Positions 1 through 64,000 of a stretch of DNA of 64,000 bases are shown here, piece by piece. Origin of the DNA: Phreatobacter aquaticus (GTDB lineage Bacteria > Pseudomonadota > Alphaproteobacteria > Rhizobiales > Phreatobacteraceae); assembly GCF_005160265.1 (NCBI RefSeq), contig NZ_CP039865.1, positions 248,001 through 312,000 of the forward strand. Direction: 5' to 3'. The notes beneath the pieces are model-generated. The model was not told the origin of the DNA and searched no databases. It saw only the letters and a list, made by a program, of their open reading frames with translations. Both the position numbers and the translations under genes were made by a program. Each line of letters opens with the position of its first letter. Position 1 is the stretch's first letter.

Positions 1-123
1 ATCATCCTGCCCTATCCGACCCTTTCCGAGGCTGGTAAACGCGCCGCCGGTACCTATTTCGTGTCCAGCCTGTCCAACCCCTGGATCGGCCGCATTGTCC
101 GCTTCCTCAGGCGTTTCGGCTGA
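1..123 (+). CDS. C-terminal 40 residues of a flavin-dependent pyridine nucleotide oxidoreductase (partial)
   Basis: An open frame enters from the left edge and stops at a TGA at 121-123. Its 40 residues begin IILPYPTLSEAGKRAAGTYF and end in a basic RRFG tail. The pattern PYPTLSE-x-GKRAA followed by a short amphipathic tail resembles the extreme C-terminus of the dihydrolipoamide-dehydrogenase/mercuric-reductase-like flavoproteins common in alphaproteobacteria, where it belongs to the dimerisation domain. Only the tail is visible, so cofactor motifs cannot be checked. It lies 31 bases before the chosen start of the histidine kinase, so the two may be cotranscribed. The family call is recognition from memory. 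Confidence 0.55.
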   Translation: MILPYPTLSEAGKRAAGTYFVSSLSNPWIGRIVRFLRRFG

Positions 124-154
124 GGCGAGTGCAACCCCGAGCCGTACGGACCTG

Positions 155-1702
155 ATGTCGAAGAAGACGCCGCCCGATCAGACCAGGGGTGCCGCCCCAG
201 CCGGCCAGGACGGCGCGTTCGGCACGGGCGTGATCGATCCGCAAGCGCTGGACGAGGCGGCGCCGAAGCCCTCGCGCGGCATCGGCCTCTCCGGCAAGCT
301 CCTGATCCTCACCGTTCTCTTCGTGATGCTGGCGGAAGTCTTCATCTACGTGCCCTCGATCGCCAATTTTCGGCGGAGCTGGCTCGACGACCGTCTGGCG
401 GCCGGCCGCACCGCTGCCCTGGTTCTGGAGGCAGCCCCCAGCGGCATGGTGCCTGAAGCGCTGGTGCGCGAACTGCTCGACAGCGCGGGCGCGCAGGCCG
501 TGGCGCTGAAGACCGGACCGGCCCGCCGCCTGCTGGCCGTCTCCGACCAGCCACCCATGGTCGATGCCACCGTCGACATGCGCGATCAGACCGCCATGGA
601 GGCGATCTCGGAGGCCTTCGCCACCCTGATGGCGCGCGAGGGCCGGACGATCCGGGTCATGGGCAATGCGCGGCGCGCCGGCGATTTCGTCGAGATCGTC
701 ATGGACGAGACACCGCTGAAGAAGGCCATGCTTGCCTTCTCGCGCAACATCCTGGTCCTGTCGCTTTTCATTTCCGGCCTGACTGCGGCGCTCGTCTATG
801 TGACGCTCAACCTGATCTTCGTGCGCCCCATGCGGCGGCTGACCGAGACGATGATCGCCTTCCGCGAGAATCCGGAGGACCTGTCGCGCGCCATCGTGCC
901 GACCGGCCGCAAGGACGAGGTGGGCGTTGCCGAGTTCGAGCTGCAGACCATGCAGCACTCCCTGCACGACATGCTCGCGCAGAAATCGCGGCTGGCCGCC
1001 CTCGGCCTCGCGGTGTCCAAGATCAACCATGACCTGCGCAATCTGCTGGCCTCCGTGCAGCTGTTCTCGGACCGCCTCGCCAATATTCCGGACCCGACCG
1101 TCCAGCGCTTCGCCCCGAAAATGATCCAGGCGCTCGACCGTGCCATCGCCTTCTGCCAGGCGACGCTCTCCTACGGCCGAGCGCAGGAAGCGCCGCCGCA
1201 ACGCCTCTCGGTGCCGCTGACCGACCTGGTAGACGACGTCCGCGAGACGATGGGCCTTGGGCCGGAGGCACCGATCGGCTTCGTCAACGCGGTCGCAGGT
1301 GACATCTTGGTCGATGCCGACCCTGACCACCTGTTCCGCGTGCTGCTCAATCTTGCCCGCAATGCCCAGCAGGCGCTGGAGACCCGCGCACCCAACGATC
1401 CCACCCGCGACCAGATCCGAATCACTGGTCGCCGCGAGGGCTCGGTCGCGGTGATCGAGGTCTCGGATACCGGTCCAGGCCTGCCGGAAAAGGCAAGGGC
1501 TCACCTGTTCGATGCGTTCCAGGGTTCGACCCGGCCGGGCGGCACGGGTCTTGGCCTCGCCATAGCCTCCGAACTTGTCCGCGCCCATGGCGGCGCCATC
1601 ACGCTGGCCGACGGCACGCTCGGCGCGACGTTCCGAATCTCGATACCGGACCGTCCGATCGACCTTGCTGATGCCCGCAAGCGCCAGAAGAAGCGCGCCT
1701 GA
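155..1702 (+). CDS. Membrane-bound sensor histidine kinase (HAMP, HisKA, HATPase)
   Basis: Two-component sensor kinase of about 515 residues that should autophosphorylate on a His and pass phosphate to a response regulator not present here. Hydrophobic segments at about 48-66 and 198-223 flank a periplasmic sensor of roughly 130 residues with no domain I recognise. A HAMP linker follows, then a phosphoacceptor box INHDLRN with His292, an N box NLARNAQQAL near 400, G1 box DTGPGLP near 440 and G2 box GGTGLGLA near 463. I chose ATG 155; the longer frame reaches back to a TTG at 95 that overlaps the upstream gene and adds a low-complexity Ser/Ala stretch. The absent partner regulator makes it an orphan within this window. 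Confidence 0.9.
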   Translation: MSKKTPPDQTRGAAPAGQDGAFGTGVIDPQALDEAAPKPSRGIGLSGKLLILTVLFVMLAEVFIYVPSIANFRRSWLDDRLAAGRTAALVLEAAPSGMVPEALVRELLDSAGAQAVALKTGPARRLLAVSDQPPMVDATVDMRDQTAMEAISEAFATLMAREGRTIRVMGNARRAGDFVEIVMDETPLKKAMLAFSRNILVLSLFISGLTAALVYVTLNLIFVRPMRRLTETMIAFRENPEDLSRAIVPTGRKDEVGVAEFELQTMQHSLHDMLAQKSRLAALGLAVSKINHDLRNLLASVQLFSDRLANIPDPTVQRFAPKMIQALDRAIAFCQATLSYGRAQEAPPQRLSVPLTDLVDDVRETMGLGPEAPIGFVNAVAGDILVDADPDHLFRVLLNLARNAQQALETRAPNDPTRDQIRITGRREGSVAVIEVSDTGPGLPEKARAHLFDAFQGSTRPGGTGLGLAIASELVRAHGGAITLADGTLGATFRISIPDRPIDLADARKRQKKRA

Positions 1703-1850
1703 GGTCGCTGACGCAGGGGCCGAGGGGCCGCGCCGCGCCGTCTGTCGGAATGGATGATTTGTCCCCGCAGATGCTCTTGCAATCCTCGGCGAAACAGCTT
1801 AATTGACCGCCTCCCGCCCGACGGCCTCACCGGTTTGTCGAGCGCGGCGC
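1703..1850. other. Intergenic region before tRNA-Arg
   Basis: About 150 bases between the histidine kinase and the tRNA. It should carry the kinase terminator and the tRNA promoter, but I see no clear hairpin with a T-tract and no convincing -35/-10 pair. Confidence 0.4.
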
Positions 1851-1927
1851 GCGCCCGTAGCTCAGCTGGATAGAGCATCAGACTACGAATCTGAGGGTCA
1901 GAGGTTCGAATCCTTTCGGGCGCGCCA
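1851..1927 (+). tRNA. tRNA-Arg (anticodon ACG)
   Basis: A complete 77-base cloverleaf. The acceptor arm GCGCCCG (1851-1857) pairs with CGGGCGC (1917-1923); the D arm is GCTC/GAGC. The anticodon stem TCAGA/TCTGA encloses the loop CTACGAA with anticodon ACG, read as Arg (inosine at the first position decodes CGU, CGC and CGA). The T arm AGAGG-TTCGAAT-CCTTT contains the usual TTCGAAT loop, with one G-U pair. Discriminator G1924 is followed by encoded CCA at 1925-1927. Confidence 0.98.
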
Positions 1928-2142
1928 TTCTTCTCGATGCCATAGCCCATCGCGAGACTAGGCGGAGGATGCCCGCGAGCGCCCACTGCCCATGGTGGCA
2001 GGGCGCGTTGGCGCAGCCTCAAACCATCTGTTCTGACGACACTGCCGCGAAACTTGACCTCCGGCTCTGCGCCAACAGGTGAAGCCCAGCGCTTTGGGGC
2101 ACGGCCTCAAACGCGAGCCGGAAACCCATATCCTGCCCTGCG
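1928..2142. other. Intergenic region without recognisable gene
   Basis: About 215 bases between tRNA-Arg and the convergent YciI-like gene. No open frame with coding character, no direct repeat of the tRNA 3' end and no integrase are seen, so there is no sign of an integrated element here. Confidence 0.5.
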
Positions 2143-2436
2143 TCAGCCCTGACGCCGCAGGAACCGCGTGATCGTCACCTGCTGCCAGATCCCGGCCAGG
2201 TGGAACGGATCGGCCCGATTGAACGCCTCGACATGGGCCCTGTCCGGCGCCTCCACGAGGAACAGGCTGCCGACCATCGCCTCGCCGTCGTCGCTCATCA
2301 GCGGCCCCGACATGACGATCGTCACGCCATGGGCCGACGTGTCGGAAAGGAACGCCTTGTGTGCGTCATAGTTGGCGAGCCGCACAGGCAGCGCACCAGC
2401 ACGGTCGAGAGCATGGATGGCGAAGAGTGCGCTCAT
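2143..2436 (-). CDS. YciI-like protein
   Basis: Small cytoplasmic protein of 97 residues resembling the YciI/dimeric alpha-beta barrel family: N-terminal beta strand FAIHALDRAG, then the typical R-xx-HxxFL-like segment (NYDAHKAFLSD), a central MSGPLMSDDGEAMVGSLFLVE-type strand pair, and the C-terminal PFHLAGIWQQV motif. The conserved His and Asp of the family pocket are present. The biochemical role of most YciI proteins is unknown; a few act as small dehydrochlorinases or muconolactone-isomerase relatives. Its ATG overlaps the stop of the upstream TetR gene (ATGA), so the two are almost surely cotranslated. Association with a molybdenum-hydroxylase operon suggests an accessory catabolic role (inference). 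Confidence 0.85.
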   Translation of the reverse strand: MSALFAIHALDRAGALPVRLANYDAHKAFLSDTSAHGVTIVMSGPLMSDDGEAMVGSLFLVEAPDRAHVEAFNRADPFHLAGIWQQVTITRFLRRQG

Positions 2437-3086
2437 GGCTGGGGTCCTTTCGGCACGCCGGGCAGCGCCGCGACGTCAATGGAGAAACCGGCGAGGAAGC
2501 GATCGATTGCCCGTTCGATCACCGGCATGACATCATCCGGCGTCGGCAGATGATAGACGTGGCGGCGGATACCGAGATAGACGATGCCGCCATGGAGGTT
2601 CCACAGGTCCTCGACCTCGGGCCGGATCGGACCACGGGCATAGTGGCAGATCTCCTCCATCAACGGCGCCAGCAGCACATCGCGAACATGTTCGAGATAG
2701 CGGCGGTTGAGCGCCTCGCCTGCAAGGCCGGCGGCCATGAAGATGCGCATCCACTCATAGGTGAAGATCGCAAGCGTGTATTCGCCGTAGAAGGCAATCA
2801 TCCGCTCGCGCAAGGGACGCGACCGATCCTTAAGCAGGCCCGGCCAATGCGGTGCCATCCGATCGAGGTAGACGCGGGCAAAAACGGCCTCAAGGAGGTC
2901 CGTCTTGCTGCGAAAGTACTGATAGAGCAGCGCTTGCGTGATGCCCGCTCGCTTGGCCAGATCGCGTGTCGTTCCGGCCAGACCAACCTCTGCGAAATAG
3001 CCGACGGCGGCCTCGACGATCTGCATGCGCCGTTCCTCCGGCGGGAGCCGTCGTCGTTTCATGCCCGCATCGGGACCATCCGTCAT
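2433..3086 (-). CDS. TetR-family transcriptional regulator
   Basis: Regulator of about 217 residues. The N-terminal DNA-binding domain shows the TetR helix-turn-helix (TTRDLAKRAGITQALLYQYF), followed by a helical ligand-binding domain. I prefer ATG 3086, preceded by GGGAG at a plausible distance, over a GTG at 3098 that sits directly on that Shine-Dalgarno. It diverges from the molybdenum-hydroxylase operon. The perfect palindrome at 3150-3165 between them is the obvious candidate operator, implying autoregulation and repression of the oxidase/TRAP operon, relieved by the substrate or an intermediate (inference). Confidence 0.9.
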   Translation of the reverse strand: MTDGPDAGMKRRRLPPEERRMQIVEAAVGYFAEVGLAGTTRDLAKRAGITQALLYQYFRSKTDLLEAVFARVYLDRMAPHWPGLLKDRSRPLRERMIAFYGEYTLAIFTYEWMRIFMAAGLAGEALNRRYLEHVRDVLLAPLMEEICHYARGPIRPEVEDLWNLHGGIVYLGIRRHVYHLPTPDDVMPVIERAIDRFLAGFSIDVAALPGVPKGPQP

Positions 3087-3149
3087 TTCCCGGTGCACTC
3101 CCTGCCGGACCGATCGGCCAAAAGCTCTTGACTTCCGGTCCCGGCCTCG

Positions 3150-3165
3150 TTGATCATTTGATCAA
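3150..3165. promoter_or_regulatory. Candidate TetR operator (16-bp perfect palindrome)
   Basis: TTGATCA-TT-TGATCAA is an exact inverted repeat in the 142-base region between the divergent TetR gene and the molybdenum-hydroxylase operon. A TTGACT hexamer at 3128-3133 lies 17 bases upstream of the palindrome, so binding would cover the -10 position of a plus-strand promoter. The size fits TetR dimer sites. The dyad is seen directly; the assignment to the adjacent TetR protein is inference. Confidence 0.65.
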
Positions 3166-3228
3166 TTAAAGAATACGGATCGCGTCGTTGCAAGCCAACG
3201 GCAGACGGTCCTGACGGGGAGACGTACC

Positions 3229-4104
3229 ATGAAGTGGCCGGCGATGGGCTATGCCCGCGTCGATAGCCTCGACGGGCTCTGGCGCGCGCTCGACGCCGCC
3301 GGTCCCGAGGCCCAGATCCTGGCCGGTGGCCAGAGCCTTCTGGCGACGCTGTCGTTCCGGCTCTCGGAGCCGTCGGGTCTCATCGACATCACCCGGATCG
3401 CATCGCTGAAGGGCATAGGCGTGACGGAGGCTGCATTGCGCATCGGCGCGCTGACGCGCCATGCCGACCTTGCCCGCGATCCGCTTGTCGCCCGGCATGC
3501 CCCCCTGCTGGCGCAGGCCGCCCCGCTGATCGCCCATCCTGCCATCCGCAACCGCGGCACGATCGGCGGCAGCCTGGCACTGGCCGATCCCGCGGCCGAG
3601 CTGCCTGCCTGTGTCGTAGCGCTCGGTGCAACAATCGTGCTGGCCTCGCGTTCCGGCGAACGGCGAGTCGCGGCCAGCGACTTTTTCAAGGGCCTTTTCA
3701 CGACAGATCTCGAACCCGGCGAGATCGTCGTGGCGGTCGAGGTGCCGGTGGCCACGGCCGCGAGCCGTCAGACCATCGTCGAGGTGACCCGCCGGTCCGG
3801 CGACTATGCCATGGCCGGTCTCGCCGCCGTCTTGTCGATCCAGGCCGATGGTGGCGTCGCGGATTGCCGCCTCGTCTTCTTTGGCGTCGGCTCTGGCGCC
3901 GAGATCGCACAGGCCGCATCCGCCGCACTGATCGGGCAACAGCTCAGCGATGCCTCCATTGCGGCTGCGAAGGCTGCGCTTGCCGACGACCTCGACCCAC
4001 CGAGCGACCTGCATGGCGGTCCAGAGCTGAAGCGGCACCTCGCCGGCGTGCTCCTGGCTCGCGCCCTCCGCCCCTTCCTTGCCCGTTCGGAGCAGGCCGC
4101 ATGA
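3229..4104 (+). CDS. Molybdenum hydroxylase FAD-binding subunit (CoxM/XdhB type)
   Basis: Medium subunit of a three-subunit molybdenum hydroxylase (xanthine dehydrogenase/CO dehydrogenase superfamily), 291 residues, the usual size. It carries FAD and passes electrons from the iron-sulfur subunit to an acceptor. Two FAD pyrophosphate motifs are visible: AGGQS near residue 32 and TIGGSLALADPAAELP near 110, followed by the CO-dehydrogenase flavoprotein C-terminal domain. A GGGGAG ribosome site precedes ATG 3229. The stop overlaps the next start by ATGA, so subunits are translationally coupled in the order M-S-L typical of Cox-type enzymes. The substrate cannot be read from this subunit. Confidence 0.92.
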   Translation: MKWPAMGYARVDSLDGLWRALDAAGPEAQILAGGQSLLATLSFRLSEPSGLIDITRIASLKGIGVTEAALRIGALTRHADLARDPLVARHAPLLAQAAPLIAHPAIRNRGTIGGSLALADPAAELPACVVALGATIVLASRSGERRVAASDFFKGLFTTDLEPGEIVVAVEVPVATAASRQTIVEVTRRSGDYAMAGLAAVLSIQADGGVADCRLVFFGVGSGAEIAQAASAALIGQQLSDASIAAAKAALADDLDPPSDLHGGPELKRHLAGVLLARALRPFLARSEQAA

Positions 4105-4589
4105 ACCGCCGCATCGACGTGAGCTTGACGGTGAACGGCGAGAAGGTCTCGCGCAGCGTCGACACGCGAACCCATCTGATAGACTTCCTGCGCAGCGAAC
4201 TTGGGCTGACCGGTGCCCACACCGCATGCGAGCACGGCGTCTGCGGGGCCTGCACGGTGCGCGTTGACGGCGATGCGGTGCGGGGCTGCCTGGTCATGGC
4301 CGCCAGTCTCGATGGCGCGGTGGTCGAGACCATCGAGGGCCTGTCGGACACAGGCGAAATCCGCGACCTCCAGGCGGCCTTCGTTGCCCGCAACGCCTCT
4401 CAGTGCGGCTATTGCACGCCCGGCATGCTGGTGAGCGCAGCCGACATCCTCAAACACGCCCCGAACGCTTCGCGCGACGACATCCGTGAGCACATATCGG
4501 GCAATTACTGCCGCTGCACCGGCTATCAGGCCATCGTCGACGCGATCGATGACGTGCTGAAAGCCCGACGCGAGAGCGAGGCTGCCTGA
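4101..4589 (+). CDS. Molybdenum hydroxylase [2Fe-2S] subunit (CoxS type)
   Basis: Small subunit of 162 residues holding two [2Fe-2S] clusters. The N-terminal plant-ferredoxin-like domain has C43, C48, C51 and C63 (CEHGVCGAC...C). The C-terminal helical domain has C102, C105, C137 and C139 (CGYC...CRC). All eight ligands are present. The ATG at 4101 overlaps the FAD-subunit stop; the longer frame upstream is only read-through of the preceding gene. It ends with TGATG overlap into the large subunit. It transfers electrons from the molybdenum centre to FAD. Confidence 0.96.
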   Translation: MNRRIDVSLTVNGEKVSRSVDTRTHLIDFLRSELGLTGAHTACEHGVCGACTVRVDGDAVRGCLVMAASLDGAVVETIEGLSDTGEIRDLQAAFVARNASQCGYCTPGMLVSAADILKHAPNASRDDIREHISGNYCRCTGYQAIVDAIDDVLKARRESEAA

Positions 4590-6988
4590 TGAACGAGATC
4601 GTCACGCCCCGCTCTCTGGGTCTGTCCCGCGAGGATCTGCCCAATTCCTATATTGGCCGCGCCGTGCCGCGCCCCAACGCCCGCAAGCTGGTCGAGGGCC
4701 GCGCGACCTATACCGACGACGTCAGCCTGCCCCGGCTGGTTCACGCGGCCTTCCTGCGCTCGCCCCATGCGCATGCCCGGATCGTCTCGATCGACACGAG
4801 CGCTGCACTGGACGTGCCAGGCGTCGTGCGCGTCTTCACCGGTGCCGAACTCGCGAAGGTCTGCGATCCCTGGGTCGCCGTGCTCGCGCATCTCAAGGGG
4901 ATGAAATCGGCGCCGCAATATCCGCTGCCGCTCGAACGCGCCACCTGGCAAGGCGAGGCCGTTGTTGCCGTCGTCGCCGATACGCGCGCTGCCGCCGAGG
5001 ACGGCGTGGCGGCCCTCGCCGTCTTGTTCGATCCCCTCCCCGCACAGGTGGACATGGAGACGGCGCTCCGTCCGGATGCCGTCATCATCCATCCCGAACT
5101 CGGCGACAACCTCGTCTTCACGCGCACGGCCGAAACCGGCGACGTCGCGGCCGCTTTCGCCTCCGCTCACAAGATCGTGGAAGCCACGTTCCACACCGGA
5201 CGCCATACCGGCGTCACGCTGGAGCCTCGCTCCATCATTGCCGACTACAACCGCGCCGATGGGACATTGACCGTCCATCATTCGACGCAGGCGCCGCATA
5301 TGATGCAAAACGTCTTCGCGACGCAGTTGCGCATGCCGGAGGGCGACGTCCGCGTCATCTGCAAGGATGTCGGCGGCTCCTACGGCATCAAGGTGCACGT
5401 CTATCCCGACGAGATGGCGGTGGCCTGCATGTCGCGGATCATGGGACGGCCGGTGAAGTTCATCGCCGACCGGTTCGAGGCCTTCGGCAGCGACATCCAT
5501 GCGCGCGACCACCGCATCACGGGGCGGCTCGCCGTCGACGCAGAGGGCCGGTTCCTGGCCTTCGACATCGACGACCTCACCGGCATCGGCCCCTATTCGG
5601 TCTATCCCCGCACCAGCGCGGTCGAGGGCAACCAGGTCGTCAACCTGTGCGGCGGCCCTTATGCCTTCGGTGCTTACCGCTGCACCACGACCGTCGTCCT
5701 GCAGAACAAGTCGCCGACCTGCCAATATCGCGCTGTCGGCCATCCGATCGCGACAGCGGTAACGGAGGGCCTGGTCGACCTCGCGGCAGAAGCCCTCGGC
5801 CTGGATCCGGTCGCCATCCGCCGCAAGAACCTGATCCGTGACGACGCCTATCCCTGCACCTCGCCAGCCGGCATGCGGTTCGAGGGCCTGTCGCACCACG
5901 CCTCCCTCGACAAGCTCCTGGACATGGTCCCGTTGGAGCGCATCCGCGCCGACCAGGCCGAGCAACGCAGGAAGGGCGTCTATCGCGGCCTCGGCTTCGC
6001 GAGCTTCATCGAGCTGACCAACCCCTCGCCCTTCATGTACGGCATCGGCGGCGCCAAGATTTCCGCGCAGGACGGCTGCACGGTCCGGATGGACCCGGAC
6101 GGCTCGGTCGTTGCCTTGTCGGGGGTCACCGAGCAGGGGCAGGGCACGGAAGCCATCCTCGCGCAGATCGTCGCCCACGGTGTCGGCGTTCCCGTCGCAA
6201 AGGTGAAGGTCGTCACAGGCGACACCCAGACCACGCCCTATGGGGGCGGAACCTGGGCCTGTCGCGGCGCCGGTATCGGCGGTGAAGCGGCCCTCCAGTC
6301 GGCCATCGCGCTGAAGGAGCAGATCCTCCAGGTCGCCGGCGCCATGCTGCAGGCTCAGCCATCCAGCCTCGACATCATCATGGGCGAGGTCGTCGACCGG
6401 GCCACGGGGCAGTCGCGCATGCCGCTCTCCGAGCTCGGCCGCATCGTCTACTACCGGGGCGATACGCTGCCCAAGGACCTCGCGCGCGAACTCGTCCAGA
6501 CGCGCCACTACATCACCAAGGAATATCCCTTCGCCTTCACCAACGGCATCCAGGCCAGTTGGCTGGAAGTCGATATCGAGACCGGCATCGTCAAACTGCT
6601 CGAGCATTGGTGCGTGGAGGATTGTGGCCGCGTCATCAATCCGATGCTTGTGGACGAGCAGGTGCGGGGCGGCATCGTCCAGGGCATTGGCGGCGCGCTC
6701 TACGAGCACTGCATCTACAATAAAGATGGCCAGCTCCTGACCACAACGCTTGCCGACTATCTCGTGCCCATGGCGGCCGAGATGCCCGACATGCATGTCG
6801 GGCACGTCGAGACCCCGACCCAGGAATCGCTGCTGGGCGCCAAGGGCGCGGGCGAGGCGGGAACGGCTGGTGCACCGGCCGCCATCATGAACGCCATCAA
6901 CGACGCCCTCGGCCCTCTGAGCGCCAAGGTCTTCGCCCAGCCCTTCACCCCCGAGAGGATCCTCAAGGCACTCGGCACGATTGCATGA
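4589..6988 (+). CDS. Molybdenum hydroxylase catalytic large subunit (CoxL/XdhA type)
   Basis: Molybdopterin-binding catalytic subunit of 799 residues. The N-terminal hammerhead domain starts after SYIGRAVPRPNARKLVEGRA. Molybdopterin-domain landmarks include the QAPHMMQNVFA segment, the substrate-side motif YRAVGHPIATAVTEG (where other members have YRGAGRPEA), the GVTEQGQGTE loop and the C-terminal GAKGAGEAG segment whose Glu matches the catalytic base of this superfamily. The CO-dehydrogenase active-site loop AYxCSFR is not seen, so this is probably not a CO dehydrogenase but a hydroxylase of an aromatic or N-heterocyclic compound. No XdhC-like cofactor insertion protein is encoded nearby. 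A TRAP transporter follows at once, suggesting the substrate is an organic acid (inference). Confidence 0.93.
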   Translation: MNEIVTPRSLGLSREDLPNSYIGRAVPRPNARKLVEGRATYTDDVSLPRLVHAAFLRSPHAHARIVSIDTSAALDVPGVVRVFTGAELAKVCDPWVAVLAHLKGMKSAPQYPLPLERATWQGEAVVAVVADTRAAAEDGVAALAVLFDPLPAQVDMETALRPDAVIIHPELGDNLVFTRTAETGDVAAAFASAHKIVEATFHTGRHTGVTLEPRSIIADYNRADGTLTVHHSTQAPHMMQNVFATQLRMPEGDVRVICKDVGGSYGIKVHVYPDEMAVACMSRIMGRPVKFIADRFEAFGSDIHARDHRITGRLAVDAEGRFLAFDIDDLTGIGPYSVYPRTSAVEGNQVVNLCGGPYAFGAYRCTTTVVLQNKSPTCQYRAVGHPIATAVTEGLVDLAAEALGLDPVAIRRKNLIRDDAYPCTSPAGMRFEGLSHHASLDKLLDMVPLERIRADQAEQRRKGVYRGLGFASFIELTNPSPFMYGIGGAKISAQDGCTVRMDPDGSVVALSGVTEQGQGTEAILAQIVAHGVGVPVAKVKVVTGDTQTTPYGGGTWACRGAGIGGEAALQSAIALKEQILQVAGAMLQAQPSSLDIIMGEVVDRATGQSRMPLSELGRIVYYRGDTLPKDLARELVQTRHYITKEYPFAFTNGIQASWLEVDIETGIVKLLEHWCVEDCGRVINPMLVDEQVRGGIVQGIGGALYEHCIYNKDGQLLTTTLADYLVPMAAEMPDMHVGHVETPTQESLLGAKGAGEAGTAGAPAAIMNAINDALGPLSAKVFAQPFTPERILKALGTIA

Positions 6989-7027
6989 CGCCGGCAGATG
7001 GGTGCTAGCCTGTCTGCCTGCAGAAAA

Positions 7028-7044
7028 GGCCGGAGAAACCGGCC
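7028..7044 (+). promoter_or_regulatory. Leader hairpin upstream of the TRAP binding-protein gene
   Basis: GGCCGG (7028-7033) pairs with CCGGCC (7039-7044) across the loop AGAAA. A second short hairpin, GGCCC-TCAC-GGGCC, follows at 7066-7079. Both lie in the 114-base gap between the hydroxylase large-subunit gene and the TRAP binding-protein gene. No T-tract follows, so they look more like mRNA processing or stability elements than terminators. Confidence 0.4.
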
Positions 7045-7102
7045 GACAAGAACAATGGAAACGCCGGCCCTCACGGGCCCGACCCCAAGAGAGGAACGCC
7101 CC

Positions 7103-8203
7103 ATGGCAGACACCACGAAACTGACCAAGAGCAGCCGTCGAACCTTCCTGGCCGGTGCCGCCGGCGCCGCCGCCCTGCCCGTCTTTTCGATCCGCGCTTC
7201 GGCCCAGCAGACGCTGAACATCACCATTGCCGCAAGCCACCCGGTCCAGAATTTCTGGGTCTCCATGATGAAGAACGTGTTCCAGCCGGAGGTCGACCGC
7301 CTGCTGCGCGACGGGGGCAACCAGGTGAAGATCAACTGGCGCGAGGCCTATGGCGGCACGCTTTACAAGTTCCAGGACACGATGGAGGCGGTTCGCGACA
7401 ACATCACCGACATCGGTTACGTCGGCTCGCTCTGGGAGGGCTCGACCATGCCCTTGCAGAATGTCAGCTACTTCACGCCGTTCGCCACCGGTGACCACGG
7501 CCTGATCGCGCGAACCTTCGACACGCTGAACGAGACCGTTCCGGCCATCAAGGCCAACTGGAACGGCCTGAACATGGTGCCGCTGTCGTCGTTCATCACC
7601 GACACCTACCATATCTGGTCGAATTTCCCGGTCCGCACGCTCGACGATCTCCGCAACAAGAAGATCTCCGCGCCGGGAACTTCGGCCAACTGGCTGTCGG
7701 GCACAGGGGCAACGCCGGTCGATGGCGCGCTGACCACCTATTACACCGACATCCAGACGGGCGTGTCGGAAGGTGCGTTGTCGTTCTTCGTCGGCATCCT
7801 GCCGACCCGCGTCTATGAGGTCGCCAAATATGTGACCAAGTGCGATGTCGGCGCGATGTATGTCGGTGGTATCGCCGCCAACAAGCAGCGTTTCGACCGC
7901 TGGCCTGCAGCAGTCCAGAAGGTGATGAACGAAGCGGGCAAGATCACCACCCAGAAGCACATCGAGGACGTCTCCTCGCGCATCGACGCGGCCGAGAAGG
8001 AGATGGTGTCGAAGGGGTCGATCATCACGACGCTGTCGGATACCGAGCGCAAGCGCTGGATCTCCGGTCTGCCCAACATCGCCAAGACCTGGGCCGATAC
8101 GTCGGGGCCTGCGTCGCGCGACGTGCTGAAGGCCTATTTCGCGGCGATCCGCGCTGCCGGCAAGACGCCGGGACGTGACTGGGACCGCGAAGCCTCGGCC
8201 TGA
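7103..8203 (+). CDS. dctP: TRAP transporter solute-binding protein (DctP type), Tat-exported
   Basis: Periplasmic binding subunit of a TRAP carrier, 366 residues. I chose ATG 7103, after AGAGGAA at a good spacing; this puts a twin-arginine signal SRRTFLAGAAGAA at residues 11-23 ending ASAQQ. The mature part follows the DctP fold: TLNITIAASHP, then the central DIGYVG strand and the TLDDLRNKKISAPG segment that binds the carboxylate in related proteins. It precedes the two TRAP membrane subunits, so the set is complete. Position directly behind a molybdenum hydroxylase suggests it imports that enzyme's substrate, likely a carboxylate (inference). Confidence 0.9.
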   Translation: MADTTKLTKSSRRTFLAGAAGAAALPVFSIRASAQQTLNITIAASHPVQNFWVSMMKNVFQPEVDRLLRDGGNQVKINWREAYGGTLYKFQDTMEAVRDNITDIGYVGSLWEGSTMPLQNVSYFTPFATGDHGLIARTFDTLNETVPAIKANWNGLNMVPLSSFITDTYHIWSNFPVRTLDDLRNKKISAPGTSANWLSGTGATPVDGALTTYYTDIQTGVSEGALSFFVGILPTRVYEVAKYVTKCDVGAMYVGGIAANKQRFDRWPAAVQKVMNEAGKITTQKHIEDVSSRIDAAEKEMVSKGSIITTLSDTERKRWISGLPNIAKTWADTSGPASRDVLKAYFAAIRAAGKTPGRDWDREASA

Positions 8204-8219
8204 TCGGGCCTGAAATCCT

Positions 8220-8244
8220 GGGCGCTGGACCTGCTCCAGCGCCC
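8220..8244 (+). promoter_or_regulatory. Strong intercistronic hairpin between binding-protein and permease genes
   Basis: GGGCGCTGGA (8220-8229) and TCCAGCGCCC (8235-8244) form a perfect 10-bp GC-rich stem with loop CCTGC, followed by ATTTCC. It lies 16 bases after the DctP stop and about 43 bases before the DctQ start. It could act as a partial terminator or protect the upstream message, giving more binding protein than permease. The structure is seen directly; the function is inference. Confidence 0.7.
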
Positions 8245-8287
8245 ATTTCCGCTTTCAAGACCACTGGATACTCGGAGAGACGCCGGC

Positions 8288-8845
8288 ATGGCCGACGACA
8301 TTGACATGGCGGCACTGGAGCGAACGGCACCGCCGGCGCCCTTCGATCCGATAAGGCTTCTGCTGGATGCGCTCGCCGCCATCGGCACGATCTGGACCTT
8401 TGGACTGATGCTGCTCATCTGCGCCGATGTCATCGGACGCTCGTTCCTCAGCATGCCGATCACCGGCGTCTCCGAGATCGCAGCCCATTCCATCGTCGGC
8501 ATCGTCTTTCTGCAGATCGGCGCCACCATCTATTCCAAGCGCATGACGCGCGCCGACTTTCTGATCGAGGGCTTGCTGTACCGAAGCCCTGGCATCGGCC
8601 GGTTCATCGAGGCGGTGTTCTTGCTGATCGGTGCGGCCGTCATGGCCTTCGTTGCCTGGGCCGCATGGCCGGGCATGTGGACCTCGTTGGCCACACGCGA
8701 ATTCTTCGGCGTCCAAGGCCTGTTCACCGTGCCGACCTGGCCGTTCCGCGGGCTGATCATCCTCGGCGGGGCGGCAGGCGCCCTTGCCTATCTCATGTTG
8801 TTCGTCGCCGAGATTGCCGGCCGGCGCATACCGGCCAGGGGCTGA
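8288..8845 (+). CDS. dctQ: TRAP transporter small permease subunit (DctQ type)
   Basis: Small integral membrane subunit of 185 residues with four predicted membrane helices, at roughly 30-55, 65-85, 108-130 and 150-175. It stabilises the large permease in TRAP carriers. GGAGAG precedes ATG 8288. The N-terminal 20 residues are acidic and cytoplasmic. It starts 84 bases after the binding-protein gene and ends 6 bases before the large permease gene, the standard P-Q-M order. Confidence 0.9.
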   Translation: MADDIDMAALERTAPPAPFDPIRLLLDALAAIGTIWTFGLMLLICADVIGRSFLSMPITGVSEIAAHSIVGIVFLQIGATIYSKRMTRADFLIEGLLYRSPGIGRFIEAVFLLIGAAVMAFVAWAAWPGMWTSLATREFFGVQGLFTVPTWPFRGLIILGGAAGALAYLMLFVAEIAGRRIPARG

Positions 8846-8851
8846 GCGACG

Positions 8852-10171
8852 ATGGAAGACGTGACACTTGGTTTCCTGCTGATCGGAGCCATGGTCGGGC
8901 TCATCCTGCTCGGCCTGCCGATCGGCCTGTCGCTGATCAGCACCGGCGCGATTGGTGTCTGGCTGATCCGTGACAACGTCGATCTCGCATTCCGCTTCAC
9001 CGCGCTCGCCACCTATTCGGGCATCCAGGATTATCTCTTCGCGACCATTCCGCTCTTCGTGCTGATGGGCCTGCTCGTCAGCATTTCCGATGTCGGCAAG
9101 GACACGTTCGCCGTGGCCCAGGCGGCGCTGCACCGGATACGCGGCGGTCTCGGAATGGCGACGGTTGCTGCCAACGCGGTATTTGCCGCCGTCACCGGTG
9201 TGTCGATCGCATCGGCCGCTGTCTTCACCAAGGTCGCGGTGCCGGAAATGGTCCGCCATGGCTACACGATGAAATTCGCGTCCGGCACGGTCGCGGGGTC
9301 ATCGATCCTCGGGATGCTGATCCCGCCGAGCCTGCTGATGATCGTCTATGGCGTTCTGTCCGAGGTATCCATCGGCAAGATGTTTGTCGCCGGCGTCATT
9401 CCGGGTGTCATCATCGCCATCGGCTTTGCCGTGATGATCTGGGTCTATGCCACGGTCTGGCCGCACAAGATCTTCGTCGATCCGGGCAAGCCCGAGGACA
9501 CTGGCGGGCCGGTCATGGGCATCCGCGAGATGCTCGCGAAATCGGTTCCCATCGGCTGTCTGGTCGTCCTCATCCTCGGCGGTCTCTATACCGGCTTCTT
9601 CACGCCGACCGAGGCCGGTGCCGTCGGTGCGGCCGGCGCCCTGGTCATCGCCCTCGTCAGGCGACGTCTCGACTGGCCGAAATTCTGGCGCGTGCTGAAG
9701 GAATCCGGGCTCGTCTCGGCCTCGATCCTTTTCCTGCTCATCGCGGCGAGCCTTTATTCCCGGATGCTGTCCATGGCTGGCGTACCCAATGCCATTGGTG
9801 ATTTCGTCCAGCATCTGGGCCTCGGCCCCTACGGCTTTCTGTTCGCCTTCGTCATCGTGATCCTGCTGATGGGCATGATCCTGGATTCCACCTCGATCCT
9901 CCTGATCATGGTACCGATCGGCGCCCCGATCGCGTCATCGATGGGGTTCGACCTGATCCATTTCGGCATTGTCACCATCATTGCCGTCGAGATGGGACTG
10001 CTGACGCCGCCCTTTGGCATCTCGGTCTTCACGGTCAAAGCCACGCTCGGCGATCCCAGCGTGAAGATCGAGACGATCTTCGCCGGCTCCATGCCCTATG
10101 TGACCGTCATGGCGATCGCACTGCTTTTCATCGCGCTGTTCCCACCGCTCTCCACGCTTCTGGTGCGCTAG
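8852..10171 (+). CDS. dctM: TRAP transporter large permease subunit (DctM type)
   Basis: Sodium-coupled transport channel of 439 residues, the usual length, with about 12 membrane helices and two reentrant loops. DctM landmarks include GLPIGLSL near the N-terminus, the LFVLMG helix, TGVSIASAAVF, the IPPSLLMIVYG segment, FFTPTEAGAVGA, and LLTPPFGISVF near the C-terminus. It closes the hydroxylase-TRAP operon; an MgtC-like gene converges from the other strand 42 bases later. No strong terminator hairpin is visible in that gap. Confidence 0.94.
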   Translation: MEDVTLGFLLIGAMVGLILLGLPIGLSLISTGAIGVWLIRDNVDLAFRFTALATYSGIQDYLFATIPLFVLMGLLVSISDVGKDTFAVAQAALHRIRGGLGMATVAANAVFAAVTGVSIASAAVFTKVAVPEMVRHGYTMKFASGTVAGSSILGMLIPPSLLMIVYGVLSEVSIGKMFVAGVIPGVIIAIGFAVMIWVYATVWPHKIFVDPGKPEDTGGPVMGIREMLAKSVPIGCLVVLILGGLYTGFFTPTEAGAVGAAGALVIALVRRRLDWPKFWRVLKESGLVSASILFLLIAASLYSRMLSMAGVPNAIGDFVQHLGLGPYGFLFAFVIVILLMGMILDSTSILLIMVPIGAPIASSMGFDLIHFGIVTIIAVEMGLLTPPFGISVFTVKATLGDPSVKIETIFAGSMPYVTVMAIALLFIALFPPLSTLLVR

Positions 10172-10213
10172 CCGCCCTCCTGGTCGGCTTCGCCCTGCCC
10201 CTCGCCTGACACG

Positions 10214-10657
10214 CTAGTCCTCGGACTTTGCCGCTTCTGCCTTCAGCGGCGTGAGCCATTTCAGGGTCATCACCGTGAACACCGCGATGACGGTTGCCAC
10301 GGCATAGGAACCGAGACCGACCGCAGTACCGATGGCGCCAGTCGCCCACAGGCTGGCCGCTGTCGCCGTGCCCTTGACCGAATCCTTGAGCTTGAGGATC
10401 GCGCCGCCGCCGATGAAGCCGACACCGGTGATCAGGCCCTCGACGATCTTGGCCATGGCGTCCGGATGCTCGCCATAGCGCGCCTCCGCGGCCTGGATGA
10501 ATCCGCAGCACGCGATGGCAACCAGCGGAAAGGTCCGCAGACCGGCGCTGCGTTCCTCCTGCTCCCGGTCCCAGCCGATCGGCAGCGCCAGGATATAGGC
10601 GCCGAGCAAGGCCGCCAGATGCGGCAGGAAGGCTTGAAGGTCGAAGTAGTTTGTCAT
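10214..10657 (-). CDS. MgtC/SapB-family inner membrane protein
   Basis: Protein of 147 residues with four hydrophobic segments: LLGAYILALPIGWDRE, FPLVAIACCGFI, IVEGLITGVGFIGGGAIL and ATGAIGTAVGLGSYAVATVIAVF. This is the compact MgtC/SapB domain (GWDREQEERSAGLRTFPLV and GVGFIGGGAILK are its signatures) without the soluble C-terminal extension of virulence-type MgtC. Such proteins are linked to magnesium limitation, acid stress or membrane potential. It is isolated between two catabolic operons and has its own upstream region at 10658-10886; no magnesium riboswitch was recognised there. Confidence 0.88.
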   Translation of the reverse strand: MTNYFDLQAFLPHLAALLGAYILALPIGWDREQEERSAGLRTFPLVAIACCGFIQAAEARYGEHPDAMAKIVEGLITGVGFIGGGAILKLKDSVKGTATAASLWATGAIGTAVGLGSYAVATVIAVFTVMTLKWLTPLKAEAAKSED

Positions 10658-10728
10658 GATGCCGCCTGTGACGATGCGGGCTGCAACGCGTCAGGGCCCG
10701 ACCGGGTTCCCCCATGCGGCATCGTGTC

Positions 10729-10743
10729 GGCCGCGGTGCGGCC
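10729..10743. repeat. Short hairpin in the MgtC/CoA-transferase divergent region
   Basis: GGCCGC (10729-10734) and GCGGCC (10738-10743) form a six-base dyad with a three-base loop within the 229-base divergent region. There is no other recognised element in that region. In GC-rich DNA a six-base dyad is weak evidence of function. Confidence 0.25.
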
Positions 10744-10886
10744 CAAGCCAGCGGCCGAAAACACGGGGAGCAGACGAGTGCCTCCTCTCAGCATCGGCCC
10801 AATAGCCTATCGGGCGCCCTTCGATCATTGTGTATCACGGGCGCCTCGGCGGTAACGCGCCGACGGCATGCGAGGGAATGCGAGAC

Positions 10887-12107
10887 ATGGGGCCACTCGA
10901 AGGGATCAGGATCGTCGACCTGACATCCGTGCTCATGGGGCCGTCCGCCAGCCAGATGCTCGGCGACATGGGCGCCGAGATCATCAAGGTGGAGGCCCCC
11001 GACGGCGACGTGATCCGCCAGATCGGCCCGATGAAGAACCCCGGAATGGGGCCGATCTTCCTCAATGCCAACCGGTCCAAGCGCAGCATCTGCCTCGACC
11101 TGAAGAGCCCGGCGGGGCTGGAGGCCCTCAAGCTGCTGATCGCACGCGCCGACGTGCTGATGTACAATATCCGGCCCAAGGCCATGGAACGCCTGGGGCT
11201 TGGCTATGAGGCGGTCGCGGCGATCAATCCCCGGATAATCTATGCCGGCCTGTTCGGCTTCGCCCAGAACGGCCCCTATGCCGCTGATCCCGCCTATGAC
11301 GACCTGATCCAGGGCGGATCGACGCTGTCGTCGCTTATCGCCAAGGCCGGCGACGGCACGCCGCGCTATGTGCCGACCGCCGTCGCCGACCGGATGGTTG
11401 GCCTCACCGCCGCAGGCGTGATCTGCGCCACCCTGGTCAACCAGCAACGCACCGGCATTGGCCAGCGCGTCGATATCCCGATGTTCGAGACCATGGTGTC
11501 GACCGTGCTCGGCGACCATCTCGGCGGTCTGACCTTCGATCCCCCCCTCGACCGGGGCGGCTATTCCCGGCAATTGTCACCGCAGCGCCGGCCCTACCGC
11601 ACCCGCGACGGCTATGTCTGCGCGCTCGTCTACACAGACAAGCACTGGACCAACTTCCTCGGCGCCATCGGCATGCCGGACCTGCCAATCCAGGATCCGC
11701 GCTTCGCCGGTTTCGCCAACCGGATCGCCAATATCGACTTCGTCTATGGCGAGCTCTCGTCCTGGTTCGAGGCCCGCACCACAGACGAATGGCTGGCGCT
11801 GCTGCGCAAGGCGGACGTGCCGGTCATGCCGATGCACGATTTCGACAGCGTGCTCGCCGACCCGCACCTCGTCGCGACCGATTTCTTCCAGATGATGGAT
11901 CATCCGACCGAAGGCCGGTTGCGCTCCATGCGCATGGGCGCGACCTGGTCCGGCACACCGACCGAGACCGCCCGCCTCGCTCCCCGTCTCGGCGAACACG
12001 GACGCGACGTGCTGGCCGAGGCCGGCATGGCGGGCGACGAGATCGAGCGCCTTGTTGCGGCGGGCGTGCTGGTCATTCCCGACGGTTCCCGCAACGATCC
12101 CCTGTGA
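10887..12107 (+). CDS. CaiB/BaiF family (type III) CoA-transferase
   Basis: CoA-transferase of about 406 residues that moves CoA between acyl groups through an aspartyl intermediate. The N-terminal PLEGIRIVDLTSVLMGPSA and GAEIIKVEAPDGD, then the LDLKSPAG segment and the DVLMYNIRPKAMERLGLGYE block, are standard. The catalytic Asp of the family follows the latter region (AYDDLIQGGS has a candidate). Start ATG 10887 places GAGGGA at a good distance; ATG 10878 sits too close to it. It is followed after 12 bases by an acyl-CoA dehydrogenase, so the pair probably activates and oxidises a carboxylic acid (inference). Confidence 0.9.
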   Translation: MGPLEGIRIVDLTSVLMGPSASQMLGDMGAEIIKVEAPDGDVIRQIGPMKNPGMGPIFLNANRSKRSICLDLKSPAGLEALKLLIARADVLMYNIRPKAMERLGLGYEAVAAINPRIIYAGLFGFAQNGPYAADPAYDDLIQGGSTLSSLIAKAGDGTPRYVPTAVADRMVGLTAAGVICATLVNQQRTGIGQRVDIPMFETMVSTVLGDHLGGLTFDPPLDRGGYSRQLSPQRRPYRTRDGYVCALVYTDKHWTNFLGAIGMPDLPIQDPRFAGFANRIANIDFVYGELSSWFEARTTDEWLALLRKADVPVMPMHDFDSVLADPHLVATDFFQMMDHPTEGRLRSMRMGATWSGTPTETARLAPRLGEHGRDVLAEAGMAGDEIERLVAAGVLVIPDGSRNDPL

Positions 12108-12119
12108 CGGAGCACCCGG

Positions 12120-13286
12120 ATGGACTTTGCCCTCACCAAGGACCAGCAAGCCATTCGCGAGGCCGTGGCTGGCATCTGCTCGCGCTTTGGCGATGAGTAC
12201 TGGCTGGAGCGTGACCGCAAGGGCGGCTTTCCCGAGGACTTCTTCCAGGCCCTTGCGGCTGCTGGCTGGCTCGGCATCTGTATCCCCGAGGAATATGGCG
12301 GCTCCGGCCTCGGCATCACCGACGCGGCGGTCATGATGCAGGCGATCTCCCAGTCGGGAGCCGGCATGTCGGGGGCATCCGCCGTCCATATCAATGTCTT
12401 CGGTCTGCATCCCGTCGTCGTCTTCGGCAATGACGAGCAGAAGCAGCGCATCCTGCCGCCCATGGTGCAGGGCCGCGAAAAGACCTGCTTCGCGGTCACC
12501 GAGCCCAATACCGGCCTCAACACCACGCAGCTGAAGACCCGCGCGGTCCGCAAGGGCGATCGCTATGTCGTCGATGGCCAGAAGGTCTGGATCTCGACCG
12601 CGCAGGTCGCCGACCGCATGCTGCTCCTGGCGCGCACCACGCCCCTGGACGAGGTCACCAAGCCGACGCTCGGGCTGTCGCTGTTCTGCACGCCGTTCGA
12701 CCGGACGAAGATCAAGGTCCACGAGATCGAGAAGATGGGCCGCAAGGCCGTCGATTCAAACGAGCTGTTCATCGAGGGGCTGGAGGTGCCCGTCGAAGAC
12801 CGCATCGGCGAGGAAGGGCGCGGCTTCGAATACATCCTCCATGGCATGAATCCGGAGCGGATCCTGATCGCCGCCGAAGCCGTCGGCCTCGGCAAGCTGG
12901 CGCTTTCCCGCGCCACCGCCTATGCGCGGGACCGGATCGTGTTCAACCGCCCGATCGGCCAGAATCAGGCCATCCAGCATCCGCTTGCCAAGAACTGGAT
13001 GGAGCTCGAAGCCGCCGAACTGATGATCATGAAGGCGGCCTGGGAATATGATTCCGGCCTGCCCTGCGGCGCCTCCGCCAATGCCGCCAAATATCTGGCG
13101 GGCGAGGCCGGTTTCGATGCCTGCCAGCAGGCGATCATGACCCATGGCGGCTTCGGCTATGCCAAGGAATATCACGTGGAGCGCTACCTGCGCGAGGCGC
13201 TGATCCCGCGCATCGCCCCCATCAGCCCGCAGCTCATCCTGAGCTTCATTGCCGAGCGCGTGCTGGGACTGCCGAAGTCCTACTGA
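12120..13286 (+). CDS. Acyl-CoA dehydrogenase-family flavoprotein
   Basis: FAD enzyme of 388 residues that should desaturate an acyl-CoA. N-terminal domain MDFALTKDQQAIREAVAGIC, beta domain with CFAVTEPNTGLNTTQLKTRA and VWISTAQVADRMLLLA, and C-terminal helices with RIVFNRPIGQNQAIQHPLA, THGGFGYAKEYHVERYLREA are standard. At the place where many members carry the catalytic IYEGTxE motif this one reads RIAPISPQLIL, so the usual Glu of that loop is missing; the base may sit elsewhere, as in isovaleryl-CoA dehydrogenase, or the reaction may differ. It follows a type III CoA-transferase by 12 bases. Electron-transfer flavoprotein genes are not in the window. Confidence 0.9.
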   Translation: MDFALTKDQQAIREAVAGICSRFGDEYWLERDRKGGFPEDFFQALAAAGWLGICIPEEYGGSGLGITDAAVMMQAISQSGAGMSGASAVHINVFGLHPVVVFGNDEQKQRILPPMVQGREKTCFAVTEPNTGLNTTQLKTRAVRKGDRYVVDGQKVWISTAQVADRMLLLARTTPLDEVTKPTLGLSLFCTPFDRTKIKVHEIEKMGRKAVDSNELFIEGLEVPVEDRIGEEGRGFEYILHGMNPERILIAAEAVGLGKLALSRATAYARDRIVFNRPIGQNQAIQHPLAKNWMELEAAELMIMKAAWEYDSGLPCGASANAAKYLAGEAGFDACQQAIMTHGGFGYAKEYHVERYLREALIPRIAPISPQLILSFIAERVLGLPKSY

Positions 13287-13382
13287 GCCGGCTCAGATGG
13301 TTGCCGCATACCAGCACTGCCCTTGCATGGCATGGCCGTTGCTGGTCCCGTGGGGTCGAAACGCAGTCCCCTGAGAGCCCCC

Positions 13383-14945
13383 ATGCCCAAGCTTCCCTCC
13401 CTTCGTTCAGCCCTCGTGGCTCTCTCCATCGCCTGTGCCGGGGCGGTGCCCGGCGCCCAGGCCGCCGGCACTCTGGTTGCGGTTCTGGAAGCCGAAATCG
13501 TCACGCTCGATCCGCATTTCACGCCCGCCTACATCACGCGCACCTTCGGCTACATGGTGTTCGACACGCTGTTCGCCATGGATTCCAAGGGCGAGATCAA
13601 GCCGCAGATGGTCCAGTCCTGGCAGGTGTCCGAGGACCGGCTGACCTACACGTTCACGCTGCGCGACGGCCTGAAGTTCCATGACGGCCAGCCAGTGACC
13701 GCCGCCGACTGCGTGGCCTCGCTGAAGCGCTGGGGCCAGCGCAATGCGCTGGGACGCCGGTTGTTCGCCGCGACCGCATCCATCCAGGCAACCGATTCCA
13801 AGACCTTCGTCATCAAGCTCAAGGAACCCTTCGGCCTCGTCATCGACGCGCTCGGCCATCCGGTCAGCCCCGGCGCCTTCATGATGCCGGAGCGGCTTGC
13901 CAACACGCCGCCCGAGCAGCGCATCACCGAGATCATCGGCTCGGGCCCCTTCGTCTATCGCCGCGAGGATCATCGCTCCGGCGACCGGATGGTGCTCCGC
14001 CGCAATGCGGACTACGTGCCGCGCTCCGAGCCCGCCGACTTCCTCGCCGGCGGCAAGCGCGTCACGCTCGACGCCTTGGAGATCCGCGTGATTCCCGATG
14101 GCAGCACCGCGGCCTCCGCGCTGCAGGTCGGCGAGATCGACTTCATGCAATATGCCCCCTTCGATCTTCTGGGCGTGCTGGAGAAGAACAACCGCGTCCG
14201 CGTGCAGAATTTCACCGGCCCGCACATGTTCGCCGGCGCCTACCGGCTGAACGCCACGCAGAAGCCCTTCGATGATCCGGCGATCCGCCGCGTGCTGTGG
14301 AAGCTGGTCGACCAGCGCGAGGTCATCGCGGGCCTCGGCCTCTCGTCGAACTATGGCGGCCCTTGCGCCAGCTATTTCATGTGCGGCAGCGCCTATGAGA
14401 GCACCGCCGGAACGGAGGCTGCCGCCAATCCGTCCGTCGAAGCGGCACGTGCCGCCCTTCGCGCCACCCGCTATGCTGGCGAACCCGTGGTCGTCCTGCA
14501 GGCAAGCGATCTCGAGGCGCCGCGCGTCTCGGCGCAGGTGCTCGCCGAGAAGCTCAAGGCCGCCGGCTTCAATGTCGATCTGCAGGTTATGGATTGGGCC
14601 TCGGTGCTGGCCCGGCGCGCCAAGCGCGAGGGCTGGAGCGTCTATGGCGTCCATGCCGGCGGCTTCGACCTTGCTTCGCCCCTGACCAATGTGATGGTCG
14701 CGTTCAACTGCGCCGACTACACCGGCTGGCAGTGCGACGAGCGGATTTCCCCGCTGCTCGAGGCCTTCACCAAGGCCGCGACGGACGCCGAGCGCAAGAC
14801 CATCGCGTCCCAGATCCAGACCATCATGTACGATCAGGCCCCGGGCATCCCGTGGGGACAATTTGCCCAGCCTGCTGCCTATCGCGCCAATCTGCGCAAT
14901 CTGATCCCGTCCGCCATTCCCGTGTTCTGGAACGTCGAGAAGTAA
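13383..14945 (+). CDS. ABC transporter solute-binding protein, family 5 (peptide/opine type)
   Basis: Periplasmic binding protein of about 520 residues. ATG 13383 gives a Sec signal peptide (basic start, hydrophobic core ALVALSIACAGAV, cleavage after AQA). The family-5 hallmark follows: TLDPHF, GYMVFDTLF, the QMVQSWQVSEDRLTYTF segment, LRDGLKFHDGQPVTAADC and the FDDPAIRRVLW region. It has no permease or ATPase genes beside it. A GMC oxidoreductase starts 4 bases after its stop, so the imported compound may be an alcohol or polyol-like substrate (inference). It is a clear paralogue of the binding protein at 18005, sharing GYMVFDTLF and LRDGLKFHDG. Confidence 0.9.
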   Translation: MPKLPSLRSALVALSIACAGAVPGAQAAGTLVAVLEAEIVTLDPHFTPAYITRTFGYMVFDTLFAMDSKGEIKPQMVQSWQVSEDRLTYTFTLRDGLKFHDGQPVTAADCVASLKRWGQRNALGRRLFAATASIQATDSKTFVIKLKEPFGLVIDALGHPVSPGAFMMPERLANTPPEQRITEIIGSGPFVYRREDHRSGDRMVLRRNADYVPRSEPADFLAGGKRVTLDALEIRVIPDGSTAASALQVGEIDFMQYAPFDLLGVLEKNNRVRVQNFTGPHMFAGAYRLNATQKPFDDPAIRRVLWKLVDQREVIAGLGLSSNYGGPCASYFMCGSAYESTAGTEAAANPSVEAARAALRATRYAGEPVVVLQASDLEAPRVSAQVLAEKLKAAGFNVDLQVMDWASVLARRAKREGWSVYGVHAGGFDLASPLTNVMVAFNCADYTGWQCDERISPLLEAFTKAATDAERKTIASQIQTIMYDQAPGIPWGQFAQPAAYRANLRNLIPSAIPVFWNVEK

Positions 14946-14949
14946 GCGC

Positions 14950-16509
14950 ATGTATGATGTCATCGTGGTCGGCGGCGGCTCTGCCGGCGCCGCCGTTGCC
15001 GCCCGTCTGTCCGAGGACAAGGGCCGCCGTGTGCTGCTGCTGGAGGCGGGTCTCGACTGGCGCGCCGACGAGGCCCCCTGGGAGATCCGGACGCCGAACC
15101 CGATCCCGATCATTCATCGGCGCGAGTTCCAGGAAAAATGGCAATGGCCTGATCTTCACACCCGCCGGGTCGCCGGCCAGCCCCAGCGCTTCTACTGGCG
15201 CGGCAAGGGCTTGGGCGGCTCTTCCATGATGAACGGCCAGATCGCCATTCGCGGCGTGGCCGATGCCTTTGACGAATGGGCCTCGCTTGGCTGCACCGGC
15301 TGGTCGGCCAGCGAGATCATGCCGCTCTTCTCGGTGATCGAGGACGATCTCGCCTTCGGCGATCGTCCGGGCCACGGCAAGGGCGGTCCCCTGCCCGTCT
15401 ATCGCGCGCCACTGGAGACCTGGGGCCCGGTCGACAAGGGACTGCGGGGCGCGGCCCTCGGCAGCGGCTATGCCTGGTGTGACGACCTCAACGGCCCGGA
15501 TGGCGAGGGTGTCGCCTGCTATCCGATCAACAGCCGGGACCTTCGGCGCATCACCACCAACGAGGGCTATCTGGAGCCGGCGCGCAGCCGGGCCAATCTG
15601 GAGATCCGGGGCCACGCGCTGGTCGAGCGGGTGGTCATCCGCGACGGCAAGGCGGCCGGCGTCATCGTCCGCACCGAAGGCCTGGGTATCTCGGAACTAT
15701 CGGCGCGCGAGATCGTGCTCTGCGGCGGCGCCATCCACAGCCCGGCCATCCTTCTCCGCTCCGGCATCGGGCCTGCGGCGGAACTCGCAGCCATGGGCAT
15801 CGCCGTTGAACGGGACCTGCCGGTCGGCCGGCACTATTTCGACCATCCGTTGTTCCGCGCAACCGTCGAACTGCGCGAGGACCTGCGGCCAACCGATCCC
15901 GACACCCGCCACACCAACAGCTGCGTGACCTATTCGTCCGGCCTCGCCAATGGCGGCAAGCGCGACATGATCCTGATCGGCTTCAACCATCGCGGCGTCG
16001 AAAATCCGGCGCGCTCCGGCGCCATTGGCGCCGGCCTGTTCAATGCCTTCTCGCGCGGCACGCTGAAACTCGCTTCGCCGGACGCCGCGATCGATCCGGT
16101 AGTCGAGGAGAACATGCTGGCCGACCCACTGGACATGGAGCGCATGGTCGATGCAGTGAAGCGACTGGCCGTGCTCGCCGTTCATCCGGCGCTCGCCGGC
16201 ATCGCGACATCGATCCGGATGGGTGACACCGACCTCACCATGCCGCAAGCAGCAGCCCTGCCGGTGGCGGAGCTTGAGGCCGTTCTCCGTCAGGAAACTG
16301 GCGATATCCAGCACGCCGCAGGTTCGTGCCGCATGTCCGGCTTCGGCGATGCCGACGGCGTGGTCAATCCGGATGGGACGGTGAAAGGCATCGGCGCGCT
16401 GCGCGTGGCGGATGCCTCCATCATGCCGTCCGATTGCCGCGCCAACACGCATCTCACCACGGTGGTGATCGGCGAGAAGATCGCTGGCCTGATGCGGGCC
16501 GCAAGCTGA
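14950..16509 (+). CDS. GMC-family FAD-dependent alcohol/choline-type oxidoreductase
   Basis: Glucose-methanol-choline oxidoreductase of 519 residues. The dinucleotide fold VIVVGGGSAGAAVAARLSED is at the very N-terminus. The second signature YWRGKGLGGSSMMNG lies near residue 85. GMC signature 2 is represented by GAIHSPAILLRSGIGPA near 260. The C-terminal active-site region has HAAGSCRMSG and the later RANTHLTTVVIGEKIA with the usual His/Asn pair. It oxidises a primary alcohol or related group using FAD; quinone or oxygen acceptors are both possible. It is tightly coupled (4 bases) to the upstream binding protein. Confidence 0.92.
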   Translation: MYDVIVVGGGSAGAAVAARLSEDKGRRVLLLEAGLDWRADEAPWEIRTPNPIPIIHRREFQEKWQWPDLHTRRVAGQPQRFYWRGKGLGGSSMMNGQIAIRGVADAFDEWASLGCTGWSASEIMPLFSVIEDDLAFGDRPGHGKGGPLPVYRAPLETWGPVDKGLRGAALGSGYAWCDDLNGPDGEGVACYPINSRDLRRITTNEGYLEPARSRANLEIRGHALVERVVIRDGKAAGVIVRTEGLGISELSAREIVLCGGAIHSPAILLRSGIGPAAELAAMGIAVERDLPVGRHYFDHPLFRATVELREDLRPTDPDTRHTNSCVTYSSGLANGGKRDMILIGFNHRGVENPARSGAIGAGLFNAFSRGTLKLASPDAAIDPVVEENMLADPLDMERMVDAVKRLAVLAVHPALAGIATSIRMGDTDLTMPQAAALPVAELEAVLRQETGDIQHAAGSCRMSGFGDADGVVNPDGTVKGIGALRVADASIMPSDCRANTHLTTVVIGEKIAGLMRAAS

Positions 16510-16518
16510 CCCTGCGCA

Positions 16519-16541
16519 GCGGCGGCTCAGGAGGCCGCCGC
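16519..16541. terminator. Hairpin between convergent GMC and M20 genes
   Basis: GCGGCGGC (16519-16526) pairs with GCCGCCGC (16534-16541) around a seven-base loop. It sits just after the GMC stop and overlaps the last codons of the convergent M20 gene. The symmetric position suits a bidirectional terminator, although no T-tract follows. Confidence 0.45.
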
Positions 16542-17870
16542 GCGCACACCGCAGAAGCGGACGATGCTCTGGGCGACGACCTGCGCTGTCTCGATCACCG
16601 ACGAGATCAGTACATATTCGTCGGGGCCGTGCTGGGCGGCGCCGGTCGGCCCATAGACTACGCCGGGGATCCCCTCGGCCGCGTAGTGCGCAGCATCGGT
16701 GACACCGAGGCTGCCGACGATCTCCGGCGCCCGGCCCCGTGCCTCGACACTCGCCTTCACCGCCTGCACCAGGCCGTGCTCCAGCGGCGTGTTCACCGGC
16801 GGGAAATGGAGATCGGCCAATTCCCAGCGGATTTCCGGCGGATGGTCGCGGAGCCAAGGGTCAGCTGCAGCGAACCGCGCCACCCATTCCTCGAACTCGC
16901 GGCGGATGTCGGCCGAGGTCTCGTTCGGCAGGAACTTCATGTCGAAGTCGATGACGCAGAGATCCGGCACCATGGCGGGATTGGACAGGATGGTCGGCAG
17001 GCCATCAGGCCCCATGCCGCATCCGGACACCATCACGCCGGGGCTGATCGTGTTCATGCCGGCCGGCATGCCGGGGAAGCTCTTGGCGATGCCCCACTGG
17101 GTCTCGAGCTCGCGCAGCGAGGCGAGCAGCCGCGCGCCGAGTTCGATGGCGTTGACGCTCTTCACCGGCACGCTGGCGGCGGCTTCCGAGGGATAGATCG
17201 ACGCAAAGCGTCGCGCCGAATGACCGCTCAAGCCGCGCAATGTCACCCGCACCCATTCGAGGCCGCCCGCCCAGGGACGGATCGCACCGGCGCTGGGCTC
17301 GCAGATCAGCACACCTGCCGGCGCGGGTCTGAGCGCTGCCGCCGCCATCGCGCCGAAGCCGCCGGCCTCCTCGTCGACGACAGCGTGGAACTCCAGCCGC
17401 CCGTCGAGTGTCAGCCCCAGCCTGGAGATCGCCCGGCAGGCGACGAGGGCCGCCGCAAGACCCGCTTTCATGTCGCAGGAACCGCGCCCATACAGCTTGT
17501 CGCCGCGCACTTCGGCGCCAAAGGGATCGACGGTCCAGCCGGCAAGATCGCCCTGCGGCACCACGTCGACATGGCCGCAGACGGCGAGGCTCCGCGCGTC
17601 CGATCCCGCCCACCGGCCGATCAGGTTGGGACGGTCGGGCAGCGGGAAGCTGCGCTCCGTCATGAAGCCCAGGCCCTGCAGCTCGGCCTCGATGATGTCC
17701 TGCACCTCGGGCTCCCGATTCCACTGGGGATCGCGCAGGAACTTCGGATTGACCGACGGCATCTGCACCAGCCGGCTGAGCAGGTCGACGAGGTGGTCCC
17801 GGTCGGCGGCAATGGCCTTGTCCAGGGCGTCCAGAAGGGCGGGCGAAGGCGCAGCGGGGGCGTTGGTCAC
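16527..17870 (-). CDS. M20-family metallopeptidase/deacylase (ArgE/DapE type)
   Basis: Cytoplasmic di-zinc hydrolase of 447 residues. Metal-binding and catalytic motifs are intact: CGHVDVVPQGD (His, catalytic Asp), YGRGSCDMKAG (bridging Asp), VDEEAGGFG (catalytic Glu and ligand Glu), and the C-terminal GPTGAAQHGPDEY with the last His. A dimerisation domain is inserted between. It removes an N-acyl group from, or cleaves, a small amide such as an acyl amino acid or dipeptide. The start is a GTG at 17870 because no internal ATG precedes the fold. It diverges from the binding protein at 18005 and shares with it a region carrying an eight-base inverted repeat. Confidence 0.92.
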   Translation of the reverse strand: MTNAPAAPSPALLDALDKAIAADRDHLVDLLSRLVQMPSVNPKFLRDPQWNREPEVQDIIEAELQGLGFMTERSFPLPDRPNLIGRWAGSDARSLAVCGHVDVVPQGDLAGWTVDPFGAEVRGDKLYGRGSCDMKAGLAAALVACRAISRLGLTLDGRLEFHAVVDEEAGGFGAMAAAALRPAPAGVLICEPSAGAIRPWAGGLEWVRVTLRGLSGHSARRFASIYPSEAAASVPVKSVNAIELGARLLASLRELETQWGIAKSFPGMPAGMNTISPGVMVSGCGMGPDGLPTILSNPAMVPDLCVIDFDMKFLPNETSADIRREFEEWVARFAAADPWLRDHPPEIRWELADLHFPPVNTPLEHGLVQAVKASVEARGRAPEIVGSLGVTDAAHYAAEGIPGVVYGPTGAAQHGPDEYVLISSVIETAQVVAQSIVRFCGVRAAAS

Positions 17871-17900
17871 GGGCAGGTCCGGTATGTTTCTTTCATTACA

Positions 17901-17930
17901 TTATTGCAAATTCTGAAGTCCCTGCAATAA
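17901..17930. promoter_or_regulatory. Candidate operator: 8-bp inverted repeat in an AT-rich divergent promoter region
   Basis: TTATTGCA (17901-17908) and TGCAATAA (17923-17930) are exact inverted half-sites with centres 22 bases apart, i.e. two helical turns on one DNA face. They lie in a strikingly AT-rich patch between the M20 gene (minus) and the binding-protein operon (plus) that also encodes an RpiR-type regulator. That regulator is the natural candidate to bind here (inference). Confidence 0.6.
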
Positions 17931-18004
17931 ATATGACATCGAGACCGAGGGCTTTCGTGCTCATGATCGGTCAGGATCGACCAGTCATTTGCGGGATGGA
18001 CACG

Positions 18005-19588
18005 ATGGATCGCAGGCGCTTCGTTATTTCCTCATCGGCGGGCCTCGCAGCCCTCTCGGCCCCCCGCCTGTCGCTCGCCGCAGGCGGCGGCACGTTGAAA
18101 TTCGTGCCCCATGCCGACCTGACGGTCATCGACCCGACCTGGAGCAATGCCTACGTCACTCGGAACCATGGCTACATGGTCTTCGACACACTGTTCGGTC
18201 AGGATTCCAAGTTCGGCTACCAGCCGCAGATGCTGGAAAGCGCGGTCACCGACCAGGACGGCAAGCGCTGGACGCTGAAACTGCGCGACGGCCTGAAGTT
18301 CCATGACGGCTCGCCGGTACTCGCGCGCGATTGCGTGGCGAGCCTTCGCCGCTGGGCCGGCCGCGACGACCTGGGCAAGGCCCTGTTCGCCGTGACCGAC
18401 GAGCTCTCGGCATCCGATGACGCAACCATCGTGTTCCGGTTGAAGCGCCCCTACCCGCTCCTGCCCATGGCACTCGGCAAGACCGGCTTGATGATGGCCG
18501 CCATCATGCCCGAGCGGATCGCCAAGGCCGACCCCGACAAGCAGATCACCGAGATGGTCGGCAGCGGCCCCTACCGCTTCAAGGCCGACGAACGCATTGC
18601 TGGCGACCGCGCCGTCTACGAGCGCTTCGCCGACTACAAGCCGCGCAGCTCGGGCAATCCGGATGGCACGGCCGGTCCGAAGGTCGCCCATTTCGACCGC
18701 GTCGAATGGCGGATCATCCCCGATGCCTCGACGGCTGGCGGCGCGCTGCGTACCGGCGAGATCGACTGGTGGGAGCTGCCGAGCGCCGACATGCTGCCGC
18801 TGCTGCGCAATGCCCGCGGCGTGAAGGTCGAGGAGCTCGATCCGACCGGCTACATGGTGTCGCTGCGCGTCAACCACCTGCAGGGACCGACCGCCAATCC
18901 GGCGATCCGCCGCCTCATGCTCCAGGCCATTGTCCAGCGCGACATCGCCATGGGCATGGCGGGTACAGACCCCAAGCTGTGGCGCGACAAGGTCGGCTAT
19001 TTCTGTCCCGAGACCGAATTTGCCAACGATGCCGGGATGGCTGCGCTCACCAGCCCCCGCGATCCCGCCGCCATCAAGCGCCAGCTCGCCGAGGCCGGCT
19101 ATAAGGGCGAGAAGATCGTTCTGATGGACCCGGGCGATCTCCAGGTGAATTCGGTCGGCACTGCGGTCGTGGCCGATACGCTGAAGCGCTCCGGCTTCAA
19201 TATCGAGAGCATCACCATGGACTGGGGCACGCTGCTGCAGCGCCGGAACAAGAAGGACCCGATCGCCGACGGCGGCTGGAGCATCTATCTCGTGCAGAAT
19301 TCCGGCGCCGACCTGCTGAACCCCGCCGTTCACGGCCAGCTTCGCGGCAATGGCAGCCTGATCAACGGCTGGTGCACCAGCCCCGGCATCGAGGCCCAGC
19401 GCGACGCCTGGATGAATGCCACGACCGCGGCTGATCAGATCGCGGCTGCCCGCAAGCTGCAGGAACAGGCCTTCGTCGACGTGCCCTATATCCCGCTCGG
19501 CCAGGTCGCGCAGTTGACCGCGCTGCGTGCCGATCTCGGCGGCATGGTCAAGGGCATGCCGGTGTTCTGGAACATGAAGCGCGGTTGA
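18005..19588 (+). CDS. ABC transporter solute-binding protein, family 5, Tat-type signal
   Basis: Periplasmic binding protein of about 527 residues. ATG 18005 is preceded by GGGATGG and starts MDRRRFVISSSAGLAALSAP, a twin-arginine-like signal; an ATG nine bases earlier is the alternative. Mature landmarks: VIDPTWSNAYVTRNHGY, MVFDTLFGQDS, LRDGLKFHDGSPVLARDC, GSGPYRFKADERI and the ANPAIRRLMLQAIVQRDIA region. It is a paralogue of the protein at 13383. No permease or ATPase genes adjoin it, so it may dock to the Dpp-type importer encoded at 32026-35899 or to one elsewhere (inference). It heads an operon with RpiR regulator and three enzymes. Confidence 0.9.
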   Translation: MDRRRFVISSSAGLAALSAPRLSLAAGGGTLKFVPHADLTVIDPTWSNAYVTRNHGYMVFDTLFGQDSKFGYQPQMLESAVTDQDGKRWTLKLRDGLKFHDGSPVLARDCVASLRRWAGRDDLGKALFAVTDELSASDDATIVFRLKRPYPLLPMALGKTGLMMAAIMPERIAKADPDKQITEMVGSGPYRFKADERIAGDRAVYERFADYKPRSSGNPDGTAGPKVAHFDRVEWRIIPDASTAGGALRTGEIDWWELPSADMLPLLRNARGVKVEELDPTGYMVSLRVNHLQGPTANPAIRRLMLQAIVQRDIAMGMAGTDPKLWRDKVGYFCPETEFANDAGMAALTSPRDPAAIKRQLAEAGYKGEKIVLMDPGDLQVNSVGTAVVADTLKRSGFNIESITMDWGTLLQRRNKKDPIADGGWSIYLVQNSGADLLNPAVHGQLRGNGSLINGWCTSPGIEAQRDAWMNATTAADQIAAARKLQEQAFVDVPYIPLGQVAQLTALRADLGGMVKGMPVFWNMKRG

Positions 19589-19607
19589 CAGCCGGAATCG
19601 GATTCCG

Positions 19608-20504
19608 ATGACGATCCGCGACACGCTGACCGACCCGGCGCTCAGGCTCACGCCTGCCGAGCGCCGGCTGGCGCGCGCCATCCTTGCCAATTATCCGGTC
19701 GCCGGCCTCGGCACGGTCGCGGCGCTGGCATCGCGGGCGGAGGTCAGCGATCCCACCGTGGTGCGCTTCGCGGCGAAGCTCGGCTTCCCGAGTTTCGTCG
19801 CCTTCCAGGAAACGCTGCTCGGCGAGGTCGAGCAGCGGCTTCACTCGCCCCTGATGATGATGGAGGTCCGGCGCGGTGTGCCCGAGGGCAGCCATCCCCT
19901 CGTCGCCTATGCCCGCGCCGTCGCCGACCGGCTTGCCGCCGACAATGATGGCCTCACCCCCGGCGAATTCGACCGCGCCATCGAGATGCTGGCCACAGCC
20001 CGCGGCCGCATCCTGCTGCTTGGCGGCCGGTTCAGCGGCTTTCTTGCCGGCATCCTGGAGGCGCATCTCCACCAGCTGCGCCCCTCGACGATCCTGCTTG
20101 CCGGTCCCGGAGCCGATCTGGTCGACCGCCTCGCCGACATTTCCAGCCGCGACACGCTGATCGTCTTCGACTATCGCCGCTACCAGACCGATATCGTGGC
20201 CTTCGCGGCCCAGGCCAAGGCCCGCGGCGCCCAGATGATCCTGTTCACCGACCACTGGGGATCACCGATCGCCGACCAGGCGGACGTCGTGCTGGGAGCG
20301 GCGGTCGAGGCGCCCTCGCTGTTCGACACGATGGTGCCGGCGCTCGCCCAGGTCGAGGCGCTGGCCACCCGGCTGGCCGAACGGCTGGGGAAACCGGCCC
20401 TCCAGCGCATCGAGACCATCGAGCGCATCCGATCCGAGAATTCCATTACCGTCGGCCCCCAGCGGACGACAGGACGAGGGCCTCATGCAGCCGATGACAC
20501 GTGA
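19608..20504 (+). CDS. RpiR-family transcriptional regulator (HTH plus SIS domain)
   Basis: Regulator of 298 residues. The N-terminal RpiR helix-turn-helix contains LASRAEVSDPTVVRFAAKLG, residues about 42-62. The C-terminal SIS domain (ILLLGGRFSGFLAGILE...) normally binds a phosphosugar, though in amino-acid-linked members the ligand differs. It begins 19 bases after the binding-protein stop and overlaps the next gene by 20 bases, so it is part of the operon it likely controls. The inverted repeat at 17901-17930 upstream of the operon is the best visible target. Confidence 0.9.
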   Translation: MTIRDTLTDPALRLTPAERRLARAILANYPVAGLGTVAALASRAEVSDPTVVRFAAKLGFPSFVAFQETLLGEVEQRLHSPLMMMEVRRGVPEGSHPLVAYARAVADRLAADNDGLTPGEFDRAIEMLATARGRILLLGGRFSGFLAGILEAHLHQLRPSTILLAGPGADLVDRLADISSRDTLIVFDYRRYQTDIVAFAAQAKARGAQMILFTDHWGSPIADQADVVLGAAVEAPSLFDTMVPALAQVEALATRLAERLGKPALQRIETIERIRSENSITVGPQRTTGRGPHAADDT

Positions 20505-21123
20505 CGCAGCCTTCGTGCGCGACGAGACGGCCATCCTCTTCGTTGATGTCCAGAAGGCCTTCGCGCTGCCGGGCCGCGATCCCGCTCATCCCGAGCGCGA
20601 CGCCGACCATCCCTTCTACCGGCGGCTGTCATCAACCGTGATCCCGAACCAGATGAGGCTGCTGGAGGCCGCGCGCGCCTCGGGGCTGAACGTCGTCCAT
20701 ACCGTGATCCGGGCGCTGACCCATGATGGCCGCGACCGCTCGCTCGACCACAAGCTCTCCGACATCCTGATCGCGAAGGATGATCCGGGTGGCGACGTGA
20801 TCGATGAACTGGCTCCCCGCGGCAATGAGATCGTCCTGCCGAAATCCTCGTCCGGCGTCTTCAACTCCACCAATATCGACTACATCCTGCGCAATCTCGG
20901 CGTCCGCTTTCTCATTGTCGCCGGCATCGTCACCGACCAGTGCGTCGACATGGCGGTGCGCGACGCGGCCGACCGCGGCTATTTCGTCTCGCTGCCGCAT
21001 GATGCTTGCGCCGCCTACACCGACGAGCGCCACCAGGCCGCACTGGCCGTGCTCAAGGGCTATAGCTGGCTGACCGATACGGACACGCTGGTCGCCCGCA
21101 TCGAAGCTCTCGCGGAGGCATGA
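20485..21123 (+). CDS. Isochorismatase-family cysteine hydrolase
   Basis: Cysteine hydrolase of 212 residues with the full catalytic triad: D21 in ILFVDVQKAF, K120 in LPKSSSGVF and C153 in IVTDQCVDMA, including the cis-peptide-forming IVT segment before the Cys. Family members hydrolyse amides or ureido groups (nicotinamide, N-carbamoylsarcosine, biuret, ureidoacrylate, N-malonylurea). The start at 20485 is supported by ACGAGGG just upstream and overlaps the RpiR gene by 20 bases. The stop overlaps the next gene by ATGA. Tight linkage to a glutamine-synthetase-like ligase and an N-formylglutamate-type amidohydrolase indicates an amide-degrading pathway (inference). Confidence 0.92.
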   Translation: MQPMTRDAAFVRDETAILFVDVQKAFALPGRDPAHPERDADHPFYRRLSSTVIPNQMRLLEAARASGLNVVHTVIRALTHDGRDRSLDHKLSDILIAKDDPGGDVIDELAPRGNEIVLPKSSSGVFNSTNIDYILRNLGVRFLIVAGIVTDQCVDMAVRDAADRGYFVSLPHDACAAYTDERHQAALAVLKGYSWLTDTDTLVARIEALAEA

Positions 21124-22451
21124 TCGTGATGCCTGTTCAGCCAACACCCATGACCACCCTGGTCACAACCGACTATTCCGGCATCACCCGCGGGCGGTCG
21201 ATCCTGACCTCGGACTTCGAGGCCGATTCCGGCTGCTCCGTTGGCTGGGTTCCCGCCAACCAGTCGCTGACGCCCTTCGACACGATCGATCCGAACAGCA
21301 TCTGGGGCTCCGGCGGCGACCTGCGCCTCAAGCCCGACCGGGACGCCCGCTACACGACCCTCATGCCCGGCGCCACGACGCCGCTGGACATGGTGATGAG
21401 CGATATCGTCGAACTCGACGGCACGCCATGGCTTGCCTGCCCGAGGTCATTCCTCAAGCAGGCGCTGTCTGACCTGCACAAGGAGACCGGCCTGACGCTG
21501 GCCGGCGCCTTCGAGCACGAATTCACCGTTCTGGGCGAGCCGTTCACGCCAGCACCTGCCTTCTCGGTCCAGGCCTTCCGGCGGGCCGATCCGCTGGGGC
21601 CAGTCGTGATGGCGGCACTGGCCGAGGCGGGGCTGAAGGCGGACACGTTCATCGCGGAATATGGCCGCGACCAGTTCGAGGTGACGGTCGGGCCGGCGCG
21701 CGGCGTTGCCATCGCCGATCAGGCGGTGGCGCTGCGCGAGATCATCCGCGAAGCCGCCAGGCTCCGCGGCATCCGCACGAGCTTCGCGCCGAAGATCGAG
21801 CCGGACACGGTCGGCAATGGCGTCCATGTCCACATGAGCTTCGTCGATCAGACCGGCGCCAATGCGCTGTTCGATTCCGCAGCTCCCGGAAGGCTCTCCA
21901 AGGTCGGCGCGGCCTTCGCTGCCGGCATCGTCCGTCACATGCCGGCGCTGGTCGCTGTCACCGCGCCAAGCGTCTCGTCCTATATGCGCCTCAAGCCGCA
22001 CAATTGGAGTGCCAGCTACACCTGGCTGGGCGACCAGGACCGCGAGGCGAGCCTGCGCATCTGCCCGACGCCAACACTCGGCGGAAAGTCGCCGGCGAAG
22101 AGCTTCAACATCGAGTTCCGCGCCTGCGACGCCACCGCCTCGCCGCATCTGGCGCTGGGCATGCTGGTGAGAGCCGGCCTTGAGGGCATTCGTGCGCGAC
22201 TGCCACTGCCGCCGATCTTCTCGGGCGATCCCGAAGCGCTTGAAGCCGCCGAACGCGAGAAGCTCGGCCTTCGGCGTCTGCCGCAAAGCCTGCCGGCCGC
22301 CCTCGATTGCCTGGAGGCCGACCCGCTCGCCCGCACATTCCTTGCGCCCAAGGCGCTGACCACCTATTGCGGCATGAAGCGCACCGAGATCGACGTCGTC
22401 GCTGGCCTGAGCCCAGCCGAGCTCTGCGCGCGCTATGCGGGGATCTATTGA
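21120..22451 (+). CDS. Glutamine-synthetase-like gamma-glutamyl ligase
   Basis: Glutamine-synthetase-fold enzyme of 443 residues. The catalytic domain shows AFEHEFTVLGE (metal Glu residues), YGRDQFEVTVGPARG, GNGVHVHMSF (the HVHMS nucleotide/metal motif), YMRLKPHNWSASYTWLGDQDREASLRIC and FNIEFRACDATASPHLALG with its ligand Glu. The N-terminal beta-grasp domain is divergent, as in PuuA, IpuC or GlnA3-type ligases that join glutamate to an amine rather than ammonia. Adenylylation-type regulation cannot be judged. It overlaps the isochorismatase gene (ATGA) and the amidohydrolase gene (TGATG). Its acceptor amine is unknown. Confidence 0.9.
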   Translation: MIVMPVQPTPMTTLVTTDYSGITRGRSILTSDFEADSGCSVGWVPANQSLTPFDTIDPNSIWGSGGDLRLKPDRDARYTTLMPGATTPLDMVMSDIVELDGTPWLACPRSFLKQALSDLHKETGLTLAGAFEHEFTVLGEPFTPAPAFSVQAFRRADPLGPVVMAALAEAGLKADTFIAEYGRDQFEVTVGPARGVAIADQAVALREIIREAARLRGIRTSFAPKIEPDTVGNGVHVHMSFVDQTGANALFDSAAPGRLSKVGAAFAAGIVRHMPALVAVTAPSVSSYMRLKPHNWSASYTWLGDQDREASLRICPTPTLGGKSPAKSFNIEFRACDATASPHLALGMLVRAGLEGIRARLPLPPIFSGDPEALEAAEREKLGLRRLPQSLPAALDCLEADPLARTFLAPKALTTYCGMKRTEIDVVAGLSPAELCARYAGIY

Positions 22452-23200
22452 TGGCAGCGAACACGGCCATGGCGCTTCCCCCGGCCGATCCGCCTGTGCT
22501 GACCGTGCTGCGCCCGCAGGGGCGATCCCCGATCGTGCTGGTCTGCGAACACGCCTCAAACCATATCCCTGCCGAATATGGCGACCTCGGCCTGCCCGAA
22601 GCCGAGCTGCAACGGCACATCGCCTGGGATATCGGCGCCGAGGGCCTGACCCGCAGGCTGTCCGAACTGCTCGACGCACCGGCTTTCATCGCGGGATGGT
22701 CGCGCCTGCTGATCGACGGCAATAGGCCGCCGGGGGCGCCGAGCAGCATCCCCGAAATCAGCGAGGCGACCGTTGTTCCCGGCAATGCCGGACTGTCGGC
22801 AGCCGAGGCCGCGGCACGCGCCGAGCGCTTCTTCAGACCGTTCCACGACGGCCTCGCCCGTCATCTTGATCAGCGGATGGCAGCCGGCCGCGAGACGCGT
22901 GTCGTCGGCGTCCACTCGTTCACACCGGTCTTCCTCGGTGTCCCGCGCCGCTGGCACGCGGGCATCCTGTTCCAGCACGCGACCGAATGGGGCCACCGCG
23001 CCGTCGCGGCGCTCGATCGGCCCGGCCGCCCGGTCGTCGCGAACGAACCGTACCGGATCGAGGAAGACACCGACTATCTCGTGCCGATCCAGGCGGAGAA
23101 GCGCGGGCTTCAGGCGATCCTTCTGGAGATCCGCCAGGATCTGCTGGCAACGCCAAAGCACCAGGACGAATGGGCGCGCGAGCTCGCGCCGATCCTGTAG
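22451..23200 (+). CDS. N-formylglutamate amidohydrolase-family enzyme (HutG-like)
   Basis: Metal-dependent amidohydrolase of 249 residues. Family landmarks are VCEHASNHIP near residue 32, HIAWDIGAEGLTRRL, the WSRLLIDGNRP segment and VVGVHSFTPVF with a metal-ligand His. In histidine degradation the homologue cleaves N-formylglutamate, but none of hutH, hutU or hutI is here. Placement directly after a gamma-glutamyl ligase suggests cleavage of an N-acyl or N-formyl glutamate derivative made from the imported compound (inference). The start at 22451 overlaps the ligase stop by one base (TGATG). It converges on a LysR gene 16 bases later. Confidence 0.9.
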   Translation: MAANTAMALPPADPPVLTVLRPQGRSPIVLVCEHASNHIPAEYGDLGLPEAELQRHIAWDIGAEGLTRRLSELLDAPAFIAGWSRLLIDGNRPPGAPSSIPEISEATVVPGNAGLSAAEAAARAERFFRPFHDGLARHLDQRMAAGRETRVVGVHSFTPVFLGVPRRWHAGILFQHATEWGHRAVAALDRPGRPVVANEPYRIEEDTDYLVPIQAEKRGLQAILLEIRQDLLATPKHQDEWARELAPIL

Positions 23201-23216
23201 CAGCCGATCCGGCCGA

Positions 23217-24164
23217 TCAGTCGAGAATCCACGGCGGGCTGCGGAAGCGCTGGCTCAGCATGTCGATGAAACAGCGCACCTTTGGCGAAATGTGCTTGGC
23301 ATGCGTGAAGGCCACATAGATGCCCGCCTCCGGAATGCTGCTCCAGTCGGTCAGCAGCGGGATCAGTTCCCCGCGCCGGATGCTGTCATGGCAGAGATAG
23401 GCGGCGATCACCGATATGCCGGCGCCCCGCCGCGTCGCCTCCAGCACGGCTTCGGAATTGTCGGATCGGAAATCACCGCTGACCTTGACGACCTCCACGT
23501 CGTCGCCGCGCTGGAAGCGCCAGACATTTCCGCCCGCCGAATAATGGGTGAAGCTCATGCAGCTGTGGGTCGCGAGATCGGCCGGCACGAGGGGTGTTCC
23601 GCAGCGCGCGAGATAACCTGGCGACGCCACGACCCAGCGCTTGTTGGCGGCGATCTTGCGGACGATCAGGTTGGAATCCGGGAGATGGCCGATCCGCACC
23701 ACAAGGTCATAGGCCTCCTCGATGAGGTTGACGAAGCGATCGGAATAATTCGCCTCGACCCTGACATCCGGGTACTGCTCCATGAAGTCGAGGATGGCCG
23801 AGGACAGGTGCAGCCGGCCGAACGCGACGGGAATGCTGATCCGCAAAAGGCCGCGCGGCTCGGTGCTGAGTGACTCCACCAACGCCTCGGCCTGGGCAAG
23901 ACCGCCGAGCACCGTCACGCATTGATCGTAATAGAGGCGGCCTGCCTCCGTCATCGCCACACGTCGCGTGGTGCGCTCCAGAAGCCTTGTGCCAAGTGAA
24001 TCCTCCAGCCGTGTCACCTTGCGGCTGATGGTGGAGGGTGTCTGTCCCAGCGCATTGGCGGCTTCGACGAAGCTCAGATGCTCCGCAACCGCGACAAACG
24101 AGGTGATCAGGCCGAGCCGCTCGACATCGATCGCGGCTTTCTGCTTCGCGTGGATGAAGTTCAT
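23217..24164 (-). CDS. LysR-family transcriptional regulator
   Basis: LysR regulator of 315 residues. The winged helix-turn-helix is at about 15-75 (FVAVAEHLSFVEAANALGQ, PSTISRKVTRLEDSLGTRLL, ERTTRRVAMTEAG). The C-terminal effector domain resembles the CrgA/PA3398-like group (LLRISIPVAFGRLHL). It lies between the amidohydrolase gene, which converges, and the binding-protein gene at 24289, which points the same way but upstream of it, with a 124-base gap. It could belong to either cassette; control of the hydantoinase operon or simply autoregulation cannot be decided from the sequence. Confidence 0.9.
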   Translation of the reverse strand: MNFIHAKQKAAIDVERLGLITSFVAVAEHLSFVEAANALGQTPSTISRKVTRLEDSLGTRLLERTTRRVAMTEAGRLYYDQCVTVLGGLAQAEALVESLSTEPRGLLRISIPVAFGRLHLSSAILDFMEQYPDVRVEANYSDRFVNLIEEAYDLVVRIGHLPDSNLIVRKIAANKRWVVASPGYLARCGTPLVPADLATHSCMSFTHYSAGGNVWRFQRGDDVEVVKVSGDFRSDNSEAVLEATRRGAGISVIAAYLCHDSIRRGELIPLLTDWSSIPEAGIYVAFTHAKHISPKVRCFIDMLSQRFRSPPWILD

Positions 24165-24288
24165 TGCGGCTCCCGTCGGATCGCCAACCCCAGCACAGGG
24201 TGCTCAGCAATTCGGGGACCAACCGGCGCGATGCCGCCGCAGGGCAGCCTCGCGCCAGTCGCTTGTCATGGTATCGGCAGACGCCGAC

Positions 24289-25899
24289 TCACTCCGCCAT
24301 GTAGGCCTTGGAGAAGGTGCCCTCGAAACCTTCGGCATTCACTGTGTGGCCCTGGGCCACCACATTGTGGATGGTTTGCCAGGTTGCCATGGCCAGCGGC
24401 AGGTTCGGCACCTCGATCTTGACGATCTCCTGGACCCGCATCCAGGCCGCAATGCGCTTGTCCTTGTCGGGCTCGACACTGGCCTGTTCAAGCAGCCCAT
24501 CCACCTCGGCATTGGCATAATGGGTGCCGTTGGAGAACGGCACGCCGCGCAGGTAGTTCTTCGACCAGTAGAGGCGCTGCACGCCAACATTGGGGTCGAA
24601 CAGATTGCTGATCGAGGCGAGATGGATGCCGAATTCGCGGTCGGTATAGACGCGCTTCACCAGCGTTCCCATGTCCTGGCTGCGCAGATCGATGCCGATG
24701 CCGGCGCGCGCCAGCGACGAGCGCAGGAATTCCGCCACCGGCCGCTGATCCTCGCCGGTATAGTCGAGGTTGATGGTGAAGCGCATGGCATTGCCGCGGC
24801 GCGCATGGCCGGCTTCGTCGAGCAGCTTCTGCGCGGCGCCGACATTGAACGGATAGGGCGTCGGCCGGGCGTCGTGGAACTCCTTGTGATAGGGCACGAC
24901 CGGGCTCGCCGAGGGTACGGCATTCCCATAGAAGACGATCCGGCAGAGCGCCGCCCGGTCCACGCAATGGGCAATCGCCTGGCGGATCTTCAGATCCTTG
25001 AGGTAGGGATTGTCGAGGTTGAACTCGGCGATGATGATGTTCGGCGGATCATAGGCATAGCCCTTGGGCTCAAACCGGATCTGCGGCAGCGCCTTCAGCC
25101 GCTCCACGTCGCGATAGGGCACCGGCGTGCGATAGCCGACATGGACGCTGCCGGTCTCGAAGGCGATCGTGCGCGCCGCCGGATCGAGGATGAAGCGGAC
25201 GATCAGCTTGTCGAGATAGGCCGCGTCCTTGTCCCAATAGTTTGGATTGCGCTCCCAGATGGCATGGCTGCCGCGCACCCATTCCTTGAAGACATAGGGG
25301 CCGGTACCGATCGGCGCGGTATTGTTCGGATGGGAAAGAGGATCGGCCTCGCCATAGACGTGCTTCGGCACGATCGCCGTCTCCATGGCCGCGAGCGCGG
25401 TCAACAGGAACGGCGTCGGCTTCGACAGTTTCAGGACGACCGTGTGAGGATCGATCGCCTCCGCCGAGGTCATGAACTGGAAGGTCGAGCGGCCGCGCGG
25501 ATGCAGCCGCTTCACCGTCTGCAACGAAAACACCACGTCGTCGGCGGTGAAATCCTTGCCATCATGCCACTTCACGCCCTGGCGCAGCTTGAACGTGTAG
25601 GTCAACCCGTCCGGCGCGACACTCCATTCGGTCGCAAGCGACGGCAGCGGTTTCAGGTTGTCGTCATATTGCAGCAGCCCTTCTGTCGAGCGCGCGGTGA
25701 GCGCGATGCTGCTCGAATTGACGAAGGAGAGCAGCGCGGGCGGCTCCGACTGCATGACCATGATCATGGTCCCGCCCTTCTTCGGCGCTGCGGCCTGGGC
25801 GGCGGCATCGAAGGAGCGTCCGGCCAAGCCCACGGCGGGAAGGGATGCGAGTGCGCCGACGACCGCACGGCGCGTCAGGTTCGGATTGTGCTTCGGCAA
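24289..25899 (-). CDS. ABC transporter solute-binding protein, family 5 (peptide type), TTG start
   Basis: Periplasmic binding protein of 536 residues. The start is a TTG at 25899 with AGGAGCAGG just before it; no ATG or GTG precedes the signal. The signal has a twin arginine (LTRRAVVGALASLPAVG) and ends near DAAAQA. Mature landmarks include SLATEWSVAPDGLTYTFKL, RQGVKWHDGKDFTADDVVFS, GTGPYVFKEWVRGS and LKDLKIRQAIAHCVDRAAL. It is the last gene of the hydantoinase operon, 41 bases after the second hyuB-like gene, and most likely serves the Dpp-type importer encoded on the other side of the divergent promoter region (32026-35899). Confidence 0.9.
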   Translation of the reverse strand: MPKHNPNLTRRAVVGALASLPAVGLAGRSFDAAAQAAAPKKGGTMIMVMQSEPPALLSFVNSSSIALTARSTEGLLQYDDNLKPLPSLATEWSVAPDGLTYTFKLRQGVKWHDGKDFTADDVVFSLQTVKRLHPRGRSTFQFMTSAEAIDPHTVVLKLSKPTPFLLTALAAMETAIVPKHVYGEADPLSHPNNTAPIGTGPYVFKEWVRGSHAIWERNPNYWDKDAAYLDKLIVRFILDPAARTIAFETGSVHVGYRTPVPYRDVERLKALPQIRFEPKGYAYDPPNIIIAEFNLDNPYLKDLKIRQAIAHCVDRAALCRIVFYGNAVPSASPVVPYHKEFHDARPTPYPFNVGAAQKLLDEAGHARRGNAMRFTINLDYTGEDQRPVAEFLRSSLARAGIGIDLRSQDMGTLVKRVYTDREFGIHLASISNLFDPNVGVQRLYWSKNYLRGVPFSNGTHYANAEVDGLLEQASVEPDKDKRIAAWMRVQEIVKIEVPNLPLAMATWQTIHNVVAQGHTVNAEGFEGTFSKAYMAE

Positions 25900-25940
25900 G
25901 GTCCTGCTCCTGTTCGATGGGTCCGGCTTTGGCCTGACGG

Positions 25941-27599
25941 TCAGGCCGATGGGTCAAATCGATAGATGTCGCGCGCCGCCTCAGGCGAAATGCGTCCCTC
26001 GGCAAGGTCGGCCTCGACCAGCGACCGCAAACGCTGCGCCGGATCGCCCAGCCCGCCGCCGCCCGGCGTCATGACGATCAACCGGTCGCCGGGCACGATG
26101 TCGTAGCGCGGCAGCGGCGGAATATCCGGGTTGGAGCGAAGACCGACGCGGCCGAGCGCACCATCGTGGCCACCGGCATAGCCGCGCGCGGGAAAGGTCT
26201 GCCGCCCCAGCCGGGCCTGGTACATGAAGGGCTGGTCGATGCTGTTTTCGACTTCGATGACCTGGCCAAGGCCGCCACGCGTCGCACCCGCGCCGCCGCT
26301 GTCGGGCCGCAGTTCCTTGCGCCAGACGATCACCGTCGACATGCCCTCGAAGATCTCGATCGGGCCGCCGCGCACGCCGCTCGGGTAGCCCGTGGCCGAC
26401 AAGCCGTCGCGACCGGGCAACGCGCCCATGCCGCCATTGGTCAGCACGTTGACCGCATAGGTCTGGTCAATCTTCGCCGGGCTGGTGCGCGGTCCCCGCG
26501 CATTGATGCGCCAGAGGACCGAGGTGTTCTCGGCCGGCACGCGATCCGGCACGGCCTGGCGCAGGCAGCCGAAGACAAGGTCCGGCATCATCATGCCGAT
26601 GGTGGCGCGGGCAAAGACGGCCGCGGGCTTCAGCGCGTTGACGATGCAGCCGGGCGGCGCCGAAATTGTCAGCGGTTCCAGCGAGCCCGCATTGTTGGGA
26701 ATACCGTGCGAGACGATGCAGCCGAGCCCGAAGCTCGTATAGGCATGGGTGTAGCAGAGCGGCACGTTGACATTGTACTTCACCATCTCGGCCGAGCCGG
26801 TGAAGTCGACATGGATGCCGCTGTCCGACACCGTCAGCGCGGCCGCCAGCCTGATCGGCTCGCTCGCCGCATCCACCAGCATGGAATGGTGCCAGGTGCC
26901 GCGCGGCAGCTTGCGGATCTCCGCCAGCACAGCCTCGCGCGAAGTGTCGATGATGTAGTCCGCCAGCTGGTCGAGCTCGTCGATCGCGAACTCGTCCATC
27001 ATCTCGAGCAGGCGCTCGCAGCCGACATCGTTGCAGGAGACCAGCGAATAGACGTCGCCGACCGTCTCCACCGGCTCGCGCGTGTTGGCGCGGATCATCT
27101 CGAACAGCGTCTCGTTGACAACGCCCTGATCCACGATCTTGAGGATCGGGATATAGAGCCCCTCCATGAACACGTCGGTCGTGTCCATGAACGGCACCGC
27201 GCCGCCAATGTCGAAGACGTGGCAATTGCAGGCGACGATGCCGATCAGCCGGCCATCGCGGAAGCAGGGCGTGGTCAGCGAGATGTCGTTGGTGTGCCCC
27301 GTGCCCATCCACGGGTCGTTGTGCACGAACACATCGCCCGGCTTCATCACGTCCGCCGGATAGCGATCCAGCACATGGCCGACCGCCAGCGCCATGGAAT
27401 TGATATGGCCCGGCGTGCCGGTGACCGCCCGCGCCAGCATCCGCCCCTGCGCATCGAAGACGCCTGCGGCGAGATCGCCGGATTCGCGCACGATGGTGGA
27501 AAAGGCCGTCCGCTGCAGCGACTGGGCCTGTTCCTCGACCACCGCGATCAGGCGGTTCCACATGATCTGCAGATCGATCAGGCCGACGGTTCCGGTCAT
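25941..27599 (-). CDS. hyuB: Hydantoinase B/oxoprolinase-family subunit, second copy
   Basis: HyuB-type subunit of 552 residues (ATG 27599, with GAGAGG ahead; a longer frame starts at 27656). HyuA/HyuB pairs hydrolyse cyclic amides such as hydantoins or 5-oxoproline using ATP, or carboxylate ketones. The N-terminus WNRLIAVVEEQAQSLQRTAF, then VRESGDLAAGVFD, HINSMALAVGHVL and DVFVHNDPWMGTGHTND are all family signatures; the C-terminus ends in the TPGGGGLGDP motif. It is a tandem paralogue of the gene immediately upstream, with long near-identical runs in the N-terminal half and more divergence in the presumed specificity segment DIGGAVPFMDTTD. Confidence 0.93.
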   Translation of the reverse strand: MTGTVGLIDLQIMWNRLIAVVEEQAQSLQRTAFSTIVRESGDLAAGVFDAQGRMLARAVTGTPGHINSMALAVGHVLDRYPADVMKPGDVFVHNDPWMGTGHTNDISLTTPCFRDGRLIGIVACNCHVFDIGGAVPFMDTTDVFMEGLYIPILKIVDQGVVNETLFEMIRANTREPVETVGDVYSLVSCNDVGCERLLEMMDEFAIDELDQLADYIIDTSREAVLAEIRKLPRGTWHHSMLVDAASEPIRLAAALTVSDSGIHVDFTGSAEMVKYNVNVPLCYTHAYTSFGLGCIVSHGIPNNAGSLEPLTISAPPGCIVNALKPAAVFARATIGMMMPDLVFGCLRQAVPDRVPAENTSVLWRINARGPRTSPAKIDQTYAVNVLTNGGMGALPGRDGLSATGYPSGVRGGPIEIFEGMSTVIVWRKELRPDSGGAGATRGGLGQVIEVENSIDQPFMYQARLGRQTFPARGYAGGHDGALGRVGLRSNPDIPPLPRYDIVPGDRLIVMTPGGGGLGDPAQRLRSLVEADLAEGRISPEAARDIYRFDPSA

Positions 27600-27636
27600 G
27601 ACAGGCCTCTCGGACGGATTGCGGGGAAAAGCACGG

Positions 27637-29310
27637 TCATTCGGCCGCCTGGGCAACGTTCAGGCCGTAGAGGCTTCGCGCCGCGTCCTGCGAGATCAGC
27701 TCATTGGCGAGATCAGCCTCGACCGCCGCGCGATCGCGGGCTGTGGGATCACCTAGCCCGCCGCCGCCCGGCGACTGGATGATGAGGCGCTCGCCCGGCT
27801 GTACCGGGAACCGCCCCTTGCCGGAGAGCGCCCTGCCCGTCGACAGCGCGACGACGCCCCTGGCGCCTTCCAGGCCACCGTCGAAACCCTTGGCCGGATG
27901 GATGATCCGCTCGTAGGACGATGCCAGCTCGAACATTTCGGGAATGCCGTTCTCGATCTCGATGTCCTGGCCGAGACCGCCGCGCTGACGGCCGGCACCG
28001 CCGCTGTCCTGCCGGTACTGCTTGCGCCAGACGATGACGGTGGACATGGACTCGAAGATCTCGACCGGGCCGCCGCGCACACCGCTCGGAAAGCCAGTGG
28101 CCGACAGGCCGTCGCGGACGGGGAGCGCACCCATGCCGCCGGTGGTGACGATGCCGACGACGAAACTGTCATTGTGGCGGGCCGGGCTGACACGCGGGCC
28201 GCTGACATTGATGCCCCACAGAACGCCGGCGCCCTCCGCCGGCACGCGGTCCGGGATTGCCTGGCGCAGGCAGCCGAAGACGAGGTCCGGCAGCATCAGG
28301 CCGACCAGATGGCGGGCAACGACCGCTGCGGGCTTCAGCGCATTGACCACGGTGCCGGGCGGCGCGGACACCGTGCGCGGCTCCAGCGAGCCCGCATTGT
28401 TCGGGATGTCGCGGGCGACGATGCAGCCGAGCGCATAGGACGTGTAGGCGATCGTGTAGCAGAACGGCACGTTGAAGTTCTGCTTCACCATGCCCGCCGA
28501 TCCCGCATAGTCGACATGGATGCCGTCGTCGGAAATGGTCAGCTTTGCCTTCAACTCCAGCGGGCTATCGAAACCGTCGAGTGTCAGACTGCTCGACCAG
28601 GAGCCGCGCGGCAGCGCCCGGATATTGGCGAGCACCGCCGCTCGCGAGGCGTCGATGATGTGATCGGCGACGGGCGCAAGATCGTCGATGCCGAACTCGC
28701 CCATCGTTTCGACCAGGCGCTCGCAGCCGACATCGTTGCAGGCGATGAGCGAATAGACGTCGCCCTCGGTCTCGATCGGCAGGCGGGTGTTGGCGCGGAT
28801 CAGTTCCATCAGCGTGTCGTTGACGACGCCACCCTCGACGATCTTCAGGATCGGCAGGTAGAGCCCCTCCATGAACACATCGATGGAGCCGGACATGCGC
28901 GGCACGCCGCCGATATCCATCAGATGGCTGTTGCAGGCGAAGATCGCGACGAGCTTGCCATCGCGGAAACAGGGCGTGGTGACGGAGAAGTCGTTGGTGT
29001 GGCCGGTACCCATCCAGGGATCGTTGTGGATGAACACATCGCCGGGTTTCATCACATCGGCCGGATAGCGGTCCAGCACATGGCCCACCGCCAGCGCCAT
29101 GGAATTGATGTGGCCGGGCGTGCCTGTCACCGCCTGGGCGAGCATGCGGCCCCGGACATCGAAGACACCGGCGGCGAGATCGCCGGATTCACGCACGATG
29201 GTGGAGAAGGCCGTGCGCTGCAGGGTCTGCGCCTGCTCTTCCACCACGGCGATCAGCCGGTTCCAGAGGATCTGCTTGTCGATCAGTCCAAGGGGGGCCT
29301 GCTGGATCAT
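27637..29310 (-). CDS. hyuB: Hydantoinase B/oxoprolinase-family subunit, first copy
   Basis: HyuB-type subunit of 557 residues: WNRLIAVVEEQAQTLQRTAF, DVFIHNDPWMGTGHTNDFS, NAGSLEPRTVSAPPGTVVNA, and C-terminal SPGGGGLGDPTARD. It overlaps the hyuA stop by ATGA and is 37 bases ahead of its paralogue, giving order A-B1-B2. The region corresponding to DIGGVPRMSGSID differs from the paralogue, hinting that the two B subunits give different substrate range with one shared A subunit, or that one copy is a recent duplicate drifting (inference). Confidence 0.94.
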   Translation of the reverse strand: MIQQAPLGLIDKQILWNRLIAVVEEQAQTLQRTAFSTIVRESGDLAAGVFDVRGRMLAQAVTGTPGHINSMALAVGHVLDRYPADVMKPGDVFIHNDPWMGTGHTNDFSVTTPCFRDGKLVAIFACNSHLMDIGGVPRMSGSIDVFMEGLYLPILKIVEGGVVNDTLMELIRANTRLPIETEGDVYSLIACNDVGCERLVETMGEFGIDDLAPVADHIIDASRAAVLANIRALPRGSWSSSLTLDGFDSPLELKAKLTISDDGIHVDYAGSAGMVKQNFNVPFCYTIAYTSYALGCIVARDIPNNAGSLEPRTVSAPPGTVVNALKPAAVVARHLVGLMLPDLVFGCLRQAIPDRVPAEGAGVLWGINVSGPRVSPARHNDSFVVGIVTTGGMGALPVRDGLSATGFPSGVRGGPVEIFESMSTVIVWRKQYRQDSGGAGRQRGGLGQDIEIENGIPEMFELASSYERIIHPAKGFDGGLEGARGVVALSTGRALSGKGRFPVQPGERLIIQSPGGGGLGDPTARDRAAVEADLANELISQDAARSLYGLNVAQAAE

Positions 29311-31436
29311 GCCGGCACTCCCTCACGGGCGAGTGTAGCGACCGGCACAATCGCTTCCTTGCGCTCCATCACGATGGAACCGGCGCCGTCGATGAAGACG
29401 TCGAAACTGTCGGTGATGAAGGTCGAGGTCTCGGCTTCGGCAATCACCGCCGGGCCGGCGATCCGGGCGCCAGGCTCCAACGTGAAGCGGTTGTAGCGCG
29501 GAATGCTGATGACCTTGCCCGACCGGCCGTCGAAGAACGCAGTGGAACCTTCAGCTGCCGGAGCTCCCTTCCGCGCCACCGGGCTGATCGTCTCCGGCAG
29601 CACCTGACGGGTCGAGACCGCGACCGACCAGGCCATGATCTCGATCGAGGCATTCGGGATGATGCGTTTGAAGAGAACCTTGTAGGCCGCCTCATATTCG
29701 GCGCGGAACACCGCCTCGTCGGCCATGGTCAGCGGCCGGTTCGGCAGTTCGACCGGGATTTCGTGGCCCTGGCCGACATAGCGCATGAAGGCGACGCGCT
29801 TCTCGTCGAGCGGCGCGCCATTGGCGGCGCTCTCGACCCAGGCATGGATGTCGCGCGACGTCTCGGTCAGCAGAGCGGTCGCGGCATCGGCATCGAACTC
29901 GGCGCCGAGCCGCATGTAGTTGGTCCGCACCAGTTCAAACGAGATCGGTGCCGCCAGGAAGCCGACGGCCGAGCCGACACCCGCATTCGGCGGCACGACG
30001 ACGCGGGCAGCGCCGATCTTCTCGGCAACCCGCGCGACATGAAGGGGAGCGGCTCCTCCAAACGCGATGACGGTGTGCTGGCTTGCGACGGCCCCGCGCT
30101 CGACCGCATGGACGCGGGCAGCACTCGCCATGTTCTCGCAGACCATCTCATAGACGCCATAGGCGGCCATGTTGGCATTCAGCCCGAGCGGCGCGCCGAC
30201 ATGGGTCTCCAGCGCCTTGGCCGCGAGATCGGGATAGAGCGTGATCGTGCCGCCGGCGAAGGTCTTCGGGTCGATCAGGCCGAGTACGACATTGGCATCG
30301 GTGACCGCCGGGCGTTCGCCGCCAAGGCCGTAGCAGGCCGGCCCCGGATCGGACGAGGCGCTTTCCGGTCCGACCGTCACGCGGTTCAGCCGGTCGACGC
30401 GGGCGATCGAGCCGCCGCCGGCGCCGATCTCCACCATCTCGATCACCGGAATGCGCACCGGCAGGCCACTGCCCTTCAGGAAGCGGGCGGCCCGGTCGAC
30501 CTCGAACATCCGGACCGTCTCCGACTTGAAGTCGTTGATCAGGCTGATCTTGGCGGTCGTCCCGCCCATGTCGAAGGCGATGACCTTCGGCTCGCCGAGC
30601 CTTGCGGCGATCTGGGCGGCGAAGATCGAGCCGCCGGCCGGGCCGGATTCCACCAGTCGTACGGGGAAGCGCTTGGCGAGATCGACCGAGGTCAGGCCAC
30701 CGCCCGACGTCATCAGGCAGAGGAAACCGCGGAAGCCGCCCTCGGCCAGCTTCTTCTCCATGCGGGTGAGGTAGCCGTCCATCATCGGCTGGACATAGGC
30801 ATTGGCGACAGCGGTGGAGGTGCGCTCGTACTCGCGGATTTCGGGGCAGACCTCGCTCGACAGGGTGATCGAGATCGCCGGCAGGACGGAGCGCAGCAGT
30901 TCGGCGGCACGGCGCTCGTGGACCGGATTGACGTAGGAATGCATGAAGGCGATCGCGACGCTGGCGATGCCCTTGGCCTTCAGCGTCTCGGCCAGCGCCA
31001 ACACATCGGCTTCGACCAGCGGCAGGCGCACCACACCGCGCGCATCGATCCGCTCGCGCACCGTGAAGCGCAGCGGCCGGGCGACCAGGGGCTTCGGTCG
31101 CTCCAGCGCCAGTTCATACTGGTCGTAGCGGCTCTCGGTGCCGATCTCGAGCACGTCGCGAAAACCGTCCGTCGCAATCAGCGCGGTGACCGCGCCGCGC
31201 CGCTCGATGATGGCATTGGTCGCAAGCGTCGTGCCGTGAACAAAGGCATCGACCGCCGACAGCGGCTTGCCGGCCTCCGCCAGGATGTCCGTCACCCCGC
31301 GCAAAACGCCTTCCTCAGGTGAGGACGGCGTCGTCAGCACCTTGGTTGTCCAGCGGCGGGCTCCCAGCTCCAGGACGACATCGGTGAAGGTCCCGCCGAC
31401 ATCCACCGACAGTTTCAGCTGCTCTGCATCGCTCAC
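29307..31436 (-). CDS. hyuA: Hydantoinase A/oxoprolinase-family ATP-binding subunit
   Basis: HyuA-type subunit of 709 residues with an actin-like ATPase fold. LSVDVGGTFTDVVLELG at the N-terminus is the phosphate-binding loop. VHGTTLATNAIIERRGA, FDMGGTTAKISLI near residue 290 and the GAGGGSIARVD segment are characteristic. It supplies ATP-dependent activation of a cyclic amide or ketone for the B subunit. It is the first gene of the minus-strand operon A-B1-B2-binding protein and diverges from the ABC-importer operon across 589 bases. Confidence 0.95.
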   Translation of the reverse strand: MSDAEQLKLSVDVGGTFTDVVLELGARRWTTKVLTTPSSPEEGVLRGVTDILAEAGKPLSAVDAFVHGTTLATNAIIERRGAVTALIATDGFRDVLEIGTESRYDQYELALERPKPLVARPLRFTVRERIDARGVVRLPLVEADVLALAETLKAKGIASVAIAFMHSYVNPVHERRAAELLRSVLPAISITLSSEVCPEIREYERTSTAVANAYVQPMMDGYLTRMEKKLAEGGFRGFLCLMTSGGGLTSVDLAKRFPVRLVESGPAGGSIFAAQIAARLGEPKVIAFDMGGTTAKISLINDFKSETVRMFEVDRAARFLKGSGLPVRIPVIEMVEIGAGGGSIARVDRLNRVTVGPESASSDPGPACYGLGGERPAVTDANVVLGLIDPKTFAGGTITLYPDLAAKALETHVGAPLGLNANMAAYGVYEMVCENMASAARVHAVERGAVASQHTVIAFGGAAPLHVARVAEKIGAARVVVPPNAGVGSAVGFLAAPISFELVRTNYMRLGAEFDADAATALLTETSRDIHAWVESAANGAPLDEKRVAFMRYVGQGHEIPVELPNRPLTMADEAVFRAEYEAAYKVLFKRIIPNASIEIMAWSVAVSTRQVLPETISPVARKGAPAAEGSTAFFDGRSGKVISIPRYNRFTLEPGARIAGPAVIAEAETSTFITDSFDVFIDGAGSIVMERKEAIVPVATLAREGVPA

Positions 31437-32025
31437 GATTGGGATCCCTCAGCCGTTGACACTGGCACCAGGCCGCAAGGCTGCCGACAACCCGTCGGAC
31501 GCCCGATCGACCACTCAGAGAACCGAAAGTATTCCACGCGGGATCAGCGACCGATATGGCGAGAATGCGCAGGGACTATTGCATTCATCACTGTAATCAA
31601 ACGGCGGGATCAGGGCCTATCTGCCAATCTTCTGATCAATCGGCATGGAATGCATCACATCCTGCTTATTTTTGAAGCGGGCAGCCGGTTGACCTGCACG
31701 GGAGCCCGCCTTGATGATGCCCAAGGACTGCAATCCGACCCCCTGAATACTTATCAATCATCAGGGATCGGATCAAGTTTTCTGACAGACGACACGACAC
31801 GACCCAAGGCTTCGGACTGCAACGGCCAGGGAAGCGAAACATGATCAGGCGAATATCCTTGCGCTATACGGTCGGCCGCCGGGCAACACCAGCGCCGGTC
31901 CAGCCGCTGAATTCTGCTGCAACGCAGCATGACTGTCGCCGCAGCGGCTCCACCAGCGCCAAGACGCAAGCATGCTGCCGCTCCGCCGCGGACAGCTTGC
32001 TCGTCTGGCCAAGAGGAGCTTGCGC
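31437..32025. promoter_or_regulatory. Long divergent intergenic region between hydantoinase and ABC-importer operons
   Basis: This 589-base stretch is more AT-rich than its flanks and holds no frame with convincing coding character. A six-base dyad CCCTGA/TCAGGG (31741-31746 and 31761-31766) with a 14-base AT-rich spacer lies near its centre. The region presumably carries promoters for both operons and regulator sites. Its length would also accommodate a long leader or small RNA, but I see no clear structure proving one. Confidence 0.5.
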
Positions 32026-33012
32026 ATGAGCGCACTCGGGCGGACTGCCAAGACCCTGAAGCGCACGGCGATCCAGGCGGTGCCGACCATTGCCGGCATC
32101 ATCATCCTGAACTTCCTGTTCCTGAACCTGATGCCGGGCGATGCCGCCGACGCCATTGCGGGGCGCGCCGGATCGGCCACCACCGAGACGATGGAGGCGC
32201 TGCGCAAGTCGCTCGGCCTCGACCAGTCGCTGCTGACCCGGCTTCTGGTCTATCTCGGCAATCTCGCGACCTTCAATCTCGGCCAGTCCGCCAATTACAA
32301 TGTCGCCGTCTCGACGCTGATCGCCGAGCGCCTGCCCAACACCATGCTGCTGATGCTGACGGCGCTGACACTGGCGCTCACCTTCGGCATCGGCTTCGGC
32401 TGGATCATGGCGGTCTTTGCCGGCAAGTGGCCCGACCGGCTGCTGACCGCCTTCGTGCTGCTGTTCTATTCGGCGCCGGCCTTCTGGCTCGGCCTCATGA
32501 CTATTGTGATGTTCTCGGCCTGGCTCGGCTGGCTGCCGAGCAGCGGCAACATGACGCTCGGCCGCAATCTCCAGGGTTTCGCCGGCTTCAAGGATCGCCT
32601 GGTTCACCTCATCCTGCCGGCGACGGCCATGGCAATCAATTTCGTCGCGATCTATGCCCGCCTGACCCGCGCCGCCATGCTCGACGTGCTGCGCCAGGAT
32701 TTCATGCGCACCGCCGCCGCCAAGGGGCTGCATCCCCTGGTGCTGCAGTTCCGCCATGCCATGCGCAATGCGCTGATCCCGGTGACGACGGTTGCCGGCA
32801 TGCATCTGGCCAATCTGCTAGGCGGGGCCGTGGTGATCGAGACTGTGTTCGGCTGGCCGGGCATCGGGCGCCTCACGCTCGATGCGGTGATGGCGCGCGA
32901 CTACAACGTCCTGCTCGGCATCATGCTGCTCTCATCGATCATCGTGATCCTCGTCAACATGGCGATCGAGATCCTGCTGTCCTGGCTCGATCCGCGCATC
33001 CAGGCGAGGTGA
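32026..33012 (+). CDS. ABC importer permease, DppB/OppB type
   Basis: Inner membrane permease of 328 residues with about six helices. ATG 32026 is preceded by AGGAG seven bases away; a frame beginning at 31972 lacks this. The N-terminal region VPTIAGIIILNFLFLNLMPGD is the usual first helix, and the EAA loop region is RAAMLDVLRQDFMRTAAAKG. It forms a heterodimer with the next gene product. The importer is complete downstream (two permeases, two ATPases) while its binding protein lies on the other strand in the hydantoinase operon. Confidence 0.94.
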   Translation: MSALGRTAKTLKRTAIQAVPTIAGIIILNFLFLNLMPGDAADAIAGRAGSATTETMEALRKSLGLDQSLLTRLLVYLGNLATFNLGQSANYNVAVSTLIAERLPNTMLLMLTALTLALTFGIGFGWIMAVFAGKWPDRLLTAFVLLFYSAPAFWLGLMTIVMFSAWLGWLPSSGNMTLGRNLQGFAGFKDRLVHLILPATAMAINFVAIYARLTRAAMLDVLRQDFMRTAAAKGLHPLVLQFRHAMRNALIPVTTVAGMHLANLLGGAVVIETVFGWPGIGRLTLDAVMARDYNVLLGIMLLSSIIVILVNMAIEILLSWLDPRIQAR

Positions 33013-33016
33013 CAGC

Positions 33017-33985
33017 ATGGATGGACCGACGCTTCAGGAGATCAAGGCAGGCGCGGTGACCGCGGCCGTGCCCCCTATATCGACGGCCGCCGCCATCGCA
33101 GCACATCCAGCCCTTGCCGGTTCGGCGAGACCCTCGTCGCGGCCCTCCGGCTTCCGCTCGCGCTTCGTCGCCTATCTGCGCGATCCGTTCTTCGCCGCCG
33201 CCTGCGCCATCCTGCTGACCATGGCGCTGCTGGCCCTGTCTGCCGGTTGGCTGTTTCCCAACGACCCCATGGACATGGTGGCCACGCCGCTGCTCTGGCC
33301 GGGCCAGGACATGGACTATCCGCTTGGAACTGACGCGCTCGGACGCGATCTCCTGTCGGGCGTCATCCACGGCTCGCGGGCGTCCCTGATGGTCGGCCTG
33401 TCGGCTGCCTCCATCGGCCTGCTGATCGGCGCGACCATCGGCGCGCTCGCCGGCTATTTCGGCGGCTTTGTCGACAACGCGCTGATGCGCCTTGCCGAAC
33501 TGTTCCAGACCGTGCCGTCCATCCTGCTGGTCATCGCCATCCTGTCGATCGGCGACCCCTCCCTGCCGCTGATCGCCTTCGCCATCGGGCTGTCGTCCTG
33601 GCCGATGGTGGCGCGGCTCGTCCGCTCGCAATTCCTGACATTGCGCGAGTCCGATTTCGTGCTGGCGGCCCGCAGCCTCGGCTATGGCACCGGCCGCATC
33701 ATCATCAGCGAAATCCTGCCCAATGCGCTGCCGACCGTCATCGTCGCCACCTCGGTGATGGTCGCCAACGGCATCCTGGCCGAGGCCGGCCTGTCGTTCC
33801 TCGGACTTGGCGACAACAATCTGGTGAGCTGGGGCAGCATGGTCGGCAATGGCCGCCAGGTGCTGCGCTCGGAATGGTTCGTCTCCGCCATCCCCGGCAT
33901 CGCCATCATCCTCACCGTCCTGTCGTTCAACATCATGGGCGACCGGTTGAACGACATCCTCAATCCCAGGGCGGAACCGGCATGA
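33017..33985 (+). CDS. ABC importer permease, DppC/OppC type
   Basis: Permease of 322 residues. A 50-residue cytoplasmic N-terminal tail with Ala/Pro content precedes the first helix. The OppC signature PLGTDALGRDLLSGVIHGSR is at about 105-125, and the EAA loop is RESDFVLAARSLGYGTGRII. GCGAGGT precedes ATG 33017, four bases after the DppB stop. It overlaps the next ATPase gene by ATGA. Confidence 0.94.
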   Translation: MDGPTLQEIKAGAVTAAVPPISTAAAIAAHPALAGSARPSSRPSGFRSRFVAYLRDPFFAAACAILLTMALLALSAGWLFPNDPMDMVATPLLWPGQDMDYPLGTDALGRDLLSGVIHGSRASLMVGLSAASIGLLIGATIGALAGYFGGFVDNALMRLAELFQTVPSILLVIAILSIGDPSLPLIAFAIGLSSWPMVARLVRSQFLTLRESDFVLAARSLGYGTGRIIISEILPNALPTVIVATSVMVANGILAEAGLSFLGLGDNNLVSWGSMVGNGRQVLRSEWFVSAIPGIAIILTVLSFNIMGDRLNDILNPRAEPA

Positions 33986-34956
33986 GCGTCCACAAGCCCC
34001 ATCCGGTTCTGGAAATCCTCGATCTGTCGGTCGGCTTCGGCGACAAGCCGGTGGTGCGCGGCATCAGCCTGGCCATCCGCAACGGCGAGACGCTGGCGCT
34101 CGTCGGCGAGAGCGGCTGCGGCAAGTCGATGACCGCCTTCTCGATCTTGCGGCTCCTGCCGGCCAATGCCGCGATCCTTGGGGGACAGGTGGTGTTTGAC
34201 GGCATCGATCTCGCCTCCGTCGAGCCTCGGCGACTGCGCGACATTCGCGGCAAGGGCATATCGCTGATCCTTCAGGAGCCGATGACCTCGCTCAATCCGG
34301 TCCTGTCGATCGGCACGCAGATCCGCGAAGTGATCGTCCGCCACGAGAACCTGTCGAAGGCGGCTGCCAAGCAGCGCGTGATCGACCTGCTGGATCTCGT
34401 CGGCATCGCCGAGCCCCAGCGGCGCTATGACGAATATCCGCACAATTTCTCCGGCGGCATGCGCCAGCGGGTGATGATCGCCATGGCGGTGGCCTGCAAT
34501 CCGCAATTGCTGATCGCAGACGAACCCACCACGGCGCTCGACGTGACGATCCAGGCGCAGGTGATGGATCTGCTCGATCGGCTGCGCAAGCAGCTCTCCA
34601 TGGCCATGCTGCTGATCACCCACGATCTCGGCGCAGTCGCCCAATGGGCCGATCGTGTCGCGGTAATGTATGCCGGGCGCATCGTCGAACAGGCACCCGT
34701 CACCGAGTTCTTTGCAGGCCCCCGCCACCCCTATTCGGTCGGCCTGCTCGCCTCCTCGATCTCGGAAGAGGAGGAATGGCACTATACCAACCATCGCCTG
34801 GCTGAAATTCCCGGCTCGATCGCGTCCTCCGCCAATGTGACCGGCTGTGCCTTCGCGCCGCGCTGCCCCAGGCGCATTGCCGCCTGCGACACGGTTCCGG
34901 CCTTGACCGGGGTCGCGCCGCAATGGTCGGCAGCCTGCGTCCACGTGGCGGCATGA
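33982..34956 (+). CDS. ABC importer ATPase, DppD/OppD type
   Basis: ATP-binding subunit of 324 residues. Walker A GESGCGKS, signature FSGGMRQR, Walker [13 protein letters not shown] and the switch His in LLITHD are intact. The C-terminal oligopeptide-transporter extension contains the Cys cluster [15 protein letters not shown] found in this subfamily, which in some members binds an iron-sulfur cluster. ATG 33982 overlaps the DppC stop. It powers import together with the next gene product. Confidence 0.95.
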
Positions 34957-34966
34957 GGAACCGGTC

Positions 34967-35899
34967 ATGACCTTGCTCAGCGTCGAGGACCTGCACACCA
35001 CCTACAAGACCGGCAGCCGGACCGTTCACGCGGTCGATGGCGTCTCACTCGAGGTCGGCCCGCGCGAAACGGTCGGCTTGGTCGGTGAATCCGGCTGCGG
35101 CAAGTCGACGCTCGGCAAGACCATCATGCGCCTGCTCGATCCGAGCGAGGGCAGCATCACGCTCGACGGCACCGATATCGGCCGCCTCGACGACCGCAGC
35201 ATGTTGCCGCACCGGCGCAAGATGCAGATGGTGTTCCAGGACCCCTTCGCATCGCTCAATCCGCGCCAGACCGTGTTCAGGCTCCTGGACACGCCGCTCA
35301 AGGTCCACGGCATGGCGGACCCCGCCGAGCGTCGTCGCCGCGTCGTCGACATTGCCGGCCGGGTCGGCCTCGCCCCCGATGCGCTGGAGCGTTATCCTCA
35401 CGAATTCTCGGGCGGCCAGCGTCAGCGTATCGGCATTGCCCGCGCGCTCATCCTCAATCCGCAACTGGTCGTCTGCGACGAACCGGTCTCGGCGCTCGAC
35501 CTGTCGATCCAGGCGCAGATCCTCAACCTGCTGGTCGATCTGAAGCGCGATTTCGGCCTCGCCTACCTGTTCATCTCCCACGACCTTTCGGTGGTGCGCT
35601 ATTTCGTCGATCGGGTGCTCGTCATGTATCTCGGCCGGATCGTCGAAAGTGCCGATCACGTTTCGCTCTGGCGCGATCCGAAGCATCCCTATACCCGCGC
35701 CTTGCTGGCGGCTGTGCCCTCACGCGATCCGACCAGGCGCGCCTCGGCCGCGCTGAAGGGCGAGATTTCGATGGCGGTCCAGCCCGGCGGCTGCCGCTTC
35801 CGTGCCCGCTGCCCGCTCGCCATGGACCGATGCGCCAGCGAGGACCCACCCCTGCGGCGACTTTCCGACAAACAGATGGTGGCCTGTCATCTGGCCTGA
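34967..35899 (+). CDS. ABC importer ATPase, DppF/OppF type
   Basis: Second ATPase, 310 residues. Walker [11 protein letters not shown] loop MVFQDPFASLNPRQT, signature FSGGQRQR, Walker B LVVCDEPVSALD and ISHDLSVV are present. The C-terminal extension has CRFRARCPLAMDRC. It follows the DppD gene by 10 bases and is followed after 61 bases by a C-S lyase/aminotransferase gene on the same strand. Confidence 0.95.
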   Translation: MTLLSVEDLHTTYKTGSRTVHAVDGVSLEVGPRETVGLVGESGCGKSTLGKTIMRLLDPSEGSITLDGTDIGRLDDRSMLPHRRKMQMVFQDPFASLNPRQTVFRLLDTPLKVHGMADPAERRRRVVDIAGRVGLAPDALERYPHEFSGGQRQRIGIARALILNPQLVVCDEPVSALDLSIQAQILNLLVDLKRDFGLAYLFISHDLSVVRYFVDRVLVMYLGRIVESADHVSLWRDPKHPYTRALLAAVPSRDPTRRASAALKGEISMAVQPGGCRFRARCPLAMDRCASEDPPLRRLSDKQMVACHLA

Positions 35900-35960
35900 C
35901 AGACTTCGTGCAAAGCCATTCCGGTGGCCGACAAGAATGACATTCGAGGAGACCGCCCAC

Positions 35961-37181
35961 ATGGCGCTCGCAAGCCTGAAAACCAATTCCGTGACGACTC
36001 CGGCCGCCAACCGCTTCGATCTCTCCGAGGCAAGCCTGCGCACCCTGACCAACGCCAAGTGGAATCAGTACGGCCCCGACGTCCTGCCGGCCTTCGTCGC
36101 CGAGATGGATTTCGCCGTGGCCGACCCGATCCAGGACGCTGTGCAGGCCGTAGTCGCCAAGCGCGACTATGGCTATCCCCGGCGCGATGGCGGCAAGGCG
36201 GGTGCGGCGGTCGCCAATGCCTTCGCCCATCGGATGAAGGAGCGCTTCGACTGGGAGATCGACCCGGCCCTCGTTGTGCCGGTTGCTGATCTCGTCCAGG
36301 GAACCTATGCGCCCGTACTCGCCTTCACCGATCCGGGCGACGGCATCATCCTGCAGGTGCCGAACTATCCTCCGTTCCGCGATGTCATCCGCACCACCGA
36401 GCGCAATCTCATCTCCCTGCCCATGCTCGATGATGGCACACGCCACATCTGCAACACCGAGCAGATCATCGACCAGATCGATGCCCGCACCCGCATGTTC
36501 GTGCTGTGCAATCCGCACAATCCGACGGGGCGCGTGTTCAGCCGCCAGGAACTGCTCGACATCGGGCAATTCTGCATCGAACACGACCTGATCGTGCTGT
36601 CGGACGAGATCCATTCGGATCTCATCTATCCCGGCCGGAAGCACATTCCCTTCGCCTCGCTGTCGCCGGAGCTCGCCGCGCGCACCGTGACGCTCAATTC
36701 CCCGACCAAGAGCTTCAACATTCCGGGCCTGCGCTGCGCCGTGCTGCATTTCGGCACGCCCGAACTGCGCGAGCGCTTCGGCAAGCGCATCCCGCAGCGG
36801 CTGCTTGGCGATCCCAACGCGATCGGCGTCGATGCCACGATCGCCGCCTGGACCCAGAGCCAGCCCTGGCTGGACGAGGTGATGGCGCACCTGACCGCGA
36901 CCCGCGACCATGTGGTCAAGCGGCTGGAATCCGAATTGCCGGAAATCCGGTTCCGCGTGCCGGAGGGTACCTATCTCGCCTGGCTCGATTGCTCGGCCCT
37001 GATGCTCAACACCAGCGCCTTCGACTTCTTCCACGACAATGCGCGCGTGGCCTTCTCGCCCGGCGAGAATTTCGAGCCGACCTGCAAGGCTTTCGTCCGC
37101 TTCAATTTCGCGACGTCGCGGGTCATCGTCTACCAGATCATCGACCGCATGGTCGAGGCCGTTCGCGCACGGAAGCCCTGA
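35961..37181 (+). CDS. MalY/PatB-type PLP-dependent cystathionine beta-lyase/aminotransferase
   Basis: Fold-type I PLP enzyme of 406 residues. ATG 35961 follows CGAGGAG at a good distance. Landmarks: VAEMDFAVADPIQDAV near the N-terminus (MalY/PatB hallmark), CNPHNPTGRVFS, LSDEIHSDLIYPG and the PLP-Lys in NSPTKSFNIPGLR, K250. This subgroup usually cleaves C-S bonds of cysteine conjugates, or transaminates. Lying at the end of a peptide-importer operon divergent from a hydantoinase operon, it may act on a sulfur-containing amino acid released from the imported compound (inference). Its stop directly abuts the convergent IclR stop. Confidence 0.92.
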   Translation: MALASLKTNSVTTPAANRFDLSEASLRTLTNAKWNQYGPDVLPAFVAEMDFAVADPIQDAVQAVVAKRDYGYPRRDGGKAGAAVANAFAHRMKERFDWEIDPALVVPVADLVQGTYAPVLAFTDPGDGIILQVPNYPPFRDVIRTTERNLISLPMLDDGTRHICNTEQIIDQIDARTRMFVLCNPHNPTGRVFSRQELLDIGQFCIEHDLIVLSDEIHSDLIYPGRKHIPFASLSPELAARTVTLNSPTKSFNIPGLRCAVLHFGTPELRERFGKRIPQRLLGDPNAIGVDATIAAWTQSQPWLDEVMAHLTATRDHVVKRLESELPEIRFRVPEGTYLAWLDCSALMLNTSAFDFFHDNARVAFSPGENFEPTCKAFVRFNFATSRVIVYQIIDRMVEAVRARKP

Positions 37182-38036
37182 TTAGCCCGCGCGCGCCAGC
37201 GCCTGTTCGATGGCGCGTGCGCAAGCCTTGAGGTCGTCGGCCACCGCTTCCATGCGCGCCTGCGACATGCGCCGGACAACACCGGCAGAGGTCACCGCGG
37301 CGATCACCTGCCCGCCGCGGTCGCTGATGGCGACCGACAAGGCGCGCGTCCCCGGCACGAGGCCGCGATCCCTGATCGCATAGCCGAGGCGCTTGGCCCC
37401 TGCGACCCAGGATTGGGCCTGCCGGATACCCACGCCGACGGCCGCGAGCCTCGGTGCATTGGCGCCGAGGATCGAACGCACCTCGTCCTCCCCCATCCGG
37501 GCCAGCACCGCGAGCCCGGCGCTGCTGATGCCGAGCGGGCGCCGGTCGCCGACGCTCAGCGAGAGGACCTGGATCGGATAATCGCCAAGCCGGCGCGCCA
37601 CGCAGATCGTATCGAGGCCGGTCCGCTGCGTCAGGAAGATCGTGTCGCCGATCGCCCGCGCCGTCTCTGTCAGTGCGGTCTCGGCCGCCGCGATCAGGGC
37701 CGACGGGCGGGGCCGCGACAGGGCCAGGAACTGGATCTGCTCGCCAACCGCATAGCGGCGCGTCGCCGGCTTCTGCTCGACCAGTCCCTCGGCGATCAGC
37801 GCAGTCAGGATGCGATGCACCGTCGGCCGGGTCAGGCCGGTCAGCCGCACGATCTCGGTCAGGCCGAAGCCTGCTTCCCGCGCCATGGCCAGCGTCCTCA
37901 GCACGCCGATGGCCCGGTGGATGCTCTGGGCGCCATCCTCGCCGCGCACCAGTGGTGCTGTGAGGCCCGCCTCTCCGGACCAGACTGGACTGTCCGTAGA
38001 ACTCTGATTGCGACGCTGCGGCAAGGGTGACGACAC
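37182..38036 (-). CDS. IclR-family transcriptional regulator
   Basis: Regulator of 284 residues. The winged HTH lies at about 40-100 (SIHRAIGVLRTLA, GLTEIVRLTGLTRPTVHRIL, ALIAEGLVEQ). The C-terminal IclR effector domain follows (FLTQRTGLDTICVARRLGDY, PLGISSAGLAVLA). The start is GTG 38036; an internal GTG about 30 codons in is possible. It diverges from the FAH/HpaH operon. The dyad at 38054-38072 lies 17 bases upstream of its start and is a good candidate operator for it. Confidence 0.9.
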   Translation of the reverse strand: MSSPLPQRRNQSSTDSPVWSGEAGLTAPLVRGEDGAQSIHRAIGVLRTLAMAREAGFGLTEIVRLTGLTRPTVHRILTALIAEGLVEQKPATRRYAVGEQIQFLALSRPRPSALIAAAETALTETARAIGDTIFLTQRTGLDTICVARRLGDYPIQVLSLSVGDRRPLGISSAGLAVLARMGEDEVRSILGANAPRLAAVGVGIRQAQSWVAGAKRLGYAIRDRGLVPGTRALSVAISDRGGQVIAAVTSAGVVRRMSQARMEAVADDLKACARAIEQALARAG

Positions 38037-38053
38037 GTTCCAGACGATGGGGA

Positions 38054-38072
38054 ATGTCCATTATGTGGACAT
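38054..38072. promoter_or_regulatory. Candidate IclR operator (7-5-7 inverted repeat)
   Basis: ATGTCCA-TTATG-TGGACAT is a perfect dyad in the 133-base divergent region between the IclR gene and the FAH-family gene. Length and symmetry suit an IclR dimer site. The dyad is directly visible; its use by this regulator is inferred from position. Confidence 0.65.
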
Positions 38073-38130
38073 GGGGCCCGTCTTTCAATTGCGCCTCGCG
38101 CAGGTCCGCTCCCTAATGCTCCAACATGAT

Positions 38131-38153
38131 GGCCCGCCACGTTGAAGCGGGCC
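38131..38153 (+). promoter_or_regulatory. Leader hairpin just ahead of the FAH-gene ribosome site
   Basis: GGCCCGC (38131-38137) pairs with GCGGGCC (38147-38153) around a nine-base loop. The ribosome-binding site GAGGGAG begins at 38155, so the hairpin abuts it. It may stabilise the message 5' end or modulate ribosome access. Confidence 0.45.
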
Positions 38154-38169
38154 CGAGGGAGACGTGACC

Positions 38170-39027
38170 ATGAGGCTTGCAAGTTACCGCGCCGGCGGCG
38201 CCGAGCGCTTTGGCGCCGTTGTCGATGGCGGCATCATCGATCTCTCGCGCCGGCTGCCGCAGTTTCCGACGCTGCGCGATGCGGTCGCGGCCCACGCGCT
38301 CGATGTCTTGCGGGCCGCCGCTGCCGGCCAGGCACCCGATGTCGCCCTGGACGCGGTCGAGCTGATGATCCCGATCGTCGCGCCGGAGAAGATCTGGTGC
38401 ATCGGCGTCAACTATGCCGACCGGAATGCGGAGTACAAGGACGCGTCAGCCCTGCCGAAATATCCGAGCCTCTTCTGCCGCACGCCGTCGTCCTTCGTCG
38501 GCCATGGCGTGCCGCTGGAGCGTCCGAAGGTCTCGACCCAGCTCGACTATGAGGGCGAGATCGTCATGGTCATCGGCAAGGGTGGCCGCCACATCCCGCG
38601 CGACAAGGCCTGGGAGCACATTTTCGGCCTGACGCTCTGCAATGAGGGCAGCGTCCGCGACTGGCTGCACCACGGCAAGTTCAACGTCACCCAGGGCAAG
38701 AATTTCGATCGCTCGGGCTCCATCGGCCCGTGGATCGTGACCTCCGATGCCCTCGATCCGAAACAGCAATTCACGCTCACCACCCGCGTCAATGGCGAGG
38801 TGCGCCAGCACGACACGACCGAACGCCTGATGTTCCCGTTCGACTACCTGCTGGCCTATCTCTCGACTTTCGCCACGCTGAAGCCCGGCGACATGATCGT
38901 CACCGGCACGCCGACGGGTGCCGGCGTCCGCTTCGACCCGCCGAAATGGCTGGCACCGGGCGATATCGTCGAGGTCGAGGTGCCGGGCATCGGCACACTC
39001 GCCAACGGCGTCGCCGACGAAGCCTGA
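38170..39027 (+). CDS. Fumarylacetoacetate hydrolase (FAH)-family enzyme
   Basis: FAH-fold enzyme of 285 residues, of the short type that includes HpaG-like isomerases, acylpyruvases and oxaloacetate decarboxylases. The metal-site motifs are present: [30 protein letters not shown] (two Glu ligands), and later [22 protein letters not shown] stands eight bases before ATG 38170; a GTG at 38164 is in frame but too close to it. Adjacent hpaH suggests a role in cleaving or isomerising a dienoic or diketo acid in a lower aromatic pathway (inference). Confidence 0.92.
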
Positions 39028-39062
39028 TCAAGCCCTTTGCCTTTTTCTCCGGAGACAGCCCG

Positions 39063-39866
39063 ATGCTGACCGAAGCCCAGATCGCCGACGCCGCACGCCG
39101 CCTCGAGGAAGCCGAGCGGACGACGAAGCAGATCCCGCAGCTCAGCCTGCAATATCCCGGCATGACCATCGACGACGCCTATGCTGTCCAGAGCGCCTGG
39201 ATCAAGCTGAAGGTGGCGGGCGGCCGCACGATCAAGGGCCACAAGATCGGCCTGACCTCGAAGGCCATGCAGAACGCCGTCAACATCAACGAGCCGGATT
39301 TCGGCGTCCTGCTCGACGACATGTTCTTCCGCGATGGCGGCGACATTCCGAGCGACAAGTTCGTCCAGCTGCGCGCCGAGGCGGAGCTCGCCTTCGTCCT
39401 GAAGAGCCGGCTCTCCGGCCCGGACTGCACGATCTTCGACGTGCTCAACGCCACCGACTACGTGATCCCGGCGATCGAGATTCTCGATGCCCGCATCCAG
39501 CGTGTCGACCCCGCCACCAAGGCCACCCGCAAGGTGCTCGACACGATCGCCGACAATGCCGCCAATTGCGGGATCATCATCGGCGGACGTCCGTTCCGGC
39601 CGATGGATGCCGACATGCGCTGGATCTCGGTCATCTGCTCGAAGAACGGCCAGGTCGAGGAGACCGGTGTCGCGGCCGGCGTCCTCAACAATCCCGCCAA
39701 CGGCATCGTCTGGCTCGCCAACAAGCTCAGCCAGCATGGCGTGGCGCTGGAGCCTGGCCAGGTCATCCTGTCCGGATCGTTCATCCGGCCGGTCGATTGC
39801 GCCAAGGGCGATACCGTCACCTGCGATTACGGGCCCTACGGCACCGTCTCGTGCCATTTCGCGTGA
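39063..39866 (+). CDS. hpaH: 2-oxo-hept-4-ene-1,7-dioate hydratase-type enzyme (HpaH/MhpD family)
   Basis: Hydratase/decarboxylase-family enzyme of 267 residues, the same length as Escherichia coli HpaH and closely resembling it: [70 protein letters not shown] and the C-terminal [12 protein letters not shown]. HpaH adds water to 2-oxo-hept-4-ene-1,7-dioate in homoprotocatechuate degradation; 4-oxalocrotonate decarboxylases share the fold. No ring-cleaving dioxygenase, semialdehyde dehydrogenase or aldolase is nearby, so the cassette processes either an imported intermediate or a pathway split between loci. Confidence 0.88.
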
Positions 39867-39879
39867 TCGGAACCGCACA

Positions 39880-40266
39880 ATGACCAAGCGCCAGAGCATC
39901 TATGTCGAGGGGTTCGGCCACAAGAACCCGATCCCCGCCGCGTGCCGTCTCGGGCAATTCGTGACGTCCGGCATCGTCTTCGGGCTGGACCCGGCCACCG
40001 GCACGCCGGCGCCGACGCTCGAGGAGCAATGTGCCCTGATGTTCCGGCACATCCGCACCATCATGGAGGCCGCCGGCGGCTCCACCGACGACATCATCAA
40101 GCTGACAGTCTGGATGGTCGACCGCACCCAGCGTCCGGCCGTCAACAAGGAATGGCTGGAGATGTTCCCCGACCCCGCGACCCGCCCCGCGCGCCAGACC
40201 ATGATGGCGGAACTCGACGGCGGCAAGCTCGTCCAGTGCGACTTCATGGCGGTCATCGGCGCATGA
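39880..40266 (+). CDS. RidA/YjgF/UK114-family protein
   Basis: Small protein of 128 residues. The conserved RidA active-site Arg is present (R105 in TRPARQ), together with GQFVTSGIVFGLDPATG and DIIKLTVWMV. Classical RidA hydrolyses reactive enamines and imines; relatives include 2-aminomuconate deaminases of aromatic pathways. Between hpaH and an amidohydrolase gene, a catabolic deaminase role is attractive (inference). It starts 13 bases after hpaH and overlaps the next gene by ATGA. Confidence 0.9.
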   Translation: MTKRQSIYVEGFGHKNPIPAACRLGQFVTSGIVFGLDPATGTPAPTLEEQCALMFRHIRTIMEAAGGSTDDIIKLTVWMVDRTQRPAVNKEWLEMFPDPATRPARQTMMAELDGGKLVQCDFMAVIGA

Positions 40267-40889
40267 GCGGACCGACCGTCGATATCGAACCGAAGGATCT
40301 CGGCGCCGAGGCCTGCTACCGGCTGCTGACCGGCCTCGTCGTCCCCCGGCCGATCGCCTGGGTGACAACGCTGTCTGCGGACGGCGTCGTCAATCTCGCC
40401 CCGTTCAGCCACTTCACCTTCGTCTCGCCGAAGCCGCCCATGCTGGCGATCAGCGTCGGACAGAAGGCGGGCGTCTACAAGGACACTGCCCGCAACATCA
40501 TGGCGTCGGAGGAATTCGTCGTGCACATCGCCGACCGTCCTCTGATTGAGGCGGTTCACGAGAGCGCGGTCGAATATCCGCCCGATGTCAGTGAGGTCGA
40601 GGTCCTGGGGTTGGAGACGGTCCCGAGCAGCCATGTCAGGACACCCCGGCTGACGGTGGCCCCGGTCGCGATGGAATGCCGCCTGCGCCATTGCATCGAG
40701 TTCGGCGAAACCCGCTCGCGGCTGCTGGTTGGCGAGGTCCTGGTCTTCCACCTGCGCGATGGCCTGATGGTCGATGGCAAGGTCGACACCCGCGCGCTGG
40801 ATCCGATCTGCCGCATCGCCGGTCCGAACTACGCGACGCTCGGCGACATCGTGACGATGAACGCTATCCACCAGACCTCCAAATCCTGA
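40263..40889 (+). CDS. Flavin-reductase-like FMN-binding domain protein
   Basis: Protein of 208 residues of the split-barrel flavin reductase family (the DIM6/NTAB-related group): YRLLTGLVVPRPIAWVTTLS, NLAPFSHFTFVSPKPPMLAIS and DTARNIMASEEFVVHI are typical of this group. It binds FMN. Members either supply reduced flavin to a monooxygenase or act as flavoenzymes themselves; no partner monooxygenase lies in the operon. ATG 40263 overlaps the RidA stop. Confidence 0.9.
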   Translation: MSGPTVDIEPKDLGAEACYRLLTGLVVPRPIAWVTTLSADGVVNLAPFSHFTFVSPKPPMLAISVGQKAGVYKDTARNIMASEEFVVHIADRPLIEAVHESAVEYPPDVSEVEVLGLETVPSSHVRTPRLTVAPVAMECRLRHCIEFGETRSRLLVGEVLVFHLRDGLMVDGKVDTRALDPICRIAGPNYATLGDIVTMNAIHQTSKS

Positions 40890-40916
40890 CCGAAGCGACA
40901 TCAGCGAGATAGCAAG

Positions 40917-41783
40917 ATGGCCACCTACCTGCCCTTCGATCCGGCCCCCCGCTCGCCGGTCCATCCGCTGCCGGCCGGTGCCTGCGACAGCCAGTTCCAC
41001 GTGCTGGGCCCGCGCGAGCGCTATCCGGTCCGCGAAGGCGCGGTCTACGAGATGCCGACGGCGACCGTCGAGACCGCGATGAAGCTGCACAAGACGCTGG
41101 GCGTCACGCGCGGCGTGATCGTGCAGCCCACCACCTATGGCGCCGACCACACGGTCACGTTGGACGGCCTCGCCTTCGCCGGCCCCAATTATCGGGGCTG
41201 CGCCAATGCCGCCGTCTTCACCGAGCGCGACGACGCCTATCTGGCCAAGCTCGATGCAGCCGGCATCAAGGGCGCGCGCTTCACCCGCCAAGGTCTCGGC
41301 ATCGCCTTCACTGAGGCCGAGTTCGACCGCATCATCGCGCGTGTTCGCGAACTCGGCTGGTACATCAAGGTCCAGCCGGAGATCGATGGCATCATTGGCA
41401 ATATCGCCCAGTTCGAACGCCTGGACGTGCCGCTGGTGATCGACCATATGGGCCGGCCCGACCCGACAGGCGGAGCATCGGAGCCCAGCCTTGCCAAGAC
41501 GCTGGAACTCCTCAAGCGCGGCAATGTCTGGGTCATGCTGTCGCTGACCGAGAAGATCTCGAAGGCCGGCCCGCCCTGGGCCGACGTCATCCCGGTGGCC
41601 CGCGCGCTGATCGAGGCCGCCCCCGACCGCGTGATCTGGGGCAGCGACTGGCCACACCCGGTCTCCGTCAAGCAGCCGCCGAACGAGGGCGCCCTGCTCG
41701 ATTTCATCCATGCCGCCACCGCCGACGACGCGGAGCGCAAGGCCATCCTGGTCGACAATCCGGCCCGGCTGTTCGGCTTCTGA
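40917..41783 (+). CDS. Amidohydrolase-2-family metal hydrolase (PDC-lactonase type)
   Basis: TIM-barrel hydrolase of 288 residues in the amidohydrolase-2 family, resembling 2-pyrone-4,6-dicarboxylate lactonase and sugar-lactone hydrolases: DSQFHVLGPRERYP replaces the usual HxH motif with QFH, then VIVQPTTYG, PLVIDHMGRPDP with a His, and the C-terminal VIWGSDWPHP with the catalytic Asp. PDC lactonase is known to work without the full metal set. It may open a lactone in a lower aromatic pathway (inference). AGATAGCAAG precedes ATG 40917 weakly. Confidence 0.88.
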   Translation: MATYLPFDPAPRSPVHPLPAGACDSQFHVLGPRERYPVREGAVYEMPTATVETAMKLHKTLGVTRGVIVQPTTYGADHTVTLDGLAFAGPNYRGCANAAVFTERDDAYLAKLDAAGIKGARFTRQGLGIAFTEAEFDRIIARVRELGWYIKVQPEIDGIIGNIAQFERLDVPLVIDHMGRPDPTGGASEPSLAKTLELLKRGNVWVMLSLTEKISKAGPPWADVIPVARALIEAAPDRVIWGSDWPHPVSVKQPPNEGALLDFIHAATADDAERKAILVDNPARLFGF

Positions 41784-41835
41784 TCCCCCCAAAACAACAA
41801 GAACGGCCCGAAAGCGGCCTTCACAGGAGAGCCCC

Positions 41836-42804
41836 ATGAAGAAGATCATCCTGGCGCTGGCGGCAGCCTTGGCCACAGCCCTGTCGATCCCGGCCGAAGC
41901 CCAGACCTGGCCGAACCGCGCCGTTCGCCTCGTCGTGCCCTATGCCGCAGGCGGCAATGTCGATGTCGCCGCCCGCATTCTCGCGGAAAAGCTCCAGCAG
42001 GAGCTGGGCCAGCCCTTCATCGTCGAGAACAAGCCCGGCGCCGGCGGCCTGCTCGGCAGCGAGATGGTCGCTCGCGCCGAACCCGACGGTTACACGCTGC
42101 TGATCGGCGCCAACGGTCCTATCCTGTTCGCCCCGGAAATGGGGGCGCGCCGGGCCTATGAATGGCGGCGCGACTTCATCGCCGTCACCACCGTGACGCT
42201 GACGCCGCTCGTGCTGCAGGTCCATCCCGGCGTCCAGGCGCAGACCCTGAAGGACTTCTTCGAGCTCGCCCGCCGAAGCCAGCCGCCGCTCACCATGGCC
42301 TCGCCCGGCCCCGGCACGACCAACCACCTGATGAGCGAACTGATCCAGTCCAAGCTCGGCATCAAGTGGGTGACCGTGCAATATCGCGGCAATGCCCCCG
42401 CCACCAACGATCTGATCGGCGGCCATGTGCAGTTCAATCTCGATCAGGTCTCGGTCGCGCTGCCCTTCATCCGCGACGGCAAGTCACGCGCGCTGGCCAT
42501 TACCGGCCCGGCGCGGCTGGCCGATCTGCCGAATGTGCCGACCTTCACCGAACTCGGCTTCCCGGAGATCGACGGCCAGACCTTCACCGGCCTGATGGCG
42601 CCGGCCAACACGCCGGAACCGGTCATTGCCCGGCTGCATGCGGCGACGATCAAGGTGCTGGAAGACCCGGCAGTGAAGGCGCGGTTCGCAAGCCTTGGCG
42701 CGCTCTCGGCACCGATCTCGCGCGAGGCGTTCCGCGCCTATCTCGAGCGCGAGGACCAGACCTGGATCCCGATCATCCGGGCGCTTGGCATCAAGTCGGA
42801 ATAA
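41836..42804 (+). CDS. Tripartite tricarboxylate transporter binding protein (TctC/Bug family), orphan
   Basis: Periplasmic binding protein of 322 residues. AGGAGA precedes ATG 41836, and a Sec signal (MKKIILALAAALATA...AEA) cleaves before QTWPNR. The Bug-family strand VRLVVPYAAGGNVDVAAR and the IVENKPGAGGLLGSEMVARAEPDGYTLL block, which bind a carboxylate, are present. No TctA or TctB membrane genes are in the window, so it depends on components elsewhere or functions as a sensor ligand carrier. It ends the operon that may import the compound degraded by the FAH/HpaH enzymes. Confidence 0.93.
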   Translation: MKKIILALAAALATALSIPAEAQTWPNRAVRLVVPYAAGGNVDVAARILAEKLQQELGQPFIVENKPGAGGLLGSEMVARAEPDGYTLLIGANGPILFAPEMGARRAYEWRRDFIAVTTVTLTPLVLQVHPGVQAQTLKDFFELARRSQPPLTMASPGPGTTNHLMSELIQSKLGIKWVTVQYRGNAPATNDLIGGHVQFNLDQVSVALPFIRDGKSRALAITGPARLADLPNVPTFTELGFPEIDGQTFTGLMAPANTPEPVIARLHAATIKVLEDPAVKARFASLGALSAPISREAFRAYLEREDQTWIPIIRALGIKSE

Positions 42805-42826
42805 GCCGGCAATCCATAGCCGGCTT
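42803..42826. terminator. Hairpin between convergent TctC and DUF2778 genes
   Basis: AAGCCGGC (42803-42810) and GCCGGCTT (42819-42826) form an eight-base stem with an eight-base loop in the 28-base gap between convergent stops. Symmetric AA/TT ends make it a plausible bidirectional terminator, although no long T-tract follows. Confidence 0.65.
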
Positions 42827-42832
42827 CAGGGC

Positions 42833-43966
42833 TCAGCTGTTGCCGGCCACGACCACGAGGCGGCGAACCTCACCCCTCAGGAAGGCCTGAAGGAAGCGGT
42901 TGTAGTCCTTGAAGGAAATGCAGCCGTTGGAATCGCCATTCGGGCCCAGCATGTAGGTGTGGGCCAGCAGGCCCGCGCGGCCATGAATGGCGCCGCTGCC
43001 GCCCACCGGATTGAGCCGGATCGCCCGCACGCCGTGGAACAGGGCTTCGCGCTCGGTCAGGGTGTAGGTATGCGGCGGGGTGGCGCCATGCATCCGAACG
43101 TGGACGTGGCGCGGATCGTCCCGCTTCGGTCCGAGGCCCGAATGAGCCTCCAGCCGCTCGCCATTGGGCAGGTAGACCGTGCGCGCGCTGATGTCATAGA
43201 TCGCGGTGCCCGGCTGCGGTACCGGCACGGCCATGGTCGGGCCGCCGATACGCATGCGCGGCGGGCCTTCGGTGAGGTCCTCCCGCGCCGATGCGTAGCC
43301 GAGCGCGGCGGCGGGCGTGGACGGCTGCGGTGCGCCGAACAGCCGCTCGAGGAAGTTGCGGCCGTCCGTGGGGGCGGGCTGGGTCGCGGCAATCTGCGAC
43401 CGGCTGGGTGTCCGACGCGCGGCAATTTCCGGCCGCTCGGAGGCCGGCGGGGCCACCAGCAGAGATGGACGCGGCAGCGGAACGGGTGCGGTCAGGGCGA
43501 GTTCGCGCCGCGGCGCGGGCATCAGCAGCGGCGACTCGACGGACTCATCCTCGGGTACGGCCGCCTCGGAGGGCAGGCTGGCCACGGCTCCCGGGGGCGA
43601 GGGCAGAGGCGCCTCGACCGGCCCCAGGACGATGGTGGTGGCGGGCGGCGGAGAGGCCGGCTGGAACGCGGCCGACATCGGCTGGCTTTGCCCGAGCGGA
43701 CGCGGGGCCATCCCAAGCGAGAAGCCGGGGTCCATCAGCGGATCGTGACGGCGCGACGGTGTTGCGGCGACCTGCAAGGGAGCTTGAACGTCGATCGCAG
43801 CAACGGACGTGGTCAGCGCGCGGTCGTTGCCGAGCAGCATCACATCGGCAAGCGGGACCATGCCCGTCGTGACGAGCAGAAGCGCGACCCAGGGAAGGCG
43901 TACCCTGTGCCTGCGGATGAACAGCGATAGAGCAGATCCGCGCGGCAGACGGGTCGTGTAACGCAT
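42833..43966 (-). CDS. Membrane-anchored DUF2778 (Tlde1-like, L,D-transpeptidase-type) protein
   Basis: Protein of 377 residues. ATG 43966 has GAGAG eight bases ahead. One hydrophobic segment near residues 20-45 (VRLPWVALLLVTTGMVPLA) anchors or exports it, followed by about 190 residues rich in Pro, Ala and Ser. The C-terminal DUF2778 domain starts near TVYLPNGERLEAHSGLG and holds HVHVRMHGATPP, then GSGAIHGRAG, and SNGCISFKDY with the presumed catalytic Cys. The same fold occurs in type VI secretion effector Tlde1, which exchanges D-amino acids in peptidoglycan. No secretion genes or immunity gene are adjacent, so a housekeeping cell-wall role is equally likely. Confidence 0.85.
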   Translation of the reverse strand: MRYTTRLPRGSALSLFIRRHRVRLPWVALLLVTTGMVPLADVMLLGNDRALTTSVAAIDVQAPLQVAATPSRRHDPLMDPGFSLGMAPRPLGQSQPMSAAFQPASPPPATTIVLGPVEAPLPSPPGAVASLPSEAAVPEDESVESPLLMPAPRRELALTAPVPLPRPSLLVAPPASERPEIAARRTPSRSQIAATQPAPTDGRNFLERLFGAPQPSTPAAALGYASAREDLTEGPPRMRIGGPTMAVPVPQPGTAIYDISARTVYLPNGERLEAHSGLGPKRDDPRHVHVRMHGATPPHTYTLTEREALFHGVRAIRLNPVGGSGAIHGRAGLLAHTYMLGPNGDSNGCISFKDYNRFLQAFLRGEVRRLVVVAGNS

Positions 43967-44546
43967 ACGCCAAACTCTCGGGATACTCTGGTACTCCTCC
44001 CCTGCCGGCCCAAGCCGGCACCTGCTCCGCCAGTCCCGCCGAAACGGACCGCGAGACAACGCGATGCAGAAACCATCTGCAGCACGGGGAAGCCCTCACG
44101 TCATTGAGGTCCAATAAGGCGCTTTTCTGGTTAATTGGCGGTGAACTCGGAGCGCACTTTTTTCACCATGCGGTCCTCAGCCGCCCATGGCCGCATCCGG
44201 AGGCCGGCACCGCCGCGCAGGTCTGATGCCGGCGACCAGCGTGTCCTTACGTCAGCCTATAGCATCCGTAACGTCAGCATGGCGAGCGCTGACATCTTCT
44301 CAAAACGCGCCGGAAACTCCTTATGTTTCATCGGTTGCAAAATGAGTATCAGCAATCATGAGTCACGGCCAGCTTTTCGAGCTGCACAAAAACTCAACCA
44401 TTGCGCTCATAAACAAGGCAACCCACAAGAATTAATCCGGCAAACAACAATCTTGCGGCAAAATTACTGAAGATTAGGAGAGAATTTACTTCCGTCATCA
44501 AATTCTCCCTCCGAACGGCGGCCTCAGCGACGGCCGCGGCGATGCG
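43967..44546. promoter_or_regulatory. Divergent intergenic region before the chemoreceptor gene
   Basis: About 580 bases between the DUF2778 gene and the chemoreceptor gene, increasingly AT-rich from 44100 to 44515. I see no convincing gene. The inverted repeat at 44480-44507 stands out; no sigma-54 GG-N10-GC promoter or other clear promoter was recognised. Confidence 0.5.
44480..44507. promoter_or_regulatory. 8-bp inverted repeat in the chemoreceptor upstream region
   Basis: GAGAATTT (44480-44487) and AAATTCTC (44500-44507) are exact inverted copies separated by 12 bases, 39 bases before the assigned start. It may be an operator or a weak leader hairpin. It is the only long dyad in this AT-rich region. 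Confidence 0.45.
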
Positions 44547-46589
44547 ATGGCGAGACCACTGGACATGATGACATTCCGTATTGGCACCAAGCTCATGGCC
44601 ATCTCGGCGCTGGGCGTATTCCTTGTGGCTGGCCTCATCGTTAACCAGCGCATCAGCAACAGCACCGTCGACCGGCTGCAGAGCGCCAGCGACCGACAGC
44701 AGGCCATTGCCATGGCTGCCATGGAGATCAACACCAGCGTCCGGCGCTCCCAGGTCGCCGTGCGTGATATCCGCCTGAGCCGGAATGCCGACGAGCTGAA
44801 CAATGCCGTCCAGGCGCTGGAACCGATCGTCGCCGCGACCAAGGCGCAGATCGCCACCACCATCCGCAATGCGGCGGGGCTCGACAGCGAGCGCGCCATG
44901 ACCGAGGTCGGCAAGCTCTATCAGACCTACAGCGCCGGTATCAGTGACCTCGTCACCCAGCAGAAGGCCAACCTCGCCGAACTGGTCCAGCGCAATGAGG
45001 CGACGGCCGTCTGGCAGAAGGCCTATGCCGCTCTCCTGATTTCTCCGGCCTTCACCGGCATGCCTGACAGTGCCGAGGCCGAGATCGACCTGCGTGCCGC
45101 CAACGCGGCCTTTGACGCGGCCCGCGCCGCCTCATGGCGCTTCATTGCCACGGGAGAAGTCCAGCAGCAGATGGCGGTGACCCGCTCCACGCTGCTCATT
45201 GTCGCCTCCGCGCGGGAGGCCGCCAACCGCTCCACCGCCAAGCCGGTGCAGGACGCCATCGAGGTTCTCATTGGCGCCGCCGAGAAATTCATTGGCCACA
45301 CGGCACTGGCGACCAAGCTGGAGGACGCCAAGAACAAGCTCATCCGCGAGCAGGTGACGCCGGCCGGCATAGCCGCCGCCGAACTGATCGCCAAGACGGT
45401 CCAGACGCTCAGTCAGGCGGCGGCGCTTGCCAAGCAGGAGGCGGAAGCGGAAGCCGCCCAGGCCGCCACTATCAGCCTCGGCCTCGGCCTGTTCGTCGTG
45501 CTCGTCCTAATCGGCTCCACGGTCTATTCGATGGTCGGCGTCATCCGCCCGATCAACACCATGACCGGCGCGATGGCGACACTCGCGAGCGGCGATACCT
45601 CGGTGGACATCCCCGGTGTCGGTCGCTCCGATGAAATCGGTCGCATGGCGTCTGCCGTCCAGGTGTTCAAGGACAATGCGCTGGCCAAGGTGGCGCTGGA
45701 GCACGAGCAGGAAGTCGCCAAGCTGCGCGCGGAAGCCGACAAGACCGCCATGATGAACGCCACCGCCGACAGCTTCGAGCAGGCCGTGGGCGGCATCGTC
45801 GCGGCGGTCTCTGCCTCCGCCATCCAGCTGCAATCGGCAGCGCAGACCATGTCGGCCGCCGCGGAGGAAACCTCCAACCAGTCGACCGTCGTGGCCAATG
45901 CCTCGGAGGAAGCCTCGACCAATGTTCAGTCGGTCTCGGCTGCGACCGACCAGCTGACCGGCTCGGTCGAGGAAATCAGCCGCCAGGTCGCCAATTCCGC
46001 CCGCATCGCCGCAGAGGCCGAGGCAAGCGCCACGGCCACCACCGCCAAGGTGGAGCGCCTCGCCCATGCCGCCACCAAGATCGGCGCCATCGTCGAGCTG
46101 ATCAGCAACATTGCCGGCCAGACCAATCTGCTGGCCCTCAACGCCACCATCGAGGCAGCGCGGGCCGGCGAGGCCGGCAAGGGCTTCGCCGTCGTCGCCT
46201 CGGAGGTGAAGAACCTCGCCGAACAGACCGGCAAGGCTACCAGCGAGATCAGCGCCCAGATCAACGAGATCCAGGCGTCCACCAGCGATTCGGCAACCGC
46301 TATCAGCGAGATCACCGGCATCATCCAGAAGCTGAACGGCATTGCATCCGGCATCGCCTCAGCGGTGGAGGAGCAGGGCGCGGCCACCCGCGAGATCGCC
46401 CGCAACGTGCAGCAGGCGGCTCAGGGGACGCAGGAAGTGTCGGCGAATATCGCAGGCGTCACCCGCGCGGCCGAGGAATCGAGCGCCGCCTCCGCGCAGG
46501 TTCTGGGGGCTGCCGGCGGCCTCTCCCAGCAGAGCGACGTTCTGCGCGCCGAGGTCGACCGGTTCTTGGCCGGCATCCGCGCCGCCTGA
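44547..46589 (+). CDS. Methyl-accepting chemotaxis protein
   Basis: Chemoreceptor of 680 residues. An N-terminal membrane helix ([17 protein letters not shown]) is followed by a large helical periplasmic sensor of about 280 residues, a second helix ([21 protein letters not shown]), a HAMP domain and a cytoplasmic signalling domain. The hairpin tip carries the highly conserved [16 protein letters not shown]-like stretch (here [20 protein letters not shown]) that contacts CheA/CheW, and [18 protein letters not shown] follows. No CheB/CheR-tethering pentapeptide is seen at the C-terminus. Start alternatives at 44565 or 44568 cannot be excluded, since no strong ribosome site distinguishes them. 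Chemotaxis genes are elsewhere; a link to nutrients handled nearby is inference. Confidence 0.95.
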
Positions 46590-46607
46590 GGCGACACGGC
46601 CAGACGA

Positions 46608-47900
46608 TCAGCTGCGCGCCGGCGGGACAATCCTGCCGGCGACCGCGCGCACCTTGCGCGGCGCTGCCATCCAGATCGCGATGGCCGACATCACGCTGAG
46701 CGCCATCCCGATCACGAAGGCCATCTGGTAATTGCCATGGATGTCGTGGAGCAGGCCGGTCACCCACGGACCTGCAGCACCTCCGGCCAGAGCGCCGAAC
46801 ATGACCGTGCCGAAGATCGTGCCGAAATGCCGGCCCTGGAAGATCTCGGCGACGACGGCGCCCATGATCGAGGTGAAGCCGTAGCCAAGAAAGCCCTGCA
46901 CGGCGATCATCAGATAGAGCAGCGGGAAACTCGGCGTCGACTGCAGCAGCATGAGCACGCCATAGCAGATCGCGAAGCCCAGCCCTGACGCGGTCCACAC
47001 CCACTCGCGGCCAATCCGGTCGGAGAGATGGCCGAGCGCGATCTGGCCGGGAATGCCAAACAGACTGACGAAGCCAAGGGCCCAGGCCGCGGCGCTGGAA
47101 TTGAAGCCGATCTCCACCAGATACTTGGTCTGGTGAATCTGCACGGCATACCAGACATAGAGCCCGCAGAAATAGCCGAGCACGATCCACCAGAATCGGG
47201 CGGTGCGCAGCGCCCGGCCAAGCGTCCAGTCGGTCGCCGCCCAGGCGGCATCGACGATGTTGCTGGGTGCCGCGACCGAATTGGCTGTCGGCGCCGCGTC
47301 TCCGTCAGGCTGCAGGCCGAGATCCTGCGGCCGCTTGCGCAGCAAGAGGTTGAGCGGCGCCAGCACGATGATGACCAGGAGCCCCATGGCGAAACTTGCG
47401 GTCCGCCAGCCCGCCTGGTCGATGGCGGTCTGGACAGCCGGCAACAGCGTGATCGAACCGATGCCAACGCCTGCAAAGGCCAGCCCCACCGCCAGGCCCC
47501 GGCGGCGGACGAACCAGTTGGGCAGGAACAGCGACTGGCCGGAATAGCCGAGACAGACGCTGCCGCTGCCAACCAGCAGGCCGATCGTGGCATAGAGGTG
47601 CCAGGGCTGGGATGTCAGCGGCGCGAGCAGCAGGCCCGCCCCCATCAGCACGACGCCGAGCTCCATGACCGTGCGCGGACCCGTGCGATCCATCAGCTTG
47701 CCCATCAGCGGACTGAGGATCGCCGAGATCAGGAACCCGAACGAGAAGGCGCCTGCGGTGACGCCACGATCCCAGCCGAACTCGTCGATGATGGGCGAGA
47801 ACAGCAGCGAGAACGAGGTGCGCGCATTCACCCCGATGCCCATGGTCACGAAGGTGACGGCGACGATGACCCAGCCGTAATAGAAAGGCAGGCGGCGCAT
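46608..47900 (-). CDS. Major facilitator superfamily transporter (monocarboxylate/oxalate-formate type)
   Basis: Twelve-helix secondary transporter of 430 residues. ATG 47900 follows AGGA at a normal distance. YGWVIVAVTFVTMGIGVNAR and the loop LMDRTGPRTVMELG between helices 2 and 3 are typical of the MFS monocarboxylate-porter branch, and helix 8-9 holds GHLSDRIGREW. It should move an organic acid or similar compound by proton coupling. It diverges from the Liv operon over 217 bases; they may share a regulator and substrate class (inference). Confidence 0.9.
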   Translation of the reverse strand: MRRLPFYYGWVIVAVTFVTMGIGVNARTSFSLLFSPIIDEFGWDRGVTAGAFSFGFLISAILSPLMGKLMDRTGPRTVMELGVVLMGAGLLLAPLTSQPWHLYATIGLLVGSGSVCLGYSGQSLFLPNWFVRRRGLAVGLAFAGVGIGSITLLPAVQTAIDQAGWRTASFAMGLLVIIVLAPLNLLLRKRPQDLGLQPDGDAAPTANSVAAPSNIVDAAWAATDWTLGRALRTARFWWIVLGYFCGLYVWYAVQIHQTKYLVEIGFNSSAAAWALGFVSLFGIPGQIALGHLSDRIGREWVWTASGLGFAICYGVLMLLQSTPSFPLLYLMIAVQGFLGYGFTSIMGAVVAEIFQGRHFGTIFGTVMFGALAGGAAGPWVTGLLHDIHGNYQMAFVIGMALSVMSAIAIWMAAPRKVRAVAGRIVPPARS

Positions 47901-48082
47901 GGCATGTCCTGGTGCTGGGGCGGCGGGACCGGACCCGCACTCTATGCGCATCGGCAGGGCGAAGCCTACGCCATCCCGACCGGCCAATCGGAGGAGATCA
48001 GGCGCACGGCGCCATTGGTCTCGTCCGAACCCAGTTCACGCCGCATCAATTTCCGGCTAATCAGGCAATCCACAACACGCGA

Positions 48083-48098
48083 ACCGGGGTTACCCGGT
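48083..48098 (+). promoter_or_regulatory. Leader hairpin upstream of the Liv binding-protein gene
   Basis: ACCGGG (48083-48088) and CCCGGT (48093-48098) form a six-base stem with a four-base loop, 19 bases before the start codon and just upstream of the GGGAGG ribosome site. It lies in the 217-base divergent region between the MFS and Liv genes. It may stabilise the 5' end; no other element is recognised there. Confidence 0.35.
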
Positions 48099-48117
48099 CG
48101 TCTTCCGGGAGGATTGC

Positions 48118-49272
48118 ATGATGAAGAAGTGGCTCATGGGGCTGGGTCTTGCCGCAGCGCTCGTAGCGCCTGCCAGCGCCCAGCAGACGGTCAAGCTGAT
48201 CGACGTCGCCGAACTGTCGGGCGCGGGCGCGACCGCCGGCACCAACTGGCGCAATGGCATCGATCTCGCCGTCCAGCACATCAATGCCCGCGGTGGCATT
48301 CTGGGCCGGCAGATCCAGATCACCCATTACGACAGCCAGACCAATCCGGGCGCCACACGCGCGGCCGTCCAGCGCGCCATCGACGAGGACACCTATGCCG
48401 TGCTCGGCCCGGTCTTCTCCGGCCCGATCGGCGCCTCGATGCAGATCGCGCAGCGCGCCGAGATCGCCCAGTTCGTCGGTGGCGAGGCGGCCAATCTCAC
48501 CCGCCAGGGCAATCAGTTCCTGTTCCGCACCTCGCTGAGCCAGGCAGCGGCCATGCCGAAGATCGCGGCCTATCTGAAGGACACCGTGAAGGCGACCAAG
48601 ATCGCGGTCATCTTCGTCAACAACGATTTCGGCAAGGGCGGCCGCGACGCGATCATCCCGGAACTCACCAGCCGCGGCATGCAGGTGGTGGCCGATGTCT
48701 CGACCGAGCAGGGCCAGACCGATTTCGCCGCCGACGCGATCCGCATCCGCAACTCCGGCGCGGATGCCGTCTTCGTCTATCTCAACGAGGACGAGAGCGC
48801 CCGCTTCCTGCGCGCCGCCCGCCAGCAGGGCATCACCGCGCCGCTGGTCGGCGAGACCACGCTGCTCGGCCAGAAGGTGATCGAGCTCGCCGGCGATGCC
48901 GCCAACGGCGCGCGCGGCCATGTCGGTCTCTCCATCGATGCGCCGGTGCCGGCCTTCCAGGAATTCGGCCGCCAGTTCCGCGAGCGCTTCGGCTCGACGC
49001 CCGACCATAACGGCCTTAAGGGCTATATGGCCGTGTTCATGATCAAATGGGCGACCGAGAAGATGGGCCGCTTCGACAAGAAGGGCGTGGCCGAGACCCT
49101 GCGCGGCGCAACCATCACACCGGCCATGGAGCCCGGCATCCTGATCACCACCCGCATCGAGCCGAACGGCGACATCGACCGCGAGAGCTTCCTCGGCGAG
49201 GTGATCAATGGCCGCCAGGTGATCAACGTCACCCTGCCGATGATCAACCCGACCGCCCGTCCCGGCGGCTGA
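48118..49272 (+). CDS. Branched-chain amino acid-type ABC binding protein (LivJ/LivK family)
   Basis: Periplasmic binding protein of 384 residues. GGGAGG lies before ATG 48118 (a second ATG follows immediately). A Sec signal MMKKWLMGLGLAAALVAP cleaves near ASAQQ. The Periplas-BP-6 fold is shown by LSGAGATAGTNWRNGIDLAV, GGILGRQIQITHYDSQTNPG and VLGPVFSGPIGASMQIAQ. It heads a complete Liv importer. Family members bind leucine-type amino acids, amides, urea or aromatic acids; the neighbourhood favours an aromatic or related acid, but this is inference. Confidence 0.94.
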   Translation: MMKKWLMGLGLAAALVAPASAQQTVKLIDVAELSGAGATAGTNWRNGIDLAVQHINARGGILGRQIQITHYDSQTNPGATRAAVQRAIDEDTYAVLGPVFSGPIGASMQIAQRAEIAQFVGGEAANLTRQGNQFLFRTSLSQAAAMPKIAAYLKDTVKATKIAVIFVNNDFGKGGRDAIIPELTSRGMQVVADVSTEQGQTDFAADAIRIRNSGADAVFVYLNEDESARFLRAARQQGITAPLVGETTLLGQKVIELAGDAANGARGHVGLSIDAPVPAFQEFGRQFRERFGSTPDHNGLKGYMAVFMIKWATEKMGRFDKKGVAETLRGATITPAMEPGILITTRIEPNGDIDRESFLGEVINGRQVINVTLPMINPTARPGG

Positions 49273-49281
49273 GGCCTCGAA

Positions 49282-49309
49282 CGGCGCGCCCGCCACGCTC
49301 GGCGCGCCG
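49282..49309 (+). promoter_or_regulatory. Strong intercistronic hairpin after the Liv binding-protein gene
   Basis: CGGCGCGCC (49282-49290) and GGCGCGCCG (49301-49309) form a nine-base GC stem with a ten-base loop, nine bases after the binding-protein stop and about 70 bases before livH. It is followed by CTTCGCTCTCC, not a T-tract. As at 8220-8244, it could let the binding-protein message outlast or outnumber the permease message. Confidence 0.65.
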
Positions 49310-49380
49310 CTTCGCTCTCCCAATAGCGATCCACCGCCCTGCCACCGGCTGGGCGGTCAAGACAGGGGCTGCCCCCGGCC

Positions 49381-50259
49381 ATGGCCGAACTGATTCAAAT
49401 CCTGATCGCCGGACTGGCGACCGGCGCCATCTACGCGCTGGCCGCCATCGGTTTCACGCTGGTCTGGCAGACCTCGCAGACGATCAATTTCGCCCAAGGC
49501 GAATTCGTCATGCTGCCGGCAATCTTCGTGCTGGTCGGCACCATGACCTTCGGCCTGCCGCTCTGGCTTGCGCTGATCATCGGCACGGCCATGTTCGTCC
49601 TGCTGTTCGGCTTCGGCTTCAAGCGGCTGCTGGTTGATCAGATGATCTCCCAGGGTGTCCTTCCGCTCGCCTTCGCCACCATGGCGCTGTCGATCCTGAT
49701 GAAGGAAGGCGCCAAGGACTTCTTCTCCGCTGAGGCCCAGGTCTTCCCGACACTGGCGCCCGCCGGCAATCTCGATCTGCTCGGCACGGCGGTGTCCTGG
49801 CAGAATGTCGTGGTGATCGGCGTCGCCTTCGCAGCCATCGGCCTGCTCCAGTTTTTCGTCAATCACACGCGCACCGGCCGGCAGATGCAGGCGACCGCCC
49901 AGAACCCCTATGTCGCGCAGTTGCTCGGCATCCCGGTCGACCGCATGATCCTCTACACGTTCCTGATCAATGCCGGCCTTGCCGCCATGGCGAGCTTCCT
50001 CGTCTCGCCGATCTATCTCGCCAAGTTCTCCAACGGCGACGTCATCGGCCTCTCCGCCTTCATCGCGGCCATCGTTGGCGGCTTCAACCAGGTGCGCGGT
50101 GCGCTCTGGGGCGGGCTGCTGGTCGGCATGGTCGATGCGCTCGCCGCCTCCTATGTCTCCACCAGCTACCGGTCCGCCGTACCGCTGGTCCTGCTGGTGG
50201 CAATCATCCTGTTCAGGCCCGAAGGCCTGTTCGGCTCCAAGGAAGAGCGGCGGGTATGA
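49381..50259 (+). CDS. livH: Liv-type ABC permease (LivH)
   Basis: Inner membrane permease of 292 residues with about eight helices. LIAGLATGAIYALAAIGFTLVWQTSQTINFAQGEF at the N-terminus is the LivH hallmark; the cytoplasmic loop contains GRQMQATAQNPYVAQLLGI. It pairs with LivM to form the channel. It starts 108 bases after the binding-protein gene, across the hairpin at 49282-49309, and overlaps livM by ATGA. Confidence 0.94.
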   Translation: MAELIQILIAGLATGAIYALAAIGFTLVWQTSQTINFAQGEFVMLPAIFVLVGTMTFGLPLWLALIIGTAMFVLLFGFGFKRLLVDQMISQGVLPLAFATMALSILMKEGAKDFFSAEAQVFPTLAPAGNLDLLGTAVSWQNVVVIGVAFAAIGLLQFFVNHTRTGRQMQATAQNPYVAQLLGIPVDRMILYTFLINAGLAAMASFLVSPIYLAKFSNGDVIGLSAFIAAIVGGFNQVRGALWGGLLVGMVDALAASYVSTSYRSAVPLVLLVAIILFRPEGLFGSKEERRV

Positions 50260-51251
50260 GCGCGCTCGACACCCCGGATAAGGCACCGTCCCGGCTCGGC
50301 GGCCTCATCGCGGCCACCGACTGGTCCCTGGTCACGCTCGTCGTCGGTGCCATCGTGCTCTGGTTCGTGCCGGTCAATATGGGCCGCTACGGCACCTATG
50401 TGCTCTCGCTCTGGCTGGTCATGGCGGTCGCCGCCATGGGGCTCAATCTCATCCTCGGCTATGCCGGACTGAAGGCACTCTGCCAGGCCGCTTTTCTTGG
50501 GATCGGCGCCTATGCCACCGCCCTCCTCACCAAGGCGGGCGTGCCCTGGGTCGCCGCCTTCGGCCTGTCCGGCCTCCTCTGCTTCGTCGTCGGCATCCTC
50601 ATCGGCTTTCCGGCCCTGCGCGTCCGCGCGCATTATCTGGGCTTCGTCACGCTCGCCTTCGCCACTGTCGTCTGGCTGGTCATGCGCAACGAGCAATGGC
50701 TGACCGGCGGCACGTTCGGCCTGTCCAACATTCCCCGCCCCGCTATCCTCGGCTGGAAGACCGATGGCGCGCTCGCCTTCCACCGCTTCGTTGTCGGCGT
50801 CACGCTGATCCTGGCGCTCGGCCTCTGGTGGCTGGTCAAAAGCCCCTGGGGCCGCGCCTTTCTGGCCTTGCGCGAAAACCCGGTGCGGGCGGCGAGCCTC
50901 GGCGTCGATACCCGCCTCTATACGCTGATGGCCTTTGCCATCGGCTCGGCCTATGGCGGCTTTGCCGGCGCCCTCTATGCGCCGCTGGTCGAGTTCATCG
51001 ACCCCTCGCCCTTCTCGCTCGGCGCCTCGTTCTTCCTCGTGCTGATGGTCATCTGCGGCGGCGCCGGCTTCATGATGGGCCCCTTCGTCGGGGCCCTGCT
51101 GGCGGTGGCCCTGCCCGAATGGCTGCGCTTCACCGGCGGGCTCTACCTGCTGATCTTCGCCGCGACCGTTCTCGTCCTGCTCATCCTCTGTCCCGGCGGC
51201 ATCCTCGGCCTCGGCGAAAAGGCGATCGCCTGGATGCGGAGGCGCTTATGA
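50256..51251 (+). CDS. livM: Liv-type ABC permease (LivM)
   Basis: Permease of 331 residues. After a 25-residue cytoplasmic tail come about eight to nine helices. LNLILGYAGLKALCQAAFLGIGAYATALL and the loop WGRAFLALRENPVRAASLGVDTR are standard for LivM. Both ends overlap neighbours by ATGA, so the Liv permease and ATPase genes are translationally coupled. Confidence 0.94.
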   Translation: MSALDTPDKAPSRLGGLIAATDWSLVTLVVGAIVLWFVPVNMGRYGTYVLSLWLVMAVAAMGLNLILGYAGLKALCQAAFLGIGAYATALLTKAGVPWVAAFGLSGLLCFVVGILIGFPALRVRAHYLGFVTLAFATVVWLVMRNEQWLTGGTFGLSNIPRPAILGWKTDGALAFHRFVVGVTLILALGLWWLVKSPWGRAFLALRENPVRAASLGVDTRLYTLMAFAIGSAYGGFAGALYAPLVEFIDPSPFSLGASFFLVLMVICGGAGFMMGPFVGALLAVALPEWLRFTGGLYLLIFAATVLVLLILCPGGILGLGEKAIAWMRRRL

Positions 51252-51991
51252 GCCCGGTCCTCAAGGTCTCCAATCTCACGCGCCATTTCGGCGGCATCAC
51301 CGCCGTCTCGGACGTCTCCTTCGAGGTCCATGCCGGCGAGATCCTGGGGCTCATCGGCCCCAACGGGTCGGGCAAGTCGACCCTGTTCAACTGCATCCTC
51401 GGCCAGATCCCGCCAAGCGAGGGCGAGGTTGCGCTCGACGGCCAGTCCATCACCGGCCTGCGGCCATCGGCGCTCAACCGGCGTGGCGTCAGCCGCACCT
51501 TCCAGCTCCTGCAGGTCTTTCCTGACCTGACCGTGCGCGAGAACCTGATCCTCGCGGGCCAGGAACATGTCGGCTCCATGCTGACCCGGTTGATCGGCCC
51601 GCGCGATGCCGGCCTCGGCGCCAAGGCCGACCAGATGATCGGCTTCTTCCGTCTCGGCCATCTGTCGGGCGAGAAGGCCGGCCGCCTCAGCTATGGCCAG
51701 CAGAAGCTGCTCGACGCCGCCATGGCCCTGATGGCGGGCCCACGCCTCGTTCTGCTCGACGAGCCGGCGGGCGGCGTCAATCCGACCATGCTGGAAGGCC
51801 TGAAGGAGCGGCTCGCCGCCTATAACCGCGAGGTCGGCACCACCTTCGTGGTCATCGAACACAATATGGAATTCGTCATGAGCCTGTGCACCCGCGTGCT
51901 GGTGCTGGCCGAAGGCCGGATCATCGCCGAGGGCACGCCGCAAGAGGTGCGGAGCAACCAGCGCGTCATCGACGCCTATCTCGGAGGCTGA
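51248..51991 (+). CDS. livG: Liv-type ABC ATPase (LivG)
   Basis: ATP-binding subunit of 247 residues. Walker A GPNGSGKST, Q loop FQLLQVFPDLT, signature LSYGQQKL, Walker B LVLLDEPAGGVNP and VIEHNMEFV are present. ATG 51248 overlaps the livM stop; the longer frame upstream is read-through. It pairs with LivF, which starts 3 bases later. Confidence 0.95.
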   Translation: MSPVLKVSNLTRHFGGITAVSDVSFEVHAGEILGLIGPNGSGKSTLFNCILGQIPPSEGEVALDGQSITGLRPSALNRRGVSRTFQLLQVFPDLTVRENLILAGQEHVGSMLTRLIGPRDAGLGAKADQMIGFFRLGHLSGEKAGRLSYGQQKLLDAAMALMAGPRLVLLDEPAGGVNPTMLEGLKERLAAYNREVGTTFVVIEHNMEFVMSLCTRVLVLAEGRIIAEGTPQEVRSNQRVIDAYLGG

Positions 51992-51994
51992 GCC

Positions 51995-52741
51995 ATGAGC
52001 GACACTCGCACGGCGCCCATCCTCACGCTCGACAATGTGGTCGGCGGCTATGGCGCCATCACCATCCTCAATGGCACCAGCTTCGCGGTCCGACCCGGCA
52101 CGATCACAACGGTGATCGGCCCGAATGGCGCCGGCAAGTCCACCGTGTTCAAGGCGATCTTCGGCCTTCTGAAGCTCTCCTCCGGCCGCATCCATTTCGA
52201 CGGCGCCGAGATCACTCGGCATCCGCCGCGCGATCTGATCGCGCGTGGCATCGTCTATGTGCCGCAGGGCCGCAACGTCTTCGCCGAACTCTCGGTGCGC
52301 CACAATCTGGAGCTTGGCGCCGTCGCCATTCCCGGCGTCACCGATCTCGGCCAGCGGATCGAAGCGGCGATGGACCGCTTCCCCATGCTGCGCACCAAGG
52401 CCGATGCCCAGGCCTCCACACTCTCCGGCGGTCAGCAGAAGATCCTGGAGGTCGCCCGCGGCCTGCTGCTCGAGCCGAAGCTGATGCTGATCGACGAACC
52501 CTCGATCGGCCTTTCGCCGCTCATGGTGCAGGAGGTGTTCGCCATTCTGAAGGACCTGCGGGCCAAGGGCGTCACCATCCTGCTGATCGAACAGAACGCC
52601 AAGGCGGCGCTGTCGATCTCCGACGAGGCCATCGTGCTGGAACAAGGCCAGACCCGGATGCACGACACAGCTGCCGCGATCCTCGCCGACCCACGCGTCG
52701 GCCAGCTCTTCCTCGGCGGCGCCCTGACACCGGCCGCCTGA
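51995..52741 (+). CDS. livF: Liv-type ABC ATPase (LivF)
   Basis: Second ATPase, 248 residues: Walker A GPNGAGKST, VPQGRNVFAELSV (LivF hallmark), signature LSGGQQKI, Walker B LMLIDEPSIGLSP. It ends the Liv operon. Its stop is two bases from the stop of the convergent LysR gene, leaving no room for a separate terminator. Confidence 0.95.
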   Translation: MSDTRTAPILTLDNVVGGYGAITILNGTSFAVRPGTITTVIGPNGAGKSTVFKAIFGLLKLSSGRIHFDGAEITRHPPRDLIARGIVYVPQGRNVFAELSVRHNLELGAVAIPGVTDLGQRIEAAMDRFPMLRTKADAQASTLSGGQQKILEVARGLLLEPKLMLIDEPSIGLSPLMVQEVFAILKDLRAKGVTILLIEQNAKAALSISDEAIVLEQGQTRMHDTAAAILADPRVGQLFLGGALTPAA

Positions 52742-52743
52742 CC

Positions 52744-53646
52744 TCAGCTCTCGCCAAGGCGTGCGATATCATCGGTGATCTGGCGGACAAGCTGGCGCGC
52801 CGGCGCATTCAGCGGGCGACCTGTCGCGGTGAGCAGCCCGATGCCCACCTTGTTGATCGCCTCCGAGGCAAATGGCCGCCAGACCAACTCGCCGCGCTCG
52901 ATCTCCTCCAGGAAGCCGAGTCTTGTGAAGAAGGCGATGCCCATGCCGAGGCGGATCGCCCGCTTCAGCATCTGGATCGAATTCGACGTGATGCGCGGCA
53001 CCGAGTGCGCGCGGAACGCCGAGAAGTCCGGGTCGATATCGGCCGAGCGCGGCAAGGGCCCGGCCTGCGCCAGGAACGGATAGGCCCGCGCCTCCTCGAA
53101 ACTGACGATCCGCTTGCCGGCGAGCGGATGGTCCACCGGCATGATGACGCCGAGCGGCGCCGGGATCTCCGCCAGCAGCTGGACGCTCCGCACCATCTGG
53201 CCAACGAAGGTGAAGCCGATATCGGCGCGGCCATCGGCGAGTTGCTCCGGCACCTCGCTCGGCTGCACGGCCAAAACCGTCAGCGTCACCGCCGGAAAGT
53301 CGGCGCGGAACCGGTCGATCACGCGCGGCAGGAAATCGACCAGCAGCGAATCCACCGCCACGATCGTCACGTGGCCGGACTTTGCCTCGCGGAGATCGTC
53401 GATCTCGGCGCGCACGCGATCATAGTCGTGGAAGGTCGTGGTGACATGGCGGAGCAGCAAGTCGCCCGCTGCCGTCAGCCGCATGCCGCCGGGCAGCCGG
53501 TCGAACAGCGGCGTGCCGAATTCGCTCTCGAGCTTCAGGATCTGGCGGTTGAGCGCGCTCGCCGCAACATTGAGATGCCCGGCCGCCTTGCGGATCGAGC
53601 CGAGCCGGGCCGTCTCGCGGAAATAGGCAAGGGCAGCCGCATGCAT
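52744..53646 (-). CDS. LysR-family transcriptional regulator at the operon end
   Basis: LysR regulator of 300 residues. HTH region at about 1-65 (LAYFRETARLGSIRKAAGHL, NVAASALNRQILKLESEFGT, PLFDRLPGGMRLTAAG). The effector domain includes SGHVTIVAVDSLLVDFLP. It begins five bases after the ferredoxin stop, so it appears to be the last gene of the seven-enzyme/transport operon that starts near 59969, rather than divergently transcribed as is usual for LysR. It would then need to act on the distant divergent region 59970-60150 (inference). Confidence 0.9.
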   Translation of the reverse strand: MHAAALAYFRETARLGSIRKAAGHLNVAASALNRQILKLESEFGTPLFDRLPGGMRLTAAGDLLLRHVTTTFHDYDRVRAEIDDLREAKSGHVTIVAVDSLLVDFLPRVIDRFRADFPAVTLTVLAVQPSEVPEQLADGRADIGFTFVGQMVRSVQLLAEIPAPLGVIMPVDHPLAGKRIVSFEEARAYPFLAQAGPLPRSADIDPDFSAFRAHSVPRITSNSIQMLKRAIRLGMGIAFFTRLGFLEEIERGELVWRPFASEAINKVGIGLLTATGRPLNAPARQLVRQITDDIARLGES

Positions 53647-53651
53647 CGGCT

Positions 53652-53984
53652 CTAGCCGGCCCTGGCGGGCCAGGCCGCGACGACCGGATGGTCGACCGCG
53701 CGGGTGGTCTTGGCGTCGGCACCGCGAGGCGAGCCGAGACCGGTCACCTCAGGGCCGAAATAGGCGCGATTGACCTCGACCCACATGGTCAGTTCCTCCG
53801 GCAGGCGGTCGTCGGCGTGAATGGCTGCCACCGGGCAGACCGTCTCGCAGAGACCACAATCGATGCACTCGTCCGGATGGATGTAGAGCGTGCGGCCACC
53901 CTCGTAAATGCAGTCGACCGGGCAAGCGTCGAGACAGCCCCGGTCCTTCACGTCGATGCAGGCATCGGTGATGACGAAGGGCAT
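53652..53984 (-). CDS. Seven-iron-type ferredoxin
   Basis: Ferredoxin of 110 residues. Cys residues at 9, 17, 21 and 25 and at 40, 43, 46 and 50 match the spacing of the Azotobacter FdI-type protein, one [3Fe-4S] and one [4Fe-4S] cluster (C-x7-C-x3-C-x3-C and C-x2-C-x2-C-x3-CP). The C-terminal extension LPEELTMWVEVNRAYF is also typical of that type. It is four bases from the enoyl-CoA hydratase gene. It probably carries electrons to or from the operon's FAD oxidoreductase (inference). Confidence 0.93.
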   Translation of the reverse strand: MPFVITDACIDVKDRGCLDACPVDCIYEGGRTLYIHPDECIDCGLCETVCPVAAIHADDRLPEELTMWVEVNRAYFGPEVTGLGSPRGADAKTTRAVDHPVVAAWPARAG

Positions 53985-53988
53985 GGGC

Positions 53989-54765
53989 TCAGCGACCCTT
54001 CCAGACAGGCTTCCGCTTCTCCACGAAGGCCTGGACGCCCTCGCGCGAATCCTCGGAATTCAGCGCCTCCACCAGCGCCGGCAGACGCTGCGCCTGGGCT
54101 TCCGCCGCGGTCAGATGGGCGGTGCGCCGGACCACCTGCTTGATGGCGCGCACCGACAGCGGCGCGCAGGCGAGGATTTCGGCGAGCCAGCGATCGACCG
54201 CCGCATCGAGCTCGGCCATCGGCACGACCTCGTTGACGAGCCCGAAGGCGAGCGCTTCCGGCGCCTTGATCCGCCGCCCCGTGAGCAGCATGCCCATGGC
54301 GGCGCGATGCGGAATCTGCCGCTGCAAGAGCGTCATGCCACCATCGAGCGGCAGGCGCCCGACGCGCGCCTCCGGCAGGCCGAAGGTCGCGTGATCAGCC
54401 GCCACGATCAGGTCGCAGCCGAGCACCATCTCAAAGCCACCGCCGACCGCATGGCCGTTGACGCGAGCAATCACCGGCACGTCCAGCGTCTCGCGCAGCG
54501 CGATGCCGCCGAACCCGCCCGGACGCGGCATGGCCCAGTATTCAAGGCCGGACGCACCGCTGCCGCCCTTCATGTCGGCGCCGGTGGAAAAGGCGCGCTC
54601 GCCCGATCCCGTCAGCACCACGGCGCGGATCGCACGGTCGCGCTCGATCGTGCCCCAGATCGCCTGCAATTCCTGCTCGGCCCCCTGGTCGATGGCGTTC
54701 ATCACCTCGGGCCGATCAATCGTGACCCAGGCGACGTGATCCTTCGTCTCGAAGCGGATCGCCAT
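53989..54765 (-). CDS. Enoyl-CoA hydratase/isomerase-family protein
   Basis: Crotonase-fold enzyme of 258 residues. ATG 54765 overlaps the CoA-transferase stop by one base; the longer frame upstream is a shadow of that gene. VAWVTIDRPEVMNAID, AFSTGADMKGG, ARVNGHAVGGGFEMVLGCDL (oxyanion hole) and FGLPEARVGRLPLDGGMT are standard. In the last stretch the residues that act as catalytic Glu pair in hydratases are E (PEARVG) and P/D; the first catalytic Glu of the loop FEMVLGCDLI is E. Exact reaction (hydration, isomerisation or hydrolysis) cannot be fixed. Confidence 0.92.
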   Translation of the reverse strand: MAIRFETKDHVAWVTIDRPEVMNAIDQGAEQELQAIWGTIERDRAIRAVVLTGSGERAFSTGADMKGGSGASGLEYWAMPRPGGFGGIALRETLDVPVIARVNGHAVGGGFEMVLGCDLIVAADHATFGLPEARVGRLPLDGGMTLLQRQIPHRAAMGMLLTGRRIKAPEALAFGLVNEVVPMAELDAAVDRWLAEILACAPLSVRAIKQVVRRTAHLTAAEAQAQRLPALVEALNSEDSREGVQAFVEKRKPVWKGR

Positions 54766-55931
54766 CACTCGGCCGCGCGCATGGTGGAAGCGGCGACTTC
54801 GGCGCGCACCGCGTCCGTATCCCGACCAAGCGACGGCGGCGCGACGCGGATCGAGACCGGCGCATCCGACATGTGGATCGGCGAGCCGACCACCCGGATG
54901 CGCTCGATGTCGCCATCGGCCTCGATGATCATCTCGTTGATCGCCGTCTGCTCGTCGGCCAGCGCCTCGGCAAGCGAGCGCACCGGCGCGCAGAGCAGGT
55001 CCTGCTCCTCGAGCCGTCCGAGCCAATAGGCTGTGGTGTTGGAGGCGAAGCGGGCGCGGAAAATGTCCTGCAGCGCCTTCTTGTTCGTCACCTGGTCGGC
55101 GAAGGTGGCGAAGCGCGGATCCTTGCCGAGATGGTCGATCTCCAGCGCCTTCGAGATGTCGCCAAGCGGATCGGCCTTGAAGGCCCCGACCATCACTAGC
55201 GCGCCATCCGAGGTCGGGAACACGCCAGACAGCGGCATGGCGCCCCAGTTCACCTCACGCCCGCGCATCAGCTGGGCGGCGGCTTCCTGTGTCTGGGCGG
55301 CGAGCATGGAATCGAGCAGCGAGACGGCGATCCGCTGGCCGCGGCCGGTCTTCTGACGCTGCAGGATTGCCAGCAGCACGCCCTGGACGAGATGCATGCC
55401 GGCGGAATAGTCGGCAAAGGTGGTGGCGTGGACGGCCAGTGGCTGGTCGTCGTTGGAGCGGCGATGCATGACGCCGCTCATCGCCTGGGCCAGCACGTCC
55501 TGCCCGCCCTTGTGGGCATAGGGGCCTTCAAGGCCATAGCCGGTGCCGACCGCGTAGATCAGCTTCGGATTGACCTTTGCGAGGTCCTCATAGCCGAAGC
55601 CGAGACGCTCCATCACGCCGGCACGGAAATTGTTGACCACCACGTCGGAGCGGCGCGCGAGATCCAGCACGAAGTCGCGGTCCTCGGTCTTGCGCAGGTC
55701 GAGCACGATCGACCGCTTGTTGCGGTTGAGCGAGCAGAAGACCGGCCCGAGCAGGCCCGCCGGATCGTTCGGGAAGGCGGTGCGCGACAGGTCGCCGGTG
55801 CCCGGCTTCTCGATCTTGATGACGTCGGCGCCGTAATCGGCGAGCATCTGGGTCGCCACCGGCCCCATCATCACCTGGGTGAAGTCGATGACCTTGATGC
55901 CGGCGAGCGGCAGGGTGTCGGGGGCGCTCAT
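54765..55931 (-). CDS. CaiB/BaiF family (type III) CoA-transferase
   Basis: CoA-transferase of 388 residues: PLAGIKVIDFTQVMMGPVATQ, DYGADVIKIEKPGTGDLSR, RNKRSIVLDLRK, DVVVNNFRAGVMERLGFGYE and a following segment with the likely active-site Asp in QDVLAQAMSG. It is a second, distinct member of the family in the window (the other is at 10887). It overlaps both neighbours (ATGA with the flavoprotein, TGATG with the hydratase), so it acts in the same pathway: CoA activation of the acid imported by the NMT1-type transporter is the simplest reading (inference). Confidence 0.93.
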   Translation of the reverse strand: MSAPDTLPLAGIKVIDFTQVMMGPVATQMLADYGADVIKIEKPGTGDLSRTAFPNDPAGLLGPVFCSLNRNKRSIVLDLRKTEDRDFVLDLARRSDVVVNNFRAGVMERLGFGYEDLAKVNPKLIYAVGTGYGLEGPYAHKGGQDVLAQAMSGVMHRRSNDDQPLAVHATTFADYSAGMHLVQGVLLAILQRQKTGRGQRIAVSLLDSMLAAQTQEAAAQLMRGREVNWGAMPLSGVFPTSDGALVMVGAFKADPLGDISKALEIDHLGKDPRFATFADQVTNKKALQDIFRARFASNTTAYWLGRLEEQDLLCAPVRSLAEALADEQTAINEMIIEADGDIERIRVVGSPIHMSDAPVSIRVAPPSLGRDTDAVRAEVAASTMRAAE

Positions 55932-57289
55932 GCGGCCTTCTCCATGATTTTCGCATTGGCTGAGGGAATGTCGCCGGGATCGCCACCCTGGGCGCGCACC
56001 CGTGCGCAGATCGCCGCCGGCTGGACCTGGCGGGGCTGGATGTTCGAAGCAACCGCAAGTGCCGCCGCGACGCCGGCCGACTGGCCCATCGACATGCAGG
56101 GCGGAATCTCGCGCGACTGCTTCTGCGCCGCTTCGGTCGCAGCATAGTGACGGCCGGCCACCACCATGCCGTCAATGCCCTTGGGCAGCATGGCGCGATA
56201 GGGCGTGTAATAGTCGCGGCCGCGCGCCACCGTATCGGCGAAATGGACCCGGTCCATCACGTCGTCCTTGGTCACGACATAGTCGCCCTCGAGCAGCCGC
56301 GTCTGGCGAACGCCGAGCTGCGGCGCGACATCCACCACGAAGCACGAACCGAAGCCCGGCATGTTGGCGCGGACGAAATCGACCAGCGCATAGATGCGCT
56401 TGCGGCCCTCGAAATCGGCTTTGGTGATGTCTTCCACCGACAGGCCGTCGAGGCCGGTCATATGCGGGCAATTGCACCAGACGATGCCCGGCAGCGGCGT
56501 CTTCAGCCACCAGAGATCCCACGAGCCGCCCATCAGGCGCTTCGCCTGCCGGTCGATCTTGGCATAGGTCTCCGGGTCCTCATGGCGGAAGCGCTCGGCT
56601 TCTTCCGTATCCACGCCGCCGAGGCGGAACACCGTGGTGAGAATGTAGGACCCGTGGACGAAGCCGGCGCCGGCGGCGGAGGCGACATCGAGATCGCCGG
56701 TCGCGTCGATCACCACATCGCCCATGATCGCCTGGCGGCCGGCCTTGGTCTCGCAGATCACGCCCTTGATGCGGTTGCCGTCCATGACGGCACGCGAGAA
56801 CCACGAGTGCAGTCGCACATCGACGCCGGCCTCCGCGATCATGTCATTGGAGATGCGCTTCCAGCCATCGGGATCGAAGGCGGCGGCCATGACGATCGGC
56901 GCGGGCTTGGTCTGCGCACGGAAATCGAAGGCGCCCCATCGGCCCCATTTGCGCAGAAGTTCCCAGCTCTGGCCGCGCTCTTCCGGCGGCGGGAACACGC
57001 AGGCGCCGACCTTGGCCATCCGGTCGATCATCTCGGTGCAGATGCCGGTCGTGGTGACCTCATCACCGTTGTGCATGTCGTCGAGCACCAGCACCATGCC
57101 GCCGGCGGCAAGACCGCCGAGATAGGGATAGCGCTCGATCAGCGTGACGGAGGCGCCTTCGCGCCGCGCAGCGATGGCCGCCGAGAAGCCGGCGGGGCCA
57201 CCGCCCACAACCACCACGTCGGAGCGGGCAACAATTGTCGCCTCGCCGGGAGAGTCGGTGATCCGTTCGGAAGTCATGTCCGCGCTCAT
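55928..57289 (-). CDS. FAD-dependent oxidoreductase (FAD_oxidored family)
   Basis: Flavoprotein of 453 residues. The Rossmann fingerprint VVVVGGGPAGFSAAIAARRE is at about 25-45, with the partner acidic residue in VTLIERYPYLGGLAAGG. DVVIDATGDLDVASAAG near 200 and VAGRHYAATEAAQKQSREIP, CMSMGQSAGVAAALAV near the C-terminus are typical of the PF12831 group, which includes reductases related to CoB-CoM heterodisulfide reductase A and fumarate-reductase-like enzymes. Substrate is unknown. With the ferredoxin three genes downstream it could form an electron-transfer pair acting on a CoA thioester or free acid (inference). Confidence 0.9.
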   Translation of the reverse strand: MSADMTSERITDSPGEATIVARSDVVVVGGGPAGFSAAIAARREGASVTLIERYPYLGGLAAGGMVLVLDDMHNGDEVTTTGICTEMIDRMAKVGACVFPPPEERGQSWELLRKWGRWGAFDFRAQTKPAPIVMAAAFDPDGWKRISNDMIAEAGVDVRLHSWFSRAVMDGNRIKGVICETKAGRQAIMGDVVIDATGDLDVASAAGAGFVHGSYILTTVFRLGGVDTEEAERFRHEDPETYAKIDRQAKRLMGGSWDLWWLKTPLPGIVWCNCPHMTGLDGLSVEDITKADFEGRKRIYALVDFVRANMPGFGSCFVVDVAPQLGVRQTRLLEGDYVVTKDDVMDRVHFADTVARGRDYYTPYRAMLPKGIDGMVVAGRHYAATEAAQKQSREIPPCMSMGQSAGVAAALAVASNIQPRQVQPAAICARVRAQGGDPGDIPSANAKIMEKAA

Positions 57290-57307
57290 GATCGTCTCCG
57301 GGGAAAG

Positions 57308-58138
57308 TCAGTGAGAATTGGCAGGCTGCCAGCGCACGACGAAGCGCTCGACGGTGAGGATCGCCACGAAGAACAGCACCGAGAAGGCCGAACCGACCAG
57401 GACGGTGGCGTAGAGCATGGCGGAATCGAAATTGTAGGTGGACTGGATGATCAGGGCGCCGATGCCGGTGGTGGAGCCGATCCACTCGCCGACGATGGCG
57501 CCGATGACCGCTGTCGAGGCCGCGATCTTCAGGGCCGAGAACAGATAGGGCAGCGAGTTGCGCAGGCGGAGCTTGAAGAACACCTCGCTCTTCGAGGCCG
57601 AGAGCACCCGCATGAGCTCCATCGCCTGCGGGTTCACTGCCTCAAGGCCGCGCACCATGTTCACCAGCGTCGGGAAGAAGCAGATCAGCGCCGCGATCGC
57701 GATCTTCGGCTCCATGCCATTGCCGAGCAGCAGGACCAGGATCGGCGCCTTGGCGACCACCGGGATCGTGTTGATCAGCACGACGACGGGGAAGAAGGCT
57801 TCCTCCATCGACTTGGAGTGGACGAACAGGGTCGCGAGCAGGATCGCCGCGATGTTGCCGATCAGGAAGCCCGAGAAGGCTTCGATGGCGGTCGGCAGCA
57901 GATTGATCAGCAGGATGTCGAGTTTGGTCCAGAGCGTCATCAGCACCAGCTGCGGTGACGGCGCGACGAAGACCGGTACCTTGAAGAACCAGACGACGAA
58001 TGCCCAGAGCCCGAGCGCCGCGACAATGCCGGCGGCCGGCAGCAGGCGGCGGCGCCAGAGGAGAAGCGTCTGCGCGTCGCGATAGGCCTTTTCAGCGGCG
58101 GCAACGCCTTGATCGATGCCGAGGTCGACGGCGGTCAT
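57308..58138 (-). CDS. ABC importer permease, SsuC/TauC/NMT1-associated type
   Basis: Permease of 276 residues with about six membrane helices. The EAA-type loop contains EVFFKLRLRNSLPYLFSALKIA, and TAVIGAIVGEWIGSTTGIGALI is the canonical C-terminal half seen in sulfonate, nitrate and pyrimidine importers. It overlaps the upstream ATPase gene by ATGA and ends 18 bases before the flavoprotein gene. Confidence 0.93.
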   Translation of the reverse strand: MTAVDLGIDQGVAAAEKAYRDAQTLLLWRRRLLPAAGIVAALGLWAFVVWFFKVPVFVAPSPQLVLMTLWTKLDILLINLLPTAIEAFSGFLIGNIAAILLATLFVHSKSMEEAFFPVVVLINTIPVVAKAPILVLLLGNGMEPKIAIAALICFFPTLVNMVRGLEAVNPQAMELMRVLSASKSEVFFKLRLRNSLPYLFSALKIAASTAVIGAIVGEWIGSTTGIGALIIQSTYNFDSAMLYATVLVGSAFSVLFFVAILTVERFVVRWQPANSH

Positions 58139-58917
58139 TGTCCCCTCCCGAGCGCATCGCGCAGCTTGCTGGCCGCGGCCACGAATTCCGGTGTCTCGCG
58201 AATACGCAGATCGCGGTCGCGCGGCATGTCGACATGGGTCATCGAGGCGACGCGGCCGGGATTGGCGGCCAGCACCAGCACCTGTTCGCCGAGATAGAGC
58301 GCCTCGTAGACCGAGTGGGTGACGAACAGGATGGTGGTCGCCGTCTCCTGCCAGATGCGGCGCAACTCCTCGTTCAACCGATCGCGGGTGATCTCGTCCA
58401 GCGCACCGAACGGCTCGTCCATCAGGAGCAGCTTCGGCCCGCCGAGCAGGGCGCGGGCGATCGACACGCGCTGGCGCATGCCGCCGGAGAGTTCATGCGG
58501 GAAACTGCCCTCCCAACCCTCGAGACCGACGAGCTTCAGAAGCTCGCGCGGCGTCGGCGAATTGGCCGGCAGCGCGCGCCTGCCGCCGACTTCAAGGGGC
58601 AGCTCAACATTCTCCAGCGCCGTGCGCCAGGGCAGCAGCGCTGCGTCCTGGAACACGAAGCCGAAATTGCGCTGCCTTCGCGCCTCTTCCGGGCTCATGC
58701 CGAAGACCGAGACATCACCGCTTGATGGCTGAACGAGATCGGCCACCACCCGGAGCAGGGTCGACTTGCCGCAGCCGGACGGTCCGAGGAGGCTGAGGAA
58801 ACCGCCGGCCGCCACGTCGAACGACACGTTCTCCAGCGCCGTCACCGTCCGGCGATCGGTGACGAAGCGAACAGTGACGTTCTGGCAGGCGACAGCGTGC
58901 GACGGCGCGCGCATCAT
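58135..58917 (-). CDS. ABC importer ATPase, SsuB/TauB type
   Basis: ATPase of 260 residues: Walker A GPSGCGKST, Q loop FVFQDAALLPWRTALENV (the LLPW form is typical of SsuB/TauB), signature LSGGMRQR, Walker B LLLMDEPFGALDE and FVTHSVYEALYL. It energises the importer formed with the neighbouring permease and binding protein. It starts 47 bases after the binding-protein gene. Confidence 0.94.
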   Translation of the reverse strand: MMRAPSHAVACQNVTVRFVTDRRTVTALENVSFDVAAGGFLSLLGPSGCGKSTLLRVVADLVQPSSGDVSVFGMSPEEARRQRNFGFVFQDAALLPWRTALENVELPLEVGGRRALPANSPTPRELLKLVGLEGWEGSFPHELSGGMRQRVSIARALLGGPKLLLMDEPFGALDEITRDRLNEELRRIWQETATTILFVTHSVYEALYLGEQVLVLAANPGRVASMTHVDMPRDRDLRIRETPEFVAAASKLRDALGRGQ

Positions 58918-58964
58918 CCGGACCTTTCCGGTGCGAGGACGAAATCAGTCAGGCGATAAGGCGA

Positions 58965-59969
58965 TCAGCCGATCTTCACCCGGCCATCAGCCGTGGCCTT
59001 GAGGATGTCGAAGGTGACGACTTCTTCAAGCTTGGGCGTCTTGCGCGAGAACTGGCCCAGCTGGGAATAGAGATCGATCTGGTCCTGCCAGACCTTCGGG
59101 TCCATGGCGCCCCAGCCACCCGTCTTGGTGCTGTCGGAAAAGGCATATTGCAGCATCACATCGAGGGCGACGCGCTCGTCGGCCTTGTTGAGGTTGGGGA
59201 ATTCCTTGACCAGCATGTCGGTCGCGGCATCGCGGTTGGCATGGGCATAGGCCCAGCCCTTCGAGGTCGCGCGCAGGAACTTGGCGAGCTGGTCCGACTT
59301 CTTCTGGATCGTGTCGACGGTCGCGTAATAGGGCAGCGCATAGAGCTTGACGCCGGCATCCCACAGCCGAAGGTCGACCCGGTCCGGCCCCAGAACCTTG
59401 AGCGCGGTCGTGTTGGTGAGCCAGCCGGTGACGACATCGACCTGGCCGGTCAGCAGCGGCGCCATGTCGGCGCCGATCGGGATGATGGTCACGTCCTTCT
59501 CGGGGATGTTGTTCTTGGCGAGCAGGGCGCGCAGCAGGATGACGCCGGTGGCCTGGATGCCGACCTTCTTGCCGACCAGATCGGAAGCCTTGGCGACCGG
59601 GTTCTTCTTCAGCGAGAAGAATGTGTAGGGGTGCACCTGCGCGCCGGTGGCGAAGCAGCGGATCGGCAGGTCCTGCGAGGCGGCCAGCATCAGCGACGGA
59701 CTGGACGACACCTGGCCAACCTCGAACCGGCCAGAGGCCACCACCGCCACGCCGTCAATGTTCGGGCCACCGGCCTGGAACCGGAGCTCGATACCCTCGG
59801 CATCGTAATAGCCGAGCTGCTTGGCGCAGACCTCGCCGATCTGGTTGCCCGAGAGCAGCCAGCCAAGCTGCAGATTGATGACCGGCTTGCCCTGGGCATT
59901 GGCATCGACGCCGACAAGAGCGGTCGCCGCGGTGGTGGCTGCCAAGAATGTCCTGCGATCCATCGTCAT
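58965..59969 (-). CDS. NMT1/THI5-like ABC solute-binding protein, Tat-type signal
   Basis: Periplasmic binding protein of 334 residues. The ATG at 59969 has AGGGGG just before it; a second ATG lies two codons in. The signal begins MTMDRRTFLAATTAATALVG, twin arginine, ending near ANAQ. NMT1-type landmarks: LGWLLSGNQIGEVCAKQLGY, GIELRFQAGGPNIDGVAVVASG, VGKKVGIQATGVILLRALL and VDVVTGWLTNTTAL. Relatives bind pyrimidines, sulfonates, nitrate or aromatic acids. It heads the eight-gene operon and diverges from an ATZ/TRZ amidohydrolase gene. Confidence 0.93.
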   Translation of the reverse strand: MTMDRRTFLAATTAATALVGVDANAQGKPVINLQLGWLLSGNQIGEVCAKQLGYYDAEGIELRFQAGGPNIDGVAVVASGRFEVGQVSSSPSLMLAASQDLPIRCFATGAQVHPYTFFSLKKNPVAKASDLVGKKVGIQATGVILLRALLAKNNIPEKDVTIIPIGADMAPLLTGQVDVVTGWLTNTTALKVLGPDRVDLRLWDAGVKLYALPYYATVDTIQKKSDQLAKFLRATSKGWAYAHANRDAATDMLVKEFPNLNKADERVALDVMLQYAFSDSTKTGGWGAMDPKVWQDQIDLYSQLGQFSRKTPKLEEVVTFDILKATADGRVKIG

Positions 59970-60013
59970 AGTCGCCCCCTGCGCTGTGGCGTGATGGCCG
60001 TTGCCGGCTCGAT

Positions 60014-60086
60014 GGACAGACAGGAAATCACAGGTGCCCTTTGCCACAAAGCGCAAAGAATCGCTCCACCTGTCCTAAATTTGCGC
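60014..60086. promoter_or_regulatory. Interleaved inverted repeats in the divergent region
   Basis: Within the 181-base divergent region, ACAGGTG (60030-60036) pairs with CACCTGT (60067-60073), and GCGCAAA (60051-60057) pairs with TTTGCGC (60080-60086). A third, GGACAG (60014-60019) with CTGTCC (60070-60075), overlaps the first. The interleaving argues for protein sites rather than one hairpin. LysR encoded at the operon end is a candidate ligand (inference). Confidence 0.4.
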
Positions 60087-60150
60087 ACACTCGGAGAAGG
60101 ATTGACGCTCCGCGCCGGACGGTGCTCCGTAGCCGCGGGGAGGCATCGCC

Positions 60151-61383
60151 ATGGCACTGGTACTGACACACGCAACTGTCGCGACCGTCGACGGCCAGGA
60201 CCGGGTGCTCCACGATCACGACATCCGCATCGCGGGCGACAGCATCACGGCGATGGGGGCCGGCGGCACACTGGCCGAGCCGGGCGACACCGTGATCGAC
60301 TGCGCCGACGGCCTCGTCATGCCGGGCTTCGTCAACACCCATACCCATGCCACCCTCGGCCTGTTCCGCGGCCTTGCCGACGACAAGCCGCGCGCCTTCT
60401 GGCCAGAGGGCGGCTACCGGGTGGACGGACAGGATCGTTTCACCCGCGCCGACTATGAGCGCTCCCTCAGCGAGGCCTGTTCGGAATTTCTGCTCAACGG
60501 CGTCACCACCATTGCCGACCGCGTTGCAGACATGGACCTCTTCGCGCCCATCATCGAGGCGAGCGGGCTGCGCGCCAGCGTCGGCTCGACCCTGGTCGAC
60601 GTATCGGGACCCGCCAACTGGGGCCCGACCGAGCGATTGATCGAGCGCTACGGCACCGATCCCGCCCGCTCGCGGCTCACCGCCGGCATCGCGCCTCATG
60701 CGCTCGACACCTGTTCGGATGCCCTGCTGAAGGAATGCGCTACCCGCGCCCGCCACATCGGCGCCAGGATCTATCTCCACGTCGCCCAATGCGAGGCCGA
60801 GGTGGCGGCCGTGCGCCGTCGCGGCCATGCCGGCGCGCTTGCCTGCCTGCGCTGCGCCGGCCTCACCGGTCCCGACGTGATCGCCGCCCACGCGATCTAT
60901 CTCGACGAGAGCGAGCACGAGGGCTGGTGTGCCGATGGCACCGCCATCTGCCATTGCCCGGCGAGCAATCTGAAGATCGAGGCCCGCACCATCCCGCTCG
61001 CCCGTTTCGTCGACCGCGTGCCGGTCGGGCTCGGCACCGACTGGACTGCCTCCAACAACAGCATGGACATGTTCTGGGAGATGCGGCTCGCCGCCCTCGT
61101 CGCCAAGATGAAGGCCGACGACCCGGAAGTGCTGCCGGCAAAGCGCATGCTGCGGCTGGCCACGATCGATGGCGCCCGCGTCATGGGCATCGATCACATC
61201 ACCGGATCGGTGGAGGTCGGAAAACGCGCGGATCTCGTGGTCCTCGATCTCACCCAGCGCGAGATGCAGCCGCTGCACGACCCCGTCTCGAACATCGTCT
61301 ATTCCGCGACGCCGCGCAGCGTTCGCGATGTACTCGTCGACGGGGCGATCCGCGTGCGGAACGGCCGGCTGACGGCCGCCTGA
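60151..61383 (+). CDS. Amidohydrolase of the ATZ/TRZ (deaminase/chlorohydrolase) type
   Basis: TIM-barrel metal hydrolase of 410 residues. GGGGAGG precedes ATG 60151. Metal ligands are in NTHTHATLGLFRG (HxH), LHVAQCEAE (His), AAHAIYLDE (His) and GLGTDWTASNNSMDMF (catalytic Asp). ATZ/TRZ members deaminate S-adenosylhomocysteine, methylthioadenosine, guanine or triazines. The loops that select among these cannot be assigned by eye. It diverges from an NMT1-type importer whose relatives carry pyrimidines, so an imported N-heterocycle is a reasonable guess. Confidence 0.92.
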   Translation: MALVLTHATVATVDGQDRVLHDHDIRIAGDSITAMGAGGTLAEPGDTVIDCADGLVMPGFVNTHTHATLGLFRGLADDKPRAFWPEGGYRVDGQDRFTRADYERSLSEACSEFLLNGVTTIADRVADMDLFAPIIEASGLRASVGSTLVDVSGPANWGPTERLIERYGTDPARSRLTAGIAPHALDTCSDALLKECATRARHIGARIYLHVAQCEAEVAAVRRRGHAGALACLRCAGLTGPDVIAAHAIYLDESEHEGWCADGTAICHCPASNLKIEARTIPLARFVDRVPVGLGTDWTASNNSMDMFWEMRLAALVAKMKADDPEVLPAKRMLRLATIDGARVMGIDHITGSVEVGKRADLVVLDLTQREMQPLHDPVSNIVYSATPRSVRDVLVDGAIRVRNGRLTAA

Positions 61384-61419
61384 TCCTTCGCACCCGGCAC
61401 CGACTGGATCAAAGACAAG

Positions 61420-61436
61420 GACGCGCCTGTCGCGTC
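61420..61436 (+). terminator. Weak hairpin after the amidohydrolase gene
   Basis: GACGCG (61420-61425) and CGCGTC (61431-61436) enclose the loop CCTGT, 36 bases after the stop and before the permease gene. No T-tract follows, so it is a weak terminator candidate. Confidence 0.3.
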
Positions 61437-61506
61437 TAGTCAGGCTCCGTTTGGCACTCAGACAGGACCGGCATCCTGCCGATGCGGCGCCGCAAGGAGC
61501 AAGACC

Positions 61507-62748
61507 ATGGCAAGCGACACGATCGCGGGGGGTGAGCCTCGCCGCCTCGTCCGCCGGCTGACGCTGACCCATTCCGTGCTCTATGGGCTGGGCGTCACCA
61601 TCGGCGCTGGCATCTATGTGCTGGTGGGCGTTGCCGCCGGCCGCAGCGGCATGCATGCGCCGCTCGCCTTCGTGGCGGCTGCCCTGATGATGAGCTTCAG
61701 CGCGGCGACCTTTGCCGAACTCGCCACCCGCATGCCGGTCAGCGCCAGCGAGGCGGCCTATGTGAAGGCGGCCTTCAACCGCGAAGGCCTGAGCCTTGCC
61801 ATGGGCCTCCTGGTGGTCGTCACCGCCACGATCTCGGCCGCCACCATCACCGTTGGCAGCGCCGGCTATATCGGCGTCTTCATCGGACTGCCGCCGGGCT
61901 GGATCATCACGTTCACCGTGCTGGCCATGGCGGGCGTCGCCTGCCTCGCAACCGTCCATTCGGTGTCCTTCGCCGGCATCATGACGGTGGTCGAGGTCGG
62001 CGGCCTCGTGCTGATCATCGCAGCAGGCCTCGGTCAGGGTGCCGAGATCGTGACGCGGCTGCCCGAAATGTGGCCGGCGCCCGGTGAAGCCGGCGCCTGG
62101 AGCGGCATCGCCGGTACCGCCCTGATCGCCGTCTTCGCCTTCATCGGCTTCGAGCACCTGGTCAATGTCGCCGAGGAGATCAAGGATCCGCAGCGCACCC
62201 TGCCCCGCGCCCTGTTCCTGACCCTTGGCCTGACCGCCCTGCTCTACGTCCTCGTGACTTGGGTGGCGGTGACCGCTGTGCCCCCCGCCGAGCTTGCCCG
62301 TTCAGCAGCGCCGCTGGCCCTGGTCTTCGAGCGGCTGACCGGCATGCCGCTGGTCACGATGAGCGCGATTGCGGTGGTCGCCACGCTCAATGGCGTGATC
62401 GTCCACATGATCATGATCGCCCGCGTGCTCTATGGCCTCGCCGACCAGGGAAGCCTGCCGCGCGGCCTCGCCGTGCTCAATCCGCTGACCAACACCCCGC
62501 TTTTGGCAACCGCGCTCGGGGCCGCAGCCATCCTCTTCCTGGCGCTCGCCGTGCGGCTCGAAGGCTTGGCCAATCTCACGTCCCAGTGCACGCTGGTCAT
62601 CTTCGCAGCCGTGAATCTCTCGCTGCTGGCGATCAAGTGGCGCGAGGACGCGCCGCCGCCCGGCATCTTCCAATGCCCGGCCTGGGTGCCGGTGGCGGGC
62701 TTCGTTGCCAGCCTGCTCCTGCTCGGCATCGACCTCGTCCTCCGCTGA
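61507..62748 (+). CDS. APC-superfamily amino acid permease
   Basis: Secondary transporter of 413 residues with about 12 helices. AAGGAGCAAGACC precedes ATG 61507. The first helix carries the APC substrate-binding signature [16 protein letters not shown] (unwound GAG segment), and helix 6 reads [26 protein letters not shown], the conserved FxGFE-VxxxAEExxxPxR motif. It imports an amino acid or amine by proton or sodium coupling. It stands alone between the amidohydrolase and purU genes, both with intergenic gaps of about 95-125 bases. Confidence 0.93.
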
Positions 62749-62842
62749 TTGCGCAGCAAGGCCCGCCGGCTTTGACTTTGCTGGCAACCGGCGGCATCCA
62801 GTGCCGGCGCTGCCGCAATCGGCGCGCTGTCTGGACCCCGCC

Positions 62843-63703
62843 ATGCCCCATTCCGCTGTTCTCACCCTCTCCTGCCCCGACCGCCCCGGGATCGTCGCGG
62901 CCGTCTCCGGCCACCTGTTCCAGGCCGGCTACAACATCCTGGACGCCAACCAGTTCGATGACACCGAAAGCGGCCGCTTTTTCATGCGGGTGGTGTTTTC
63001 TCCCGTTGAGGGCAGCCCGCCGGTCGAGGCGCTGCGCATCGGCTTCGCGCCCATCGCGGAGCGCTACGCCATGACCTTCGCCATCCGCCCGCGCGCGGAG
63101 CGCCAGCGCGTCATGCTGCTGGTCTCGAAATTCGACCATTGCCTGGCCGACCTGCTCTATCGCTGGCGGATCGGCGAACTGCCGATGGACCTTGCCGGCA
63201 TCATCTCGAACCATCCGCGCGAGACCTTCGCCCACCACGATTTCGGCGACGTGCCGTTCCACCATGTCCAGATCACCCGCGAGACCAAGCTGGAAAAGGA
63301 AGAGGAACTCTGGCGGATCATCGAGGGCGCCCGCACCGATGTCGTGGTGCTCGCCCGCTACATGCAGGTGCTGTCCGACAGTCTCGCGGCGAGGTTGTCC
63401 GGGCGCTGCATCAACATCCACCACTCGTTCCTGCCGGGCTTCAAGGGCGCCAAGCCCTATCACCAGGCCCATGAGCGCGGCGTCAAGCTGATCGGAGCGA
63501 CAGCGCACTACGTTACCGCCGATCTGGACGAGGGACCGATCATCGAACAGGACGTCGAGCGCATCAGCCACCACGACACGCCCGACGATCTGGTGCGCAA
63601 GGGCCGCGACATCGAGCGCCGCGTTCTGGCGCGCGCGCTGGCTTTTCACCTCGACGGACGGGTGCTCGTCAACGGCTCGCGCACCGTCGTCTTCCGCGAT
63701 TGA
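62843..63703 (+). CDS. purU: Formyltetrahydrofolate deformylase
   Basis: PurU hydrolyses 10-formyltetrahydrofolate to formate and tetrahydrofolate, balancing the one-carbon pool. The protein has 286 residues, the usual size. An N-terminal ACT domain ([20 protein letters not shown]) is followed by the formyltransferase fold with [12 protein letters not shown] and the catalytic set N191, H193 and D229 ([12 protein letters not shown] and LDEGPII), spaced as in PurN. ATG 62843 begins the conserved domain; no strong ribosome site is seen. A seven-base dyad, CCGCCGG (62763-62769) and CCGGCGG (62788-62794), lies upstream. The enzyme often serves demethylation pathways that release one-carbon units, but none is proven here. 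Confidence 0.96.
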
Positions 63704-63743
63704 GAGCGGCCCCACAAATACTTCGCCACCTATCTAATTGTGG

Positions 63744-63758
63744 TATCGAGTTTCGATA
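63744..63758. promoter_or_regulatory. 6-3-6 inverted repeat upstream of the LuxR-type gene
   Basis: TATCGA-GTT-TCGATA is a perfect dyad 106 bases before the LuxR-type start codon, in an AT-rich region between purU and that gene. It is shorter than a typical lux box but lies where a regulator site is expected. Confidence 0.4.
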
Positions 63759-63863
63759 GTCGAACCCTTCTGCGATCTTTGTGAATACAATTGACGCGTG
63801 TGTCAGAGTCGCCTCTTCTATGGGAAACGAGTGTTCGCACTCACATCCGTATTGAGGGACTAC

Positions 63864-64000
63864 GATGGCACGGGGAGAGAAATTCGCGGTCGATCACTAT
63901 GCGCTCGACCTGATCGACGACTGGCGAAAGATCAAGGAACCCACCACGGTGTTCAAGGATCTGACACGCGTCATGTCGGATTTCGGCTTCTCGTCGGTCA
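63864..64000 (+). CDS. LuxR-family regulator with autoinducer-binding domain (partial, N-terminus)
   Basis: The frame begins at ATG 63864 with GAGGGA eight bases before it and runs off the window after 45 codons. The visible residues MARGEKFAVDHYALDLIDDW and the later VFKDLTRVMSDFGFSSV match the start of the autoinducer-binding domain of quorum-sensing LuxR proteins. The HTH domain is outside the window, so the type is inferred from the N-terminal helix-strand pattern alone. Whether a luxI synthase follows cannot be seen. Confidence 0.65.

Follow-up and report, generated by a model that had tools for sequence, protein, structure and literature searches.

The window, a 64,000-nucleotide stretch of the Phreatobacter aquaticus genome, carries at positions 18005-23200 five genes that form a single tight operon on the + strand, and all five genes claimed by an earlier sequence-only reading are present with strong Pfam matches. 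The first gene (18005..19588, +) encodes a family-5 solute-binding protein (SBP5; PF00496, SBP_bac_5, 3e-57) that begins with a twin-arginine-type signal (MDRRRF), and it is followed by genes for an RpiR-family regulator (19608..20504, +; Pfam HTH_6 and SIS), an isochorismatase-type cysteine hydrolase predicted to act on amides or ureides (ISO; 20485..21123, +; PF00857, Isochorismatase, 2.7e-35), a glutamine synthetase (GS)-like gamma-glutamyl ligase of the PA5508 type (21120..22451, +; Pfam Gln-synt_C and N_2, 1e-72) and an FGase-family hydrolase, the proposed gamma-glutamyl hydrolase (22451..23200, +; PF05013, 1.9e-42). The last four reading frames are interlocked: the start of the ISO gene shares 20 nt with the end of the RpiR gene, the ligase gene starts in an ATGA overlap with the ISO gene, and the FGase gene starts in a TGATG overlap, its ATG overlapping the ligase stop. 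A divergent gene for an M20 ArgE/DapE-type deacylase (16527..17870, -; PF01546), which the earlier reading had overlooked, is part of the conserved block, as M20-SBP-RpiR-ISO-GS-FGase is kept in three congeners at 54-77% identity. The M20 protein beside the operon is 70-77% identical in these congeners and 63% identical in Roseomonas mucosa, and SBP5 is kept at the cassette in the genus and in R. mucosa only.

The M20/SBP intergenic region contains a conserved inverted-repeat-like element (17891..17939, no strand assigned), in which TTTCATTACATTATTGC-N-TGCAATRAATATGACAT could be aligned across the window and the three congeners. This element is a candidate RpiR operator or promoter to which RpiR may bind; a weak half-site with 1-2 mismatches lies 5' of some distant RpiR genes, and a promoter scan gave no signal above chance. 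Further downstream, genes for DppBCDF-type permeases and ATPases (31972..35899, +; two BPD_transp_1 matches and two ABC_tran plus oligo_HPY matches) could serve the orphan binding protein SBP5. A link to the hydantoinase genes (HyuA/HyuB, 25941-31436) was rejected, as their position beside the cassette is not conserved.

The nearest solved relative of the window ligase is PA5508/PauA7 (PDB 4HPP; 423 bits, full length), an amine gamma-glutamyl ligase with a structure, measured activity and a reported in vitro preference for bulky amines over polyamines (Ladner 2012, cited in PMC6478659). The column of the flap Glu of GlnA (E. coli E327 position) is occupied by Trp in 95/95 cassette ligases, and the position of the ammonium-binding Asp (Asp50), placed through the mapping of 4HPP V42 in PMC6478659, holds V, T, A, L or P and never Asp, while the metal, ATP and glutamate residues (E132, E134, E180, E187, H236, H238, R290, R308, R313 and E332) are 98-100% conserved. 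The window ligase scores 155 bits against a cut-off of 429 with the curated GlnA model TIGR00653, lies far under the cut-off of the GSIII model, reaches 272 bits against a cut-off of 650 with the gamma-glutamylputrescine synthetase equivalog NF045547 and is 26.6% identical to PuuA. Judged by these residues and scores, it is a predicted gamma-glutamyl ligase of the PA5508 type, and the reading of it as an ordinary or ammonium-assimilating glutamine synthetase, one of the outcomes that would have undone the earlier interpretation, can be set aside as next to impossible: it has the Gln-synt_C domain match in its favour, but the flap substitution, the GlnA and GSIII scores and a nearest solved relative that itself lacks the ammonium-site Asp argue against it.

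Turning to the two hydrolases, the ISO triad D21-K120-C153 named in the earlier reading is invariant across 80 ISO homologues (100%). ISO shares its fold and the Asp-Lys-Cys triad with TrtA, BiuH and RutB, at 25-29% identity; the best NCBIfam match, BiuH, reaches 90 bits against a cut-off of 370, and the RutB model 76 bits against 378. These nearest folds are ureide hydrolases and not known amino-acid amidases, a point against an amide route. The window FGase scores well over the PF05013 cut-off, retains H35, D61, H156 and E227, and has as its nearest fold Atu2144 (2odf), closer than the HutG-type 2q7s. Its residues H57, N113, D209 and H215 differ from those of a second FGase-family protein of the same genome, whose gene lies beyond the window (about C1:192.7-193.6 kb) with no visible hut context. 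A role in histidine (hut) use was rejected on gene context, and the absence of hut genes nearby noted earlier is correct, the single urocanase match in the genome lying at C1:3589009, ~3.3 Mb from the cassette.

The RpiR-ISO-GS-FGase cassette turns up across Alphaproteobacteria and also, accompanied by an amino-acid permease, in Gammaproteobacteria, so that the gene order, whose conservation the sequence-only reading had left to be checked, is far from unique and spans two proteobacterial classes. Among 95 loci selected by the ligase alone, both hydrolases were found in 76 and one or both were missing nearby in 19, compared to 20 control stretches in which neither occurred (20/20); an RpiR homologue was present in 71/95. 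When only the 43 whole-genome loci were considered, ISO was found in 34 and FGase in 33 (0/20 in the control stretches). The distances of ISO, GS and FGase correlate with one another (r 0.69-0.83), which partly reflects shared organism history. Genes outside the core differ from locus to locus, and the transporter is exchanged between HAAT, SBP5, Pot-type and APC systems. The family-5 transporter is thus a local choice, and the earlier link of the compound to a family-5 binding protein was not supported by this comparison.

Of the cassette loci, 35/95 encode a racemase with 45% or more identity to a Shinella copy, and in every case (35/35) its gene lies no more than 130 bp from a core gene or a transporter gene. 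The alignment of the Shinella copy with the alpha-amino-epsilon-caprolactam (ACL) racemase of A. obae runs end to end (812 bits), and the best matches of the most divergent copy tested are still ACL/amino-acid-amide racemases. By these matches, the class III "aminotransferase" beside the 35 cassettes is an ACL/amino-acid-amide racemase (A. obae 2zuk/3dxv; 6gio), and the PDB matches to ACL racemase led us to reject the transaminase annotation given in plasmid records. The 28-29% "ACLR" matches in loci L059 and L060 belong to a different omega-aminotransferase (AptA) and were left out of the 35. Conversely, the cassette ligase is found in 9/11 racemase genomes (P = 5e-10). Since a search of the window genome gave no ACL racemase at E <= 1e-90, in contrast to the 35 related loci, and the gammaproteobacterial cassettes lack it, the link rests on relatives. 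This link, new here, points to an alpha-amino-acid amide or an amino-lactam as candidate substrate.

The probable work of the cassette is to attach glutamate to an amine as a tag, to hydrolyse an amide on this amine and to take the tag off again. An amine-bearing amide would be imported, in the window organism via the SBP5 ABC system; the GS-like ligase would, at the expense of ATP, link the amino group of the substrate to the gamma-carboxyl of glutamate; on this conjugate, ISO would hydrolyse the carboxamide (or ureido) group to a carboxylate with release of ammonia; and the FGase-type Zn hydrolase would split the resulting gamma-glutamyl-amino acid into glutamate and the free amino acid. RpiR would sense a pathway compound and control the divergent promoters, and in relatives the racemase would supply the other enantiomer. 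We consider the generic route of ligase, amidase and glutamyl hydrolase somewhat more likely than not, and a small gamma-glutamylation catabolic route for an amine-bearing amide is the best overall explanation of the operon, held tentatively and at somewhat less than even confidence. That the substrate is an alpha-amino-acid amide or alpha-amino lactam is possible, with the balance against it; these are the likeliest substrates because the accompanying racemase in relatives acts on exactly these. On the other side, paying ATP for the hydrolysis of a simple amide would make little sense unless the free compound were toxic or reactive.

The same ligase, hydrolase and FGase cycle could instead process a ureido (carbamoyl) amine whose carbamoyl group ISO releases in the form of CO2 and ammonia. 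We regard this as unlikely: triuret hydrolase, biuret hydrolase and RutB, the closest ISO relatives in fold and sequence, do remove carbamoyl groups, BiuH is the best (sub-threshold) model match and locus L053 has a gene of a Zn-dependent carbamoylase family close to its cassette, but the low identity of ISO to these enzymes and the racemase association favour alpha-amino amides or lactams over ureides. There is likewise a small chance that the cassette serves general detoxification or use of bulky or aromatic amines, ISO and FGase trimming varied conjugates with no single pathway, as the in vitro preference of PA5508 and the variable transporters and partner genes outside the core would allow; that two specific hydrolases and a racemase are so tightly conserved together favours one defined chemistry. 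Quite improbable is that FGase and ISO act separately on N-formyl or N-carbamoyl compounds while the ligase recaptures glutamate, with no common gamma-glutamyl intermediate. The hydrolase family names and the absence of each gene from some loci fit such an arrangement, but co-conservation across classes, overlapping reading frames, the zero counts in control stretches and an FGase closer to Atu2144 than to HutG-type 2q7s argue against it.

The preferred amide route has a bolder and somewhat unlikely extension, in which the cassette is the native, widespread and previously undescribed pathway of the ACL/amino-acid-amide racemase: racemisation, gamma-glutamylation by a PA5508-type ligase, hydrolysis by the isochorismatase-fold enzyme and release by FGase. 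In the literature searched we found no assigned pathway for PA5508, despite its structure and in vitro activity, and no natural role or pathway for ACL racemase, which appears there as a biocatalyst. With both tied to a single conserved gene set, each gains a testable physiological role, gamma-glutamylation catabolism acquires an isochorismatase-type step, and many proteobacterial annotations as "N-formylglutamate amidohydrolase", "glutamine synthetase" or "aspartate aminotransferase" are probably misleading.

Among known systems, the Puu/Pau polyamine route (PuuA-PuuB-PuuC-PuuD) follows the same logic of glutamylation, transformation and deglutamylation, but uses an oxidase, a dehydrogenase and the class I amidotransferase PuuD, all missing from the window cassette; no PuuB-type oxidase, PuuC-type dehydrogenase or PuuD was found among the Pfam-matched proteins around the operon, and as a set they are not recurrent in the 95 loci. 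Ethanolamine gamma-glutamylation (S. coelicolor SCO1611-SCO1615, and a prediction for Chromohalobacter salexigens) likewise pairs a GS-like ligase with a PF05013 hydrolase proposed to free glutamate, but employs alcohol and aldehyde dehydrogenases and has neither an isochorismatase-type amidase nor an ACL racemase. Its PF05013 enzyme, SCO1615, has been proposed, not demonstrated, to be the terminal gamma-glutamylglycine hydrolase (PMC6529630, PMC9397018), an independent proposal in keeping with the preferred route. A polyamine or ethanolamine route was rejected for the window operon for want of oxidase or dehydrogenase partners and on the weak PuuA identity. The closest counterpart is P. aeruginosa PA5506-PA5510: the gammaproteobacterial loci L109 and L111-L113 share the order RpiR-ISO-GS-FGase-APC permease, the ligase of L109 matching 4HPP closely over its full length (710 bits). 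This form of the cassette carries an APC permease and, unlike the window, neither M20 nor SBP5. The earlier description of the partners as foreign to known gamma-glutamylation was therefore overstated, as a PF05013 hydrolase had already been proposed and PA5506-PA5509 is apparently the same operon; the claim of an undescribed route remains plausible for the complete pathway, since the literature searched yielded no pathway paper on the combined gene set, RB-TnSeq data or racemase gene clusters. The four-gene cassette apparently matches PA5506-PA5509, with PA5506, PA5507 and PA5509 assigned from the gene order of relatives, and the expression of PA5506-PA5509 changes together (PMC6246594).

The sequence-only reading had placed a family-5 solute-binding protein (SBP5; 18005-19588), an RpiR regulator (19608-20504), an isochorismatase-type hydrolase (ISO; 20485-21123), a glutamine-synthetase (GS)-like ligase (21120-22451) and a PF05013-family hydrolase (FGase; 22451-23200) in one operon, and all five genes were found as described on the + strand, with a 19-nt gap from SBP5 to RpiR and successive overlaps from RpiR to FGase. 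It had overlooked a divergent M20 deacylase gene (16527-17870, - strand), and its interpretation, as opposed to the observation itself, found support in part only. The M20-SBP-RpiR-ISO-GS-FGase block is kept in 3 of 11 other genomes of the genus, along with a conserved element in the M20/SBP intergenic region (17891-17939). In one congener (L061:2485-7898), CBASS-like genes for a DncV-like nucleotidyltransferase and a Cap15-type receptor lie immediately past the FGase side of the cassette.

Among 95 loci chosen by the ligase alone, ignoring its partners (37 from genome contigs, 14 annotated plasmid stretches, 43 from further genomes and the window), we found ISO in 82 and FGase in 81, the two together in 76, and RpiR in 71, counts that are not independent because the loci are phylogenetically related; ISO, FGase and RpiR each scored 0/20 in 20-kb control stretches from the same genomes (n=20). 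RpiR-ISO-GS-FGase on a single strand is the most frequent arrangement and recurs widely, bearing out in other genomes the order seen in the window, and ISO, GS and FGase distances correlate with one another (r 0.69-0.83, shared ancestry included). In four loci that lie beyond the class of the window and are placed in Gammaproteobacteria because they resemble PA5508 (L109, L111, L112, L113), an APC permease follows FGase. Moreover, RpiR and the ligase are fused into one 753-aa protein on a Terrarubrum plasmid (L042:11056-13317), which supports functional coupling of regulator and ligase. The operon is conserved, already sequenced and functionally undescribed.

Among solved structures, the window ligase comes closest to P. 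aeruginosa PA5508 (4HPP; full-length match at 1e-125; second-best solved match, 9e-35), to which the L109 ligase is also closely related (710 bits). Across the 95 cassette ligases, the residues that bind metal, ATP and glutamate are kept at 98-100%, the GlnA flap glutamate column is Trp in 95/95, and none carries the ammonium-site Asp, which corresponds to V42 of 4HPP (PMC6478659) and is V in the window ligase. GlnA and GGputSyn family models scored far under their cut-offs on the window ligase; with this GlnA score and the flap Glu replaced by Trp, the ordinary glutamine synthetase that the sequence-only reading had named as its counter-case does not fit. Since the binding residues are kept, the flap Glu and ammonium Asp lost and the homology is to 4HPP, the cassette ligase is, by residue logic, a predicted gamma-glutamyl ligase for an organic amine.

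The Asp-Lys-Cys triad of ISO is invariant in the homologue alignment, and because its AF2 model (pLDDT 93.5) is nearest TrtA, BiuH and RutB, it is likely to cleave a C-N bond of an amide or ureide. The FGase model (pLDDT 95.5) is nearest the uncharacterised Atu2144 (TM 0.91) and much more distant from 2q7s, an annotated N-formylglutamate amidohydrolase (TM 0.69); the window FGase keeps the metal-site residues and is set apart from the genome's other FGase by invariant residues of its own (H57, N113, D209, H215). The latter (L062:4724-5623; G000 C1 about 192.7-193.6 kb) has a PF05013 score much above that of the window FGase, and its gene is far from the urocanase gene. In the route that we propose, the substrate would first be imported, its amine gamma-glutamylated by the ligase and the carboxamide (or ureide) of the conjugate hydrolysed by ISO, whereupon FGase would free glutamate and the amino acid, with RpiR controlling the operon. 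The alpha-carboxylate made by ISO would offer FGase an N-acyl-amino-acid substrate of the type recognised in N-formylglutamate, consistent with the scheme; against it, the ATP expenditure is hard to account for.

The substrate class is suggested by a neighbour labelled 'aspartate aminotransferase family protein', which by homology we identify as alpha-amino-epsilon-caprolactam (ACL) racemase: the Shinella copy matches A. obae 2zuk end-to-end (812 bits) and the amino acid amide racemase 6gio (469 bits), and the best matches of the most divergent copy tested are still ACL or amino acid amide racemases. It occurs in 35 of 95 loci (threshold >=45% identity; not found in the window genome at E <= 1e-90), always <=130 bp from a cassette or transporter gene and directly adjoining a core gene in 27. 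A class-wide draw of 385 genomes held the racemase in 11, the ligase in 27 and both in 9 (hypergeometric P = 5e-10, genomes treated as independent). The racemase, which accompanies the cassette in relatives, acts on alpha-amino-acid amides and alpha-amino lactams, and its presence suggests compounds of one of these kinds as substrates; the racemase link is likeliest to surprise the specialist. Ornithine cyclodeaminase (NF005762 above cut-off in both copies tested) is near the cassette in 8 loci of three lineages (L109:13463-14662, L111, L106, L108, L012, L015, L016, L036) and 0/20 control stretches, and a saccharopine-dehydrogenase-family gene adjoins it, on differing sides, in 3/3 cassette-bearing congeners (L059:7040-8149, L060, L061:15534-16745); these neighbours hint at ornithine- or lysine-type compounds. 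Kinase and class III phospho-lyase-like genes (PRK06148 type), some fused, are near the cassette in 13 loci (L004, L024, L025, L027, L028, L030, L044, L051, L110, L117, L119, L126, L135).

Delivery of the compound by a family-5 binding protein, as first read from the sequence, does not hold across loci: HAAT (branched-chain-type transporter) components occur in 56, a Pot-type SBP in 3 and an APC permease in the gammaproteobacterial loci, and among the loci examined only this genus and Roseomonas mucosa (L044) have a family-5 SBP at the cassette. The window SBP5 is an orphan that may share a complete DppBCDF permease (31972-35899, +) with two other SBPs, so that all three SBP5 genes may use one common permease. 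The stretch 24289-35899 contains an SBP5 gene, two hydantoinase B genes and a hydantoinase A gene (-) divergent from DppBCDF (+).

Most probably, the cassette represents a catabolic gamma-glutamylation route of a new type within a known kind. P. aeruginosa PA5506-PA5510, compared via relatives and published descriptions, appear to match the gammaproteobacterial RpiR-ISO-GS-FGase-APC order; PA5506-PA5509 expression is published as changing together (PMC6246594), and a permease is the listed product of PA5510. A conserved amidohydrolase adjoins the ligase in 8 loci (L131:8069-9205 (-), L130, L127, L124, L133, L114, L140, L032) and, by published description rather than profile search, resembles the N-terminal half of FluG, a fungal protein in which an amidohydrolase is fused to a ligase of PA5508 type (PMC6478659). 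In ethanolamine glutamylation, an enzyme of the same PF05013 family as the cassette FGase has been proposed, at the proposal stage, as the glutamyl hydrolase, acting on gamma-glutamylglycine (PMC6529630, PMC9397018).
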